NCBI GenBank assembly: GCA_030826885.1
Contig: JAUUDF010000048.1
Location: forward strand, 1 to 64,000
Direction: 5' to 3'
Length of the DNA stretch: 64,000 nt
Source: Sulfurovum sp.
Lineage (GTDB): Bacteria > Campylobacterota > Campylobacteria > Campylobacterales > Sulfurovaceae
Part shown: piece by piece, positions 1-64,000 of the stretch
Position numbering within the stretch: position 1 is the first letter of the stretch
Layout of the letters: every line of letters starts with the position of its first letter
Translations under genes and position numbers: made by a program
Notes under the pieces: model-generated
Databases searched by the model: none
Told to the model about the DNA's origin: nothing
The model's input: only the letters and a program-made list of their open reading frames with translations

Positions 1-75
1 AAAAATGATAGTGTAAAATAAAGTTCGCAATTTTCATTTACGATACTCTTTCAAAAGAAAGAAACGGAGCGTAAA

Positions 76-297
76 ATGAGAATTAATGAACGAGAACTGT
101 TTAAAAGTGTAATGGTAAGTTTTATGGCAGAGGAAGATCCTATGCTTGCTATGCTAAAATGGATTACAGAGCAACTTATGCAGATAGAAGCAGAGGTCAA
201 AGCAGGTGCCAACAAAAATGAACATAATAGTGAAAGAAAAACCTATTTCAGTGGCTACAGACCAAGACGCTTTGACACTTGTCACCCGCGGTGCTAA
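76..297 (+). pseudogene. IS256-family transposase, N-terminal fragment
   Basis: Translation ends SERKTYFSGYRPRRFDT followed by divergent CHPRC and a stop; typical IS256 N-terminal motif, truncated. Confidence 0.75.
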
Positions 298-405
298 AAT
301 AGGCAGTATAAAAGACTGCTAAAAGAGTAGTTTTTACAACCAAAAAGCCAAAGAAACAGAGTAAATCTGTTAGAGTCTTTCTTCAGTCAAATTGAAGGGA
401 GATTT

Positions 406-525
406 ATGCTTAAAAAAGGTGAAGTAAAAATGATCCATAAGATGATAAAAGAGGGGTTGAGTAAAAGTGCTATTGCATGTAAACTTGGTTTGAGTCGGGA
501 TACTGTTTCAAAGTATGTGCTGTGA
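406..525 (+). pseudogene. IS21-family IstA-like N-terminal HTH fragment
   Basis: My own translation from ATG 406: MLKKGEVKMIHKMIKEGLSKSAIACKLGLSRDTVSKYVL*, resembling the IstA N-terminal HTH (x-IHxLxxxGLSxxAIAxxxGLxRxTVxKYL). Stop TGA at 523-525. Confidence 0.6.
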
Positions 526-974
526 GCAAAGCGAGGAAATGCCCTTGGGGTGCCAAACTGCCGGAGGGACATGTTCCAGTAATAAACGGTCCCGTTTATC
601 AAGCTTTTACTAAAGAAGAAGCTGAATTAGAACTGGATAAACTAGAAGAAAAATGGGGTAAAAAATATCCTATTGTATTTGATTCTTGGAGGAATAATTG
701 GGATAATTTATCCAACTATTTCAAATATGCAGATCCTATTAGAAAGGTAATTTACACTACAAATATTATCGAATCTGTACACCGTCAATTTAGAACCCTT
801 ACTAAGACTAAAGGTGCATTTCCTAATGATAATAGCCTTTTAAAACTACTGTATGCTGGAATTCTAAATGCTGAGAAAAAATGGACTATGCCAATCAGAA
901 ATTGGAGTCTTACAATCTCTCAGCTTAACATCATTTTTAAGGAGAGACTCAAAGGTCATTTAGATTTGCTATAA
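522..974 (+). pseudogene. IS256-family transposase, C-terminal fragment
   Basis: KWGKKYPIVFDSWRNNWDNLSNYFKYADPIRKVIYTTNIIESVHRQFRTLTKTKGAFPNDNSLLKLLYAGILNAEKKWTMPIRNW is diagnostic of the Mutator/IS256 transposase C-terminus; the catalytic middle is missing. Confidence 0.85.
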
Positions 975-1151
975 TGTTGGAGTAGAAATTAGGTGTTGAC
1001 ACAGAATTTATTACACTCCCCTCATGAAATACTGCCTAACTTAACTCCGCGGTTGACATTTCACTAACAGAACAATAACCCAATCATTCTAAAGAGAGGA
1101 TATTAATGAAATAATTGATATAATTCAAGCAAATTTTTTAAAGGAGCAGTC

Positions 1152-1358
1152 ATGACACTTCTTATCAACCGACTCATCGATGCCGTTCAGACTGTTCCTC
1201 TTTTAGAGCAAAAGCCCTGTCTGTGCAACTGTTTCTACAAACGCAAAGCACGATTGGTACTGCTGCTGAACCATTTCATTCCGCGTTGTCCCTACTACAA
1301 CACCTACTTTGCGTTCAGACGCACCGGCGTACACCCTCCTTTTCCCCTTTTTTCATAA
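1152..1358 (+). CDS. Small hypothetical protein upstream of metE (uncertain)
   Basis: 68-aa ORF preceded by a good Shine-Dalgarno (AAAGGAGCAGTC-ATG); no recognisable domain. Confidence 0.3.
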   Translation: MTLLINRLIDAVQTVPLLEQKPCLCNCFYKRKARLVLLLNHFIPRCPYYNTYFAFRRTGVHPPFPLFS

Positions 1359-1487
1359 CACTTTACCGTTAACACCACTGTTTTGACCGGTTGATAGAGA
1401 TATCGTCAGTTGTGTATTGCCAATGTTGTACACATCTATATACTCTGCCGGTCATTTGGTTATTGCTATATGAAAAAAGGAATACCC

Positions 1488-3761
1488 ATGTCACACACTT
1501 ATGTTACAGGCTTCCCGCGTATCGGGGAGAAAAGAGAGCTTAAATTCGCACTGGAGAACTACTGGTCTGGTAAAACGGACTTTGCCGAGGTAGAAAAGGT
1601 CGCCGCCACGCTCAAAGCACGTCACTGGCGTTACCAAAAAGAGGCCGGCATAGGCTTCATCAGCGTCAATGACTTTTCACTCTACGACAACATGCTCGAT
1701 ACCGCCGTTATGCTCGGTGCCATTCCCCAACGTTTCCAAGGACTTGAAGGAGAAGCACTCTACTTCGCTATGGCTAGAGGCAATGACAACGCCGTCGCGA
1801 TGGAGATGACAAAATGGTTCAACACCAACTACCACTACATTGTCCCGGAACTAAGCACGTCAGACAGCTATGCGCTCAATGCACAAAAGATCATTGCCGA
1901 ATACAAAGAGGCTAAAAAAGAGGGCATTACCCCCAAGATAAACCTCATCGGTCCCATCACCTTTTTAGGGCTCTCCAAACGAACGGATCGCGGTGATACC
2001 TACGAACTCTTCGGAAAGATCCTGCCGTTGTACGAGGAGCTCATCAAGGAGATTGCTCTACTTGATGCACAGGTGACGGTACAGATAGACGAGCCTATTT
2101 TCGTCAAAGATATCGACCCCAAAGTGCTCAGCCTCATTAAACCCTGCTACGATGCACTCTGTACTACTGCAAAAAATGTCGACATCATCGTTGCTACCTA
2201 CTTTGAACATGCCGTAGAAGCGACCAAGGTACTGGTACATACACCGGTATGGGGCATCGGACTGGACTTTCTCTACGGTAAGGAGAATATGCAGGTACTC
2301 GATGTCATTGCCAACAGCGGCAAGAAGCTCATCGCCGGTGTCGTCGACGGGCGTAACATCTGGAAGAACAATATGGAAACTACACTCGCACTCTTGGAGC
2401 ACCTCGCCCAAACAGTAACCAAAGAGCAGATCATTCTCTCCACTTCCTGTTCCCTGCTGCACACCCCCTTCACCCTTGCCTATGAGGAGAAGATGGATAC
2501 CGAAGTCAAACAGTGGCTCAGTTATGCGGTGGAGAAACTCGATGAGCTGGCACTGCTTGCCAAATGCTTTTTCGATGAAACGCTTTCCGATGCCGAGAAA
2601 AAAGCCTACGCAAAAAATATAGCCGATAATGAAAGCAGAAGAAATTCAACACGCATCCATGACAAAGCGGTACAGGCTCGGGTAGCGAGCATCACGAAAA
2701 CAGAGCGTGAGGGTGTCTATGAAGAGCGTATCGCCATGCAGCATGCCCACTTTGGATACAAACCGCTGGCGACGACCACCATCGGTTCCTTCCCGCAGAC
2801 TCCAGAAATTCGCCGGGCACGCCGTCAGTTCAAAAAAGGGGAGATAGACGACGCCACATACACGGCACAGATGAAAGCCTACATTGACGAATGTGTCGCC
2901 TTTCAGGAAGCGTGTGGGCTGGAGGTGCTGGTACACGGTGAACCCGAACGAAACGACATGGTCGAATACTTCGCAGAACTGCTTAAAGGCTACGGCTTCA
3001 GTGAGAACGGATGGGTACAGAGCTATGGCAGCCGCTGTGTCAAACCACCCTTCATCTATGGGGACATCAGCCGTCCGGAACCAATGACGGTATCGTGGAT
3101 CACCTATGCGCAGAGTCTTACCGACAAACCGATGAAAGGGATGCTCACCGGTCCCGTGACCATACTCAACTGGTCATTCGTCCGTGACGACCTTCCCCGA
3201 AGCGAGGTCAGCCGCCAGATCGCCCTTGCCATTCATGACGAGGTCGACGATCTACAAAAGGCGGGTATCAAGATCATTCAGGTCGATGAGGCGGCTTTCA
3301 AAGAGGGATATCCTCTGCGAAGTAAAAATATACCGGAGTATGAAGCATGGGCGGTACGTGATTTCAAACTTGCTGTCAGTTCCGCAGAGAAAGATACACA
3401 GATACACACCCATATGTGCTATTCGGAGTTTAATGATATCATCCGCACCATTGAAGCGATGGATGCCGACGTCATCTCCATTGAAACCGCACGCAGCGGG
3501 AATGAACTGCTCAAAATTTTCGCCAAGGTCGGCTACAGGCAGGAGGTAGGACCGGGGGTCTACGACATCCACTCACCGCGTATTCCAAGTGTGGATGAGA
3601 TCGTCGAGCAGATACACAAACTACTCGAAGTACTGCCCAAAGAACAGCTCTGGATCAACCCCGACTGTGGGCTGAAAACCCGTAAATGGGAAGAGGTCAA
3701 ACCGAGTCTGGAGAATATGGTCAAAGCGGTAAAGGTAGTCAGGGAGGAGTTAGGCATATAA
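1488..3761 (+). CDS. metE: 5-methyltetrahydropteroyltriglutamate--homocysteine methyltransferase (cobalamin-independent methionine synthase)
   Basis: Full-length product; MSHTYVTGFPRIGEKRELKFALENYWSGK N-terminus; C-terminal TTTIGSFPQTPEIR and NPDCGLKTRKWEEV motifs. Start chosen at ATG 1488. Confidence 0.95.
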   Translation: MSHTYVTGFPRIGEKRELKFALENYWSGKTDFAEVEKVAATLKARHWRYQKEAGIGFISVNDFSLYDNMLDTAVMLGAIPQRFQGLEGEALYFAMARGNDNAVAMEMTKWFNTNYHYIVPELSTSDSYALNAQKIIAEYKEAKKEGITPKINLIGPITFLGLSKRTDRGDTYELFGKILPLYEELIKEIALLDAQVTVQIDEPIFVKDIDPKVLSLIKPCYDALCTTAKNVDIIVATYFEHAVEATKVLVHTPVWGIGLDFLYGKENMQVLDVIANSGKKLIAGVVDGRNIWKNNMETTLALLEHLAQTVTKEQIILSTSCSLLHTPFTLAYEEKMDTEVKQWLSYAVEKLDELALLAKCFFDETLSDAEKKAYAKNIADNESRRNSTRIHDKAVQARVASITKTEREGVYEERIAMQHAHFGYKPLATTTIGSFPQTPEIRRARRQFKKGEIDDATYTAQMKAYIDECVAFQEACGLEVLVHGEPERNDMVEYFAELLKGYGFSENGWVQSYGSRCVKPPFIYGDISRPEPMTVSWITYAQSLTDKPMKGMLTGPVTILNWSFVRDDLPRSEVSRQIALAIHDEVDDLQKAGIKIIQVDEAAFKEGYPLRSKNIPEYEAWAVRDFKLAVSSAEKDTQIHTHMCYSEFNDIIRTIEAMDADVISIETARSGNELLKIFAKVGYRQEVGPGVYDIHSPRIPSVDEIVEQIHKLLEVLPKEQLWINPDCGLKTRKWEEVKPSLENMVKAVKVVREELGI

Positions 3762-3783
3762 CACAGAGCCTTCCGGCTCTTAC

Positions 3784-5977
3784 CTACTGTACCTGCATTA
3801 CCCTCTTGAGTTTCTCTTCACATTCTTTACTCTTGTTACTGTCGCCTGTTTGTTGATAATAGTAGCGAAGTGCCGACAGTATCTCCATATTGCCACTGTG
3901 TTTTTGAAGGACAGATTCCAATACTCCAATGGCCTTGGTTACATTTTTATCGGCCACCGCTACGGCATACACATAAGCAAAACGGGCATTGCCAGGGTCA
4001 AGCGTGACCGCTTTTTCAAGTTCGGCAAGTGCCTTGTCGCTTTGATGATGGCGCACATACCACAGTCCAAGTGCATGGTGTAAGACGGCAATGAGGGGGA
4101 GCTGTTGCAGGCCCTTTTTGCAGCAGTGTACGTGCTTCTTCTTCTCTGCCCTGTGCAGAGAGGAACTGACTGTAGTTGATGTATGCAGGGACGAATTTCG
4201 GCTGCAGCCGCAACGCTTCCTTGTAAGCCGCTTCGGCTTTGTCGTACATTTTTCTGTTGCTGTAATAGATGCCCAAAGAGAGTTGTGACTCCGGACGCTC
4301 CGCGCTGAATTGCAGTGTCGATTCATACTCTTTGAAGACCTTTTCTATCAATGTGCGCTGTTGCTCCTCCAAACTTCCCAAAGGCAGTACGGAAAGCTGG
4401 CGTGCTGCTTCGATCCGTACGATTTTGGATGGATCTTCGAGCATCTTAAAGGTCTCTTTGAAACGGATCTTCAGGGGGAAGCGCTCCAGAGCTATCAGTG
4501 CGGCTCTGCGCCTTTTTGGATCTTTGTGGCGCAGCATCTGAAGTGTCGTGACAAAAGTCTGTCTGGAGGGGTACTCGCCCAGATAGGCGCTCACCGTATC
4601 CTTGGCGATGTCGGGCTGATCGCTTGTGAGGACTTGGTACAGTCCTTTAAGCGCGTCGTAACTCTGTTCTCTTAGTGCGTGAAGGGCATGCGCGAAATTC
4701 TGTTTACCCACAGGTGTATGCCCAAACCACGCCTTGAGCGTATCGGCAGCCCATTTGGCCTTTTTGTCCTTATGACAGAGGTTACAGGCATTGGGAACCT
4801 CGGGCATCGCCACAGAGATATCGGGTCTTGGAATACGAAAACTGTGGTCTTTTCTGCTATCGATTCCCATATAGGTGCGTGCGGGCATATGACATCCTAC
4901 ACAGCTTGCGCCACTGCTGCCTTTTGGGTGATGGTGATGGCTTGTCGCGCTGTATTTCTCCTCTTTGTGACACTGGAAACAGACTTTGTCGCCACTAGCG
5001 CGTCGTTGCAGTGAATGGGGATTATGGCAGTCACTGCAGGTAACCCCTTTGGCGTACATTTTGCTTTGCAAAAAGGAGTTGTAGACATAGACCTCATCTT
5101 CTATCTTCCCGTCAGGGAAGTAGAGTCCCTTTTCAAGTCGTACAGGAAGGTAATGATCGGTAAATGCATCTCCCCGAGTGAAATCGTCATCGAGTTGTGA
5201 GCGTCTTGCATGACACTTGGCACACACTTCTATTTCATGATTGTTCAAAGTCGCACGGTGATAGCTGGCATTGACATCCCATTTGCCTTTTTTGTATTTT
5301 AGAGAGACGGGGAAGCCTTTGTTGGTCAGATTGAAATCTTGGTGTTTCGCCCACGCCGCATGTGTCGATGCGGGACCGTGGCACGCCTCACAGGAGACAT
5401 TGATACTGCTCCATGTAGTATGATAGGTTTTGGTTTTTGCATCGTAGTTCTTTTTGAGGTTGGTGGAGTGGCAGTCCGCACACATATAGTTCCAGTTCAT
5501 ATTCGGACCCGTCCAGTGCAGCGGATCACCTGCGGTGACATTGTCGTCTTTGTGGATATGATACCAGCGCTGCCCGCCCTCTTCTTTGGGACGGTTGTCC
5601 CAGGTGGGGTCGAGCACCTGCACCCTGCCGCCGGGAAATTTGATCATATACTGCTGCAAAGGATAGATGCCGAATGTATAGGCGATTTCATAATCATGCA
5701 GTTTGCCGTCCGGCCCGTCGGTACGTACCATGAACTTCCCGTCCTTTTTATAAAAGGTCGAGACAATACCGTTATAGTTGAACTGTGTATTGTTGAAGTC
5801 CGCTTTTACACTCTTCGCATCAGCCACCTGCATCGCCATAGCATGCTGTGAACCGTGCCACCCTTCAAACGCTTTGCTGTGACAGGTTTTGCAGGCATGG
5901 TCTCCGACATAATGGGGTGTATCTGCTGCCGATAGGGCAGAGAAGAGTATGATAAAGAAAAAAAGTATAGATTTCAT
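3784..5977 (-). pseudogene. Multihaem c-type cytochrome with C-terminal TPR region; reading frame broken near 4112-4119
   Basis: Signal peptide MKSILFFFIILFSALSAA; 8 CxxCH motifs (CKTCH, CADCH, CEACH, CAKCH, CSDCH, CFQCH, CVGCH, CNLCH); HEAT/TPR-like C-terminus. TPR sequence continues in a different minus-strand frame (ORF 3784..4326). Confidence 0.8.
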
Positions 5978-6084
5978 GGATTCACTTTGCTCATTTAGAA
6001 TTATGGCGTGATTGTATCTGAATTTTACTATAAGTGCAGTGGCATGGCAGCTGTCATATATCAACCACCATACCAGACATCCGC

Positions 6085-6645
6085 TTACGGTCTTGGTACG
6101 ACACGATACTGCAGATGATCGCCTTCATAGAACGGCTCATAGTAGGTACTGCCACAGCGTTTGTAGCTAATACCGTTTGCATGGACCGTTGTACAGCTTG
6201 ATGACATGGAAGCAGAAGAGATGATCGATCCGATGGCAAGCCCTGTAAGCATTCCGAAAGTAAAGTTTGCCACCGGATGCCATGTTGTACCGACATAATA
6301 TCCACCGCCACGATAAAAAGCGCTATGGTAGTGAACTCCGCCGCCATAATAACCGCGATGTACATGAACGTTGCGATTGATGTTTACGTTACGATTCACA
6401 TTACGGTTAATATTACGGTTCACATTACGATTGATATTTCTTGGTGCACGGGCACGCATAGCACCTCTATGTACGCTTCCACCGTGAAACCTTCGTGCCT
6501 CAGCCTGAGCAAAGAGTGAAAAATCATAATACACGCCACCCTCAGCAGCGGCATGCTCTGGCACAGTATGGATACCTGGAGAAAAAACCCCCATCATAAG
6601 GGAAACAACAGCAAATTTAAACATACTTCTCTTAACGGTTTGCAT
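6085..6645 (-). CDS. Secreted low-complexity Arg/Asn/Val repeat protein with glycine-zipper-like C-terminal region
   Basis: N-terminal signal-like segment; RNINRNVNRNINRNVNRNVNINRNVHVHRG repeat; GMLTGLAIGSIISSAS hydrophobic segment. Confidence 0.6.
   Translation of the reverse strand: MQTVKRSMFKFAVVSLMMGVFSPGIHTVPEHAAAEGGVYYDFSLFAQAEARRFHGGSVHRGAMRARAPRNINRNVNRNINRNVNRNVNINRNVHVHRGYYGGGVHYHSAFYRGGGYYVGTTWHPVANFTFGMLTGLAIGSIISSASMSSSCTTVHANGISYKRCGSTYYEPFYEGDHLQYRVVPRP
6360..6440. repeat. Short-period tandem repeat encoding (R-N-[IV]-N)n
   Basis: Plus strand shows repeating CATTACGGTTAATATTACGGTTCACATTACGATT units. Confidence 0.75.
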
Positions 6646-6659
6646 ACGAAACTCCTTCT

Positions 6660-7379
6660 TTATTTTACTGAGCCTACAGGCTTCATGGCGACTTTCATCG
6701 CGCCTTTTGGTCCGTTGAACACAAATATATTTTCACTAAAATCCGGGTGAAGATCCCATGTGATCCACATTTTGGTTGTCAGATATTCCCTGATAATGAC
6801 CGCATCGCGCAAAAGCGGCGTACGGGAATCTTCAAACTAGAGATGTACCGTCGCGCCACGATATCGGAAAGCGACGTAATTACACATTACATCGCCGATT
6901 TTCTGCTTACCGAAGTAGTGTACCTTTTTAGGCTTGATGATTTTGTTCATTTTGCTGTGTAGCAATGTCGTTACAGGTAGTACCACATCCAGTTTTTTGA
7001 TAAGCAGATCGATCGTCCCGTCGATATCCCTGTGCGTATTTTTTTGCGCATAGTATGTACCGCTCTTTTCCGCGATCGTCAATACGCCATTATGCAAATA
7101 GATACGCCTGTTGGCGATATCGCCGGTCGAGTCGAGCAAAAAACTGTCGGGACGGTGGACAAAGCCTTTTGTGACTCTTTTGAATGTTACGGACTTGCCT
7201 TCGTCCTTTACCTCATTGCTCACATATGCACTAAAAGCGTATTTTTGCAATGATGCCATATAACCATAGCCTTCCTTGAGTATCTGGGCACCGTTTTTCT
7301 GTACTGCCTCTGCATAAAGCATTGAGCCGAATAAAATACTTATACAGACGATTGTTGTCAATTTCCGAAATTTGTCCAT
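6660..7379 (-). pseudogene. DUF2092-like periplasmic protein interrupted by in-frame TAG at 6837-6839
   Basis: Signal peptide; body resembles DUF2092/LolA-like proteins. After TAG the same frame stays open for 58 codons (FEDSRTPLLRDAVIIREYLTTKMWITWDLHPDFSENIFVFNGPKGAMKVAMKPVGSVK) to TAA at 6660-6662. Confidence 0.65.
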
Positions 7380-7410
7380 TCTTTTCTCCTTTGTGATGTG
7401 ATGGATACCG

Positions 7411-8679
7411 TTAAGGGTTTAGATGTTTCGGTAACCCGTATTTTTTATCTATGTTCTGACGCAAAAGACGCTCTCTCAACGCTTTGAGAAAATGTCTACA
7501 CGACTCTCTGTCTATCTCTTTTTCACCAAGAAGAGCCGCCTCAAAGTCTCTTAACGATGCTTCAAATTCAGGATACTCTCTCATTATATCACTGAAACTT
7601 TCAAATCGCCTACCTCCCTGAATGGTATGAAGCCAGATATAGAAATAAGTGTATATCTCGGCAACGGACGATGTTTGCACACTCTTTGTCAATGCCTCAA
7701 AGCGTCCCGATTCACTTCGTTCGTACGCTTCTTTGCGTTTTTGCATCCATGCCCTGATGCGTGAGGCAAACAGATAATAAAGCAATACTAAAAGTGCCAG
7801 TGCACCGATGAGAACCAGAAGAATTTTTTGGCGTTTTTTCTTTTGGGCATCCAGTGCGATCTGCGGATTGGGCTTGATGACGAAATGACGTTTTGGCAAA
7901 ATTTCGGTGTGTACATGCTGTGTCTTGGGATTCCACCAGCGAAACCGCCGCTCTGGGAGGGTCACATTTCCTTCCGACGTGGCGACCAATGTAAAGCGAT
8001 CCATACGCGCCACATCGAAATCGCCTTTCATGCCGCTTTGCAGTATCGGCTCTTTCTCATAGACGCGCATTTTGGCGTTGGAGGCATAGTGTACGGGACA
8101 AAAGAGAATGTCAGGAACGCCCTGCGCCTTTTGCATAATTTCTACTTCGATTGCATCACCCACAGTAAGTGTCTTCGTGTCGGGTTTGAACGAATCGGTT
8201 ATCGTGTAGCGCTCCGTCACCAGTACAAAGTGGTTTTTGTCAATGCCCTTGGGTGTTTTTACGTGTAAAGTTTGCGGCGGCGCATGAAGCACAAAGGTTT
8301 TTTTGGGCTGTCCGTATCCCATAGAGGCGGAAAAGGAGATCTCAAAGGCGGGAAGCTCGATCTCTCCGGCATGCAGGGCATAGATGCCATATTCGTAATG
8401 TACCATCTGCCAGTCGCTGCCGTTGACATCGACCTGCTGCAAAAACGCGGCGCTTTGGGGTGCTTCCACCAAATATTCCGATGTCGAATGCAACCCTATC
8501 TTTACATCGGTAATACTGAACGCATCGGACATCAATTCTACGGCGAGGGTCGCCTTTTGCGAGGTGTAAAGATCCCCGTAGGGTTTGAAAAAGACCTTGA
8601 CATTTCCATCCACTGCCAAGAGAGCCGTATTCAGACTTAGCCAAACGAGCAGGAAAGAAGCGATCGATTTAGTCCGCAT
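7411..8679 (-). CDS. BatD-like membrane protein (aerotolerance/Bat operon)
   Basis: Signal peptide, beta-rich extracytoplasmic region, one TM helix (ILLVLIGALALLVLLYYLFA); last gene of MoxR-Bat cluster. Confidence 0.65.
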   Translation of the reverse strand: MRTKSIASFLLVWLSLNTALLAVDGNVKVFFKPYGDLYTSQKATLAVELMSDAFSITDVKIGLHSTSEYLVEAPQSAAFLQQVDVNGSDWQMVHYEYGIYALHAGEIELPAFEISFSASMGYGQPKKTFVLHAPPQTLHVKTPKGIDKNHFVLVTERYTITDSFKPDTKTLTVGDAIEVEIMQKAQGVPDILFCPVHYASNAKMRVYEKEPILQSGMKGDFDVARMDRFTLVATSEGNVTLPERRFRWWNPKTQHVHTEILPKRHFVIKPNPQIALDAQKKKRQKILLVLIGALALLVLLYYLFASRIRAWMQKRKEAYERSESGRFEALTKSVQTSSVAEIYTYFYIWLHTIQGGRRFESFSDIMREYPEFEASLRDFEAALLGEKEIDRESCRHFLKALRERLLRQNIDKKYGLPKHLNP

Positions 8680-9310
8680 AACGATTTCCTTGCATTTCAT
8701 ACTGATAACGGAATTTGTTTTTTAGAAAATCTTTCGGACCCGTTTGCAGTCTGTCAAGCCAGTTGGGTGATTGCGATTGTGATGCGCTTTGCGCACTTCT
8801 GTCGTCATCGACTCCCTTGCCCTCTTTGTTATCGAAAACGATCTCATCGGCACCCATCGCCCCTACTCCCTGTTTACCGTCGTTTTCCGGCTCTTTGAGT
8901 TTTTTTCTGGCTTTGGCGATTTGCAGGTTCTCCTTGGCCTCCTTGAAATTCGGATCTATCTTGAGCGCCTGTTCGTATGCTTTGATCGCTCCGTCATAAT
9001 CGCCCAGCATCACCAGCGTATTACCGAGGTTGAACCTCCCCTCCCTTGTGGTGATGTTCTGGTAGATGCTTTTGGCTTTTTTGAACGCGCCCGCTTTGAA
9101 AAAGGCCGCCGCTTTGAACATGCTATTCTCGAAGGTCTCGGCCGCTTTGAGGTACGCTTTATGTTTGTAATAGCGATAAGCGATCTGATCTGAAGTGATA
9201 AAGAGTCTATCCCATCTGCCATCATAGGCAAAGAGCAGCCACAGCAGTGAAAGTACCGCTACAATACCAAACGGAAAATAGCTCCAATAGCGTTTCAAAT
9301 ACCCTGTCAT
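8669..9310 (-). CDS. BatC-like TPR protein
   Basis: TM helix plus TPR (FNLGNTLVMLGDYDGAIKAYEQALKIDPNFKEAKENLQIAK); follows batB. Start taken at MTGYLKRYW. Confidence 0.75.
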   Translation of the reverse strand: MTGYLKRYWSYFPFGIVAVLSLLWLLFAYDGRWDRLFITSDQIAYRYYKHKAYLKAAETFENSMFKAAAFFKAGAFKKAKSIYQNITTREGRFNLGNTLVMLGDYDGAIKAYEQALKIDPNFKEAKENLQIAKARKKLKEPENDGKQGVGAMGADEIVFDNKEGKGVDDDRSAQSASQSQSPNWLDRLQTGPKDFLKNKFRYQYEMQGNRYAD

Positions 9311-10233
9311 GCCCGCCTCCACAACTCTGCGATGAATCCCTGTCGTGCCCAGCCGAGCATCAGTAAAAATATCAGCGGCACCAACCAATATCCGCCGTCT
9401 TCATACTTGTCGCTGTCGGCCTTTTGCGCATCTTTGAAATTGCTTTCGATCATCGATGAGATTTTCTTGACATCGCTATCGTCACGGCTGTAGGTGACCA
9501 CTTCCGCATCTAGTATGGACGCGGCGTTTTCAAAATCGCTACGGGATGAGAGCTCTTTGGATGCCATTTGCCACAAAATCACGTGCATATCGTTTGTATA
9601 TCCCTGTTTGAGTGCCAGCTTGGCGTTTGAAGGTAAAATACTGTCGGTAAGCACGATAATCGTCGCACCTTTTTGTTCAAGCTCTTTTTGCGCCAACACC
9701 AAAGCATCTTGCACATTATCACCCTCCAGCGGCATGATGGTCGGATCGAGTGCCTGTGCGAAGGTTTTGATGATAGTATGATCACCCGTCACCGGTAAGA
9801 CCAGATGCGCCGTACCACTATAAGCGATGAGTGCGGCTTTTCTGTCTGCTTTTTGTGCAAGCAGATCCTCTATCTTGATGACCGATCTGCCCAGTCTCGT
9901 CGGCAAAATGTCGGTCGTGAGCATACTCTCCTTCACTGAAACCAGCAGTGCGATCTTGGTAGTATCTTCCGTAAATGGCGAGGCTTTGAGCTTCCATGCC
10001 GGGCCGCTTACGGCAAGAATCATCAGCGTCAACACGGCACCCAGTTGCCACGGTGCCGCAATACGTGCGGTGTGGGATTTCGGTTCGACCAGCAGATGTT
10101 TCAGTAATTTTGGCTCAATGATCTTTTGCCACTTCTTTTCATCGTTTTGCGTTCGAAGCAGCCACCATACCAGTCCCCAGGCAGGCAGCAGCAAAAGCAG
10201 ATATTCGGGTCTTAGAAAGTGAAAGGCACTCAC
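9307..10233 (-). CDS. BatB-like VWA-domain membrane protein
   Basis: VWA domain with divergent MIDAS (LLVSVKESM), TM helices at both ends, position after batA. Confidence 0.75.
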   Translation of the reverse strand: MSAFHFLRPEYLLLLLPAWGLVWWLLRTQNDEKKWQKIIEPKLLKHLLVEPKSHTARIAAPWQLGAVLTLMILAVSGPAWKLKASPFTEDTTKIALLVSVKESMLTTDILPTRLGRSVIKIEDLLAQKADRKAALIAYSGTAHLVLPVTGDHTIIKTFAQALDPTIMPLEGDNVQDALVLAQKELEQKGATIIVLTDSILPSNAKLALKQGYTNDMHVILWQMASKELSSRSDFENAASILDAEVVTYSRDDSDVKKISSMIESNFKDAQKADSDKYEDGGYWLVPLIFLLMLGWARQGFIAELWRRA

Positions 10234-11206
10234 ACGCTCTCCTTTCTACTTTGCATGACACGTACCGCTCCGTACCCAAGCAGCAGTACAATGGCAGAGA
10301 GCAAAGGGTAATAGAAAAGATCGAATTTGGGACGGTAAGTAATCGTTTTAACCTCTTTTGGCTTGAGTTTGTCGATTTCATCATAGATCTGTCTGAGCTC
10401 CTCGCTATTGTACGCATAGTAAAACTTTCCTCCTGTCATCGAGGCGATCTCTTTGAGTGTTTTTGTATCGATAGGGTGCTCCCCGGCATTCTTGGGGTCG
10501 CCCATCGCAATGGTATAGACGGTCACATGATTTTGTTTCGCCAGTTTTGCGGCTGTCAGCGGCGGTACTTTCGAGCCCGTATCATCCCCGTCACTCATCA
10601 CGATGAGCATTCTGTCCGTAACGTTGGAGTCCTTGAACATCTTGACCGCAAGACCGATGGAGTCCCCAATTGCCGTCTGCGGCCCGGCCATCCCTACGCG
10701 AAGTTCACCCAAAAGGTGTTCGAGCGCATGCAGATCCTGCGTAAAAGGCGCCTGTACGAATGCCGCACTCCCAAACAGGATGAGTCCTATTTTTCCCCCT
10801 GACGCGCTTTGAAGAAGTTACCAAGTACCATTTTAACCGCATCGAGTCTATTAATCAGCGTACCGTTGGCATCTTTGAAATCTTTTGTCTGCATCGATCC
10901 GGAAAGGTCTATGGAAACAAGCAGCTCTCGCTGTGAGACATCCTGGCTCAGCGGCTTGGCGATATACTGCGGTTTCGCCAATGCGGTAACAACGAGTAGA
11001 TAAAGTAGTGCCAATAGCGCTTTTTGTACCGATGTGGCCCTTGAAATGCCCGAAACGTCACTTTTTGCACTATTGATCGCATCGATATCTTCTTTGAAGG
11101 AGATACGCAATGCAAAACGGTTGGCGCGGTAATATAGAGGCATTTTATTGATAGCAAACGGTAACAACAGCAGTACGAAAACCCAGGGGTAGGCGAACTC
11201 AAACAT
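10230..11206 (-). pseudogene. BatA-like VWA-domain membrane protein, split by a -1 frame change at the T5 run 10790-10794
   Basis: First part ends ...VSIDLSGSMQTKDF...NFFKARQGEK*; the continuation GLILFGSAAFVQAPFTQDLHALEHLLGELRVGMAGPQTAIGDSIGLAVK is in the -1 frame. Confidence 0.8.
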
Positions 11207-11699
11207 CTTCTCCCCTTCGATGCGTTTTAATCCATTTTTGTACGATATCCCGTATGGCTTTCAACTCTCCATCCGTTATTTCCGTTTGTTCGCCATAGAG
11301 CAACTGTGCCGTAGATCGGCGCAACGCGTCATCTACTTTTACTTTGGAGTGCGCTTCGACAAAGTCCCACCATGCCTCATTCGACAATCCCGCCGTCTTT
11401 TGCCTTCCGTAAGCAGCGATGGCGACACGTTTTGCCAGCAAAAGCAGCGCAAGGGCACTCTCCTCTCCTGTTGCACCGATACTTGCAAGTTCGGCCAAGG
11501 CGTCCCGACGATACGCCGATTCCCGGTACGCTTTATAACGCACAACCGCTACATGAAAAAGCCATGCCGCAAGCAACGATACAACAATGTACCATCCCGG
11601 AGCGGGTGGAAAAAATCCTATGGCATCAGGAACGATGATATCGTGCAGACGATCCAGTGACGCTTGTGCAACGGTTTCGTTCATCTCGCTTTGTGTCAT
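11199..11699 (-). CDS. DUF4381-like membrane protein of MoxR/Bat operon
   Basis: IIVPDAIGFFPPAPGWYIVVSLLAAWLF..YRRDALAEL pattern; position between DUF58 and BatA genes. Confidence 0.75.
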   Translation of the reverse strand: MTQSEMNETVAQASLDRLHDIIVPDAIGFFPPAPGWYIVVSLLAAWLFHVAVVRYKAYRESAYRRDALAELASIGATGEESALALLLLAKRVAIAAYGRQKTAGLSNEAWWDFVEAHSKVKVDDALRRSTAQLLYGEQTEITDGELKAIRDIVQKWIKTHRRGEDV

Positions 11700-12631
11700 T
11701 GCACCGCCTTCCCGAGTGAGAGCTGTTCATACAGTTGATCGGGCACGGGACGATGGGTGCTGACGGTGACGACGGGCATGGCATTTTTACGGGAAAGGTG
11801 TCTGAAGTTCTCTTTGATGTTTTCTCTTCGTATTTTGTACCGTTTTTGAAACCCTCTGTCCGCAGTGTCCAGATCGATGCTCTCTACACCGTCGGTCACG
11901 AACAGGGATCGAGAAGGAATGATCTCCTCTTCCATCGGGTCGTACACCAGTACGCCGATGACATCGTTGTGCGCATTGATATGGGTGATCTGTCTGGCAC
12001 TCTCCTCGTCTATCGCGCGACCGTCACCGATGAGGACGACCAGATCGTCGTGTTTGGCAAGGGCGCTGAGCGTTTTGAGCGCTTCGGAGAGTTTGACGGT
12101 ACGGTTATCGGCGTTGGTGGCTTTTAGCAGCCTGTTCTGTCTTTCTATCTCACTTAAAATCTGTACGAGGTTGTTTTTACTCGATGTGGCTTTGAAGAAT
12201 TTGACGGTATCGTTGTTGTAGATCACCGCACCTACCCTGTCGCCGCTTTCGAGTGCCTTGAATGCCATCAATGCGGCGGTATGTGCGGCACTTACCGATT
12301 TCATCCGTGCTTTGGATCCGAAGAACATGGTATTCATCTGTGAAACCACCAGCCACACGTTTCTGTCTTTTTCTTCGTTGTAGATACGGACATAGGGTTT
12401 CCCCGCTCTACGGGTCGCTTTCCAGTCGATGTTGCGGGGATCGTCCCCTTGCACATACTGCTTCATCTCGGAAAAGTCCATCCCCCGACCGCGTACACCG
12501 GAACGGTGCCTTCCGCTAAGCTTGGAGAGTACCGCACCGTTTGGTTTAATAGTGAATTGTTTGGGTATATATCCAAACCGAAGCAGTTCACTCAGGCTGA
12601 CATATACCCCCGTATCGTCTCGTTTCATCAT
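11696..12631 (-). CDS. DUF58 domain protein
   Basis: SGRHRSGVRGRGMDFSEMKQYVQGDDPRNIDWKATRRAGKPYVRIYNEEKDRNVWLVV is characteristic of DUF58. Confidence 0.85.
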   Translation of the reverse strand: MMKRDDTGVYVSLSELLRFGYIPKQFTIKPNGAVLSKLSGRHRSGVRGRGMDFSEMKQYVQGDDPRNIDWKATRRAGKPYVRIYNEEKDRNVWLVVSQMNTMFFGSKARMKSVSAAHTAALMAFKALESGDRVGAVIYNNDTVKFFKATSSKNNLVQILSEIERQNRLLKATNADNRTVKLSEALKTLSALAKHDDLVVLIGDGRAIDEESARQITHINAHNDVIGVLVYDPMEEEIIPSRSLFVTDGVESIDLDTADRGFQKRYKIRRENIKENFRHLSRKNAMPVVTVSTHRPVPDQLYEQLSLGKAVQ

Positions 12632-13599
12632 TATGCCGGCAGTGCAACCAGTTCAAGAATTCTGTCAATAATCTCATCGTTGCTGACCCTGTCCGACTGC
12701 GCCTCGTAACTTGGCGTAATACGGTGGCGCAATACATCGTGTACGACCGCTCGCACATCCTCCGGTGTCGTATGGTCACGCCCCTGCATCCAGGCATAGG
12801 CACGTGAGCACTGATCGAGTGCCAGTGAGGCACGCGGACTGACACCAACATCGATGTAGGAAGTGAGTTGTTCATCGTACTTCTCGGGATAACGCGTCGC
12901 AAAGATCAGATCGACGATATAATCGATAACTATTTTACCGCTGCTGACATTGGCAATCTCTTCTCTGGCGGCAAAGATGGCATCCTGAGGAATATCGTCA
13001 CTGTCTGTGTACTGTTTCCCGCTTTTCTCACTACGCACAAGCGCAATGATCTCTGCTTCGGAGGCTTTATCGGGATAGGTAATATTCACATGCATCAAGA
13101 AACGGTCTTTTTGCGCTTCCGGAAGAGGATAGGTACCTTCCTGCTCTACAGGGTTTTGTGTCGCCATGACGATGAAGAGTTTGGGCATTTTATGCGTTTT
13201 TCCCGCTACGGTCACCTGTCGCTCCTCCATCGCTTCAAGCATCGCTGCCTGTACCTTGGCCGGTGCCCTGTTGATCTCATCGGCAAGAATAATGTTACCG
13301 AATATCGGCCCCTCTTCGAAACGGAATTTGTACTCACCGTTTTCTTCGTACATACTCTCCGTACCCGTCACGTCGGAGGGCAGCAGATCCGGTGTAAACT
13401 GAATACGCGAGAAGGTAGAGTCAATGGCGTCGGCCATGGCTCTGACCGCCCTGGTTTTAGCCAGGCCGGGAAGTCCTTCAAGCAACAGGTTCCCGTTTGC
13501 CAGTAGTCCGATGATAAGTCTTTCGACAATACGTTCCTGCCCGATGATAGAGGCGTTCATTCTTTCCTGAAGAAGCTGTATCGACTCAAAAGGTGTCAT
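12631..13599 (-). CDS. MoxR-family AAA+ ATPase
   Basis: GNLLLEGLPGLAKT Walker A; ADEINRAPAKVQAAMLEAMEERQVT; ATQNPVEQEGTYPLPEAQKDRF. Start taken at MTPFESIQLL. Confidence 0.9.
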   Translation of the reverse strand: MTPFESIQLLQERMNASIIGQERIVERLIIGLLANGNLLLEGLPGLAKTRAVRAMADAIDSTFSRIQFTPDLLPSDVTGTESMYEENGEYKFRFEEGPIFGNIILADEINRAPAKVQAAMLEAMEERQVTVAGKTHKMPKLFIVMATQNPVEQEGTYPLPEAQKDRFLMHVNITYPDKASEAEIIALVRSEKSGKQYTDSDDIPQDAIFAAREEIANVSSGKIVIDYIVDLIFATRYPEKYDEQLTSYIDVGVSPRASLALDQCSRAYAWMQGRDHTTPEDVRAVVHDVLRHRITPSYEAQSDRVSNDEIIDRILELVALPA

Positions 13600-13637
13600 G
13601 TATATTTCCTTAGAGATAGTATATAGTCTTGTAACGA

Positions 13638-14441
13638 TTATTTGGGAAACAGAAACTGCACCATTGCCCTTATTTGCCAAGTAGCACCATAATCATCCGG
13701 TGTAACGACATTGTTGTATACGGAAATCTGTGCGTTGACCGGTTGATTACCGATTTTAAACAATTTTCCGACACCTCCGCCAAAAGGTATCGTCCAACGA
13801 TGATCATTGTCGGCTTCCCAGTTTGCGGTAATGACCGGTGCCGTTGTCAGGTACCAACCGTCATCAAGATTGTAGTTGACAAAATACTGCCATGTAAAGA
13901 GGTTAATCTCCTGTTCAGCCGAACCGCCGATGGACCATATATTGCTTACAAGTGAACCCACAACCCATTTGCCGGGCATAGCCAAAACAACCGCTGAGAT
14001 ACCCGCACCCCATTTGTCCGAACCGAGCGTATCGTCTGTTGCGGTAGGCAATAGAAATACGGGTCCGGCACCCCAGGTCAGAGCGCCCGAGTCTTTAGGT
14101 GACAAGAAGGCGGTAAAAGTCGTATCGCCTATACCGTTTACGCGACCCTCTCTCGTGAATATATCAGGTTGAGAGACAATCGGCATGATGGTTCTGGTAA
14201 TGACATTCCATTCATCGTTTAAGCTTACAGGCCATACGGGTTGAACGTTCATGATGTTTTGCGTTTCATCATCGGTACCTATACCGATGTTGGTATTGTT
14301 TTGAAACGGCAAACTGATCATATTGGCTACGGGGTTTTGTGCCGCTTTTGCTAACTCCTCTGCACTTTTGCCAAGCAAACCGGTCGTACAGAGCATCGAT
14401 ACAAAGAGTGCGGTTAATATGTATTTTATTTTCATCTTCAT
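13638..14441 (-). CDS. Outer-membrane-type protein (MetA-pathway/transporter-like beta barrel)
   Basis: Signal peptide; alternating aromatic strands; C-terminal IRAMVQFLFPK. Confidence 0.55.
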   Translation of the reverse strand: MKMKIKYILTALFVSMLCTTGLLGKSAEELAKAAQNPVANMISLPFQNNTNIGIGTDDETQNIMNVQPVWPVSLNDEWNVITRTIMPIVSQPDIFTREGRVNGIGDTTFTAFLSPKDSGALTWGAGPVFLLPTATDDTLGSDKWGAGISAVVLAMPGKWVVGSLVSNIWSIGGSAEQEINLFTWQYFVNYNLDDGWYLTTAPVITANWEADNDHRWTIPFGGGVGKLFKIGNQPVNAQISVYNNVVTPDDYGATWQIRAMVQFLFPK

Positions 14442-14444
14442 CAG

Positions 14445-15419
14445 TTACCTTTTTAATTCAAATGGATAAATCACTTTCCAGTCATTTTTCATATCGACAA
14501 TCGTCCAGTTATGCGTTTTGGCATAATCCAGACCTTTATCAAGCTTTCCGATATGGGACTTTCTGTCATATGCCCACTCTCTTTTTTCATCGGTATGATG
14601 TACATACATTTGCAATGTTTTGTACTGTTTGTTCGCCTCTGTGTACTCCATCATTTCAAAGTCACCGTCGGAATTTCCAAAAGCCGCTACGGGCCGTTTG
14701 CCTATGTGATAGTGAATACCCACAGGTTTGCCCGCTTTATCGTCAATAAAACGGATTTTGAGCTCTCTGACGATCTTCTTGTCCTCATATTTTACGGCGA
14801 CTTGTGAACCGATGATCTGCCAAGAGGGCATTCCGTACGATTCTGACGCGAACGGCCGCATGAAATCTATGCCCCCTCCAGAGACAATGAATGTCTGAAA
14901 TCCGTTTGCACGAAGGTATGCAAGCAGTTCAAGCATCGGCTGATAGACCAGTTCGGTGTAGCGTACTTTTTTCGTAGGATGTTTGGCATGCTTGATCCAA
15001 TCAAGCACAATCGCATCGAACTCTTCGTCACTCATACCCGCATGCGTCGCCATAACAAGCTGCATAAGTCCTTTTTTTCCACTGGCAAGTACGGTTTTCA
15101 TATCGTTCTCAAGCACCGCTTTAAAAGGCTGTGTCGTTTTCCATTCCGGATGTTTTGGTGCAAGCGCCTTCACTCTATCGATCACAAAAAGTAGTTGAAA
15201 ATAGACAGGCTTCTCAGACCACAACGTACCGTCGTTGTCAAATACGGCAATACGGTCCTCTTCGGGGATGAAGTCGGGACTGTGCGTATCTGTCACATCC
15301 TTGACATAACTGATGATGTTTTTCTTTGCCGTACCGTCATTCCAGGAAGGAAGCGGATCCGTACTTGCGGCAAAAAGTGAAAGACTCAACACACAAAGTG
15401 CTACAAACAGCTTTTTCAT
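14445..15419 (-). CDS. Secreted HAD-superfamily phosphatase
   Basis: Signal peptide; AVFDNDGTLWSEKP (motif I), FIVSGGGIDFM (motif II), AFGNSDGDFEMM (motif IV). Confidence 0.8.
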   Translation of the reverse strand: MKKLFVALCVLSLSLFAASTDPLPSWNDGTAKKNIISYVKDVTDTHSPDFIPEEDRIAVFDNDGTLWSEKPVYFQLLFVIDRVKALAPKHPEWKTTQPFKAVLENDMKTVLASGKKGLMQLVMATHAGMSDEEFDAIVLDWIKHAKHPTKKVRYTELVYQPMLELLAYLRANGFQTFIVSGGGIDFMRPFASESYGMPSWQIIGSQVAVKYEDKKIVRELKIRFIDDKAGKPVGIHYHIGKRPVAAFGNSDGDFEMMEYTEANKQYKTLQMYVHHTDEKREWAYDRKSHIGKLDKGLDYAKTHNWTIVDMKNDWKVIYPFELKR

Positions 15420-15428
15420 ATCAACTCC

Positions 15429-16208
15429 TTAAAAATGAAATACAATACCTATTTTGGGACCATACAGATCAAAATCGTTTACAAAATTATCATCACCGAA
15501 TGCATAGTGCATATAGCGATAGGTAAGCAGCACGTCTCCCCAGCCAAATCGGTACCCGGCTCCTACACTTGCCTGAGTTGTCAGGTCGGAATTACCCGTA
15601 CCGATATCAAAATGGTAGGGGAAATACCACTGTGAATCAGTCGTATATTCCCCGCGAACACCCATAACGGCGTCATAATTTGAAATAGAGGGAGAGACAG
15701 AGACCCCTCTCTCATTCAAAGAGAGCGAAATATCCATATCCAGAGAAAAATACCGTGCACCGCCGATTGCATCTACTCTCCATCTGCCGTTATCTGTAAT
15801 ATTGTAACCGCCATATACACCGAACATTGTCGCTGTCAGTTCCTGCTCGGCATTGACATGCATATCGGGAATGGACGGATGGTTCGGCGTACGGATTGTC
15901 GTACTTTGACCAGCTGACATCTTCAGGTAGATAATATCTGCCATAAAGCTGTATTTCTCTTTTCTGAGTTCATAGTTTCCCATGAAAACCATATCCAGAG
16001 AGTCTGCAATGCCTGACTGCCCTTTTTTTTCCGGACGCAGACTATCACCCGGAATAGTGTACTTGATCGTACCATCAAGGCTTGGCAGCCATCCATACAC
16101 GGAAATACTCTGCTTTACCTCACTGCTTTCATCTGCATGCACACCTGTCATAGCCAGTAAAATACCAGCCAATGAGGGTACGATTGATCGTTTAACATCT
16201 TGTAACAT
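15429..16208 (-). CDS. Outer-membrane beta-barrel protein
   Basis: Signal peptide with aromatic C-terminus YGPKIGIVFHF; alternating strand pattern. Confidence 0.55.
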   Translation of the reverse strand: MLQDVKRSIVPSLAGILLAMTGVHADESSEVKQSISVYGWLPSLDGTIKYTIPGDSLRPEKKGQSGIADSLDMVFMGNYELRKEKYSFMADIIYLKMSAGQSTTIRTPNHPSIPDMHVNAEQELTATMFGVYGGYNITDNGRWRVDAIGGARYFSLDMDISLSLNERGVSVSPSISNYDAVMGVRGEYTTDSQWYFPYHFDIGTGNSDLTTQASVGAGYRFGWGDVLLTYRYMHYAFGDDNFVNDFDLYGPKIGIVFHF

Positions 16209-16222
16209 TCTTATCCTTTGTA

Positions 16223-16999
16223 TTAAAATTTAATATTCACTCCAATGATGGGACCATGCGTCACCGTATCGTAGACAAAATAGTCACGCATACCCTCTGT
16301 TCCCTCTTCATAATCGACCCAGGTCGCTTTATATTTGAAATCAATGTCTATCATACGGTTAACCGAATAGATGAACCCTAAAGAACATGCCGCAGTAAAG
16401 TCTGCTCCACCACCACCGATATCGCCATGTGCTCTCAGCTTCCAATGACTGTCTATTATGTGTGTATAGCGCAAACCGACCATTCCGTCAATCCAGTCTA
16501 CTTTTTTACTTACAGTGCCACTTTTTCCAAACATTGGCATCGTATAGCCGATATCATAGTCATTGTCCCACCATCGTATACCGGCCAGGTACTCCAAATA
16601 GCCGCTCTTTACGGGAACCCTGTAGACACCCATCACCTCAAGAACACCCTGCCTTACTTTTGCCGAGGAAACACGTTCAATAGGATCGATATCATTCGAT
16701 AGATTCATAAATCCGTAATCGATCCACATACCCCAGCCGTTCGTATGATGTGCTTCGGCATGCACCATCGCAGCCATATCAAGGTTATTCAAAATGGTGC
16801 TGAAATCTACATTGAGACTTGTAGTGGGAAGCCTGCCGAACTTCGCATTACCGTCTATGTTGGTCAACATAAGATACGGTTCTATTTCAAATGACCAATT
16901 GCCTGTGGCAGAGTCCATCTCTTTGGATAGATCGTTATCCATACCTCCACCTGCAAAAAGAAATGATGAAAGCAAGACAGAGTATAGTATTTTTTTCAT
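16223..16999 (-). CDS. Outer-membrane beta-barrel protein
   Basis: Signal peptide MKKILYSVLLSSFLFAGG; C-terminus HGPIIGVNIKF; resembles the preceding barrel in pattern. Confidence 0.55.
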   Translation of the reverse strand: MKKILYSVLLSSFLFAGGGMDNDLSKEMDSATGNWSFEIEPYLMLTNIDGNAKFGRLPTTSLNVDFSTILNNLDMAAMVHAEAHHTNGWGMWIDYGFMNLSNDIDPIERVSSAKVRQGVLEVMGVYRVPVKSGYLEYLAGIRWWDNDYDIGYTMPMFGKSGTVSKKVDWIDGMVGLRYTHIIDSHWKLRAHGDIGGGGADFTAACSLGFIYSVNRMIDIDFKYKATWVDYEEGTEGMRDYFVYDTVTHGPIIGVNIKF

Positions 17000-17103
17000 C
17001 CCCAACCTTTATTGAATATACAAAAATATACCATCATCGAGGAATATTTTTGTATACACTTAAATTGCCATCGTCCGCAGACGAAGGCAATACCCATCAT
17101 GCT

Positions 17104-18684
17104 TTAGTTTAGCGGAGAGGCATCAAGAAGCTTTTTCAGATTACCTTTTGCCTTTTGCAACTCGATCGTCTGATATCCGATATTCCCCGCAGAAAGTGAA
17201 GAACCGGACTGGAACGGATACTCAGGGATTGTATTAAAGAATTTCTTGACAAAATTCTGGGCCGGAACCATCATCCACATATTGTCCGCATACCATTTGA
17301 GATAGAGTCCTGAACCATCCTGTGCATGTTCGAACGGATCGGCACGAAGGTTGGTAATGACAGGCCATGCCGGTACTTTTCTGTACGCTTCATTAATAGC
17401 TCCCTCTTCCTGTGCAAAGGCAACTTTGAAGTCATCGACACGAATGGCATTGAGCATACCGCTTGCCGCGAAGTAGTAAATCTCTCTTCTTGGACCTTTT
17501 TTCGTTTCACCCTTGAAGTACGGCAGGAAGTTGTAACCGTCAAGATGGACTCTCCATTTTTTGCCGTTGGCTTTGCAGCCCTCTTTGGAAGCGAGTTTCT
17601 CTTTGACATCAGGTACACCAGCTGCTGCAAGCAGTGTCGGCATCCAGTCCTCCTGGGACATGATGTCATTGTAAACAGTACCCGGTTTGATGGTTCCTGG
17701 CCATTTTACCACCTGTGGAATTCTCATGCCGCCTTCCCATGTGGTTCCCTTTTCACCTCTAAATGGTGACGTACCTCCATCGGGCCAGGAGAACTTCTCT
17801 GCACCGTTGTCGGTAGAGAAAATAACAATTGTGTTGTCTTCAACACCCAGTTTCTTGATATGGTCAAGGAAACTTCCAACCATGTCGTCAAGCTCTTTCA
17901 TCGCATCCGGGTAGAGACCGATACCTGTAATACCCTGATATTTTTTCTTCAGGTGCGTCCAAACGTGTGTACGGGTAAAGTTCATCCATACAAAGAAAGG
18001 TTTTCCCGCTTTGACTGAACGTGTCATGAAATCTTTTGCCGCTGCACCGAACTCCCCGTCAACGGTTTCCATTCTTTTTTTTGTCAGTGGACCGGTATCT
18101 TCGATTTTGCCGTCCGCATAAGAGTGAATAACTCCACGAGGACCATATTTTTTCTTAAACTCGGGATCTTTCGGATAGTAGTACGTTTCGGGTTCTTCTT
18201 CTGCATTGAGATGGTAAAGGTTTCCGAAGAACTCATCGAATCCGTGCTTGGTCGGCAGGTGCTTGTCACGGTCACCCAGGTGGTTCTTACCGAACTGTCC
18301 CGTCGCATAGCCTTGATTTTTGAGCAGATCTGCAATTGTCGGCGCCCAGTCAGGAATACCGTGTTCAGAACCTGGCATACCAATAGTCAGCAGTCCCGTT
18401 CTGAAAGGATGTTCACCCAGAATGAAAGATGAACGTCCTGCTGTACATGACTGCTGTGCATACATGTCCGTAAAGAGTGCACCGTCTTTGGCAATGGAAT
18501 CGATGTTGGGTGTTTTGTACCCCATCATGCCCTGATTGTAGGCACTGACATTCCAGTATCCAATGTCATCTCCCCACAGAACCAAAATGTTTGGCTTTTT
18601 TGCTGCAAGCAGCTGCGTAGGTACCGCCATCGCAGCAACACCAAGCCCAACCGCAACCAAGAGTTTCGAAGTGATTTTTTTCAT
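17104..18684 (-). CDS. Periplasmic arylsulfatase (type I sulfatase)
   Basis: Signal peptide; PNILVLWGDDIGYWN metal site; CTAGRSS Cys-type sulfatase motif; FSTDNGAE; TPFRGEKGTTWEGGMRIPQVVKWPG. Confidence 0.9.
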   Translation of the reverse strand: MKKITSKLLVAVGLGVAAMAVPTQLLAAKKPNILVLWGDDIGYWNVSAYNQGMMGYKTPNIDSIAKDGALFTDMYAQQSCTAGRSSFILGEHPFRTGLLTIGMPGSEHGIPDWAPTIADLLKNQGYATGQFGKNHLGDRDKHLPTKHGFDEFFGNLYHLNAEEEPETYYYPKDPEFKKKYGPRGVIHSYADGKIEDTGPLTKKRMETVDGEFGAAAKDFMTRSVKAGKPFFVWMNFTRTHVWTHLKKKYQGITGIGLYPDAMKELDDMVGSFLDHIKKLGVEDNTIVIFSTDNGAEKFSWPDGGTSPFRGEKGTTWEGGMRIPQVVKWPGTIKPGTVYNDIMSQEDWMPTLLAAAGVPDVKEKLASKEGCKANGKKWRVHLDGYNFLPYFKGETKKGPRREIYYFAASGMLNAIRVDDFKVAFAQEEGAINEAYRKVPAWPVITNLRADPFEHAQDGSGLYLKWYADNMWMMVPAQNFVKKFFNTIPEYPFQSGSSLSAGNIGYQTIELQKAKGNLKKLLDASPLN

Positions 18685-19061
18685 TCTTCTTCCTTTTTTA
18701 TATACATATTTTCGTGCCCTTCCATTCTGACTATTTTCTCTCTTCACTATCCAAAAAGGAGATCATAATCAGTACAGAAAACTCGGCTACGTAATAGTAT
18801 AGCAAAAAAACAATCTAAAAATCATTTTTATTTATAAATGTAAGATATGTTACCAAAATTTTACTATTTCTTATAATAATACCTGACTGGATATCCTTTT
18901 TACAAAAATAGTTCGATTCGATATGACAATACACTTGGTTATCCAACTACTTTATTTTTCCAAAACAATAGTGTTTTATAATATTTAGAAGATGTTTTCG
19001 TATTAGAATGTAGTCTGGGTATGGGATACCTGGGAAGAAGAATAGAAGACGGGAATAGTCT

Positions 19062-19361
19062 TTACTGTTCCTGCGTTTTCATATCCATTAACTCTAAAAG
19101 CAATGCTTCTGCTTCCTCCTCGTCGATCTCGTCTCTTTTGATCTCCTCCACAATAGCAAAGCATTCTGTTCTCATTTCACGCATCTCTTCAAGATCTTCC
19201 TTTTGCTCTTTGCTTGCATTTTTGGCTTTGTCTATCGCCGCAAACAGCTCATCGATGGCTACTTCAAGATCCGGAATAATCTCCAGTTCTAAAAGGTTTT
19301 TTAATTTGTCTGCTGATGTCATGGGATTTCCTAATGTTAATATTATACGTATTGTACCCAA
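19062..19361 (-). CDS. Small acidic coiled-coil hypothetical protein
   Basis: 99 aa, Glu/Lys/Leu-rich helical composition; ATG start. Confidence 0.5.
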   Translation of the reverse strand: MGTIRIILTLGNPMTSADKLKNLLELEIIPDLEVAIDELFAAIDKAKNASKEQKEDLEEMREMRTECFAIVEEIKRDEIDEEEAEALLLELMDMKTQEQ

Positions 19362-19491
19362 ATATCAAAATAAATTTATCTCTTTGACGAATCAAGCAAC
19401 ACATACATCACAACACCAAAACCCTGCCAATTATTTTATAATACTGAACCACTATGGGCTAAAAACTCACAGTGGTTAGGCTTTTATATTT

Positions 19492-21507
19492 TTAGAACAA
19501 ATAGTTCAATTCAAACTTTACATTTCTTCCCTGTGATGCATAGTCTAAGTGCTGCCAGCCATAAGAGAGGTGGTCATAGTACTCTTTGTCAAACAGGTTC
19601 TCTACAGCCAATGATACTCTTATATCATTCTCATACGTAAAATTGGCCCTAAAGTTCATGATCGTATACCCCGGTGTCTCATTTTCACCAATTCCAATCC
19701 TGTCCTGACGCATAGCACTGACTGCAGAAAGTTCCAAGTTCGAATATAGGCTATCCCACTCTTTTTCATAATTGATACCATAGCGTACTTTAGCAGGAGG
19801 TATGCCATTAAGCGGACTGTTTTCTGTTTCATCTTCACCTCTTGTATAAGAGCCTGAGAAGAAAAGACTCCACGCATCATTGAGAAAATATTTAGCATCG
19901 AATTCGGCGCCGTATAATTTTGCATCAGCTATATTCTGATACTGGTAGATCTGCTGTGGAACAGGATCACCCGGGTTTGTCAGTATTTTTCTGATCAGGT
20001 CATCCACCATATTGTAGTAGAGCGATACAGACAGGCGGTAATTATCGCCCTTGGTACGCGCACCTATATCGAAGTTTAGGCTTGTTTCAGGATTTAGGTC
20101 AGGGTTTCCTTTGTCCTGTGCCGGTCCGTCATGCGGGCCAAAAAAGTACCGCTCGATCAGTGTAGGCGCCCTGAATGCGCGACCGGCATTGGCATAGATA
20201 TTGGTTGCTTCATCGATCTTATAGACCACTCCCAGTTCCCCGCTCAACTGCGAATCCCTGTCAGGCTGCGGCTCTATGATGAAAAACGGCGCCGGAGCAC
20301 CGTCGGTTTTTGCCTCCACAGAGTCATAACGCAATCCTCCGGTCATAGATAACTGGTCATTCAATGCCAGCTCATCCTGCACGAATACACCGATACCCGT
20401 ACGTGAAGAGGGTGAGATGACAGGCACATCGTCAAACTTTGCAATGACAGGAGGGAAGCCGTCCATCGCCCTGCTTGAGGTAAGATCCTCGTCAAAGAGG
20501 TCAAACCCGGCAGTCACCCTGTGCATCTCATCAGGCTTCAATACCCACTGTCCTCGAAGCGATTTGGTCTCTTTGTCCACACGTATGTCCACCAGTTTGC
20601 TTGCATCGGGCTGGCGGATACGGTGTCTGTTATGCTCCTGCCACCCGGCAAGAAGTTCAAATCCTCTGAGAAGTCCATCCTCTGATCTGTAGCTTAGTTT
20701 CGCATCGGCTTTCGTATGCTTCTCATCTTTGTAGTAATCCGCGGCAAACGACCTTGGCGCCGTGATGCCGATATCCGCTTTTGTCTGCCAAAGGCTGATT
20801 GAGCTTTTCCAGTTACCCGATGTATAGTCACCGCCTCCCCAGATGGTATAGCCGTCATAAAAACTGTACTTCACCTCTTCTTCGGGAGATTCTATATTGT
20901 CTGTTTTTCGGTTCACGCCTCCGATATAGAAGTTCAGGTTATCTTGACTTGCATTGATCTGGGCTTTTTGGGATTTGGCGTTGTTGTTGCTTTCGTATCC
21001 AAGCCCCAGCTCACCGCTGATAGAGATCGTGTCACTCTTGGACTTTGGCGCTTTTTTGGTAATGATATTCACCACACCTCCGATCGCACCTGCACCATAG
21101 AGGACGGATCCGGATCCCTCCACCACCTCTACACGTTCGATCTGTGCGGGATCGACAGAGAGGATATGATTCCCTCCCGGCCTCTCATCTGAGAGTCTCA
21201 CACCATCGACCAGGATCAAAACCTGTTCATCAGAAAGCCCTCGTACGACAGGCATGACCGATCCACCTGCTGTTTTGGCATCTACGCCACTCGTATGTGC
21301 AAAAAGTGCTGCGGTTGTTGTGATACCCTTTTCCATGATCTCTTCAGAAGTGATTACGTCGACTGAGACCGGTGCTTCCTGCGCTTTAAGCTCAGGGTTT
21401 TGCGTAGCAGTTACCGTAAGCTCATCTAAGTTGATTGCTTCATCCGCATGTACTGCTGTTATGCAGTGTGCTAAAAATACAGAACTGACTATTCCTATTT
21501 TTTTCAT
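19492..21507 (-). CDS. TonB-dependent outer-membrane receptor
   Basis: TonB box/plug (LDELTVTATQNPELKAQEAPVSVDVITSEEI), VLYGAGAIGGVVNIITKK, C-terminal barrel ending FELNYLF. Confidence 0.9.
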   Translation of the reverse strand: MKKIGIVSSVFLAHCITAVHADEAINLDELTVTATQNPELKAQEAPVSVDVITSEEIMEKGITTTAALFAHTSGVDAKTAGGSVMPVVRGLSDEQVLILVDGVRLSDERPGGNHILSVDPAQIERVEVVEGSGSVLYGAGAIGGVVNIITKKAPKSKSDTISISGELGLGYESNNNAKSQKAQINASQDNLNFYIGGVNRKTDNIESPEEEVKYSFYDGYTIWGGGDYTSGNWKSSISLWQTKADIGITAPRSFAADYYKDEKHTKADAKLSYRSEDGLLRGFELLAGWQEHNRHRIRQPDASKLVDIRVDKETKSLRGQWVLKPDEMHRVTAGFDLFDEDLTSSRAMDGFPPVIAKFDDVPVISPSSRTGIGVFVQDELALNDQLSMTGGLRYDSVEAKTDGAPAPFFIIEPQPDRDSQLSGELGVVYKIDEATNIYANAGRAFRAPTLIERYFFGPHDGPAQDKGNPDLNPETSLNFDIGARTKGDNYRLSVSLYYNMVDDLIRKILTNPGDPVPQQIYQYQNIADAKLYGAEFDAKYFLNDAWSLFFSGSYTRGEDETENSPLNGIPPAKVRYGINYEKEWDSLYSNLELSAVSAMRQDRIGIGENETPGYTIMNFRANFTYENDIRVSLAVENLFDKEYYDHLSYGWQHLDYASQGRNVKFELNYLF

Positions 21508-21561
21508 AATTATCCTTAATGATATTTTTTATATTTATTTTAGTTTTAAAATTGTAAATGG

Positions 21562-21915
21562 TTATGAAAAAAAGTATGGGGGAGCAGCAGTATGGTAGCC
21601 CAGGGGTAATCTATCCACATCAAATACTGACATCCCTTCAAAGTTAATGGCTTTTCTATCTGGTATCTGGGTAAGGTCATAAGAGGCATTTACGATCCTC
21701 TTCTCTTCAACCTCACCTACCTCAATAGCGATACTCTCATCGAATAGTATAAAGCTTGTTTCATGATGGGTAGCACCAAGTGTTTTGGCTGCTTTACAGA
21801 CCTGACATTCACTTAACCCTTCTATGAAATGATGTTTGGAGTGTATCGTAGTAGTTTGATAGGCAAACAAGAAGAGTGCAAGTAGAACAAATCTAAATAT
21901 AATATTACTGTTCAC
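21562..21915 (-). CDS. Small exported protein upstream of the TonB receptor
   Basis: Signal-like N-terminus, CQVCKAAK motif, His residues, C-terminal TAAPPYFFS; same strand as the TonB gene. Confidence 0.5.
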   Translation of the reverse strand: MNSNIIFRFVLLALFLFAYQTTTIHSKHHFIEGLSECQVCKAAKTLGATHHETSFILFDESIAIEVGEVEEKRIVNASYDLTQIPDRKAINFEGMSVFDVDRLPLGYHTAAPPYFFS

Positions 21916-21958
21916 TATTGCACCTCTCCTCTTTTTTTACGTGTTTTGTAAAACGGTA

Positions 21959-23077
21959 TTAAGCACCCGTACTACAGGCACTTACACCCGGAGGTGTCGT
22001 AGGCTGGATCGCCTGGTTGTCTACGCCGCCTTCTGCGTTCACTTTGTCAATGAATCCGAGCAGGTCGGTTGCTGCCGCCTGGTAACGTTTTGCTGTTTCG
22101 GAATCAGGCTTATGGTAGGTGACAGGCATACCAGTATCTCCGCCCACTCTGATTTCAGGCTCTATCGGGATACGTGCGATCACATGCGTATCATACTCTT
22201 TGGCTACCGGTTCTGTCGTTCCCATACCGAAGATATCTGATTCTGTATGACAGGAAGGGCAGATAAATCCACTCATATTCTCTATGATGCCCGCAGTAGG
22301 GATATGCAGTTTCTGGAACATGTCGAGAGAACGTCTGCTGTCATCCAAAGAGACTTCCTGGGGTGTTGTAACCGTAACACCTGCTGTCACCGGAACTGAC
22401 TGCGCCAGTGTAAGCTGCGCATCACCCGTTCCCGGAGGCATGTCGATAACCAGTACATCCAGCTCAGACCAAAGGATATCTCTGAGGAACTGCTCGATCG
22501 CTTTCATGATCATCGCACCTCTCCAGATCAGTGACTGACCCGGCTCCATCAGCGATCCCATAGACATCACTTCCACACCGTATGCTTTCAGAGGCAATAC
22601 TTTATTCCCCTGGATTTCAGGTTTTTGATCTTCTACACCCATCATACGAGGGATGTTCGGGCCATAGATATCGGCATCGAGCAGTCCCACTTTTTTACCC
22701 TGCATTGCCATTGCAATGGCAAGGTTGACAGAAGTCGTCGATTTACCAACCCCTCCTTTACCCGAAGAGACCATTACAAAGTTCTTCACATGCGGCGCTA
22801 TGTTCTTGCCGCTCATGGAATTGCTCATCTGTTTTGGCGGCTGTGGCGCTTTAATGGTAATGTTTATATTTTCAAAGCCTGCTTTTTTAAGCTCCGTGGT
22901 CGCTTCGTCTGTCAACTGTGCTTTGACCTCATCTGCAGAAGAGGTGATGTCGATTGTCAAAGCAACGTTCTTCCCCTCCACGACAATATCTTTAACAAAT
23001 CCGAAGGTTACGATATCTTTCGTAAACCCCGGATAGGTTACATGTTTCAATGCTTCAAGTACATTTTCTTGTGTCAT
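21959..23077 (-). CDS. mrp: Mrp/ApbC-family iron-sulfur cluster carrier ATPase
   Basis: VSSGKGGVGKSTTSVNLA, GLLDADIYGPNIPRMMG, VIDMPPGTGDAQLTLAQ, ENMSGFICPSC. Start at MTQENVLEAL. Confidence 0.93.
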   Translation of the reverse strand: MTQENVLEALKHVTYPGFTKDIVTFGFVKDIVVEGKNVALTIDITSSADEVKAQLTDEATTELKKAGFENINITIKAPQPPKQMSNSMSGKNIAPHVKNFVMVSSGKGGVGKSTTSVNLAIAMAMQGKKVGLLDADIYGPNIPRMMGVEDQKPEIQGNKVLPLKAYGVEVMSMGSLMEPGQSLIWRGAMIMKAIEQFLRDILWSELDVLVIDMPPGTGDAQLTLAQSVPVTAGVTVTTPQEVSLDDSRRSLDMFQKLHIPTAGIIENMSGFICPSCHTESDIFGMGTTEPVAKEYDTHVIARIPIEPEIRVGGDTGMPVTYHKPDSETAKRYQAAATDLLGFIDKVNAEGGVDNQAIQPTTPPGVSACSTGA

Positions 23078-23302
23078 CTGATGACTCCTGAATAAAATTT
23101 TGATACCTGAGTTATACCACTGCAATCTTAAATGAGGTTTAAATTCGCCTTTATTCAGATAAACTTTATCTTATTTATTTTTGGCTTAACTCCTAAACCA
23201 AACATCTTTACTGTGTACAAGAGAAACGTTTAAAGAAAAAATCAAGCAAAGCTCTGTATAATCCGTTACAATTCGATACAAATATTATGATAAAGGGGTA
23301 TC

Positions 23303-24442
23303 TTGTCACAGGCAACACTGATACTTTTGGGAGCAGGAAGCTCCTCCCGGTTTGAAACTTCGGTAAAGAAGCAGTGGCTCTACAGCGGAGATATACCATT
23401 ATGGCTGCAGGTCGCACAGCACTTTGAACAAACCGGCTATTTTGACAACATCATTGTGGTCTCTTCTTCCGAAGAGATACACCATATGAAACACTTTGCA
23501 GACTATACCTTTGTAACAGGCGGTGCAAGCAGACAGGAGTCACTCAATAATGCGCTTCAAATAGTGACAACCGAGTATGTCATGGTCAGCGATATTGCCC
23601 GATGCTGCGTTCCTGCAGAGATGATCAAACGCATTCTTGATGCCAGAGAAAAAGCGGCATGCATTGTCCCTGTTCTCCCTGTAAACGATACACTCTATAT
23701 GGATGGCAGTCCCATCGATAGAGAGCAGGTCAAGATCATCCAGACACCGCAGCTCAGTCACACACCAACACTTAAAAAGGCACTCTCGACGAAGACACTC
23801 TTTACTGATGAGAGTTCTGCCATTGCCGCACTGGGACACAAAGTTATATTTGTCGAAGGCTCCCCGCTTGCACACAAACTCACACGCATTGATGACCTGG
23901 ATAAACTCCCCTGCATCAACGAACCCTCCTTACAAACCCTAACAGGATTTGGCATCGACATACACCCTTTTGAAGAGGGAAAACCGATGAAACTCTGCGG
24001 TGTCACCATCGATGTCGATTACGGTTTCAAAGCACACAGTGACGGTGATGTCGCCATTCATGCACTCATCGATGCCTTGCTGGGCGCCGCCGGCATGGGT
24101 GACATAGGAGAGCTCTATCCAGATACCGAAGCAACCTATGCAGGTGCCAATTCGGCCAAATTGCTTGAAGATACCCTCAGACGCATCCGGGCTTTCGGTC
24201 TGGAGGTCGGTAATATCGACATGACCATCCTTGCACAGGCTCCCAAACTTCTGCCCTACAAAGAGCAGATGCGCAACAGGCTTGCTTCACTACTTGAGAT
24301 CCCTTCGCACAGAGTCAACATCAAAGCCACCACTGCCGAAAAACTCGGCTTTGTCGGACGAAAAGAGGGGGTCACGGTGCATGCTGTAGCGACCCTGAAT
24401 TACTTTAACTGGAAAAAATCACTCAATGGAAAACTATCATGA
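23303..24442 (+). CDS. ispDF: Bifunctional IspD/IspF (MEP pathway)
   Basis: IspD half (LLGAGSSSRF), IspF half (GFGIDIHPFEEGKPMKLCGV, HSDGDVAIHALIDALLGA, TTAEKLGFVGRKEGV). Start may be TTG. Confidence 0.93.
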   Translation: MSQATLILLGAGSSSRFETSVKKQWLYSGDIPLWLQVAQHFEQTGYFDNIIVVSSSEEIHHMKHFADYTFVTGGASRQESLNNALQIVTTEYVMVSDIARCCVPAEMIKRILDAREKAACIVPVLPVNDTLYMDGSPIDREQVKIIQTPQLSHTPTLKKALSTKTLFTDESSAIAALGHKVIFVEGSPLAHKLTRIDDLDKLPCINEPSLQTLTGFGIDIHPFEEGKPMKLCGVTIDVDYGFKAHSDGDVAIHALIDALLGAAGMGDIGELYPDTEATYAGANSAKLLEDTLRRIRAFGLEVGNIDMTILAQAPKLLPYKEQMRNRLASLLEIPSHRVNIKATTAEKLGFVGRKEGVTVHAVATLNYFNWKKSLNGKLS

Positions 24443-25320
24443 AAATCATCATTGTAGAAAATGAACTCTATCTAGCACAAAGTATTGCTGCCAAACTTAC
24501 AGAGAACGGATTTGAAACGGAGATTTACAGCTCTATTAAAGAAGCGATGCAGAGCAACGGTGACGTCTATCTGATCTCAACCAACCTGCCGGGACAAAAT
24601 GTTGCACCGCTCATTACCCAGTTCAGTGACAAGATCATCATTTTGATGGTCAGCTACATCAACAACGACACAGTAGGGGAACCTCTTAAACTCGGCGCAA
24701 AAGACTATATTGTCAAGCCATTCATGATCGAAGAGCTTCTACGGAAGATCGAGCACTATCAGGAGTATCAGGATCTCAAAAAACACACCAGACTCTACCA
24801 GGAGTACATGGAAAACCTCCTGCAGGAGATAGAGACCGATTTCGACATCGATACTCTCAGCACACCACTGGTCATTCAGACAAACTATCAGAGACTCGTC
24901 GACAAGATCGTCTTCGAATACGCCCATAAAAAAGACAGGCTCATGACCTTTATCCCTCTGGGACATCCGGAGTGGAAAAGCAAACTCGAAAAGAGTTCAA
25001 GCAAATCACTTCTCTATATTACCGAGATACACACACTCAAAAAAACAGACCGAGAGTACCTGCTTGATGCCATTAAAACACGTGATTTCATTCTATGTAC
25101 CACCGGAGAATTCGAGTCACCCTATGAGACAATCACACTTAATACAGACTCCAAACTCTATGACCAGAACGAGATCCTTACCATCGACGACTATGTCAAA
25201 TTCATTGTCAACTCTTTCCAGTACAAATTCCCCGATACGGAACTGAGCAAAAAACTCGGCATCTCACGTAAAAGTCTCTGGGAAAAACGGAAGAAGTACG
25301 GTCTTTTCAAGAAGAAATAG
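24439..25320 (+). CDS. Response regulator with C-terminal Fis-type HTH
   Basis: REC domain (IIVENELYLAQSIAAKL...LGAKDYIVKPFMIEEL) and HTH (ELSKKLGISRKSLWEKRKKYGL); adjacent to ispDF. Confidence 0.85.
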   Translation: MKIIIVENELYLAQSIAAKLTENGFETEIYSSIKEAMQSNGDVYLISTNLPGQNVAPLITQFSDKIIILMVSYINNDTVGEPLKLGAKDYIVKPFMIEELLRKIEHYQEYQDLKKHTRLYQEYMENLLQEIETDFDIDTLSTPLVIQTNYQRLVDKIVFEYAHKKDRLMTFIPLGHPEWKSKLEKSSSKSLLYITEIHTLKKTDREYLLDAIKTRDFILCTTGEFESPYETITLNTDSKLYDQNEILTIDDYVKFIVNSFQYKFPDTELSKKLGISRKSLWEKRKKYGLFKKK

Positions 25321-25335
25321 CCCCAAAGGAAGTCT

Positions 25336-26517
25336 ATGTCTACACATAAAACACTCTACATCGATACCGAGGCACTCTCCACCCTTGCACTGGTACAGGC
25401 AGGGCTCATTGCTCCCGTAACTGGCCTCATGAATGAATCTGAGGCAAGAGAGGTCGACCGGACACAAATGTACAAAGGGGTTCCTTTTCCTTTTGCATTT
25501 GTCCTTGCTCCCAAAGGTGAGAAAAACAGAAAAGTGCTTGAATCTCTCCAAAAAGGAGAAACGGTCTATCTGCTCAACGAAGACAAAAAAGTGGGTGAAC
25601 TGACTGTGGAAGAGACATTTCACATCGACCCGAAACAGCGTCTGTATAATATATACGGCACCTCCGATCCTTCCCACCCTGGTGTCAAAAATACCATATC
25701 CAGGCTGGGAGAAATAGCCGTTTCTGGTCCCTATAGGGTCGAATATCCGCTCATCGAAGACAACATCAACCGTATAAACCAGATGATCACCCGTACCGGC
25801 GCAAAATTCGTCACCTCCATGATGATCGCTGCCAATCCGCTCAACCGTGCCCATGAACGAATGATCAGACAGGCGATCAGCGATGCCGATCTGCTGGTCA
25901 TTTTCCTTCGAAAACCTTTCACCAACGAAGGACTGCGATACGACATCCGCTACAATGCGCTCAACCGTTTCATTGACAACTTCATTCCGCGAAACAAAGT
26001 CATTATCATTCCGTTTGAGAATACTTACATCTTCGCGGGCTACAATGAACTCATTCTCGATGCACTTCTAGCGAAGAACTACGGATGTCATCAGCTTGTC
26101 GTCGGCAAGAACCATGGCGGTCTGGGGCTCTACTATGACCAGAACCGTCTCAACTCCGTCTTCGACCATTGCAAAGATATTGACATTCACATCAAAACAG
26201 TCGATGAATATGTCTACTGCGATACCTGTAAAACGCTTGTGAGTACCCAAACCTGCCCACATGGACAGCATCACCATGTCCACTACCACAGCGAGTCGAT
26301 CATGAAGCTGATCCAGAGCGGTCTCATGCCGCCGCCAATTCTGGTACGCAAAGAGGTTTCGGCGAGCATTCTCGCCTCACTCTTTCCCGACCGTTTCGAG
26401 AACCTGCAGCAGATGCACTACTCTCTGATGCCCGGTTCCGGACTGCTTGAGCAGCAGAGCGAGGAGCAGTTCTACCTCAAACTCGTCGAACTCTATCAAA
26501 CCTCATCACTGACATAG
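25336..26517 (+). CDS. sat: Sulfate adenylyltransferase
   Basis: ATP-sulfurylase pattern (QMITRTGAKFVTSMMIAANPLNRAHERMIRQA; LVVGKNHGGLGLYY; CDTCKTLVSTQTCPH). Confidence 0.85.
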   Translation: MSTHKTLYIDTEALSTLALVQAGLIAPVTGLMNESEAREVDRTQMYKGVPFPFAFVLAPKGEKNRKVLESLQKGETVYLLNEDKKVGELTVEETFHIDPKQRLYNIYGTSDPSHPGVKNTISRLGEIAVSGPYRVEYPLIEDNINRINQMITRTGAKFVTSMMIAANPLNRAHERMIRQAISDADLLVIFLRKPFTNEGLRYDIRYNALNRFIDNFIPRNKVIIIPFENTYIFAGYNELILDALLAKNYGCHQLVVGKNHGGLGLYYDQNRLNSVFDHCKDIDIHIKTVDEYVYCDTCKTLVSTQTCPHGQHHHVHYHSESIMKLIQSGLMPPPILVRKEVSASILASLFPDRFENLQQMHYSLMPGSGLLEQQSEEQFYLKLVELYQTSSLT

Positions 26518-26525
26518 GAGCCTGC

Positions 26526-27005
26526 ATGCAAGATATATTCGTCACACTTTTTGGCATCGGAAAACAGAAGCATGCTTCTCTTATGGCATCTGCACTGGCG
26601 CTCCCACTGGCCTTTTTGATACTGCGCTATTTTGGTATGGAAACACTCTTTATGGTCACTCTCGCAGTGAGTATCATCGGGGTATTTGAAGCCAACAAGT
26701 ATCTTTCGCAAACAAATATAGATAAAGAGGAGGTCGTCATCGACGATGTGGCAGGCACCTTCATGAGCATTATGATCATTCTGCCCACCGCTACGGCGCT
26801 TCCTTTCTCTTACGCACCAATCGCAGGCATGGTACTTGCCTTTTTGACATACACTCTCTTTGCCCTCTGGAAACCCTCAACTATCGGATGGATGTACCGT
26901 GAGCTTCGTGGCGGTCTGGGAATCATCCTCAGCAGCATACTTGCCGGTATCGCAGGCGGTTTGCTGGGTGTCGTCATTCTGATGAGCATAGGCAAACTCC
27001 TCTAA
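26526..27005 (+). CDS. pgpA: Phosphatidylglycerophosphatase A
   Basis: EEVVIDDVAGTF motif, multiple TM helices, conserved position after sat. Confidence 0.8.
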   Translation: MQDIFVTLFGIGKQKHASLMASALALPLAFLILRYFGMETLFMVTLAVSIIGVFEANKYLSQTNIDKEEVVIDDVAGTFMSIMIILPTATALPFSYAPIAGMVLAFLTYTLFALWKPSTIGWMYRELRGGLGIILSSILAGIAGGLLGVVILMSIGKLL

Positions 27006-27284
27006 CACCTCTTCGTCTTTTACATTTGAGCTCTTTTGAAAGGCACTGGGTCTTGCCCTGTGTGAAAATTTGACGATCGCCGCACTCAGTACGGCACCTC
27101 CGGGAACAATCCACACCATGCCAAGCCCTGCCATTTTGCAAATATCGGCTACCTGTGCACCCGCTTTGCGGTACTCCCTTCGCCATAAAAGGAGTGGGAT
27201 CTCTTTCGTCTCCCGCCACTCTACCGCCATCCCTCTGCCGATAAAACGGACAAATACGCGGAAACTGCGAAAGCGTCGCCTCAT
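26877..27284 (-). CDS. Small protein upstream-coupled to none, downstream of DUF3482 GTPase; possibly LETM1-like
   Basis: MRRRFRSFRVFVRFIGRGMAVEWRETKEIPLLLWRREYRKAGAQVADICKMAGLGMVWIVPGGAVLSAAIVKFSHRARPSAF; ATG overlaps the GTPase stop; the ORF tail runs antisense into pgpA. Confidence 0.5.
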   Translation of the reverse strand: MRRRFRSFRVFVRFIGRGMAVEWRETKEIPLLLWRREYRKAGAQVADICKMAGLGMVWIVPGGAVLSAAIVKFSHRARPSAFQKSSNVKDEEVLEEFAYAHQNDDTQQTACDTGKYAAEDDSQTATKLTVHPSDS

Positions 27285-28699
27285 AGCTCTTCCATAAGCT
27301 TTTTCAGTATCTTCTCTATCAGCGCCTCATAGGATTTGAGCATTTCATCGTCCATCCCTTTACCGGAACGCCACTGTTTATGGTACTTTTCAAGTGATTT
27401 TTGCACCTTCTCATCCAGCCATCGCTCTTTGAAAGTGCTGTCCATCGCTATGGTAAGGGAATCACGTTTGGCATGGGAGCGTGCTGCAACCATCACTGTA
27501 TAGTAGAGTATGCGTCCAAGCAGAATATAGGGAAAATTGCGGTTCTGCATAGGGCCCATCTCCAGATAACGCTTCCCCAGACGTTTGCCCAGCAACTTGA
27601 CCTCGGAGAGTTCATCAAATGCTACATACGCCCCTACACCGCCGACCACCGCACCTATGGCTCCGCCAAGCAGAAAGGTCGCCCCTCCAAAAAGCAGGTC
27701 GACTCCTGCACCGGTAACAGCACCGGTTGTCGCGCCGCTAATGAGCAGTTCCTTTCGTGTCAATCCAAAAACCGAAGCACTCTCCTCAGAAAAAAGATCC
27801 ATCTGCTCAAACCCCATAGGAGTGATCTCTGCATGAAGATGTTCATGGTGCCATATGCGTTCTATCTCTGCCTGCGTTGTGCGCTCTTCTGTACGAAGAT
27901 AGGCTTTATAACGCTCTTTCAGACGCGCTTTGTCATCTTCATTTGCATTCTCCGATGCAAGTGCCAAACGCTCAACATGGCTGAGTGCCTGATGCATCAG
28001 CCGGGTAATGGCAGCAGCGCTTCGCTCCAGCATCTGCTCACGATAGTGCAGAAAGAATTCGATGGATGCCTTCACCTGTACTGTCCACTCTTCTCTTAGT
28101 TGCGCCATACTTTCAAGTATGGCGATCTGCTGATGCATATCGGTTTGCATCGGGTTATAGGTACGGATAATCTGAAAATAGCCGCCAAGTGCGCGTTTCC
28201 ATTCCGCCGAATAGTCCTCTTTGTCAATATGATTTATCAGCGCCATCGAAGGCTGGCCCGTCCAGCGAAGGATCTCCATCTCCGCCTCGCACTCCTCTCC
28301 GTAAGGCTTGGAAGCATCGACTACGTAGATGATTCCCGCCCCCTCCATAATGGGTGTAAGCAGTTCCACTTCATCATGAAACCTTGAGTCGTCTCTGTGT
28401 GTGTTTAGAAATGCCTGCACTACCTCATGACGTCTGTCAGCACTCACATCATGCGACTTCAACCAAGCCAGTACTTGACGTGCACGCTGAAATCCTGGAG
28501 TGTCGTACAGTTCGTAGATGATCTTCCCGTCCACTTTCAACGGATAGCTCTGCCGTCTGTATGTCGTACCCGGTATATTCGAGACCGCGATGGAGTCATC
28601 CATCGCCAAAGATGAGACAATGGCACTTTTGCCTTTATTGGGGTGTCCTACGACGGCAAATACGGGGTGTTTGGTCTCTGTCTGTTTCATGTTATCCAT
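27281..28699 (-). CDS. GTPase with DUF3482-like C-terminal region
   Basis: FAVVGHPNKGKSAIVSSLA (G1), ELYDTPGFQRA (G3), LINHIDKEDY (G4-like); Gly-rich membrane segment; pairs with DUF2868 gene. Confidence 0.8.
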   Translation of the reverse strand: MDNMKQTETKHPVFAVVGHPNKGKSAIVSSLAMDDSIAVSNIPGTTYRRQSYPLKVDGKIIYELYDTPGFQRARQVLAWLKSHDVSADRRHEVVQAFLNTHRDDSRFHDEVELLTPIMEGAGIIYVVDASKPYGEECEAEMEILRWTGQPSMALINHIDKEDYSAEWKRALGGYFQIIRTYNPMQTDMHQQIAILESMAQLREEWTVQVKASIEFFLHYREQMLERSAAAITRLMHQALSHVERLALASENANEDDKARLKERYKAYLRTEERTTQAEIERIWHHEHLHAEITPMGFEQMDLFSEESASVFGLTRKELLISGATTGAVTGAGVDLLFGGATFLLGGAIGAVVGGVGAYVAFDELSEVKLLGKRLGKRYLEMGPMQNRNFPYILLGRILYYTVMVAARSHAKRDSLTIAMDSTFKERWLDEKVQKSLEKYHKQWRSGKGMDDEMLKSYEALIEKILKKLMEEL

Positions 28700-30063
28700 A
28701 CTTTCGAAAGGTCAGCTTTTGCGATCATATCTGTCCATACGGCCTGGTCACTCTCTTTGGGTTTGTACTCCGTATGCTCTGTGCCTACAGGTACCACCGT
28801 CACCGATTCAGCCTGTCGGCTCAACGCTTCAAGGTAATCCATCAGATCCATTGTCGGCGGCTCCCATGCTTTGACAAACAGCAGCACCTCTCCGCTGCTC
28901 TGTGCGACAATATGCTGATCCTCCTCAAGCGTGTTGTTGCCGCCAACCTCTACACAGACCGGCGCACTTACCTCCATCACCTCACACAGCAGTGAAAGCT
29001 GCTGCGAAGGAATCGCCCACCCCTGTATGACATCGTAATGCAGCTTCAGTGCCTCCTGTATGCGTCCATACCCTTTTTTGACAACATCACCCCGTTGTGT
29101 TTTCTCCATAGAAGATGTCGTAATAAACGGTTCGGTCATATCACGCAGCAGTTCCTCAGCTCCTTCAAGTGCCAGTGTCGCCTTTTTAAGTGCCCTTTTA
29201 AGTCCCCATGTAGCAAGCAGGTAAAAGAGTGCGCGCAGCAGCACCGCATAGAAGAGTGTTGCCATGGCAAGAAACTTCCACCAGGCACCAAGAGCTGCAG
29301 CATGCTCTATCATCTCTTTGCTCAGCGTACCGCCAAGGCGGTAGTATTGGCTCTGCTCTACCAGTTCCAGACTCGGCACGGCAGTAGGCAGCCAGCTTCG
29401 CCACGGCAAGGCGACAAATTCGAGAAAGCGGTGAAAGGCAGCTGCATCTATCTGCAGCGTCGTACTCCAGGCAAATGCCACATCTCGCGTCGCGACCACC
29501 CCCAGAAGTGCCAGCAGTAGTCCTACGGAAAAGGCAAGGGCAAGCAGCTGTGAGCGCTGAATGACTATCCAGTTAAGGAGCATCGGATTGATCTCCACCT
29601 GTGTTAGAAGGTCCTCTTTTTTGGTAAAAAAGAGAGCCATCCGTTCCATCAAGTATGCAGGAGAGAGATGCACCAGCGTATTGCGTGCACGCTTAGCTCG
29701 CAGCATGGAAAGCAGTGCCAGCGTCATCGTCACAAGAGGCAGCAGTACCACCAACGCCAGAAAATAGATGAGATTGACCGGTGCATGCCCATTGTAGCTA
29801 AGCAGTCCAATGCCCGAAAAGATACCGGTGACAAATGCCAGCAGCGTCAGCCAGAGTGTGGTATGGTAAAGCAGATGCGCCACCTTCTCCCCTGCCTGTT
29901 CAGTCTGACGGGTACGCATTTTCTCATCGACCCATGCTTTGAGCAAAGAGAGCGGACGGGATGTAAGCGCTTCGTGTGCCAATCCGAATGTACGCCGCTC
30001 CTGCCGTGTGGAAAGATCCCCCTTAAGCAGTGTATAGAGGTCGATGTAATCTTTTAGATGCAT
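28687..30063 (-). CDS. DUF2868-like membrane protein
   Basis: Multiple TM helices, DVAFAWSTTLQIDAAAFHRFLEFVALPWRSWLPTAVPSLELVEQSQYYRLGG typical of DUF2868; overlaps the GTPase start. Confidence 0.75.
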   Translation of the reverse strand: MHLKDYIDLYTLLKGDLSTRQERRTFGLAHEALTSRPLSLLKAWVDEKMRTRQTEQAGEKVAHLLYHTTLWLTLLAFVTGIFSGIGLLSYNGHAPVNLIYFLALVVLLPLVTMTLALLSMLRAKRARNTLVHLSPAYLMERMALFFTKKEDLLTQVEINPMLLNWIVIQRSQLLALAFSVGLLLALLGVVATRDVAFAWSTTLQIDAAAFHRFLEFVALPWRSWLPTAVPSLELVEQSQYYRLGGTLSKEMIEHAAALGAWWKFLAMATLFYAVLLRALFYLLATWGLKRALKKATLALEGAEELLRDMTEPFITTSSMEKTQRGDVVKKGYGRIQEALKLHYDVIQGWAIPSQQLSLLCEVMEVSAPVCVEVGGNNTLEEDQHIVAQSSGEVLLFVKAWEPPTMDLMDYLEALSRQAESVTVVPVGTEHTEYKPKESDQAVWTDMIAKADLSKVWIT

Positions 30064-30226
30064 AATAGTCGCTTACCTTCTTCATCCCGGTGTATTGTAG
30101 TGTTAGAGATATTATACAGTGTGAGGGTTAATTTTCGATTTTTGCAGTCGATTCACGTAACTGCGGGAATCCACGCCTCTGACGTAAAACCCCACGAGGC
30201 AGCAGAAGTTATTGGTGTATGTAGTC

Positions 30227-31507
30227 CTATGCTTCCGCTTCGTCCGGGCAGCCGTAGATGAGACAGCGGAGTTCTTCACGGTATGCATCGTAATCAAACG
30301 CTTTTACGCGCGCAACCCCTTCCTCTACCGCTTTTTTCGCTACGGCAGAAGCAACCCATATCAATGCTTCCTTGTTAAACGGCAGCGGGATGATATGCTC
30401 TTTGCCATACGCGATGTCCTCATTGTGGTACGCCGCTTTGACATAGTAGGGTACCGGCTCTTTGGCCAGTGCCGCCAATGCCTCTGCCGCCGCCATTTTC
30501 ATCCCTTCGGTGATCTTTCGTGCACGCACATCGAGCGCTCCTCTGAAAATAAACGGGAACCCCAGAACATTGTTCGTCTGGTTGGGGTAGTCTGAACGCC
30601 CTGTGGCGATAATGGCATCTTTGCGTACCTCCATGACCTCTTCAGGCAAAATCTCGGGTACAGGGTTTGCCAGCGCGAAAATGACGGGTTCGGGTGCCAT
30701 TTTGGCAACCATCTCTTTGCTCAATGCACCCGCAACGGAGAGACCAAGGAACATGTCGGCACCCTCAATGGCCTCCTCCAGTGTTTTTGCATCAGTCTCT
30801 ACGGCAAACTCCGCCTTGTATTTGTTCAGGTCATCTCTGTGGGTCGATATGACCCCTTTGGAATCACACATGACAATGTTCTTCACACCCAGTGCCTGAT
30901 ACATTTTGGCACAGGAAATTCCCGCGGCGCCTGCACCGTTGACTACAATTTTTATCTCATCGACTTTTTTGCCGGTAAGTTCAAGCACATTTATCAGACC
31001 GGCAGTAGTGATGATCGCCGTACCGTGCTGATCATCATGAAAAACGGGAATATCAAGCTCCTCTTTCAAAATACGCTCGATCTCAAAACATTTGGGTGCT
31101 TTTATATCTTCAAGGTTGATCCCGCCAAATGTCGGCGCGATCGCTTTACATGCAGCGACAATCTCCTCGACCGAATGGACATCGAGTTCGATGTCAAAGG
31201 CATCGACATTGGCGAACTTCTTGAAAAGTACCGACTTTCCTTCCATCACCGGTTTGGAAGCCAATGGCCCTATATCACCAAGACCAAGCACTGCTGTTCC
31301 ATCTGAGACCACACCGACGAGATTGGCTCTATTGGTATATTCAAAGACCAGATTATCGTCTTTTGCAATCTCTTCACAGGGGATCGCAACACCCGGTGTG
31401 TAGGCGAGAGAGAGCTCATATTGAGTTGTACAGGGTTTAGTCAGATCAATACCGATCTTTCCGCCTTTATGGTATTGCAGTGCTTTTTCTCTGGTGATAT
31501 TTGACAT
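30227..31507 (-). CDS. Malic enzyme (NAD(P)-dependent)
   Basis: SLAYTPGVAIPCEEIA, GDIGPLASKPVMEGKSVLFKKFA, VFHDDQHGTAI, SDYPNQTNNVLGFPFIFRGALDVRA. Confidence 0.92.
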   Translation of the reverse strand: MSNITREKALQYHKGGKIGIDLTKPCTTQYELSLAYTPGVAIPCEEIAKDDNLVFEYTNRANLVGVVSDGTAVLGLGDIGPLASKPVMEGKSVLFKKFANVDAFDIELDVHSVEEIVAACKAIAPTFGGINLEDIKAPKCFEIERILKEELDIPVFHDDQHGTAIITTAGLINVLELTGKKVDEIKIVVNGAGAAGISCAKMYQALGVKNIVMCDSKGVISTHRDDLNKYKAEFAVETDAKTLEEAIEGADMFLGLSVAGALSKEMVAKMAPEPVIFALANPVPEILPEEVMEVRKDAIIATGRSDYPNQTNNVLGFPFIFRGALDVRARKITEGMKMAAAEALAALAKEPVPYYVKAAYHNEDIAYGKEHIIPLPFNKEALIWVASAVAKKAVEEGVARVKAFDYDAYREELRCLIYGCPDEAEA

Positions 31508-31570
31508 GATTAACCTTTCTAATAAATATGATAGTAAATAATTATAGCACAGGGGGGTTAATACATGCCA

Positions 31571-32056
31571 TTACACATCTGCCTCTTCTTCAAAACCGCC
31601 TTCGGGAAAATACTCATCGAGAATGACCGGGAAAAGTGCGATCGTTTTTCGTGCTTTTTCAATTTTCGGCGCAAATACCACTTCGCTTGCCGGAAAATCC
31701 CGCATCAGTTCATCATAAATGGCAATTTTCTCTTCCATGTGATTTTTCAGTGCATCAAGCACTGCCGACATCGTCTCCCTGCTTGTCGCATACTTCATCA
31801 GCATTTCGAACATGCGCTTTCTCGGATGGATCGCCATTGACTCACCCGCTTCCATAGCAATATCCTTTATATCCCATCGGGAAACATAAATACCGCTGAC
31901 ATGCGGTGCCACCAGTTTGGCATAAAGCGCCTCCGTATAGGAAGGATAGTCCTTCAGGTCTGCAGCTTCGTCACTCGAGCAGGCTCCATCTACGCACGCT
32001 TCTTCGTTAATGGTAAAATTCTCGAACTCTTTTCTTAGTGCATCCATATCTCTCAT
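31571..32056 (-). CDS. Conserved-looking hypothetical protein in molybdoenzyme locus
   Basis: 161-aa ORF co-directional and tightly spaced with 32060..32542. Confidence 0.55.
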   Translation of the reverse strand: MRDMDALRKEFENFTINEEACVDGACSSDEAADLKDYPSYTEALYAKLVAPHVSGIYVSRWDIKDIAMEAGESMAIHPRKRMFEMLMKYATSRETMSAVLDALKNHMEEKIAIYDELMRDFPASEVVFAPKIEKARKTIALFPVILDEYFPEGGFEEEADV

Positions 32057-32059
32057 ATG

Positions 32060-32542
32060 CTACTCCTTGTTATTTTCTGCGATCAGATGCGGTATGGCAT
32101 CTACGTCAATATCGGCACCAAACCACCGGTTGGCAATCAGCATCATTTTGGTAACGAAAAGTATCTGGTCATCCAGAAACTCCGGCTTCTCAAAAAGGGC
32201 TTTGGCATCGTCATCGAAACAGAAACCGTGTACTTTGCCCGCTTCAATCTCCACAAAATCTATACGCCCTTCTCTTCTGGCTGTTTCGTCAAGCGTGTCA
32301 CAATACGCCAGAGCCTTTTGTGCGAACTCCCGTTCAACCATCATCTTGTCGACCTTCGACTGCCCCACACTGCTCATGGTGAACTCAAAGTGCTCATCGG
32401 AAATATTTAGCGCAATCGCTGTTGCGTTGATGCCCTGTGCTTTGAGTATTTTGTTAAAGTAACGTCTTGTATAACCTGTCTGGGCATTGTATCCAAGAAT
32501 CGTACAGAGTCGGGTATCGGGTTTTATCTCATGTGGTTTCAT
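32060..32542 (-). CDS. Hypothetical protein, weak AroE substrate-domain-like N-terminus
   Basis: DTRLCTILGYNAQTGYTRRYFNKILKAQGINATAIALNISDEHFEFTM resembles the start of the shikimate dehydrogenase fold; no NADP domain. Confidence 0.5.
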   Translation of the reverse strand: MKPHEIKPDTRLCTILGYNAQTGYTRRYFNKILKAQGINATAIALNISDEHFEFTMSSVGQSKVDKMMVEREFAQKALAYCDTLDETARREGRIDFVEIEAGKVHGFCFDDDAKALFEKPEFLDDQILFVTKMMLIANRWFGADIDVDAIPHLIAENNKE

Positions 32543-32641
32543 CTATTCTTTCTCCTTTCTGCAAAGCAGAGCTTCGCAGAAATTCCTCTCACTAAAGCTT
32601 CGCCTGTCGGCTCAGAAAAATCCCAACAAAGGCTTTTCTTT

Positions 32642-33754
32642 TCACGCTTCATTGCTGCTTCCCATTTTTTTGGCGTTTTCATGCAAGAACATCGCTTCTT
32701 CTTCTTCGACTATGCATCGGGGACACATTGTGGCGCCTTCAAAAGAGGTAAAGTAGTTTCCGCATTCGTCACAGCGTCTGACATTGAACGTTGCCAGGGT
32801 ACGCTGCGTCGGCTCAAAAAACTCTTTGACTTCAAATCCCGGCTGCAGCTGTATAGCATCGGGTTCACAGACATCATGGCAGAGACGGCACTTTACACAC
32901 AGCATTGCATCGAAATGAATCAGCGAGAACTTGCTGTCACTGCTGAGTGCCCCTGTAGGACAAATACGGTAGCATATCTGACAGTTGGTACAGCTCTCTT
33001 CTACAAATTTTTGCGAGACAAAACTGACATCCTCTTCTGCGAGTACTTCATAACGCTCCGGCTTTGGAGTATGCTTGAGCATGGTGAAAAGGATCTTGCG
33101 TTTATCGGGCAGGTGTTTATCTCTGATCTTCTGGGTGATGGACGGGTCTATTTCAAAGTGATGCATCTCATCTGCTTCGACCGCCTGTTCAAACTCCTGT
33201 TTGTGCTTCATCACACCTTTTAGTGAAGCGGTATTACGCAAAAATGCCCGTCTGTCCGCCGCAGCTTCTTCCTCTTCTTCGGATGATGCTTCTGCAACAG
33301 GCTGTGTATTGACTTCAAGCTGCTTCGAAGAGATGCTTGAAAGTACGAAGTTCGCCTCCTCAATGCGTGATACGATCACCCCATACAGATGACTCTGTGG
33401 ATCATAGTCATCCAAATCGAGCACTACCGGCTCCTCACTTGCAAGCGCAAGAGAGATAAGATGTTCAACACTCAACACGGAAAGACATGGAATATTGAGT
33501 TTTCTCGAAATCAGGCGTACCTTGCTGTCAAGGAAACTGAAGAAAAACTCCGTTACGGAAAAATCGCTCAAAGCAAAGGCTTCCGTCGGGCAGGCACCGA
33601 CACAGGCGGCACCTTCTACGCCAAGCCCTTTGGCAAAAACCGGCAGCTGTTCGTCAATACGCACCAGTGAGTTCGTTGCTTCAACACACTTGGTACATTC
33701 GGAAAACTTGCTTGTCGCCCTGATACACAGGGCTGTATCGAAATGGAGTCTCAT
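32642..33754 (-). CDS. 4Fe-4S ferredoxin-type protein with C-terminal zinc-ribbon-like segment
   Basis: CTNCQICYRICPTGAL and CVKCRLCHDVCEPDAI clusters; C-terminal CDECGNYF...MCPRC. Confidence 0.85.
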   Translation of the reverse strand: MRLHFDTALCIRATSKFSECTKCVEATNSLVRIDEQLPVFAKGLGVEGAACVGACPTEAFALSDFSVTEFFFSFLDSKVRLISRKLNIPCLSVLSVEHLISLALASEEPVVLDLDDYDPQSHLYGVIVSRIEEANFVLSSISSKQLEVNTQPVAEASSEEEEEAAADRRAFLRNTASLKGVMKHKQEFEQAVEADEMHHFEIDPSITQKIRDKHLPDKRKILFTMLKHTPKPERYEVLAEEDVSFVSQKFVEESCTNCQICYRICPTGALSSDSKFSLIHFDAMLCVKCRLCHDVCEPDAIQLQPGFEVKEFFEPTQRTLATFNVRRCDECGNYFTSFEGATMCPRCIVEEEEAMFLHENAKKMGSSNEA

Positions 33755-33757
33755 GGT

Positions 33758-34435
33758 TTAGGCAACATCCGCACAGAAGCTGTCAAGCTGTGCGTTGATA
33801 TACTCAAAGTCACTCAGCAAAAACTCCAGTGTCAACTCGCTTCCCTCATGGTAAAGCGGCGTTCTGGACTCTTTTTTCGCATTGATGAGAAACATCGGTG
33901 CCCACTCAAGCAGGTGGTCTCGCATAAAGCCTTTTTGAATCTGAAACAGTTCGCAGATTCCCTCTTTGTCACCTGCCTCAAGCGCTTTAAGCTGTGCCTT
34001 GCAGAGCATATACATGAATTCCAATTCCACACCGATATGGTCACCGCTGACCACCCTTGCCTTTTCAAGCTCTACCCTGAAATCAAGCGCATCGTAGAGT
34101 TCAATGACAGGGTTGCCTTTACCGCTGTCGATCATCTGGTCATCACGGACATAAAAACTCTCGTAGGGAACAAGATGCATCAAAAAGAGGTTGGCGAAAT
34201 CGACATTGTAATACGCCTCTATCAACTCTTTCATGCTCTTGTCATTGCGCTTCGACCAGTTTTGATAGTTGGGAAAGAGTGCGTATATCGCTTCATCACT
34301 TTCGATCGTTTTCAAAAAATCCTCATCGACTTCCTTGATCATCAAACGTGAGATCAGAGCATAAAGTGCAATGCGGTTTTCAAGATCCTGTTTTAGCGTT
34401 TCCATCATATCCCTTATGGTGTAAATTTTTGGCAA
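33758..34435 (-). CDS. TorD/DmsD-family molybdoenzyme maturation chaperone
   Basis: All-helical ~225 aa with PYESFYVRDDQ-type motif; directly downstream of the molybdoenzyme catalytic gene. Confidence 0.8.
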   Translation of the reverse strand: MPKIYTIRDMMETLKQDLENRIALYALISRLMIKEVDEDFLKTIESDEAIYALFPNYQNWSKRNDKSMKELIEAYYNVDFANLFLMHLVPYESFYVRDDQMIDSGKGNPVIELYDALDFRVELEKARVVSGDHIGVELEFMYMLCKAQLKALEAGDKEGICELFQIQKGFMRDHLLEWAPMFLINAKKESRTPLYHEGSELTLEFLLSDFEYINAQLDSFCADVA

Positions 34436-34534
34436 CTATACCACTTTCAAGATAAATAGCACGAATAAGAAAAATATTTATCTGGAAAATAGTGTCGGAT
34501 GAAGGCGGGCAGCAGGCTGCTGCCCAAATGAACA

Positions 34535-37500
34535 CTACCCTGTAATATCTACAGAGTATGCTTTGAGTGTCAGAGGTACTGCCGGACGCTTCATGTGTAC
34601 CGGACGTCTGAGCTTGTCACCTTTGGCAAGCGGTCTTGTCAGCTTGTCTCTCCAGGCCTGATAGACTTTGAAGTTATTCTCATAGTTGACATAGATATCA
34701 CCAATGACATCATCCGGACCGGCTTTTTCGATGCGAACTTTCTGATGCCATGCATGGTTACCCGCAATCGGGTCAGGATGTGACGGAGCAACGGCATTCT
34801 GCCATGCACCGCTCAGACCATCCCACCAGATATTGTCGAGGTCTTTGTTGTACTCTTTGAACTGCCAGGTATCTTTACGTGCCTGCATACCTTCATTGAG
34901 CCCCTGCTTAGGCTTGAGCGTACCGATCTTGCCATCCATTGTCATGTCGTAGAGTGGAGCACCGAGACCCAGAACACCCAGTTTGTGCTCGAAGCCTGGA
35001 ATCTCGACAGCATTTTTCAGCTTCCAACGACCGGCATGGTGTGAACATGCAAGTACGCCAGGCATTGTCGCTTCTGTCGGTACAGCCATCGCGATAAAGT
35101 AACCCGACTCGAGACCTGAAACAGTATCTTCAATGGTTACCTTGATCGCATCTCCACGCTTGATTCCCAGACGCTTGGCATCTGCAGTAGAGATCCATAC
35201 AGGGTTGTGGTTCTGTGAAATCTCCATCAGGTGCTTGGAGTTCACTGAACGGGTATGAATGTTGTACGGCAGTCTAAATACCGTATTGAGTGCGAACTCG
35301 TTCTTGGACGGGTCAATAAAGTCATGGTGTACCTGAGTAACCAGCTGTACCATCTCTTTACGCTCTTTCGCGTTTCTCGGATAGATAGGAATAGCGAATT
35401 CAGGCCATTTCCACTCAGCAAACCATTTGGAGTAGAACTCAAGTTTACCGCTGAGTGTATGGAAGCCTTGTACGATCTTGCCGTCTACTTCCACACCGAT
35501 AGGCTTTTTCCCGCCAAATACATGGTCATGGACAAGCAGTGTGCCGTATTCATCTTTTTCGACTTCACTCTCATCATACTCGTGACCGTGGGCGATGTAT
35601 TTGTTCCCCTCTTTGCGGAGTGGTCTCTCCTGTGGTCTGTATACATGATCCTCTTCAAGCCAGGTACCCATATCTCTCATCATCTCGTAGTTCGGATACT
35701 TCGAATTCGGGTACTTCAGTTTCGCTGTCTTTCTGAGGTTAGGAAGCTTGTCGAATGCTGCCTGATACCACTCCGGAATGGTTACCGCACGGCTTGGATC
35801 CTCTTTGGATGCCCAGAATTTTCTGACACCGAGGCTTCCGTCAGGGTCAACATAGTGAACCATGATGTTCGCCCAGAACTCTACCTCTTCCCAGATTTCG
35901 CCAAGTCCAGCCGTCATATGTGCTTCGAGTGTCGCACGTGCCGGATCTTTCGGTTTCCAGCCAAGTTTTTCAAGTGCGACACGCAGTGCAGGGTTTTTGA
36001 AACTCAGCCATCTTGCCGGTTTTGTAGGCTCGGAAGACTGGTCGTGTCTTTCACCCGCCAGACCGACAGGAAGAACATAGTCACAGAACCAGTTGGTTTC
36101 AGACCAGGTTGGTGACAGGTTGAATGAGAGTTCGATCTTGTCTTCACGCTTCAGTGCTTCGATCCATCTGAATCCGTCCGGGTTGATCCATACAGGGTTG
36201 TACATACGCGGAATCCAGACAGCCAGCTTCTCAGGAATGTGCTTCAGACCTTTTGCTTTCCACTTCGCTCTCCACTCATCATCGAGCAGGAGGTGTGGCA
36301 TGATGTGTGACATCTCGTAGGTACTGAGCGGATACTCAGGCGGCCATGCAATCTCGTTCCATACATCGACTCTTGGCGGTCTTTCGCCTGCAACTGTAGC
36401 CGCATCCCCTTTACCGTTAACAGAGATGACATGCCAGTGGTGCATACCTACACCACCGATGTTTCCGGCCATTGCACCACGCAGTGCCAGAGGGAAGAAA
36501 CCGGAACGGGTATTCATCCATCCCCCTCTGTGACCGATAGTTCCGGCTCTCCAGAGGAATGTGGAAATTCTGTCACCGGCATCGATGAACATATCAAAGA
36601 GTTCGTCAAGTTTGTGACCGTAACCTTCCATTTTACACTCTTTGACAACAAACTCTTTGGTGTATGGCGAATAGATCTCTTTGAGCATCTCGATGAAACT
36701 TTCATAACTCTCATCCTGAGGTACCTGTTTCATGTAGCCTTTGGAGACCATCAGCGCAAGCTGCTCTTTGTCTTTCATCAACTGTTCCCAGTTGACCCAG
36801 TTCTTAAAGAACGCGTGGTTTACCAGGTCTTTCCCGTGAATATCTTTTTCATTCAAAATTCTGTTGGCAAGGTGCAGATAAAGCGCTGCTTCCGTACCCG
36901 GCCATACAGGAATCCAAAGATCCGCCATACCCGCAGAGTTGGACATACGAGGGTCCATAACGACCAGTTTCGCTCCCTTTTTTCTTGCATCGGCAATATA
37001 GCCTGCAGACTGCTGGAAGTAGTGACCTGCATCCGCAGCGTGAGAAGACTGGAGGAAGATCAGTTTCGCATTCGCCCAATCCGGAGAGTTTCTGTCATCG
37101 TTCACCCACTGGATGGTACCTTCACGTGCACCTGCAGAACAGATGTTGGTATGTGAGTCGTATCCGTCAAGTCCCATAGAGTGCGGAACACGGTGACCGA
37201 AACCGTTCTCGTTCGGACGACCAACATGGTACATGATCATCTTTTTGGAGACTTCATCGCCTCTTTTGAGCGTATCGTGCATCTTTTTACCGATGGTCGC
37301 CATCGCTTCGTCCCATGTGGTTCTTACCCACTTGCCTTCACCCCTTTTGGAACCCGGTGCTCTTTTAAGCGGGAAAGGAATTCTGTCCGGATCGTACATC
37401 TGTGTCTGGGTAGCATACCCTTTTGCACAGTTACGTCCGCGTGAACCGGCATGCAGCGGGTTACCCATGTATTTTTTGACGAAAAGGTCTCTTGGGTTTT

Positions 37501-37891
37501 TCGTTCTCTTATACTCACCGATCTCGACCCATGCAGTCAGACCACACTGTGCTTCACAGTTGGAGCAGACTGTCGGAACAAGCATAAACTCGTTGACTTT
37601 GATCCCGTCAGGGTTGTTTTCGCTTGCAACACCCTTTCTTCCTACACCTCCACGTTTCCAGTCATCACCATCAAGCTCTTTGAAACTGTCCCACTGCTCA
37701 AGCGGTGGATAGAATGAAAGGCTCTTTGGTGTGGCAGTGAAGGTCTTCTCTTCAGCCTCTGCAGGCGTCTCGACGATTGTCTCGAATACACCTGCCGCCA
37801 GTGTCACTCCGGCAACAGAGTAAGCGGTTCCCTTAAGGAAGCTTCTTCTACTCTCTATAAAATGGTTGTCTTGATTCATTGATTTTGTCAT
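34535..37891 (-). CDS. CISM molybdopterin oxidoreductase catalytic subunit, Tat-exported, substrate unassigned
   Basis: Tat motif SRRSFLKGTAYSVAGVTLAAG; CSNCEAQCG...GRNCAKG 4Fe-4S motif; HTNICSAGARE around the predicted Mo-ligand Cys; KLIFLQSSHAADAG; C-terminal pterin-binding region. Confidence 0.9.
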   Translation of the reverse strand: MTKSMNQDNHFIESRRSFLKGTAYSVAGVTLAAGVFETIVETPAEAEEKTFTATPKSLSFYPPLEQWDSFKELDGDDWKRGGVGRKGVASENNPDGIKVNEFMLVPTVCSNCEAQCGLTAWVEIGEYKRTKNPRDLFVKKYMGNPLHAGSRGRNCAKGYATQTQMYDPDRIPFPLKRAPGSKRGEGKWVRTTWDEAMATIGKKMHDTLKRGDEVSKKMIMYHVGRPNENGFGHRVPHSMGLDGYDSHTNICSAGAREGTIQWVNDDRNSPDWANAKLIFLQSSHAADAGHYFQQSAGYIADARKKGAKLVVMDPRMSNSAGMADLWIPVWPGTEAALYLHLANRILNEKDIHGKDLVNHAFFKNWVNWEQLMKDKEQLALMVSKGYMKQVPQDESYESFIEMLKEIYSPYTKEFVVKECKMEGYGHKLDELFDMFIDAGDRISTFLWRAGTIGHRGGWMNTRSGFFPLALRGAMAGNIGGVGMHHWHVISVNGKGDAATVAGERPPRVDVWNEIAWPPEYPLSTYEMSHIMPHLLLDDEWRAKWKAKGLKHIPEKLAVWIPRMYNPVWINPDGFRWIEALKREDKIELSFNLSPTWSETNWFCDYVLPVGLAGERHDQSSEPTKPARWLSFKNPALRVALEKLGWKPKDPARATLEAHMTAGLGEIWEEVEFWANIMVHYVDPDGSLGVRKFWASKEDPSRAVTIPEWYQAAFDKLPNLRKTAKLKYPNSKYPNYEMMRDMGTWLEEDHVYRPQERPLRKEGNKYIAHGHEYDESEVEKDEYGTLLVHDHVFGGKKPIGVEVDGKIVQGFHTLSGKLEFYSKWFAEWKWPEFAIPIYPRNAKERKEMVQLVTQVHHDFIDPSKNEFALNTVFRLPYNIHTRSVNSKHLMEISQNHNPVWISTADAKRLGIKRGDAIKVTIEDTVSGLESGYFIAMAVPTEATMPGVLACSHHAGRWKLKNAVEIPGFEHKLGVLGLGAPLYDMTMDGKIGTLKPKQGLNEGMQARKDTWQFKEYNKDLDNIWWDGLSGAWQNAVAPSHPDPIAGNHAWHQKVRIEKAGPDDVIGDIYVNYENNFKVYQAWRDKLTRPLAKGDKLRRPVHMKRPAVPLTLKAYSVDITG

Positions 37892-37903
37892 AGATACTCC
37901 TCC

Positions 37904-38851
37904 TTAACTCAACGGTAGCATTTGTGGGATTTTAAGCCATACATCTTTTGCCATGTACAGTCCGATCAATGCCAACAGTGCCGCAAATCTCAGCAGCGTT
38001 TTATTATCACTCTTCATGCTGCTTACAGCAAGGAAGAAAGGTACGATAAATCCAAGTACCATACCGAACCAGAACTCAGTGTTGTACTCACCGCCTGCAT
38101 GCACATATGCCAGTGTCGCTTCCGCCTCAGCTGACTTGAATGAGAAGAAATACTCACCCATATACATCAGGAAGCTAAACAGCGTAGAGATCGCCAATAC
38201 AAGCGCGAGATCACGTCTTGCTTCCGTACTCCATTTGCCTGATACGAAGATCAGTCCCGCAGAACCGGCCAGAAGTGCCGCCCAGATCATCTGCATAACC
38301 TCAGCTGGAGTCTGCCACAGTTCTCTTGCACTGGACTCCGCCATGATGATGGCTGTATACATTGTAACAGGGAATGCGAGGAATACAACGAACGGGAAAA
38401 GTTTTTCATAGAGCCCGCTGTTTGCTCTTGCCGCATTTGCCAATGCACAGTTCTTTCTGATATTCGGATGCGCATCAAAGAAGCCGATGACAAGTAGAAT
38501 GGTTACCAGTGCCGTAAAGAGTGACGCCATCCAAGCCCCTACCGTAATGGCAGATGTCCAATGCGGATGGAGGAAAATATTGACCATTCTGTACGGCTGA
38601 TGAAGATCCGTCAGCGTAAAGAGCAAAAAGATATTCAAAAATACGAATGAGATCAGCGGCATGGTCCATCTGAGATTAGGCATTTCATCTTTCTTGTGTC
38701 TGTAAAGCAAAAAGGCACCGACAATAATAACGCCTGTACCGACCGATTTAGCCCACATGTTAAGTGTAATCATCCAGCCCCAGATAATACCCGGAAGCGC
38801 GACGTCCAACGTTACAACAGCTTGTGTTGCGTGAATTCCATGTTCTACCAT
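37904..38851 (-). CDS. NrfD/PsrC-type membrane subunit
   Basis: About 8 TM helices; adjacent to FeS and molybdoenzyme subunits. Confidence 0.85.
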   Translation of the reverse strand: MVEHGIHATQAVVTLDVALPGIIWGWMITLNMWAKSVGTGVIIVGAFLLYRHKKDEMPNLRWTMPLISFVFLNIFLLFTLTDLHQPYRMVNIFLHPHWTSAITVGAWMASLFTALVTILLVIGFFDAHPNIRKNCALANAARANSGLYEKLFPFVVFLAFPVTMYTAIIMAESSARELWQTPAEVMQMIWAALLAGSAGLIFVSGKWSTEARRDLALVLAISTLFSFLMYMGEYFFSFKSAEAEATLAYVHAGGEYNTEFWFGMVLGFIVPFFLAVSSMKSDNKTLLRFAALLALIGLYMAKDVWLKIPQMLPLS

Positions 38852-39609
38852 TAGTAACCTCCCTCTTCTTCATGAGACTCATGCGCATTATTGTCAAAGT
38901 CCACGAAACTTTTATTATCAAGATGTTCATGTGAAGTGAACGGTGCAAGGAATCTGTCGATGACACCATGGTGAGGATCACCAACATGCTCCAGGTGTGT
39001 GATATTGTTAAAGAGGTTGTAGCCCTCAAGTCTCTGCTGTGCCAGAGGATCGAGTGTCTGTGTACCGCCACCTACATAATAGTGTTTAGGTTCAGTATTT
39101 TTCTCAGGTTTACGTACCTGTACTGCACCCTGATGCTCCATAATATACTGTGAAATATGACTTGTATCATCTTCTACATCACCGAAGATGTTTGCCTGAA
39201 CCGGACAGACAACCACACACGCAGGCATCATACCGCTTTCAATACGGTGTGCACAATAGGTACATTTGTCAGCGGTATTGGTCTCCGGATCCATATAGAT
39301 CGCACCGTAAGGACACGCCATCATACATCCGGCACATCCGATACAGCGTGCGCTGTCAACATTGACGATCCCGTTTTCAAGATAGTGCAGTGCCGATACT
39401 GGACATATTCGCTCACACGGTGCACTTTCACAATGGTTACAGCGAAGCGGAGTAAACGATCTTGATGTATCGGGGAATGTCCCGATATCGATATATTTTA
39501 CACGCAGACGCCAAGAGCCGAGTGGCACTTCGTTTTCCACTTTACAAGCCACTTCACAACCCTTACAACCCATACACAGGTTGAGGTCAACCAAGAAACC
39601 TAGTTTCAT
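38851..39609 (-). CDS. 4Fe-4S electron-transfer subunit (PsrB/DmsB type)
   Basis: CMGCKGCEVAC, CNHCESAPCERICP, CIGCAGCMMACPYGA, CTYCAHRIE...PACVVVCP: four-cluster subunit pattern. Confidence 0.92.
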   Translation of the reverse strand: MKLGFLVDLNLCMGCKGCEVACKVENEVPLGSWRLRVKYIDIGTFPDTSRSFTPLRCNHCESAPCERICPVSALHYLENGIVNVDSARCIGCAGCMMACPYGAIYMDPETNTADKCTYCAHRIESGMMPACVVVCPVQANIFGDVEDDTSHISQYIMEHQGAVQVRKPEKNTEPKHYYVGGGTQTLDPLAQQRLEGYNLFNNITHLEHVGDPHHGVIDRFLAPFTSHEHLDNKSFVDFDNNAHESHEEEGGY

Positions 39610-39771
39610 ACTTCCTCCTTGAGAATTTTGTTCCTTATATCACCTATCTTTCAATAAGTATATATAATACACTTTTATTGTATTACATGAAGTGTTAACA
39701 TTCAATGAGTTTGGAGGGAAAAAAATATTTTTACGGTTTTATGCGTAAAAATGTATGTTTTGGTAGCACCG

Positions 39772-39823
39772 AAAAAAACAGCTTCAATCATTCTCATTTA
39801 TCTAATCAGAAAAATGAATGATT
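39772..39823 (-). terminator. Intrinsic terminator downstream of the sensor kinase gene
   Basis: Minus-strand AATCATTCATTTT-loop-AATGAGAATGATT followed by GAAGCTGTTTTTTTC. Confidence 0.65.
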
Positions 39824-39841
39824 GATGAAAAATATCACAAT

Positions 39842-40891
39842 TTATGATTTTTTATCGTCAGAATGGCAGGAAAGTCGGAAAGAAAAGGTTGAGCCTTCAT
39901 GGAGTTTGCTCTCTATGTGCAGTTGACTTCCGTGTAACTTTAAAATGGTCTTGACAATAGAGAGCCCCAGTCCCATGGAGTTATCCCAGCTGTGTGTACC
40001 CGAACGGTAGAACTTTTTGGTCACTTTCTGAATATCCTCTTCGCTAATGCCTACACCGTGGTCACGTACCGAAACACCACAGTCGCTGGTGACCGTAACA
40101 TGAATATCCTCTTTGGAATATTTCAGGGCATTTTCCATGAGGTTCTTCAGTACAACCTCTACTAAAGTTCTGTCGGCGTAAACCATGTACGTTTGTCCGT
40201 CAAGAAGAATCTGTCTGTTTTTGTACTTCTCTTCAAGTGAACGTTTCACTTCCTGTGCCAATGCATAGAGATCGAAACTGCTCTGGTGGAGGGTGGCCTG
40301 TCCGCTTTCGAATTTGTTCCAGAGGATCAAACGTCCAAGCAGCATCTCGATTTTGTTACCGTTATTGTAAATTTTTTCAAGAAACTTGTTTCTAAGTACA
40401 GGAGGGATATCCGGTTCTTCATGCAGGGTCTGCGAATAGCCCATGATTGAGGCGATAGGATTGCGAAGCTCATGGGCAATAGCAGAGATCATGTCGGCCC
40501 GCTGTCTGTTTTTGAGTTTGAGTTTGGCATTGTAACGCTGTTTGATGTTGTCACGCTTCTTTGCTTTCTTCAATGCTTTGAGAAGATTGTGGTTCATCTC
40601 TTCGAACTCTTTGGTCCAAAAATGTTTGGAAACCTCAGCGTCATCAAGGTTGTCTGGGTTTTTCAAATAGCCGTTTAGCGTATTCAATGCCTTTTGTATC
40701 TTTTTGCTGCCACGCCATATGACAAGCATAAAAAGAAACAGGCTCGCTATAACCCAGACAGAAACCATCATAATTTCCCTTCTGTCAAAACCGATCATGT
40801 ACATCGTCATAAAAAACAAAGAGAGAATAAGCACGGCAGCAGTAGCAAGCCGCACTATGATGTATTTTGTAAAATGTACTTTTGAGGACAT
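39842..40891 (-). CDS. Sensor histidine kinase without adjacent response regulator
   Basis: Two TM helices; ISAIAHELRNPIASIMGYSQTL H-box; LKNLMENALKYS N-box; VRDHGVGISEEDI; GLGLSIVKTI. Confidence 0.9.
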   Translation of the reverse strand: MSSKVHFTKYIIVRLATAAVLILSLFFMTMYMIGFDRREIMMVSVWVIASLFLFMLVIWRGSKKIQKALNTLNGYLKNPDNLDDAEVSKHFWTKEFEEMNHNLLKALKKAKKRDNIKQRYNAKLKLKNRQRADMISAIAHELRNPIASIMGYSQTLHEEPDIPPVLRNKFLEKIYNNGNKIEMLLGRLILWNKFESGQATLHQSSFDLYALAQEVKRSLEEKYKNRQILLDGQTYMVYADRTLVEVVLKNLMENALKYSKEDIHVTVTSDCGVSVRDHGVGISEEDIQKVTKKFYRSGTHSWDNSMGLGLSIVKTILKLHGSQLHIESKLHEGSTFSFRLSCHSDDKKS

Positions 40892-40909
40892 ACGATTACC
40901 TGTACCTGC

Positions 40910-42034
40910 TTATGTAGTCGAAAAGTGGGTTACTACGTCAGAAAAAACACGGAAAAGCTGCTTGACTTCATTGATTGAAGTGTTTTCATTGGGAGCATGG
41001 ATCGTATCGTTTATCACACCGAATTCAACGACATCAATGCCGTATGCACCCATAAATCGGGCATCACTTGTACCGCCTGCGGTTGAGAGTTTGGTTTCAA
41101 TGCCCGTAATTTTCCTGATGCTTTGGCGCATCTGTCTTACAATTTGGGAATCATGATTGGTTACAAATGGGTACGACCCCTGGGTAAGAACCAGTTCATA
41201 GTCCATTCCCTCAAGTACCTCATCAATATGTTCTCTGACATCTTCCTGTGTTGTTTGTGTGGAATTGCGCACATTGAACATGATTTTCAGTTCACCCGGA
41301 GTGACATTCGTCACTTCCATGCCACCGCGAATATCGGTAATGACCATTTTACTCGGTGCAAAATCCTCATCACCGTCATCAAGGTGAATCCCCGCCAGAC
41401 GGTGCATTACGGAGGAGACCTGGTGTACGGGATTTATAGCTTTTTCAGGATATGCTGCATGTCCCTGTTTCCCGTGTATTGTCAAATAACCGTTTATCGA
41501 TCCTCTTCTGCCTATTTTGATGGCATCGCCAAAGCTCTTTTCACAGGTTGGTTCTGCCACGACACAGTAGTCCGGCAGCATACCGATATCTTTCAGATGC
41601 GCAAGCATAATCTGCGTGCCGTATGTCGCTTCGCCCTCTTCATCCGATGTCAACAGCAAAGAGAGTGTACCGTTGAAGGCTTTCGCCTCTTTGAGTGTTT
41701 GCACAAAGGCTGCTACACCGCTTTTCATATCCTGTGTGCCGCGCGCGTAGATACGTCCCTCTTTGATGACAGGGACAAACGGATCGGTATCCCACCCTTT
41801 TCCGGGAGGCACGACATCTACATGGCCGGCAAAGCACAGATGGTCTCCCTCACCGAAACGTTTATACAAAAAGAGGTTCTTCACCCCCTCTTTGTTGACG
41901 TAGACCGCTTCATACGCTTCAAGGTACTCTTCGATGAACTGTAGACTTCCTGCATCATCCGGTGTAATCGATTCGAAACTGAGCAGTTTCATGAAAAGGT
42001 CAACCACATCCATCTGCTGTTGTTCATGTTTCAT
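40910..42034 (-). CDS. dapE: Succinyl-diaminopimelate desuccinylase
   Basis: LCFAGHVDVVPPG, GTQDMKSGVAAFV, LLLTSDEEG, STAGGTSDARFM. Start taken at MKHEQQQ. Confidence 0.9.
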   Translation of the reverse strand: MKHEQQQMDVVDLFMKLLSFESITPDDAGSLQFIEEYLEAYEAVYVNKEGVKNLFLYKRFGEGDHLCFAGHVDVVPPGKGWDTDPFVPVIKEGRIYARGTQDMKSGVAAFVQTLKEAKAFNGTLSLLLTSDEEGEATYGTQIMLAHLKDIGMLPDYCVVAEPTCEKSFGDAIKIGRRGSINGYLTIHGKQGHAAYPEKAINPVHQVSSVMHRLAGIHLDDGDEDFAPSKMVITDIRGGMEVTNVTPGELKIMFNVRNSTQTTQEDVREHIDEVLEGMDYELVLTQGSYPFVTNHDSQIVRQMRQSIRKITGIETKLSTAGGTSDARFMGAYGIDVVEFGVINDTIHAPNENTSINEVKQLFRVFSDVVTHFSTT

Positions 42035-42065
42035 AAATGGTATATCCTGTGAGTGCAAGGCAAGA

Positions 42066-42422
42066 TCAACGCTCTATCTCTCCGCTATAGGTAACAATAC
42101 CGCCATAGTGGTTGATTGCATTTTCAAAACCGTTGGAAGCGAAAACGTGTCTTACCTGCGCACTTCTGCTGCCTGTTCTACACGTAAATATAACCGGCTT
42201 TTTGTCTTTGTATTCGTTAAAAAGTGTCTCGGCCCACTCCTGAAAAGTGGACGTAGGTTTTAGCATATCGACACCTTTGATATGTCCGGCATCATACTCC
42301 ATCTGCTCACGTACATCCACAAGCAGGAAGTCCGCCTCGCCGTTGGCTCTGGCGTCAAGCAGTGTCTGAAGATCACTTGATGTAATATCCGGTTTAGTCA
42401 ATAATTCGTGCATAATTGTCAC
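42066..42422 (-). CDS. Rhodanese-like sulfurtransferase
   Basis: LLVDVREQMEYDAGHIKGV and active-site-like VIFTCRTGSRSAQV. Confidence 0.88.
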   Translation of the reverse strand: MTIMHELLTKPDITSSDLQTLLDARANGEADFLLVDVREQMEYDAGHIKGVDMLKPTSTFQEWAETLFNEYKDKKPVIFTCRTGSRSAQVRHVFASNGFENAINHYGGIVTYSGEIER

Positions 42423-42466
42423 CTCGCTATAGAAAATAGTCGCGTATTATACCCAAATTATTTTGC

Positions 42467-42811
42467 TTAACTGTTCTCTTTGACAAATTCCGGTGTACAG
42501 AAGATACCGCAGTGGCATTTGCCCTCTTCAGGGATTTCTTTTTCAAGTGCAGGCGGACAGGGGCATACACGGTCATCGACACTTTTGTACTTTCCTGGTT
42601 TGTTCGGATCTTCCTCTACCATGAAACAGGGGCAGAAACGTTTGCCGTAAAGCAGTTTGTTACGTGCCAGCCCCATAATGACCCCTTCATTGACCTCTTC
42701 ATTGGGATGGTACTCAAACCCAAACTGCGCACACACTTTGTCCGTAAATTTTTTGGTCTTTTCCAGCTCTTCGTGAAATTCGGGAGAACTCATATCAAGT
42801 TGTTGCATCAT
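42467..42811 (-). CDS. Ferredoxin-thioredoxin reductase catalytic-chain-like protein
   Basis: GKRFCPCF..., RVCPCPPAL, GKCHCGIFC cysteine pattern typical of FTRc. Confidence 0.85.
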   Translation of the reverse strand: MMQQLDMSSPEFHEELEKTKKFTDKVCAQFGFEYHPNEEVNEGVIMGLARNKLLYGKRFCPCFMVEEDPNKPGKYKSVDDRVCPCPPALEKEIPEEGKCHCGIFCTPEFVKENS

Positions 42812-42924
42812 CAGTAATGTTCCTTTTGTCTATATGGTTTTGACTGATTGTATGTAGTTATATCTTAAACCAAATTGATATATAATAGGAAAATCCATAA
42901 AACTTTACAAACAGGTACCAAATT

Positions 42925-43215
42925 ATGCAGATAGACCACACCCTTTTGGCAAAACTCGAAACGCTTTCCCATCTACATATCGCCGATGACAAAAAAGAGG
43001 AGGTCATGGCACAGCTGACAGAAATACTCGGTTATATCGACAACCTGAATGAACTCGATACCGATACACTAAGTCCGGCATTTTCCACTCTTGAAGGCGG
43101 CACCCCGCTTCGAGAGGACATCCCGCAAAGCAATAGTGACATTGCCGCTGATATTCTCTCCCATGCACCCCAGGTACAGGATGACTTCTTCATTGTACCT
43201 GCGATCATCGAATAG
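42925..43215 (+). CDS. gatC: Asp-tRNA(Asn)/Glu-tRNA(Gln) amidotransferase subunit C
   Basis: LAKLETLSHLHIADDKKEEVMAQLTEILGYIDNLNELDTDTLSP...LREDIP. Confidence 0.9.
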   Translation: MQIDHTLLAKLETLSHLHIADDKKEEVMAQLTEILGYIDNLNELDTDTLSPAFSTLEGGTPLREDIPQSNSDIAADILSHAPQVQDDFFIVPAIIE

Positions 43216-43221
43216 GTACCC

Positions 43222-43572
43222 GTGCCTATGCTGAAACTTTACGGTATCAAAAACTGCGACAGTGTCCGAAAAGCCCGAAAATATCTCGATGCACATCATA
43301 TAGACTATGAATTTATCGATTTTCGGGAGAGTCCGGTTTCGGAAGAGACAATCAGGAAGTGGCTTGAAAAAACAGATCTCAAAACACTTTTGAATACACG
43401 TGGCACCACCTATCGTGTCCTCAAACTCAAGGAAAAAAATCTCACAGATGAAGAGAAAATAGGCCAGCTTGCCAAAGAGAATATGCTTATCAAACGTCCA
43501 GTCCTTGTCTTGGATGAACAAGTTATAATTGGCTATAATGAATCTGAATATTTAGAGAAACTTCACCCGTAA
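43222..43572 (+). CDS. ArsC/Spx-family (YffB-like) protein
   Basis: LYGIKNCDSVRKARKYLDAHHIDYEFIDFRESP; LIKRPVLV. Start GTG 43222 or ATG 43228. Confidence 0.85.
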   Translation: MPMLKLYGIKNCDSVRKARKYLDAHHIDYEFIDFRESPVSEETIRKWLEKTDLKTLLNTRGTTYRVLKLKEKNLTDEEKIGQLAKENMLIKRPVLVLDEQVIIGYNESEYLEKLHP

Positions 43573-43581
43573 AGGATACCC

Positions 43582-44646
43582 ATGGCTACATTCGATATTA
43601 AAAAACTGCTGCAGAGCGTCGTTGCACACGGTGCATCCGACCTTCACCTCGTAAGCCGTTCCGAACCGCAAATCAGACTCGACGGAAAACTCAAACCGGT
43701 CAACCTACCCAAACTCACAGGCGACGATATCGAGGAGATGGCATATTCACTCATTACCGAGAAACAGAAACAGCACTTCGAAGAGTACAATGAACTCGAC
43801 TTTGCACTTCTGCTTCCGGGTATCGGCCGCTTTAGGGCTAACTACTATAGAACACTGGGTGAACCGGCAGCGGCTTTCCGTATTATTCCTATTCAGATCC
43901 CCTCACTGGACGATCTTGGCGCACCAGAAGTTTTCAAAAAGCTGGTAAAACGGGAAAAGGGGCTTATTCTTGTTACAGGACCTACCGGTTCGGGTAAATC
44001 AACTACACTTGCCGCTCTGCTTAACGAGATAAACAAGTACGAGCAGAAACACATTGTAACGGTTGAGGACCCTGTGGAATTCATACATGAGAACAATAAG
44101 GCTGTATTCTCACACCGGGAGGTCGGTGAAGATACCAGAAGTTTTGCCACTGCGCTGAAATACGCGATGCGTCAGGACCCCGATATCATCCTGATCGGGG
44201 AGATGAGGGACAAAGAGACCATCGAAGCGGCACTGACCGCGGCAGAAACGGGACACCTGGTCTTTGGTACCCTGCACACCTCCTCCGCACCAGGTACTAT
44301 CAACCGTATTATCGATGTGTTCTCCGGTGATGAACAGCCGCAGATCAGAGCGATGATCTCCTCTTCTCTTGTTGCTGTTATCGCACAGTCTCTGCTGCCG
44401 AAAATAGGCGGCGGACGTATTGCCACGCATGAGATCATGATCACCAACCATGCGATTTCCAACCTTATCCGTGAAGACAAAGTCCATCAAATCTATTCAC
44501 AAATGCAGTTGGGACAGGAAGACACAGGTATGCAAACCCAGACCCAGGCTCTCCTGAAATACCTCAGAGACGGGAAGATCAGCCGGGATGTTGCCCTGCA
44601 GTATGCCAATAAACCCGATGAGCTTTCCAAGGCAACCACATACTAA
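43582..44646 (+). CDS. pilT: PilT-family twitching motility ATPase
   Basis: GASDLHLVSRSEPQIRLDG; LVTGPTGSGKSTTLAAL; REVGEDTRSFATALKYAMRQDPDIILIGEMRD; TGHLVFGTLHTSSA. Confidence 0.93.
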   Translation: MATFDIKKLLQSVVAHGASDLHLVSRSEPQIRLDGKLKPVNLPKLTGDDIEEMAYSLITEKQKQHFEEYNELDFALLLPGIGRFRANYYRTLGEPAAAFRIIPIQIPSLDDLGAPEVFKKLVKREKGLILVTGPTGSGKSTTLAALLNEINKYEQKHIVTVEDPVEFIHENNKAVFSHREVGEDTRSFATALKYAMRQDPDIILIGEMRDKETIEAALTAAETGHLVFGTLHTSSAPGTINRIIDVFSGDEQPQIRAMISSSLVAVIAQSLLPKIGGGRIATHEIMITNHAISNLIREDKVHQIYSQMQLGQEDTGMQTQTQALLKYLRDGKISRDVALQYANKPDELSKATTY

Positions 44647-44703
44647 AGCCGGTTATCATGATTTATCGATACAATACGAAAATTCTTTAGGAAGTGAGCA
44701 GAG

Positions 44704-45297
44704 ATGGAAAACTTTACCATGGTGAACTTTAACTATTTTGACGTAACCGTCGGTGTCATCATTCTTTTACTGGCGATAAAAGGATTTATGAACGGAGTCG
44801 TCAAAGAAGTTTTCGGACTTGCCGGGCTTATCGGAGGGGTTTATTTCGCTTCGCGCCTTGCAGGAGATGCCGCTGCCTTTATTGACAAAACTTTCATACA
44901 TATTGAAAATGCCTCGTTGCTGAAGCTCATCGGATTTATGTCGGTTCTCATCATTATTTGGATGAGTGCGACTATTTTGGGAGCCATCATCTCCAAACTT
45001 ACCTCGGCAAGCGGTCTAGGATTCATCGACAGAGTACTCGGATTTGTTGCAGGAGGCGGAAAGTATTTCGTTATTTTCGCTCTTATCGTAACTGCTTTGT
45101 CCAATGTAACACTAATAAAAGAAAATACCCAGAAATATGTCAAAGATTCGATTCTCTACCCTATTTTATACAAAGCGGGCTCTGCCATCATTAAAATAGA
45201 TCCGTCTTCTCTTGGCCTGAATGCAGGCACACAAAAGACCACTGTGACTACCGAGAAGAATGCAACGACTGTCGAAACCTCTTCCAAAGTACAGTAA
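44704..45297 (+). CDS. CvpA family membrane protein
   Basis: FDVTVGVIILLLAIKGFMNGVVKEVFGLAGLIGGVYFASRLA and hydrophobic architecture. Confidence 0.85.
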   Translation: MENFTMVNFNYFDVTVGVIILLLAIKGFMNGVVKEVFGLAGLIGGVYFASRLAGDAAAFIDKTFIHIENASLLKLIGFMSVLIIIWMSATILGAIISKLTSASGLGFIDRVLGFVAGGGKYFVIFALIVTALSNVTLIKENTQKYVKDSILYPILYKAGSAIIKIDPSSLGLNAGTQKTTVTTEKNATTVETSSKVQ

Positions 45298-45306
45298 AGG
45301 ACCACA

Positions 45307-45756
45307 ATGATCACGTATGACCTCCTTCTCGAACAATTTAAAACACTCCTTAAAACCAATACCCTCAAATTCACCAAACAGCGTGAGTTGATACTGAAAT
45401 TTTTGTACGAGAACAATGGTCACTATACCCCCGAAGAGATCTATATGCTACTTAAAAAGGCGCATCCTGAAGTGAATGTCGGTATTGCTACGGTTTACCG
45501 TACCCTGACGCTGCTTGAGGATTCCGGCATTGCCTCTTCCATCTCCTTTGGTACACAGGGGAAAAAATATGAGCTTGGACTAAAAAAACACCATGACCAT
45601 CTTATATGCAGCCAGTGCGGTGCCATCATTGAATTTTTTGATGAGACCATTGAAAAACGTCAGGAAGAGATTGCGAAAAAATTCAATTTTCTTATGCAGG
45701 ACCATACCATGAAGATCGTCGGTCTGTGTGAAAAATGCCAATCAAAACAATCATAA
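45307..45756 (+). CDS. fur: Fur-family ferric uptake regulator
   Basis: [62 protein letters not shown]. Confidence 0.92.
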
Positions 45757-45794
45757 TCATTCAAAACAAATCCAATCAATCAACAGGAGAGCAC

Positions 45795-47435
45795 TTGATA
45801 TTTGACAATCAGTATATCCAGGAACGTATCGCTAAAGCCGAACGCCTCAGAGAAGAGGGCATCAATCCTTACCCCGCAAACATTACCAAGGGCATGCCTT
45901 CAAGTGAATTTTTCGAACATTTCGCCTATATCAAAGAGCTTGACGCCGAAGAGAAGAAAGACGAAACCCAAACCGTCACGCTTACCGGGCGGATCAAATT
46001 TGTCCGTATCATGGGGAAAGCCGCTTTTGCAAAAATTGAAGACAGTGACGGACTGGTACAGATCTACTACAACCGTGACGATCTTCCCGGAGGCTACTAC
46101 AATAACGTTGCCAAAAAACTCTTTGAAGTCGGTGACATCATTGAGGCAACCGGTTTCCCGTTTGTCACACAGACAGGTGAACTGACCCTGCACTGTAAAG
46201 ATCTCAAAATCGTCTCCAAAGCGATCATGCCATTGCCGGAGAAGTTCCACGGTCTGACTGACCAGGAGATACGTTATCGTCAGCGCTATCTCGATATGAT
46301 CATGAATCCGGAGGTTAAAGAGACGTTCATCATGCGCTCAAAAATCGTTTCGCTTGTACGGCGTTTCTTTGAAGATCACGGATTCCTGGAAGTCGAAACA
46401 CCGATGATGCACCCCATCCCCGGCGGTGCGAACGCCAAACCCTTCGTAACACACCACAATGCGCTCGGTGTAGACAGATATCTGCGTATCGCACCCGAAC
46501 TCTACCTCAAACGACTGACTGTCGGCGGAATGGAAGCTGTCTTCGAGATCAACCGTAATTTCCGTAACGAGGGAATGGACCAGACACACAATCCGGAGTT
46601 CACCTCCATCGAATTCTACTGGGCATACCACAACTACCATGACCTGATGAAGCTGACTGAAGAGCTCTTTGACTACATCTTCGCACAGTTGCAGTTGCCC
46701 AAAACACTACGTTACGGTGAAATGGAGATAGACTTTACCACTCCGTTTGCCAAAGTACCGTTTATTGAATCGCTTACGACCATCGGCGGCGTACCGGAGG
46801 ATATCACCGGTGACAGGGGAAAGATACTCGCCTACCTTAAAGAGCATGGTGTAGAAGTGAACGAGAATCTGACACTGGGCTACCTGCAGGCAGAACTCTT
46901 CGACGAATTCGTCGAAGGAAAACTTATCAACCCCACTTTTATCACCGACTATCCTATCGATATCTCTCCGCTTTCAAGAAGAAGTGACGAAAACCCCGAT
47001 ATTGCAGAGCGTTTCGAGCTCTTCATGGCAGGCAAAGAGATTGCCAACGGTTTTAATGAGCTCAATGATCCGCTCGATCAGTATGAACGTTTTAAAGCAC
47101 AGGCAGCAGCCAAGGAAGCGACTGGTGATGAGGAAGCTATGCATATGGATCTCGACTTTGTCCGTGCGCTTGGTCACGGCATGACCCCTACTGCCGGAGA
47201 AGGAATTGGTATTGACCGTCTGGTGATGATGCTAACAGACAACCATTCCATCCGTGATGTCATTCTCTTCCCGGCCATGAAACCCGAAGCGGCGCTTGAA
47301 GAGAAGCCGGAAAATGCCTGTAAAAAGTGCGGCAATACCAATGAAGATGAGCTCAAACCTGCCAAAAAAGGCAAAGGGTTTTTCTGTATAGATGCGGCGG
47401 CGTGCAAAAGACGTGAACAAGAGAACAAAAAGTAA
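45795..47435 (+). CDS. lysS: Lysyl-tRNA synthetase
   Basis: [60 protein letters not shown]; extra C-terminal CxxC region. TTG start after GGAGAG. Confidence 0.93.
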
Positions 47436-47479
47436 AAATTGGATATAAATCCAACCATAAACCAACAAAGGAAGCAACG

Positions 47480-48730
47480 ATGAGTTATGCAATGAAAACA
47501 TTCGATCCTGAAGTTTTTGAGGCAATCGAAAACGAACTTGAAAGACAGACGAACCACCTTGAGATGATCGCATCTGAAAACTTCACCATTCCAGCCGTGA
47601 TGGAAGCGATGGGATCGGTCTTTACCAACAAATATGCAGAAGGCTACCCCGGCAAACGCTACTACGGAGGGTGCGAATATGCCGACAGGGTCGAACAGCT
47701 TGCCATAGACAGAGCCTGTGAACTGTTCGGATGTGCCTATGCCAATGTGCAGCCGCACTCCGGATCTCAGGCAAACGGAGCGGTCTATGCCGCCCTGCTC
47801 AAACCTTACGATAAAATCCTCGGTATGGATCTCAGCCACGGCGGGCACCTGACACACGGCAGCAAGCCGAGTTTTTCAGGCAAAAACTACCAGAGCTTCA
47901 CCTACGGGGTTGAACTTGACGGACGTATCAACTATGACAAAGTGATGGAAATCGCCAAAATCGTCCAGCCAAAGATCATTGTCTGTGGTGCTTCAGCCTA
48001 TGCAAGAGAGATAGACTTTGCCAAGTTCCGGGAGATTGCCGATGCGGTCGGTGCCATCCTCTTTGCCGATATTGCACACATTGCAGGACTTGTCTGTGCC
48101 GGTGAGCACCCGAGTCCGTTCCCGTATGCCGATGTCGTTACAACTACAACCCACAAAACCCTTGCAGGACCGCGTGGCGGGATGATTATGACTAATGACG
48201 AAGAGATTGCCAAAAAGATTAACTCAGCCATCTTCCCCGGGCTTCAGGGCGGACCGCTGGTACATGTCGTCGCAGCCAAAGCGGTCGGCTTCAAGCACAA
48301 CCTCTCTGACGAGTGGAAAGTCTACGCCAAACAGGTCAAAAAGAATGCTTCCGTACTCGCAGACGTACTCATCAAACGCGGGTATGATGTTGTCTCAGGC
48401 GGTACTGACAACCACCTTGTCCTTGTAAGCTTCCTCAACAAGGACTTCAGCGGAAAAGATGCCGATGCTGCACTTGGCGCGGCAGGTATCACCGTGAACA
48501 AGAACACCGTTCCGGGTGAGACACGCAGTCCCTTTGTCACTTCCGGTATCCGTATCGGTTCACCGGCACTGACAAGCCGCGGTATGAAAGAGGCGGAGTT
48601 TGAGATCATCGCCAACAAGATTGCTGATGTCCTGGACAACATCAATGACAGTGCTCTGCATGCGAAGATCAAAGAAGAGATGAAAGAACTCGCATCAAAC
48701 TTTGTCATTTACGACAAACCAATCTACTAA
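47480..48730 (+). CDS. glyA: Serine hydroxymethyltransferase
   Basis: [49 protein letters not shown]. Confidence 0.96.
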
Positions 48731-48736
48731 AAAGGA

Positions 48737-49240
48737 GTGATCATCAAAGTATTTGACCTTGCGTTCGATACCGATCACTACTACATTAAACGTTCACGCG
48801 TTGTCGAACAGATACCGTTCGACAATCGTACTTTCTACGCAAAATTTGAACGTATCGACGAACCGCTTACCCCACTGCTTGTCACACAACACCTGAACAA
48901 ACAGTATACTGTCGCTGTTCCCCTGCTCAAAAACGGACATACAAACTATCTGGTATTGGAATATAAGGGAGAGGAGTATGCACGCTTCAAATCACTTGCC
49001 GTGCACCTGTTTCATATGTCTGGTATCAGAGATTATCATATCTATCAGGGAAAAGAGAGAGAAAAAATTCAAATTTTTATTCATGTGCCCGCTCTTCCGC
49101 TTGAAGAGGCGGAAAAACAGCTTCATGCCATATCGGAGAAACTCAAAACCCGTCTTGCAAAACGCTGGAAAACACTTCCCTCAACGCAGCTTCCCGAAGC
49201 GTACAATATTGTAACACTTCCCTACAGTGAGCTACTTTGA
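48737..49240 (+). CDS. DUF1882-like protein
   Basis: Position immediately after glyA as in Campylobacterota; GTG start after AAAGGAG. Confidence 0.7.
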   Translation: MIIKVFDLAFDTDHYYIKRSRVVEQIPFDNRTFYAKFERIDEPLTPLLVTQHLNKQYTVAVPLLKNGHTNYLVLEYKGEEYARFKSLAVHLFHMSGIRDYHIYQGKEREKIQIFIHVPALPLEEAEKQLHAISEKLKTRLAKRWKTLPSTQLPEAYNIVTLPYSELL

Positions 49241-49504
49241 CGTATTTACCTCGTCTGTACTTTCAGGCTCTGATTTTTTTGCTTTACCGCAAAAGAGTGA
49301 TGCGCGATGCTCATAAGAAGCCAGAGTCGTTTTGGCAAGCAGGTCGTCTCTCATACTTTTTTTGTATGCTTCAGCTTTTTTGGTAAAAAGCTCACACAAT
49401 CGCTTGTTCTCTAAAAGTTCCTGTTTTTCACTGTCAGCCTCTTCATTAAAAAAACCGGCATTGAGCGTACTCAGTAACAACAATAGTGGAAATATCAGTT
49501 TCAT
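49232..49504 (-). CDS. Small exported hypothetical protein
   Basis: Signal peptide MKLIFPLLLLLSTLNAGFF; charged C-terminal part. Confidence 0.55.
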   Translation of the reverse strand: MKLIFPLLLLLSTLNAGFFNEEADSEKQELLENKRLCELFTKKAEAYKKSMRDDLLAKTTLASYEHRASLFCGKAKKSEPESTDEVNTSK

Positions 49505-49603
49505 ACATCAACCTTTCTCATAGAATACATCTCTATGAAACTTGACGAAATTATAGAGTAAATAAGCTGTTATAATATTTAAATTATATCTTTCTTATCA
49601 ATT

Positions 49604-50329
49604 TTACTGTTTAATGAATGACGCGTTCTCTCCCAAAACGCTGTAAAAATAACCATATCCGAAATCTTTATCGACAATGATAGTTGCCGATGCCTTGACA
49701 TGATCCCCTGCTTTCAAATCGGTACTGGATGCTGTAAAGACAAGATCATCGGTTAATTTTTTTTCATCCCCTGTACCGTCACCAAGGTGTACCCAGTCAC
49801 GCTTCATGATACCCCTTGAGACCTTGTACACAGATGCAACAACCGTCACTTTTTTGCCATTGAGTATCTTTCTGAAACGATGCACCTCTTCAACCGTATA
49901 TACCGGCTTTTCCTTAAATCCTGTTACATTCTCATCCTCGCTGGAAACCTTTTCAATATCCGGCTGCAACAGTGTCTTCATACTCGGCATCACTGTTTTG
50001 TTATCGGGCAGATAAACCTCATTAGCAAACACGATCTCCTCAAACGTACGTCCCAGACTTTTGCTTTTAAATGACTTCATAACGGTTTTTGTGTCGTACC
50101 CGATGGTATCGCCTACCTGTACAGGTGCCTTGGCAATTGCTACCCATCGCTCTTTGCCATTTTCATTAACTCTGAGATAGTCATATCCCATCACCTCTTT
50201 TTTCTCCAATATTTTCCCGTAAGTAATCTTTTTCTGCTGTTTCATTGAATCCTGTGCAACTGCTGAAGTCTCCTTAGCGTTTAAGAGTATGCACCCCAGA
50301 AACAGTACCGTAGCCATCTTTTTGATCAT
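49604..50329 (-). CDS. Exported protein with two small beta-domain (OB/GW-like) modules
   Basis: Signal peptide; ITYGKILEKKEVMGYDYLRV and VRRFRKILNGKKVTVVASVYKVSRGIMKRDWVHLGDGTG segments resemble OB-fold NlpE/GW-like domains. Confidence 0.55.
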   Translation of the reverse strand: MIKKMATVLFLGCILLNAKETSAVAQDSMKQQKKITYGKILEKKEVMGYDYLRVNENGKERWVAIAKAPVQVGDTIGYDTKTVMKSFKSKSLGRTFEEIVFANEVYLPDNKTVMPSMKTLLQPDIEKVSSEDENVTGFKEKPVYTVEEVHRFRKILNGKKVTVVASVYKVSRGIMKRDWVHLGDGTGDEKKLTDDLVFTASSTDLKAGDHVKASATIIVDKDFGYGYFYSVLGENASFIKQ

Positions 50330-50485
50330 CTGTCTCTCCTTGCTTTTTATCAAACTGTGTGTATTATAACTCATCCATATTAATAAATAGTGTTAATAGA
50401 TTAAAATAAGTTTTATATTAACATTTACCCTGTATGATACTAACCAACGCAACACACTATAGAACAATATACAAGGGACTGACAG

Positions 50486-51160
50486 ATGAAACGAACACTC
50501 TTTATGGGGCTGTGTACACTCAGCCTTCTTCAGGCGGAACTCTTTACGGAATACTTCAAAAACGGTGTCGTAAAATCACGTATCGAGTATAAAGACGGTA
50601 CACGTACAGAGACACGTGAAGGCATCAAAGAGGGCTGGGAAAAGGTGTACTACAATACGGGAGAACTCGCCTATGAGGTAAAATACGTCAACGGAAAACG
50701 TGACGGCGAGATGCGCTGGTATGACCGAGACGGCCATCTGCTTGAAATTCTCTTCTATCAGCACGGTAAACGTCACGGACTCAACCAGCTTTTTTACAAT
50801 GACGGGAAACTCAGCTCTGAAGTAACCTATCTGCTCGACAAAAAAGAAGGACCCTACAAAGAGTATTTCAGTACCGGAGAACTTGCGCTGGAAGTGAATT
50901 ACACCCATGACAGAAAAGAAGGTATCCAAAAGGAGTATTACCGCAACGGCACACTCTCTTCGGAAGTGCGTTATGTAAACGGTTACAAAGAAGGTATCCA
51001 AAAATGGTACGACCGTAACGGTACGGTCATCAAACAAGAGCGTTTCAAAATGGACAGACCGGTTGAACTTATGAAAAGTCTCAAACAAAAAGAACCTGAT
51101 GCAACAGAGATGCTCATGAAAAGTCTGGATTTCAACCCCAATCACCACAAGGCAAAATAA
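50486..51160 (+). CDS. MORN-like repeat (YwqK-type) exported protein
   Basis: Repeated YxxGELxxEVxYxNGxREGxxKxYxxNG units. Confidence 0.75.
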   Translation: MKRTLFMGLCTLSLLQAELFTEYFKNGVVKSRIEYKDGTRTETREGIKEGWEKVYYNTGELAYEVKYVNGKRDGEMRWYDRDGHLLEILFYQHGKRHGLNQLFYNDGKLSSEVTYLLDKKEGPYKEYFSTGELALEVNYTHDRKEGIQKEYYRNGTLSSEVRYVNGYKEGIQKWYDRNGTVIKQERFKMDRPVELMKSLKQKEPDATEMLMKSLDFNPNHHKAK

Positions 51161-51173
51161 GAAAGGATATCAC

Positions 51174-51764
51174 ATGAAACAAGGCATTCTTCTCTCGAGT
51201 ACCCTATGCTTCTTTTTCATATCAAGCTTGGTTGCCGATACCAAACCCTGCTACCATCCACAAGAGCATGTTGTTGAAGACAAAGCGGTCAAATCTACCT
51301 ACAGGAACTGTAAACGCAACGGGATGACATGGTGGTACAATGACAAAGGCGGTATCAAGTCAAAAGTAAACTTCACCGATGGCAAAGAGGAAGGGGTGTA
51401 TACCTCCTATCATGATAACGGAAAAGTGAAACTGACAGTCAACTACACCAACGGACAGAAAAACGGCATACAAAATATCTACTATGACAACGGACAGATC
51501 GGGAGCAAAGTCAACTATGTCAATGGCAGACGGGAAGGCATTATGACCGAATGGGACTACAACGGACATAAATCTTCCGAAGTGATGTACAAACATAACT
51601 ACAAAGTCGGTTTGAAAAAGTACTATGACCCGCAAGGACGTGTCGTGCGTACCGAAGAGTACAAGATGGACCGCAACCCGGTAATGGTGAAATATCTTAA
51701 AGACAAACGCAAGGAAGTGGAAATAGATCTTGCCAAATATGGTCTCATACCTCCCAAAAAATAA
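51174..51764 (+). CDS. MORN-like repeat exported protein, paralogue of the preceding gene
   Basis: DGKEEGVYTSYHDNGKVKLTVNYTNGQKNGIQNIYYDNGQIGSKVNYVNGRREGI; shared EEYKMDR/ERFKMDR C-terminal motif with upstream gene. Confidence 0.75.
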   Translation: MKQGILLSSTLCFFFISSLVADTKPCYHPQEHVVEDKAVKSTYRNCKRNGMTWWYNDKGGIKSKVNFTDGKEEGVYTSYHDNGKVKLTVNYTNGQKNGIQNIYYDNGQIGSKVNYVNGRREGIMTEWDYNGHKSSEVMYKHNYKVGLKKYYDPQGRVVRTEEYKMDRNPVMVKYLKDKRKEVEIDLAKYGLIPPKK

Positions 51765-51776
51765 CTTCACCGATTA

Positions 51777-51812
51777 AACCCCATAAAATCTATATATTTT
51801 ATGGGGTTTTTT
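51777..51812 (+). terminator. Strong intrinsic terminator after MORN gene pair
   Basis: AACCCCATAAAATCTATATATTTTATGGGGTTTTTTC hairpin plus T tract. Confidence 0.85.
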
Positions 51813-51974
51813 CTTCTCTTCCCTCTTCTTATTATAAATATTAAATTTTTATATAAATCAATTAAACTTATGTGACAAAATAAAAAAATTTACTTATTTT
51901 CTATCATTTTTAAAGCAAACTCAATCTTTTTGATGTGAAAATAGAGCGTAATCAAATTTAAAAGGAGACTAAAA

Positions 51975-54338
51975 ATGATTTCAACAATCTTGAAAAGTAC
52001 TGTTGCAGCCTCTATGCTCGCATCAGTCACTTTTGCCTCTGCGGGCTACGACAAGAAACCTCCGTTTTCGCTTGAGGGCCTGCAGAAGACAAAAGTAGAC
52101 GGCAAAGAAGCCTATCAGCCGAAAAACGACTACAACATCTTCATCAACTATGAGCTTGGAATGCACTGTGTCGGTTTTGAAATGAGCTACTGCTGTGTGA
52201 TCCCTCCATACAACTCCATTCAGGCACAGGCTGTTCAGGCAGGAAGAAACGGGAAAATGCCAAAACTGCTGACACCTGAAGACAAGGTTAAACTCTACTA
52301 CAACACCAGAGACAACTCATACTCTGAAGGGAACAAGATGAAATACTGGTCTGTCCCCAAAGATGTCGATGGAGACGGCCACTTCGACAGCCCGGGAGAC
52401 AATGTTGCCAACTATGTCTGGGGTCACCTTTTCATCTACAAAGATCTTGAAGGTACTATTCCACAAGGTGCAAAAGACAAAGACAGACTGAGAATCGGTC
52501 ATCAGATCAAAGTCAAAATCGATGCGGGTCCGTCAGGAAAATCTATGTCTGGAGGCTACCTTGAGTATGCAGGTAAAGACGGGGGCAACATCGTAATGAC
52601 AGATACCCTTGTACCGCCTGTTAAAAATGTCAAGCTTGTGCTAACAGCATCACACATCTGGGATGCACTCGGACTGCCGCTGACGGCGTTTAACGACTCA
52701 ACAAGAAGAGGGACCATCCGTTCTGTTACCCAGAAGGACTTCCAGCCGTTCCAGTACTCGCAGGTAGAACTGCATAGTGCATCAGGCAATGAGATTTCAG
52801 ATAAAGATGGAAGACCATACCGCTACTTTGGTACCAACCCCGTTGACATCCCCAACTGTTATGCCTGTCACTCAAGAAACGGTAAAGCGGCACAGATGGC
52901 AAGGGATGAAGGAATCAAACAGTCAGACGAAGAATATAAATACTGGAAAAGTTACCCCGATGAAAGTGATTACATGGCAAGACTTTCTGAAGCTTCCATT
53001 AACATCCTCGCACTGCATGATGCACACCATGGCACAACATTCCTGAGTGATTACAAGTCGGATGCACCGGGTAACCGTCTCGGAAAAATAGGGGAAGTTA
53101 ACTGTGCAGACTGTCACGGTGACAACGTATCAGGTAACCTGCAGGAGCCAAGACCGGTCGCTACAGGGTACAAAGCGGTCAAAGCAAAAACACTCACCGA
53201 AGCAATTCACGGATTCCACCTTGGTATGGTACCTATGCCTGACGGTGCAGGAAGATCACAGGCATGTCAGTCATGTCACCCAACACACTTCCAGAATCCG
53301 AACATGAACGATGACACCAACCCATTCCGTGTAACAGACAGATATGGAGAGGGAAGATTCTCCAAAGGCGATATCAGAAAATCCGGCGGCGGATGTTACG
53401 TCAGACGTGATGCACACTCCAACCCGAATGCAAAACCGCCGTTCTTCCTGAACGCTTACGGTAAATGGCAACTTGAGAATGTCTCTATGCGTGATGAACA
53501 CGGCAAAAAGACCGAAGAGCTTAGAGGACTTTACTGTACGAACTGTCACAACAAAGTGGCACAGGCACTCTATGCACACGATGACATCAAGCATGACTCC
53601 AAGCAGACAGGCAAGACGCTCAGAAACAAATCGCTTAAAGAGATCATCAAAGCGGTTGCAAAAGGCGACGAGAAAAAATTTGCGGCACTGGCTGACCCTA
53701 AAACAACCGGAGACAATGAAGTACTCAAGTACTATACTGAGCACAAGTCGGCAACCCTGGTTAAGAATGTCGGTAAAAAAGGCAAACTGGATCTGAAGCC
53801 TTGGAACCATCCAAAAGGCGGAGATGTACCATATAAAGCGGCTTCTGGCGGTAATGACTGGTGGCTTGCAGCAGCAGAACCTCACTGTGCGGACTGTCAC
53901 GCAGCACCGTTTGTTGAGCAGAACACGGGCGGAAAATACTTCCCGATCGATCAGCCTAACAAATATTCACTGTTCAGATACTCCAAAGCGCATGGAAGTA
54001 TTGCATGTCAGACATGTCACGAGTCGACACACGGACTCTACTCTACACGTTTCGACGGCAACGAGAGAACTGTTGACGTAACGACACATGAGCAGGCACT
54101 GCAGTACTCACCGGATGGAAAATATGCCGGTCCAGTTACCTGTGCGGCATGTCACACAGTCAACAAAAACGGTGTACCTGTACAGCTTGAAGGTACCAAA
54201 TATGCAAATGACTACTGGGCATCTGTTACACTCGCTCACTTCATGAGAGAGGGAGATCAGAAACTCTCAGTCAAACAACTGGTCAAGAAGTACCCTTACG
54301 ATGCTTCTGCCAAAATCGTCAAAGACAGCTGGAAGTAA
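51975..54338 (+). CDS. Large multihaem c-type cytochrome (7 CxxCH)
   Basis: CYACH, CADCH, CQSCH, CTNCH, CADCH, CQTCH, CAACH; signal peptide; Cys-rich N-terminal GMHCVGFEMSYCCVIPPYNS segment. Confidence 0.85.
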   Translation: MISTILKSTVAASMLASVTFASAGYDKKPPFSLEGLQKTKVDGKEAYQPKNDYNIFINYELGMHCVGFEMSYCCVIPPYNSIQAQAVQAGRNGKMPKLLTPEDKVKLYYNTRDNSYSEGNKMKYWSVPKDVDGDGHFDSPGDNVANYVWGHLFIYKDLEGTIPQGAKDKDRLRIGHQIKVKIDAGPSGKSMSGGYLEYAGKDGGNIVMTDTLVPPVKNVKLVLTASHIWDALGLPLTAFNDSTRRGTIRSVTQKDFQPFQYSQVELHSASGNEISDKDGRPYRYFGTNPVDIPNCYACHSRNGKAAQMARDEGIKQSDEEYKYWKSYPDESDYMARLSEASINILALHDAHHGTTFLSDYKSDAPGNRLGKIGEVNCADCHGDNVSGNLQEPRPVATGYKAVKAKTLTEAIHGFHLGMVPMPDGAGRSQACQSCHPTHFQNPNMNDDTNPFRVTDRYGEGRFSKGDIRKSGGGCYVRRDAHSNPNAKPPFFLNAYGKWQLENVSMRDEHGKKTEELRGLYCTNCHNKVAQALYAHDDIKHDSKQTGKTLRNKSLKEIIKAVAKGDEKKFAALADPKTTGDNEVLKYYTEHKSATLVKNVGKKGKLDLKPWNHPKGGDVPYKAASGGNDWWLAAAEPHCADCHAAPFVEQNTGGKYFPIDQPNKYSLFRYSKAHGSIACQTCHESTHGLYSTRFDGNERTVDVTTHEQALQYSPDGKYAGPVTCAACHTVNKNGVPVQLEGTKYANDYWASVTLAHFMREGDQKLSVKQLVKKYPYDASAKIVKDSWK

Positions 54339-54378
54339 TTCCACTGTCTTTACCCGGCATCTCTCATATAGAGATGCC
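54321..54378 (+). terminator. Tandem hairpins downstream of the 7-haem cytochrome
   Basis: AAAGACAG...CTGTCTTT overlapping the stop region, then GGCATCTCT-catat-AGAGATGCC followed by TTCATTTCC. Confidence 0.6.
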
Positions 54379-54464
54379 TTCATTTCCTTCTCCTCTTCAT
54401 AAACTTTTCTATAACATACGATAGGGTATAATAGTTCCAAAAATATCCGGAGAATTTCCCTATT

Positions 54465-55217
54465 ATGAATGATCACAACCTTGACGACCTGATTATCGAT
54501 ACCGATACCCCCAAACCAAGCAAGGCAAAAGGTTTTCTTACCATTATCGCCCTTTTCATCGTGGTTCTGATCGTCGCGATCATCCTGACAAAGATTATTC
54601 TCAAAGATCCTGACGCACAGCAGGCAACACTGATTGATGAGAATACAGAGATGGTCAGTCCGGAACTCACTCTCCAAGGCGCTTCCGAGGAGGAAAAAAA
54701 GCCCGGCAATGAACTCTCCGATATGATCGCGGATGAAATGAACACGCCTGAAGAGGAGCAGCATCAGAAGAATGAGCAGACTGCCGTTTCTGAAAAAACC
54801 GTTGTCATTGACGAGAGCAAACCGGCATCTTCGGTTCAAACCAAACAGTCCACCCAGACAGCGCCTGTGACAAAAAGAGAAGAAAAAGTTGCCATTCCTT
54901 CCAGCATAGAACCAGAGACTCCCAAAAAGACTGTAACGAAAAAACCACCAGTGACAAAAGTAGTTAAAAAGACAGCCCCTGTACAGGCATCATCGACGAC
55001 CTACTATGTACAGGTTGCTTCCTATTCCAAAACACCGACCCCAGACTCAAGACTGCTGAGGGTCATTCGAAAAAATGGTTACCGCTATACGATCTTTCCG
55101 TCTCATGGGATGAAAAAGGTTCTCATAGGACCATACCGCAGCAGAGCGGAAGCGGACAGAGCAATTGTACGCATCAAAGACCGCATCACCAAAGATGCCT
55201 TCGTCTTTACCAAATAG
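54465..55217 (+). CDS. SPOR-domain membrane protein
   Basis: Single TM helix near N-terminus, Pro/Lys-rich linker, SPOR-like C-terminus (TYYVQVASYSKTP...KVLIGPYRSRAEADRAIVRIK). Confidence 0.85.
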   Translation: MNDHNLDDLIIDTDTPKPSKAKGFLTIIALFIVVLIVAIILTKIILKDPDAQQATLIDENTEMVSPELTLQGASEEEKKPGNELSDMIADEMNTPEEEQHQKNEQTAVSEKTVVIDESKPASSVQTKQSTQTAPVTKREEKVAIPSSIEPETPKKTVTKKPPVTKVVKKTAPVQASSTTYYVQVASYSKTPTPDSRLLRVIRKNGYRYTIFPSHGMKKVLIGPYRSRAEADRAIVRIKDRITKDAFVFTK

Positions 55218-55228
55218 AGGCTTAAACG

Positions 55229-56635
55229 ATGCATAAAAGTATTCTCTTCGATCAGCTCACACCTGTTGCTCTCTACGGAGAGATCAAGGCGCTTTTTCCA
55301 AATGACATTACCATGCTCTTTGAAAGTGTGGTCAATACCAGCGACGGCAATTTCTCTTTCATCACCATTGGTGCCAAAGAGCGCATTACCTACAAGAACA
55401 AAATCACCAACTACCACGATGAGAACGGTCATGCAAAAATTGTAGAGGAGGATCCATTTACCTTTCTTAAAGACTACTACGCCTCTATTGACAAGGATGC
55501 CTACAGGCAAAAATCGGAAGCACTTGGTTTCTCATTTGTTGACGGGTTCATCGGCTTTATCGCCTACGATATGGTCAAGGTCTTTGAACCCGTACTTGAA
55601 AAGAGCATGGATACCCTCCTCGACCCGCTCGACACACCGGATTTCGACATGGTACGCCCGCAGATCATCATTGCCTACTCCCACAAAAGCGCCACCCTTA
55701 CACTGCTGCTTAACGATGCACGAAGAGAAGAGGACTTTCTACGTATAGAAAACCTGACACAGGAGACTTTCACACCACGGCATCTCAAACCTGTCGAACT
55801 CGACGGAGAGGGAAGCTTCAGCATTGAAGAGGAACGCTTCAAACAGTTGGTGGTAGAATCAAAAGAGCATATTCGAAGCGGCGATATCTTTCAGATTCTG
55901 CTCTCCAACCGCTATACACAAAAAGGCAAGATCGATCCGCTCAGTTTCTATCGTGTGCTGCGTTCGAAAAACCCCTCCCCCTACCTCTTTTTACTCGACT
56001 ATGAAACTTTCTCCATCTGCGGTTCCAGCCCCGAAGTGATGGTACGGCTCACAGACGGAGAGATACTGCTTCGTCCGATTGCCGGAACCCGAAAACGCGG
56101 CAAAACACACGCACGGGACAAAGAACTCGAGGAGGAGATGATCAACGACCCAAAAGAGTGTGCCGAACATCTCATGCTCATTGACCTTGGACGAAACGAT
56201 GTCGGACGTGTCGCCAAAACAGGCACGGTAGAAGTAACAGATATGATGCGTGTCGAACGCTACAGCCATGTCATGCATATGGTCTCCGATGTCGAAGCAC
56301 TTATTCGTGACGACAAAGACATGTTCGACCTCTTTGCCGCCACCTTTACCGCCGGTACAATGACCGGTGCCCCCAAAATCAAGGCAATGGAACTGATTGC
56401 CCAGTTTGAAGGACTTAAACGCGGCTTCTACTCCGGAGCGGTAGGCTACTTCTCCTTTAACGGGAACATGGACTCCGCCATCGCCATCCGTACCTCCCTT
56501 ATCAACGAAGAGGGCATCACCCTGCAGGCAGGTGCCGGTGTCGTCGCCGACTCCGTACCTGAACTGGAGTACCTGGAGGTCAAAAACAAACTCGGTGCCC
56601 TGCTGGCAACCCTCAAAGAGATGGAGAGTCTCTAA
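55229..56635 (+). CDS. trpE: Anthranilate synthase component I
   Basis: HIRSGDIFQILLSNRY, SPEVMVRL, RPIAGTRKRG, LMLIDLGRNDVGRVAKTGTVEV, TGAPKIKAMELI. Could alternatively be PabB. Confidence 0.85.
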   Translation: MHKSILFDQLTPVALYGEIKALFPNDITMLFESVVNTSDGNFSFITIGAKERITYKNKITNYHDENGHAKIVEEDPFTFLKDYYASIDKDAYRQKSEALGFSFVDGFIGFIAYDMVKVFEPVLEKSMDTLLDPLDTPDFDMVRPQIIIAYSHKSATLTLLLNDARREEDFLRIENLTQETFTPRHLKPVELDGEGSFSIEEERFKQLVVESKEHIRSGDIFQILLSNRYTQKGKIDPLSFYRVLRSKNPSPYLFLLDYETFSICGSSPEVMVRLTDGEILLRPIAGTRKRGKTHARDKELEEEMINDPKECAEHLMLIDLGRNDVGRVAKTGTVEVTDMMRVERYSHVMHMVSDVEALIRDDKDMFDLFAATFTAGTMTGAPKIKAMELIAQFEGLKRGFYSGAVGYFSFNGNMDSAIAIRTSLINEEGITLQAGAGVVADSVPELEYLEVKNKLGALLATLKEMESL

Positions 56636-56637
56636 AA

Positions 56638-57432
56638 ATGGCAAAACTCCTCTTTGCCATCTTCGGTAACCCTGTTTCCCACTCCAAATCACCGCTTATG
56701 CACAACCTCGCATTCAAAGGTTTGGGAGTTGACGGATGTTATGGCCGTTACCACCTTGAAGAGGGAAGGCAACTTAGAGAAACTTTTTTTCAGCTTGGGC
56801 TCAAAGGAGCGAATATTACCGTGCCGCACAAGGAGCATGCCTATGCAGCGTGTGATGTGCTTGACGGTTTTGCCCAAAAAGTAGGGGCTGTCAATACCAT
56901 TGTCGAAAGAGAGGGGAAACTCTACGGATACAATACCGACGCACCCGGATTTCTTAAAGCTATCAGTGCGTTTGATGCCCAAAAAGTCCTCTTTCTCGGT
57001 GCAGGCGGTACTGCACGCGCAACGGCAGCCATTCTCAAAGAAGCAGGTTATGAAGTGACTATTCTCAACCGCAGTGCGGGCAGGCTGGAGTCTTTTGAAA
57101 AAGAGGGCTTTGCTGTCGCTACGTTTGAGGCATTCGACCCCCAACACTATGATCTGATCATCAATATGACCTCTGCCGGACTCGAAGATGATACATTGCC
57201 TGCTCCCAAAGAGATACTTGAGGCTGTCATACCCTCTGCGAAAGCCTGCGTGGATGTCATCTACGGCAAGGAGACTCCCTTTTTAAAACTCTCCCGCCGG
57301 TACGGCAAACCAACCAAGGACGGGAGTGATATGCTGCTTTACCAGGGGATCATCGCATTTGAATACTTTACCGACAGGCACTTTGGCTTTGAAGAGATCG
57401 AACATCACATGAAAAAGGCATTTACGCTATGA
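56638..57432 (+). CDS. aroE: Shikimate dehydrogenase
   Basis: FAIFGNPVSHSKSPLMHN; ITVPHKE; NTIVEREGKLYGYNTDAPGF; LGAGGTARA. Confidence 0.95.
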   Translation: MAKLLFAIFGNPVSHSKSPLMHNLAFKGLGVDGCYGRYHLEEGRQLRETFFQLGLKGANITVPHKEHAYAACDVLDGFAQKVGAVNTIVEREGKLYGYNTDAPGFLKAISAFDAQKVLFLGAGGTARATAAILKEAGYEVTILNRSAGRLESFEKEGFAVATFEAFDPQHYDLIINMTSAGLEDDTLPAPKEILEAVIPSAKACVDVIYGKETPFLKLSRRYGKPTKDGSDMLLYQGIIAFEYFTDRHFGFEEIEHHMKKAFTL

Positions 57433-58760
57433 AAAAATTACTCTTTTGGCTTACACTCATTATACTTATCGTCGCTGCTTTTATCTGGACGAACATGCCC
57501 AAAATAGCACCCTACTACAAACAGCTTACCAAACCACGTGTCGGGCTCAACATAGACCTGCAGCCCAAAGAGCAGAAAGAAGCACACTTTGTCGGTTCAA
57601 GCAAGTGTAAAGAGTGCCATAAGGAGAAGTACCATGACTGGAAACACTCCATGCATTCAAAGATGATACAGGATATCAAGAAAGATTCCAATGTCATCGT
57701 AGCTGATTTTTCTAAACTTCCGGAGGATGCGGATTTCACTCTCGCGGAAGCGGTCTATACGATCGGAAGCAAGTTCAAGCAGCACTATATGATCCCGGCG
57801 AAGATCAACGGCAAGGATGATTTCAGGCTTGGCAACTATCAGTGGAACACACAGACAAACAAATGGCAGCACTTCAAGCCTTACAAATACTGGTATCACG
57901 ACTCCTATCCGCATGACAACCGTCAGTTCCCCACCTCTACCACCTGTGACGGATGCCACTTTACGGGCTACATGGCGACAGGCAAGCGTGTCGAGCCTGC
58001 CATCGCATGCGAGAGCTGCCACGGACCGGGCAGCAAACACGCAGAAGATCCGGACTCCAAAGTCTTCAAAGCGAGCATGTTCGACCCTATTCGTACCAAC
58101 GAGGTCTGTCTGCAGTGCCATATGCGTAACAGAGACAAGCGCATTGAGGCAGAAGGTGCTACGGCAAAAGACCTCTGGATGACCGCTACCGACTATCCAA
58201 AGGGGTATGAACCGGGAAAACCGCTTATTAGCTACAAGCTCCCCGCACCGTTCGCGCCGGACAAAGAGACAAAAGAGTTCTGGCCAAACGGTGCAGCGAA
58301 GAAAAACCGTACCCAGGGCAATGAGTATATCCATGATGCCATGTATAAACACGGTATTACCTGCATCAACTGTCACGATCCGCACAAACTGACAAATACC
58401 GCCCAAAAACCGCAGGGAAACAAGGCATGTATGAAGTGTCACAGTTTCGGTTCGGTCATCGGACCACACCAGGATACACTCGAACAGCACACACACCACA
58501 AGGCCGACTCCAAAGGCTCACAGTGTATCGAGTGTCATATGCCCAAAACGGGCAAACATACTGGGAAATCTCCACTGACGGTACGTTCACACCGTTTTGC
58601 ATTTACCTACCCGGCCGAAACGAAAGCCTTCGGCATGCCGCCGGAAACAAGCGCCTGCTACGCCTGCCACAAAGACAAGTCACTCGATAGCCTGCAAAAC
58701 GATCTCAAAAAGTGGGGGCAGCTCGAGTGGGAGAAACTCGAATCGCCGCAAAAGCAGTGA
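57429..58760 (+). CDS. Octahaem c-type cytochrome, membrane-anchored
   Basis: 8 CxxCH motifs: CKECH, CDGCH, CESCH, CLQCH, CINCH, CMKCH, CIECH, CYACH; N-terminal TM anchor; ATGA overlap with aroE. Confidence 0.88.
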   Translation: MKKLLFWLTLIILIVAAFIWTNMPKIAPYYKQLTKPRVGLNIDLQPKEQKEAHFVGSSKCKECHKEKYHDWKHSMHSKMIQDIKKDSNVIVADFSKLPEDADFTLAEAVYTIGSKFKQHYMIPAKINGKDDFRLGNYQWNTQTNKWQHFKPYKYWYHDSYPHDNRQFPTSTTCDGCHFTGYMATGKRVEPAIACESCHGPGSKHAEDPDSKVFKASMFDPIRTNEVCLQCHMRNRDKRIEAEGATAKDLWMTATDYPKGYEPGKPLISYKLPAPFAPDKETKEFWPNGAAKKNRTQGNEYIHDAMYKHGITCINCHDPHKLTNTAQKPQGNKACMKCHSFGSVIGPHQDTLEQHTHHKADSKGSQCIECHMPKTGKHTGKSPLTVRSHRFAFTYPAETKAFGMPPETSACYACHKDKSLDSLQNDLKKWGQLEWEKLESPQKQ

Positions 58761-58818
58761 TTTGATTTCAATTAACCTTGACGTACTATAATAGACATAA
58801 AGACGTGGAGGCAACAGC

Positions 58819-59478
58819 ATGGTAAATATTTTAATGATCGAAGATGATCCGGAGTTTGCAGAACTTTTGGCAGAGTATCTCTCTCAGTTCGATATCAAAG
58901 TCACCAACTATGAAGATCCTTTTTTGGGACTGAGCGCAGGAGTGAAAAAATTCGATCTGGTCATCCTCGATTTGACCCTTCCTGGTATGGACGGACTTGA
59001 AGTGTGTGAAGAGCTGGTACGAAAATATGACATTCCCGTCATCATCTCTTCCGCACGCTCGGATATTAGCGACAAGGTGCAAAGCTTCGAACTGGGTGCC
59101 TATGATTATCTACCAAAGCCCTATGATCCCAAAGAGATGTATGCACGGATCATGGCTATTCTCAATCGTGTCAACAAAGGCGAAGGCAAGAGCGGTGCCG
59201 CCAATGCACCCAAAAGTGATTTTGAGATCAAGGGTGATACCATCTATTACAAAGGTGAAGCACTTAATCTCACACCGGCGGAATTTGAAGTACTCTCCCT
59301 GCTTGTAAAAAATCAGGGTATTACCCAGTCACGCGAGCAGATCATCAACTCCTCTGCAACCATGAGCATTGATTCACAGGGGAAAAGTCTCGATGTAATC
59401 ATCTCCAAGATTCGCTCCAAAATAGGTGACAACAAACGCATACAGGCAGTTCGGGGTGTAGGGTACAAACTTGTTTAA
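58819..59478 (+). CDS. OmpR-family response regulator, ArsR(HP0166)-like
   Basis: ILMIEDDPEFAELLAEYL; LVILDLTLPGMDGLEVCEEL; SARSDISDKVQSFELGAYDYLPKPYDPKE; winged-helix C-terminus. Confidence 0.92.
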   Translation: MVNILMIEDDPEFAELLAEYLSQFDIKVTNYEDPFLGLSAGVKKFDLVILDLTLPGMDGLEVCEELVRKYDIPVIISSARSDISDKVQSFELGAYDYLPKPYDPKEMYARIMAILNRVNKGEGKSGAANAPKSDFEIKGDTIYYKGEALNLTPAEFEVLSLLVKNQGITQSREQIINSSATMSIDSQGKSLDVIISKIRSKIGDNKRIQAVRGVGYKLV

Positions 59479-60667
59479 CCGTTTCACTTCTCTTCGCAGC
59501 AAGATCAAGCTGGTTTTCTCCATCACTCTCCTGCTGCTTGGCCTGCTCTTTATCGGTTCAATCAAATATGACCATGCAAAATATGATGAACTCAATGATG
59601 CAAGAGAACGTGCCATCGCACACTATCTGTACAACTTCTACCTCAAATACGGCAAAATAGATGAAGCCTATCTTGAATCACAGAACTTCTCGCTCATCAA
59701 AGACAAGGCGAAAGTTGTCCAGATAGAACGCTATTTCAAGGAGAAGGGCAAATACAAAAAATATGCGGTCGATACCTTCCGCTTGCAGCGTGTCATTCTC
59801 ATTAACAATGACCGTTTCAAACTCTTTTTGAAAAACAAGAACAAGCCCAAGTATCCGCTCAAACGCATTATTGTCTTCACCATTGTCTTTATTTTGATCA
59901 TTATGCTCTATTTCTGGGTCATACGCAGTCTCAGACCCCTGACAGAACTCAAGAACAAGATCAAATCCTTTTCTGAAGGCAACCTCAATATCCAGTGTGC
60001 CAGTGACAGACATGATGAGATCGCAGAGGTTGCCAACGAATTTGACCATGCCGTCAGGATGATACGCGAACTTTTGCAGTCACGGCAGCTCTTTTTGAGA
60101 GCGATCATGCATGAACTGAAAACCCCTATTGCCAAAGGGCGGCTAATGAGCGAAATGCTGCCCGATGAAAAAAGCAAAGCACGTATGCACAGCATCTTTG
60201 AACGGCTCAATCTGCTCATCGACGAGTTTGCCAAAATAGAGAAGATCACCTCAAAAAACTTTGAACTCAAACTCCATCCCTATAAAATGAGTGACCTTGT
60301 CGAAGCGAGTATCGACCTGCTGATGGTAGAAAACCCTTCAAGGCTCATCACCCTTGAACGTAAAAAAGACTACATTGTCAAAGCCGACTTCGAGCTCATT
60401 ACCCTTGTCATCAAAAACCTGCTTGACAATGCACTCAAATACTCTACAGACAAACATGTTATTGTCCATATCGATACAGATCATCTTGAAATTCACAACA
60501 AAGGGGAAAAACTCCCGCTTCCGCTTGAAGAGTACTACAAACCTTTTCATCCGTCAAAAGGCGGTTTGGGTCTGGGACTGTACATTGTGAAAAGCATACT
60601 GGATATTCATCAAATGACGCTGACATACCGTTATGAGAACGGAGAAAATATTTTCAGTGTAAAATAG
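59471..60667 (+). CDS. Sensor histidine kinase, ArsS-like
   Basis: Two TM helices, HAMP, RAIMHELKTPIAKGRLMSEML H-box, LVIKNLLDNALKYS N-box, GGLGLGLYIVKSI. TTG start overlapping the regulator. Confidence 0.9.
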   Translation: MFNRFTSLRSKIKLVFSITLLLLGLLFIGSIKYDHAKYDELNDARERAIAHYLYNFYLKYGKIDEAYLESQNFSLIKDKAKVVQIERYFKEKGKYKKYAVDTFRLQRVILINNDRFKLFLKNKNKPKYPLKRIIVFTIVFILIIMLYFWVIRSLRPLTELKNKIKSFSEGNLNIQCASDRHDEIAEVANEFDHAVRMIRELLQSRQLFLRAIMHELKTPIAKGRLMSEMLPDEKSKARMHSIFERLNLLIDEFAKIEKITSKNFELKLHPYKMSDLVEASIDLLMVENPSRLITLERKKDYIVKADFELITLVIKNLLDNALKYSTDKHVIVHIDTDHLEIHNKGEKLPLPLEEYYKPFHPSKGGLGLGLYIVKSILDIHQMTLTYRYENGENIFSVK

Positions 60668-60673
60668 GAAAGG

Positions 60674-60696
60674 ACAGGCATCATACAGATGCCTGT
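60674..60696. terminator. Hairpin between convergent HK and DAHP synthase genes
   Basis: ACAGGCATC-ataca-GATGCCTGT, 9-bp perfect stem in convergent intergenic space. Confidence 0.65.
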
Positions 60697-60715
60697 ATTT
60701 CATTCATACAGCAAC

Positions 60716-62065
60716 CTATTTAGCGCTATGTGAGATGGTATCCGAGATCATAAACGCCAGTTCAAGTGCCTGTGAAGCGTTGAGTCTTGGGTCACACTGT
60801 GTATGGTAACGGCTTGCAAGCCCCTCTTCGGTAATAGCACATGAGGTACTTCCCGTACACTCTGTAACATCATTCCCTGTCATCTCGAGATGTATACCCG
60901 CTGCAACGGTTCCCATCTCTCTGTGGATGGCGAAGAACTGCTCCACTTCCGAGAGGATGTTGGCAAAATCACGTGTTTTAAACCCTGTAGAGGATTTCTC
61001 TACATTCCCGTGCATCGGATCTATCGTCCAAACCACATTCTTGCCGGCATCACATACCACTTTAAGCAGCGGTGGATAAAGCTCTGAAATTTTACCCGCG
61101 CCCATACGCACGATCAGGTTGAGTCTGCCCTCTTCATTCTCCGGATTGAGTGCATCGATCAGCGAAAGAAGCTCGTCGGGCTGCATGCTTGGTCCCACCT
61201 TGCAGCCAATAGGATTTTGGATACCACGGAAGTACTCGATATGCGCTTCATTGAGGTCTCTCGTTCTGTCGCCTATCCAAAGCATATGTGCAGAACAGTC
61301 GTACCATTCACCTGTCTCGGTGTCCTGACGTGTCAGTGCCTCTTCATAGTTGAGCAGCAGTGCTTCATGAGAGGTGTAAAGGGTCGTTTGATGCAGCTGT
61401 GGCATTAGATCACTCGTAAGTCCGCATGCCGCCATGAATTTCATGGCATGGTCGATCTTGTCACTCAGTTCATCATAACGCTGCCCAAGCGGATTGTCCT
61501 TGATGAAGTCGAGGTTCCACTGGTGTACCTTATTCAGATCAGCTAGACCGCCGCGTGAAAAGGCACGCAGTAGGTTCAGTGTCGCCGCAGACTGGTTGTA
61601 GGCTCTGAGCATATTTTCCGCTTTCGGAACCCGCGCCTCTTCGGTAAACTCGATAGAGTTGACAATATCGCCGCGATAACTTGGCAGTTTGACACCGTCT
61701 TTCTCTTCAAAATCAGAAGAGCGCGGTTTGGCGAACTGCCCCGCGATACGTCCAACTTTGACGACCGGTTTGCCGGTAGAGTACATCAATACCATATTCA
61801 TCTGAAGCATCAGCTTGAACAGGTTTTTAATATTCTGTGCATTGAAGTCGGCAAAACTTTCCGCACAGTCACCACCCTGAAGCAAAAACGCTTCACCACG
61901 GCCTGCCGCAGCAAGTTTTTCTTTCAGTCTTCTTGCTTCGCCTGCGAAGATAAGCGGCGGATAGGAGCTAAGTTCTTTCTCGACCGCTTTGAGTGCCTCT
62001 TTGTCCGGATAGGTCGGCTGCTGCTTGATGGGGAATGTTCTCCAACTGCCTGGTGTCCAACTCAT
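60716..62065 (-). CDS. Class II 3-deoxy-7-phosphoheptulonate (DAHP) synthase
   Basis: [64 protein letters not shown] plant-type DAHPS motifs. Confidence 0.95.
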
Positions 62066-62199
62066 GGGTTACTTCCTTCAAAATAAATTGCAAAGATTAT
62101 ATCTGAAAATCAATGAAACATACTTACGCTTTAGCACAGTTTCCTGAAATTGGGTTAAATTTTTTCCGTCTTATTTACTACTCACACAGTGAAGAAGGT

Positions 62200-62305
62200 G
62201 TGAATAACTCATATTTTTTAATAAAAGCCGAAAAATCCGGCCTAAAAAAGAAGTGGAAATTTTTTATCTTTTCACATGGTGAATAAACCGTGAATAACTC
62301 ATATT
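62200..62305 (+). repeat. Direct repeat pair GTGAATAACTCATATT
   Basis: Exact 16-mers at 62200-62215 and 62290-62305 inside longer imperfect copies CACAxxGTGAA...GTGAATAACTCATATT...TAA. Confidence 0.85.
62222..62243 (-). terminator. Intrinsic terminator of the CmoA-like gene
   Basis: Minus strand GGCCGGATTTTTCGGCTTTTATT: short GCCG/CGGC stem plus T tract. Confidence 0.6.
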
Positions 62306-62346
62306 AATTAATGGAGTCCCATTTGAAGGGGACTTTAGAAAACGTG

Positions 62347-63057
62347 TTACTTTTTTGCCACGAATGTCACAAAGTTTGCCCATTGAAATATCGTATCCAC
62401 TCGCGTAAATCCCGCCTCTTTGCACATGCGGATATTCTCTTCTATGGTAAAAGGAATCAGGACATTTTCCAGCGCTTCACGCTTCTGTGCGATCTCGTAT
62501 TCGCTGTAGCCCTGCTGCTTCTTGTAATCATAATAGATATCGATCATCTGCTTGTCCATTACTTTGTCCTCAAAAACAACTTTCTCGGAAAAGATGAAAA
62601 GTCCACTGTCATTCAACCCTTCATAGAGCCGTTTTACAAGTTCAAGCCGCTGCATAGGACGTATGAACTGGAGTGTGTAATTGGCGACAACGATCTCTTC
62701 ATCACGGTACTGGTAGGTGAGCATATCGGCAAGTTCCAAATCAATGTCAGCCCCAAATGCCACTGTTTTCTGTCTGGCACGCTCCAGCATCGCTTCAGAG
62801 TTGTCGATGCCTTTGAGTTTGAGAGGGATCTCCGCTTTGGCATGCAGGTCTATAAGAAACTTGGCGGTAGAGGAACCAAGGTCAAGTACTTTTGTCCCAG
62901 GATGGGCTTCTTTGAGAATAAGCGATATGATCAGATGCCTTACCTCATCATAAAAAGGTACGGACCTGCTGAGCATATCATCAAACACCGATGCGACAGC
63001 TTCATCGAATTCAAATTTTTTTTCGATTTTATCCGCAAATACCTTGTCTTTGTTCAT
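62347..63057 (-). CDS. cmoA: CmoA-like SAM-dependent methyltransferase (carboxy-S-adenosylmethionine synthase family)
   Basis: [65 protein letters not shown]. Confidence 0.85.
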
Positions 63058-63324
63058 TGTCCTGCACCTGTAGATACTTCCTGAGAAAGTTTGATGTGAA
63101 AATCTGATGTGATTTTAGCATAATACTCCCCGCTTAACAATATTTTTCAACAGATATCAGTTTTTCATAGATTAAACTGATTAAGCATAATACTCCCTTT
63201 ATTTATCTGCGAAATATAATATCAAAATCATTCCCTTTTGAATAGAGCTAAGAGAGAAAAAGTATAAAAACATTATAATATACTAAGTTATATAATAAAT
63301 TAAACAAATAAATGGACAGGGACA

Positions 63325-64000
63325 GTGCAGCAGCAACTTACAGTACTCGTCGTTGATGATGACAAAATCACAACAGCCATTCTCAAAAACATGCTTGCCA
63401 GATATGCGGACCAAGTCATTGTGGCGTCCAACGGTGAGGAGGGACTCGAGCGCTTTAGAGAGTACCGTCCGGAAATTGTTCTCTCCGATATCAACATGCC
63501 CAAAATGGGTGGGTTGGAGATGGTCGAAAAAATAAGGTCTATCGATGAACATGTCAAAATCGCCATCTTTACCAACTTCGAAAACAGAGACATTCTCTTA
63601 AAGGCCATCCAGATTGGAGTAAACCAGTTCTTTTCAAAACCCTTTGAGGCGAAAACCTTTGCACAGGTCATACAGCCACTGTGTGATGATGCACTTGAGA
63701 AAAAACGTATCCAGGCAGAACTCAACAGGCATCAGAACATTCTCCATGCCATCAACGAAATGGCCCACACCTTCCTTCAGCAAAGCGACTGGAAAGCCTC
63801 TTTGTATCAGGAACTGCTGTTACTGAAGCAGGCTTCCGAAACTTCTGCCGTATTCCTGTACGAAAACAATGCGGACGCTACTGCCGCTACGCAGATTATG
63901 GCAATCACCGATACACCTCCCAAACGTAAAAAACGCTCTATTCACTATAAGAAACACTCTCTTATGCGATGGAAGAGACAGTTGGAGAAAGGCAACTATG
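63325..64000 (+). CDS. Response regulator (REC domain), truncated by window end
   Basis: GTG start gives QQQLTVLVVDDDKITTAILKNML...IVLSDINMPKMGGLEMVEKI...NQFFSKPFEAKTF; the frame stays open to base 64000 (my reading; not in the ORF track). Confidence 0.85.
   Translation, partial: MQQQLTVLVVDDDKITTAILKNMLARYADQVIVASNGEEGLERFREYRPEIVLSDINMPKMGGLEMVEKIRSIDEHVKIAIFTNFENRDILLKAIQIGVNQFFSKPFEAKTFAQVIQPLCDDALEKKRIQAELNRHQNILHAINEMAHTFLQQSDWKASLYQELLLLKQASETSAVFLYENNADATAATQIMAITDTPPKRKKRSIHYKKHSLMRWKRQLEKGNY

Follow-up and report, generated by a model that had tools for sequence, protein, structure and literature searches.

A conserved molybdopterin oxidoreductase cassette of Sulfurovum, filed as a polysulfide reductase, is a candidate sulfur:menaquinone oxidoreductase

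Sulfurovum and Sulfurimonas rank among the main carbon fixers of vents, seeps and redoxclines; in both genera it is an open question how Sox chemistry meets the menaquinone pool and by which route sulfur is disproportionated (PMC9948710, PMC12998232). The locus described here, in a window of 64,000 nucleotides that comprises the whole stretch of Sulfurovum sp. DNA analysed, raises the question of what a widespread and strongly expressed molybdoenzyme, which weak similarity has led to be listed as a cytoplasmic polysulfide reductase, actually does. We identify it as psrA1B1C1 of Sulfurovum indicum ST-419, which is reported from all Sulfurovum, likened to the sulfur-respiration PsrABC of strain NBC37-1 and assigned to polysulfide reduction (PMC10045233). 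An earlier note on this DNA had proposed the locus as a candidate for a new activity; such an activity is possible, though the enzyme itself had not gone unnoticed. Its correct naming alters those metabolic reconstructions that count each 'psrABC' as sulfur respiration.

The cassette comprises seven tightly spaced genes on the minus strand (31571-39609), among which we find all five components named in the earlier note. The first, B (38851..39609), is an electron-transfer subunit for four [4Fe-4S] clusters, with 16 cysteines in four motifs and no signal peptide. It scores best against the TtrB and ArrB models, below their cut-offs (TtrB, 195 of 416 bits), and its nearest relatives outside the phylum are BC fusion proteins of Thermomicrobium, Rhodococcus and haloarchaea (45-55% identity). 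C (37904..38851; 315 aa) is a membrane anchor of the NrfD/PsrC type (PF03916, 58.9 bits against a cut-off of 25.8) with about 8-10 hydrophobic segments by hydropathy; an apparent fusion of C to A in locus L092 is a scaffold gap. A (34535..37891; PF04879, PF00384 and PF01568) is the Tat-signal-bearing molybdopterin catalytic subunit of 1118 aa, and it is followed by a TorD-family chaperone (33758..34435; PF02613, 57.9 bits; TTG start as called), which scores 59 bits on the TorD model, under its cut-off. In two other loci, L057 and L095, the interval between A and TorD holds regulators or TPR proteins and offers no clue to the substrate.

Three further genes complete the cassette. The multi-FeS ferredoxin fd370 (32642..33754; 370 aa, with a C-terminal CxxC...CxxC) is predicted to be cytoplasmic and is probably a maturation factor; a role as a general housekeeping ferredoxin was ruled out because it is the sole copy in its genome and a homologue adjoins the Tat-exported Azoarcus relative. 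The remaining two, p160 and p161, lie within the interval of the earlier note, where they were left undescribed, and belong to the cassette. p160 (32060..32542) is a truncated AroE-like protein consisting of the N-terminal domain alone (PF08501, 24.3 bits, under the cut-off of 27); the relatives L137 and L139 have the full two-domain form of 280-285 aa. p161 (31571..32056) is a small conserved helical protein to which profile searches assign no known family and for which a fold search gave no PDB match; it carries a conserved Cys26 in a CxDGxC-like motif and a GIYxSRWDxK motif. Of the 42 loci with enough sequence, 34 have it downstream of A, a frequency equal to that of TorD; comparison with a small Azoarcus protein revealed no homology, and among plasmid records it was found only in Sulfurovum mangrovi. 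A sensor histidine kinase gene (39842..40891, minus strand), found upstream of B in 21/57 loci, possibly encodes a regulator of the cassette.

The cassette is carried by 85 of 397 Campylobacteria genomes. It occurs once per genome and is strongly conserved across Sulfurovum, Sulfurimonas and their relatives; nearly every Sulfurovum genome has it, as do many of the Sulfurimonas type. Across dozens of Sulfurovum genomes A is 69-96% identical over its whole length. Its Tat motif, ESRRSFLKG, recurs as [RK]RxF[L]K in 84 of 86 full-length open frames, the other two comprising one RRSFLR and one frame across an assembly gap; given this conservation of motif and length, chance is excluded. The Tat signal is thus plain in an enzyme that has been labelled cytoplasmic. 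A also has an FeS0 motif (C109-x2-C112-x3-C116...C155), and Cys251, in the SHTNIC motif, aligns with the cysteine of Thermus thermophilus PsrA, in agreement with the earlier prediction of a cysteine molybdenum ligand. The pocket is predicted to contain Arg225, in a GR motif, as in ArrA and ArxA, whereas T. thermophilus PsrA has His at this position. The structure model of A (pLDDT 69) is too weak for claims on the pocket or on docking, and we therefore make none; our pocket comparison consists of residue alignments only. A Foldseek search with this same model returned ArrA (6cz7) as the best match.

The earlier note could place A in no characterised clade, and this stands. None of the curated NCBIfam models reached its cut-off: DmsA scored best (127 of 778 bits), while PhsA gave 115 of 694, ArrA 62 of 1600 and TtrA 60 of 1750. 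In trees with PsrA, PhsA, TtrA and ArrA/ArxA, A nests within none of these groups; a clade with 100/100 support unites it with Tat-less homologues from Rhodococcus, Thermomicrobium and haloarchaea, which are 35-38% identical over most of A (38-44% in the alignment). These trees are without true SoeA and SrrA, the SoeA/SreA group being represented by proxy only, by PsrA2 of ST-419, which is said to cluster with Aquifex SreA (PMC10045233) and here groups with NapA, far from A. A Pseudohalocynthiibacter sequence (H50) considered as a SoeA row turned out not to be SoeA. In AU tests, grouping of the A family with PsrA/PhsA was rejected (p=0.003 with AZO and X849 left out; p=0.049 with both), that with ArrA/ArxA was weakly rejected (p=0.041) and that with TtrA as sister was not rejected (p=0.19). 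A test constraining the Campylobacterota rows alone with PsrA/PhsA was set aside as unfair because it splits the outside clade.

What, then, does the complex do? We tentatively propose, at somewhat less than an even chance, that A-B-C is a periplasmic inorganic-sulfur:menaquinone oxidoreductase working oxidatively beside Sox. AB would be folded with TorD, and probably also with fd370, p160 and p161; it would then cross the inner membrane through Tat and dock on C at the periplasmic side. Electrons from sulfite, or from sulfane on SoxYZ or a DsrE-type carrier, would pass by way of molybdenum and five FeS clusters to menaquinone, with which the NrfD subunit would exchange them. Export and quinone coupling are here predicted from sequence. 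The parts of this proposal differ in strength: the substrate is probably a sulfur compound, an oxidative direction is evenly poised, and sulfite as the particular substrate is rather unlikely.

Several observations argue for the oxidative direction. The B-C-A genes of NBC37-1 (G024) and other Sulfurovum come after soxXYZAB, a soxH-like MBL gene, two thioredoxin-cytochromes, DsrE and DUF302, the whole array running in the same direction. SoxZ occurs in 69 of 85 carriers vs 49 of 312 non-carriers among Campylobacteria, counts that are uncorrected for phylogeny. Some Sox-positive carriers (G077 and G141) have no SoxC/SorA-fold enzyme, while the Sox-positive non-carriers sampled from families f1 and f8 all have one. 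The nearest outside relatives are Tat-less and several have sulfur-oxidation genes as neighbours: DsrE, TusA and MBL-fold hydrolases in Rhodococcus jostii, rhodanese and TauE in two haloarchaea. R. jostii and these haloarchaea are aerobic heterotrophs, in which a sulfur-respiring reductase is unlikely. The pocket residue Arg225, common to ArrA/ArxA, and the lack of sampled carriers in a Sulfurospirillum-like family (f20) also count in favour of the proposal. It is weakened by the 16 of 85 carriers without SoxZ, and by the sox linkage, which only a minority of loci show (4 of the 57 that have sufficient upstream sequence, and in addition NBC37-1 and G051). SoxC/SorA-type enzymes are retained in NBC37-1 and others as well, which would make the function partly redundant.

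The strongest competitor is the function implied by the present name, namely that A-B-C passes electrons from menaquinol to polysulfide or elemental sulfur in the periplasm. Beyond the naming in S. indicum, Psr activity is mentioned for epsilonproteobacteria in PMC4674564, with Yamamoto 2010 given as the source. NBC37-1 has six PF00384 proteins, none of them a canonical 800-aa PsrA, so that either A-B-C or a Tat-less PsrA2-like protein must serve if this strain respires sulfur. Moreover, two complete-genome carriers (G063 and G098) lack SoxZ and any SoxC/SorA-type enzyme, and psrA1B1C1 of ST-419 is strongly expressed in S0-reducing growth (FPKM 2,504-17,874; 1.2-2.1 fold up, not significant; PMC10045233), a pattern that does not clearly mark an oxidation gene. 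Against this, the psr genes significantly induced by S0 in ST-419 are the canonical psrA3B3C3 (PMC10045233). The tree, the PhsA score, the Arg in place of the PsrA His and the Tat-less relatives from aerobes likewise speak against a polysulfide reductase, as does the Sulfurospirillum-like family, which is rich in TtrA, also has ArrA and canonical PsrA-type proteins, and includes no carrier in our sample. We consider polysulfide reduction doubtful, if a substantial possibility, and oxidation of sulfite or sulfane more likely.

A divergent TtrABC, acting as an oxidoreductase of the tetrathionate/thiosulfate type, would account for the top score of B, for the AU result and for the length of A (TtrA, about 1,010 aa), but is improbable given the very low score of A on the TtrA model, the lack of an Arg at the R225 position in TtrA and the separate 100/100 clade formed by genuine Campylobacterales TtrA (about 960 bits on that model). 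Action on an arsenic or selenium oxyanion, or on another non-sulfur substrate, is more improbable still: A lies near ArrA/ArxA in the tree with the GR motif in common, and the ferredoxin-bearing Azoarcus relative adjoins ars genes, but the ArrA score is low, that grouping is weakly rejected, the Campylobacterota cassettes read have sox/DsrE genes nearby in place of ars genes, and the cassette is near-universal in Sulfurovum.

Returning to the oxidative proposal, it is conceivable, though we hold it with some doubt, that A belongs to a separate family of complex iron-sulfur molybdoenzymes (CISM) that oxidise sulfite, or sulfane held on a carrier, and pass the electrons to quinone. One branch of the family, in sulfur-oxidising Campylobacterota, would be periplasmic; the other, in aerobic actinobacteria, Thermomicrobia and haloarchaea, is Tat-less. 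If true, this would link Sox directly to the menaquinone pool in Campylobacterota, and the cassette is a defined knock-out target.

Membership of the CISM superfamily follows from the Mo-bisPGD domains and FeS motif of A, the four-cluster B and the NrfD-type C. With PsrABC/PhsABC the cassette has in common a predicted Tat-exported, Cys-ligated molybdenum subunit, the four-cluster B and, in PsrABC, an NrfD anchor; it differs in fd370, p160 and p161 and, as the earlier note had observed, in the length of A (about 760 aa in PsrA/PhsA), with insertions at about 370-395, 540 and 730-860. SoeABC and bacterial SreABC are likewise three-subunit enzymes with an NrfD-type anchor, a Cys ligand and a sulfur-oxidation setting; A-B-C would resemble SoeABC in action, but SoeAB is cytoplasmic (PMC8076601) whereas A would work in the periplasm and come from another lineage. 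TtrABC is alike in its B subunit and long A and different in model scores, clade and pocket residue, while ArrAB/ArxAB have the GR motif and an SH-x-x-C ligand loop as in A, which differs in its own clade and in a cassette free of nearby arsenic genes. The MOLY cluster, a candidate for sulfur disproportionation, consists of MolyA, MolyB and a TorD-like MolyC with no transmembrane anchor (PMC12998232), a definition that the NrfD anchor places the Sulfurovum cassette outside. The Tat-less enzymes of Rhodococcus (plasmid pRHL3), Thermomicrobium and haloarchaea differ from the cassette in their fused B and C and in having no TorD or fd370 homologue annotated alongside, with Mrp/NBP35 downstream in the Rhodococcus locus and in two haloarchaeal ones; their VGRP, SHTNxC and SHHxGxW motifs are common to A.

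The earlier note's claim of a molybdoenzyme locus was correct: the iron-sulfur subunit B, the anchor C, a catalytic subunit A with a Tat signal, the chaperone TorD and a ferredoxin are all present in the sequence, though its gene list missed two further genes, p160 and p161. Seven co-directional genes lie on the minus strand with intergenic gaps of at most 99 bases, in transcription order B (39609-38851; 16 cysteines, four [4Fe-4S] motifs), C (38851-37904; an NrfD-type membrane protein), A (37891-34535; three domains of molybdopterin oxidoreductase), TorD (34435-33758), fd370 (33754-32642; a multi-FeS ferredoxin), p160 (32542-32060) and p161 (32056-31571). The N-terminus of A, MTKSMNQDNHFIESRRSFLKG, carries a plain Tat motif, the FeS0 cysteines are C109, C112, C116 and C155, and C251, in SHTNIC, aligns with the cysteine that binds molybdenum in T. 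thermophilus PsrA. p160 corresponds to the substrate-domain half of an AroE-like protein, and two distant relatives have at its position a two-domain AroE-like form of 280-285 aa (locus L137, 2124-2978; L139, 10396-11235), a shikimate-dehydrogenase relative travelling with a molybdoenzyme. The AlphaFold model of p161 is all helical (pLDDT 82), and a fold search with it gave no PDB match.

The cassette is real and highly conserved, and its superfamily is a known one. Full-length A is found at 69-96% identity across Sulfurovum, and a number of further families of the order have it at 56-74%. Of 397 evenly sampled Campylobacteria genomes, 85 carry it, with one match per genome, all within six families. 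The gene order B-C-A-TorD-fd370-(p160)-p161 is preserved to about 53% A identity, TorD and p161 each lying near A in 34 of the 42 loci with enough sequence after A. In a subgroup of family f16 (L168, of genome G358, and others) A ceases to fit the family profile at about position 961 and differs over its C-terminal 150 residues. Sulfurovum mangrovi has the cassette on a linear 'plasmid' of 395 kb (L161, NZ_CP087125.1) that also bears the housekeeping genes gatC, dapE and ispDF and is perhaps a mislabelled piece of chromosome.

In genome G024, which we take to be Sulfurovum sp. NBC37-1, soxX, soxY, soxZ, soxA, soxB and a porin-like gene run in one direction upstream of B-C-A, and the array continues to B through a soxH-like MBL gene, two thioredoxin-cytochromes, a DsrE gene and a DUF302 gene. 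Such an array, whole or partial, recurs in loci L032, L034, L036, L055/L163, L090 and L165; many other Sulfurovum (21/57 loci) have a histidine kinase upstream instead. In L165 (G051:C1:1761000-1780900) a 3,883-bp unit of thioredoxin-cytochromes, DsrE and DUF302 stands three times in tandem between soxH and B (2365-14013; 100% and 97.5% identical), with chimeric soxH/B frames at the joints, and is either a recent amplification or an assembly artefact. About 5 kb beyond the cassette in the window, an ATP sulfurylase gene (PF01747; 25336-26517, plus strand) lies with 23303-25320 beside IspDF and a response regulator, a group that adjoins the cassette in S. mangrovi and family f18 (L142/L166). 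Genes for rhodanese and for the catalytic chain of ferredoxin-thioredoxin reductase (42066-42811 in the window, minus strand), upstream of dapE and the histidine kinase, are kept in many Sulfurovum loci.

Four 'psrA' genes, with cysteines 171, 247, 183 and 195, have been described in S. indicum ST-419 (PMC10045233). Exactly those positions occur in proteins of 787, 1123, 806 and 823 aa in its genome (G016), the 1123-aa one belonging to the A family, and the numbers of six published locus tags are linearly related to positions in G016 (r=0.9997). By locus tag we favour psrA1 (IMZ28_RS08440), described as 'present in all Sulfurovum' (PMC10045233); the cysteine listing order would instead give PsrA2, but the order of the locus tags, an accompanying C gene and the published description of the clade speak for psrA1. 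The NBC37-1 cysteine does not match, being Cys-257 in PMC10045233 and 251 here. According to that paper, none of the PsrA proteins carries a Tat motif; contrary to this, ESRRTFLKG is seen in the ST-419 protein of the A family, and a Tat motif also in those taken here as PsrA3 and PsrA4.

In complex iron-sulfur molybdoenzymes (CISM) the electron path comprises the Mo cofactor in A, FeS0, four clusters in B and menaquinone at C. All these parts, and the export signal, are visible in the cassette sequence, and electrons would be exchanged between molybdenum and menaquinone through the intervening clusters. The taxonomic range and two independent sulfur neighbourhoods lead us to infer an inorganic sulfur compound as the substrate. 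Among relatives without a Tat signal, in which B and C are fused, the Rhodococcus locus adjoins DsrE, TusA, MBL-fold hydrolases and Mrp, and those of Natrinema caseinilyticum and Halomicrococcus adjoin rhodanese and TauE; no sulfur genes lie near those of Thermomicrobium and N. halophilum. The hosts of this branch are aerobic. In an exported relative from Azoarcus, B-C-A-TorD is accompanied by a ferredoxin with full-length homology to fd370; next to the Tat-less relatives neither TorD nor fd370 is annotated, a pattern suggesting a role for fd370 in maturing the exported enzyme and not in catalysis.

The aerobic Tat-less hosts, the sox/DsrE array and absence from the Sulfurospirillum-like family (f20) lead us to favour, tentatively and at rather less than even confidence, an enzyme working in oxidation, for which the donor might be sulfite or carrier-bound sulfane. 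SoxZ is present in 69/85 carriers of A vs 49/312 non-carriers, counts not corrected for descent; the Sox-positive non-carriers fall mainly in families f8 and f20 and Sulfurovaceae genera g32/g33. No SoxC/SorA fold was found in carriers G063, G098, G077, G141, G093, G097 and G080, and of the Sox-positive non-carriers in f1 and f8, the five that were tested (G100, G142, G178, G067, G085) all have one. A polysulfide reductase is only slightly less probable: carriers without Sox exist (16 lack SoxZ), NBC37-1 is without a canonical PsrA, and psrA1B1C1 is expressed on S0, its expression being high with no significant change and that of psrA3B3C3 significantly changed (PMC10045233). The published label of polysulfide reductase draws no support from the clade, the scores against family models or the residues of the pocket, and function does not refute it.

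A falls below the cut-off of every curated family model. Plasmid records yielded full-length homologues at 35-38% identity from Thermomicrobium roseum, Rhodococcus jostii RHA1 pRHL3 and several haloarchaea, and a search with B returned the same neighbours at 45-55%. In two maximum-likelihood trees these and the Campylobacterota proteins form a 100/100 clade, bearing out the earlier view that A could not be placed in a characterised one; the clade is without a characterised member among the references used, a claim so limited because true SoeA, SrrA and SrdA are absent from the trees. Next to it stand the Azoarcus protein and an 849-aa ST-419 protein, then ArrA/ArxA and TtrA, with PsrA/PhsA, including T. 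thermophilus PsrA and ST-419 PsrA3/4, apart. The 849-aa protein (L150, G016:C1:1452733-1453983) is itself a Tat-type molybdoenzyme outside characterised clades. Grouping the A family with PsrA/PhsA was rejected (p=0.003) if the group left out the Azoarcus and 849-aa rows, and gave a borderline result (p=0.049) if it took them in; the test weakly rejected union with ArrA/ArxA (p=0.041) and did not reject union with TtrA (p=0.19). Other genomes of the order, chiefly in f20, have genuine TtrA and ArrA; no TtrA was found in the window's own genome. With a pLDDT of 69, the AlphaFold model of A is of moderate quality; it is about equally like ArrA and PsrA. The predicted pocket residues agree with the tree placement: at the position of R225, ArrA/ArxA share the GR motif of A, whereas T. 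thermophilus PsrA has GH.
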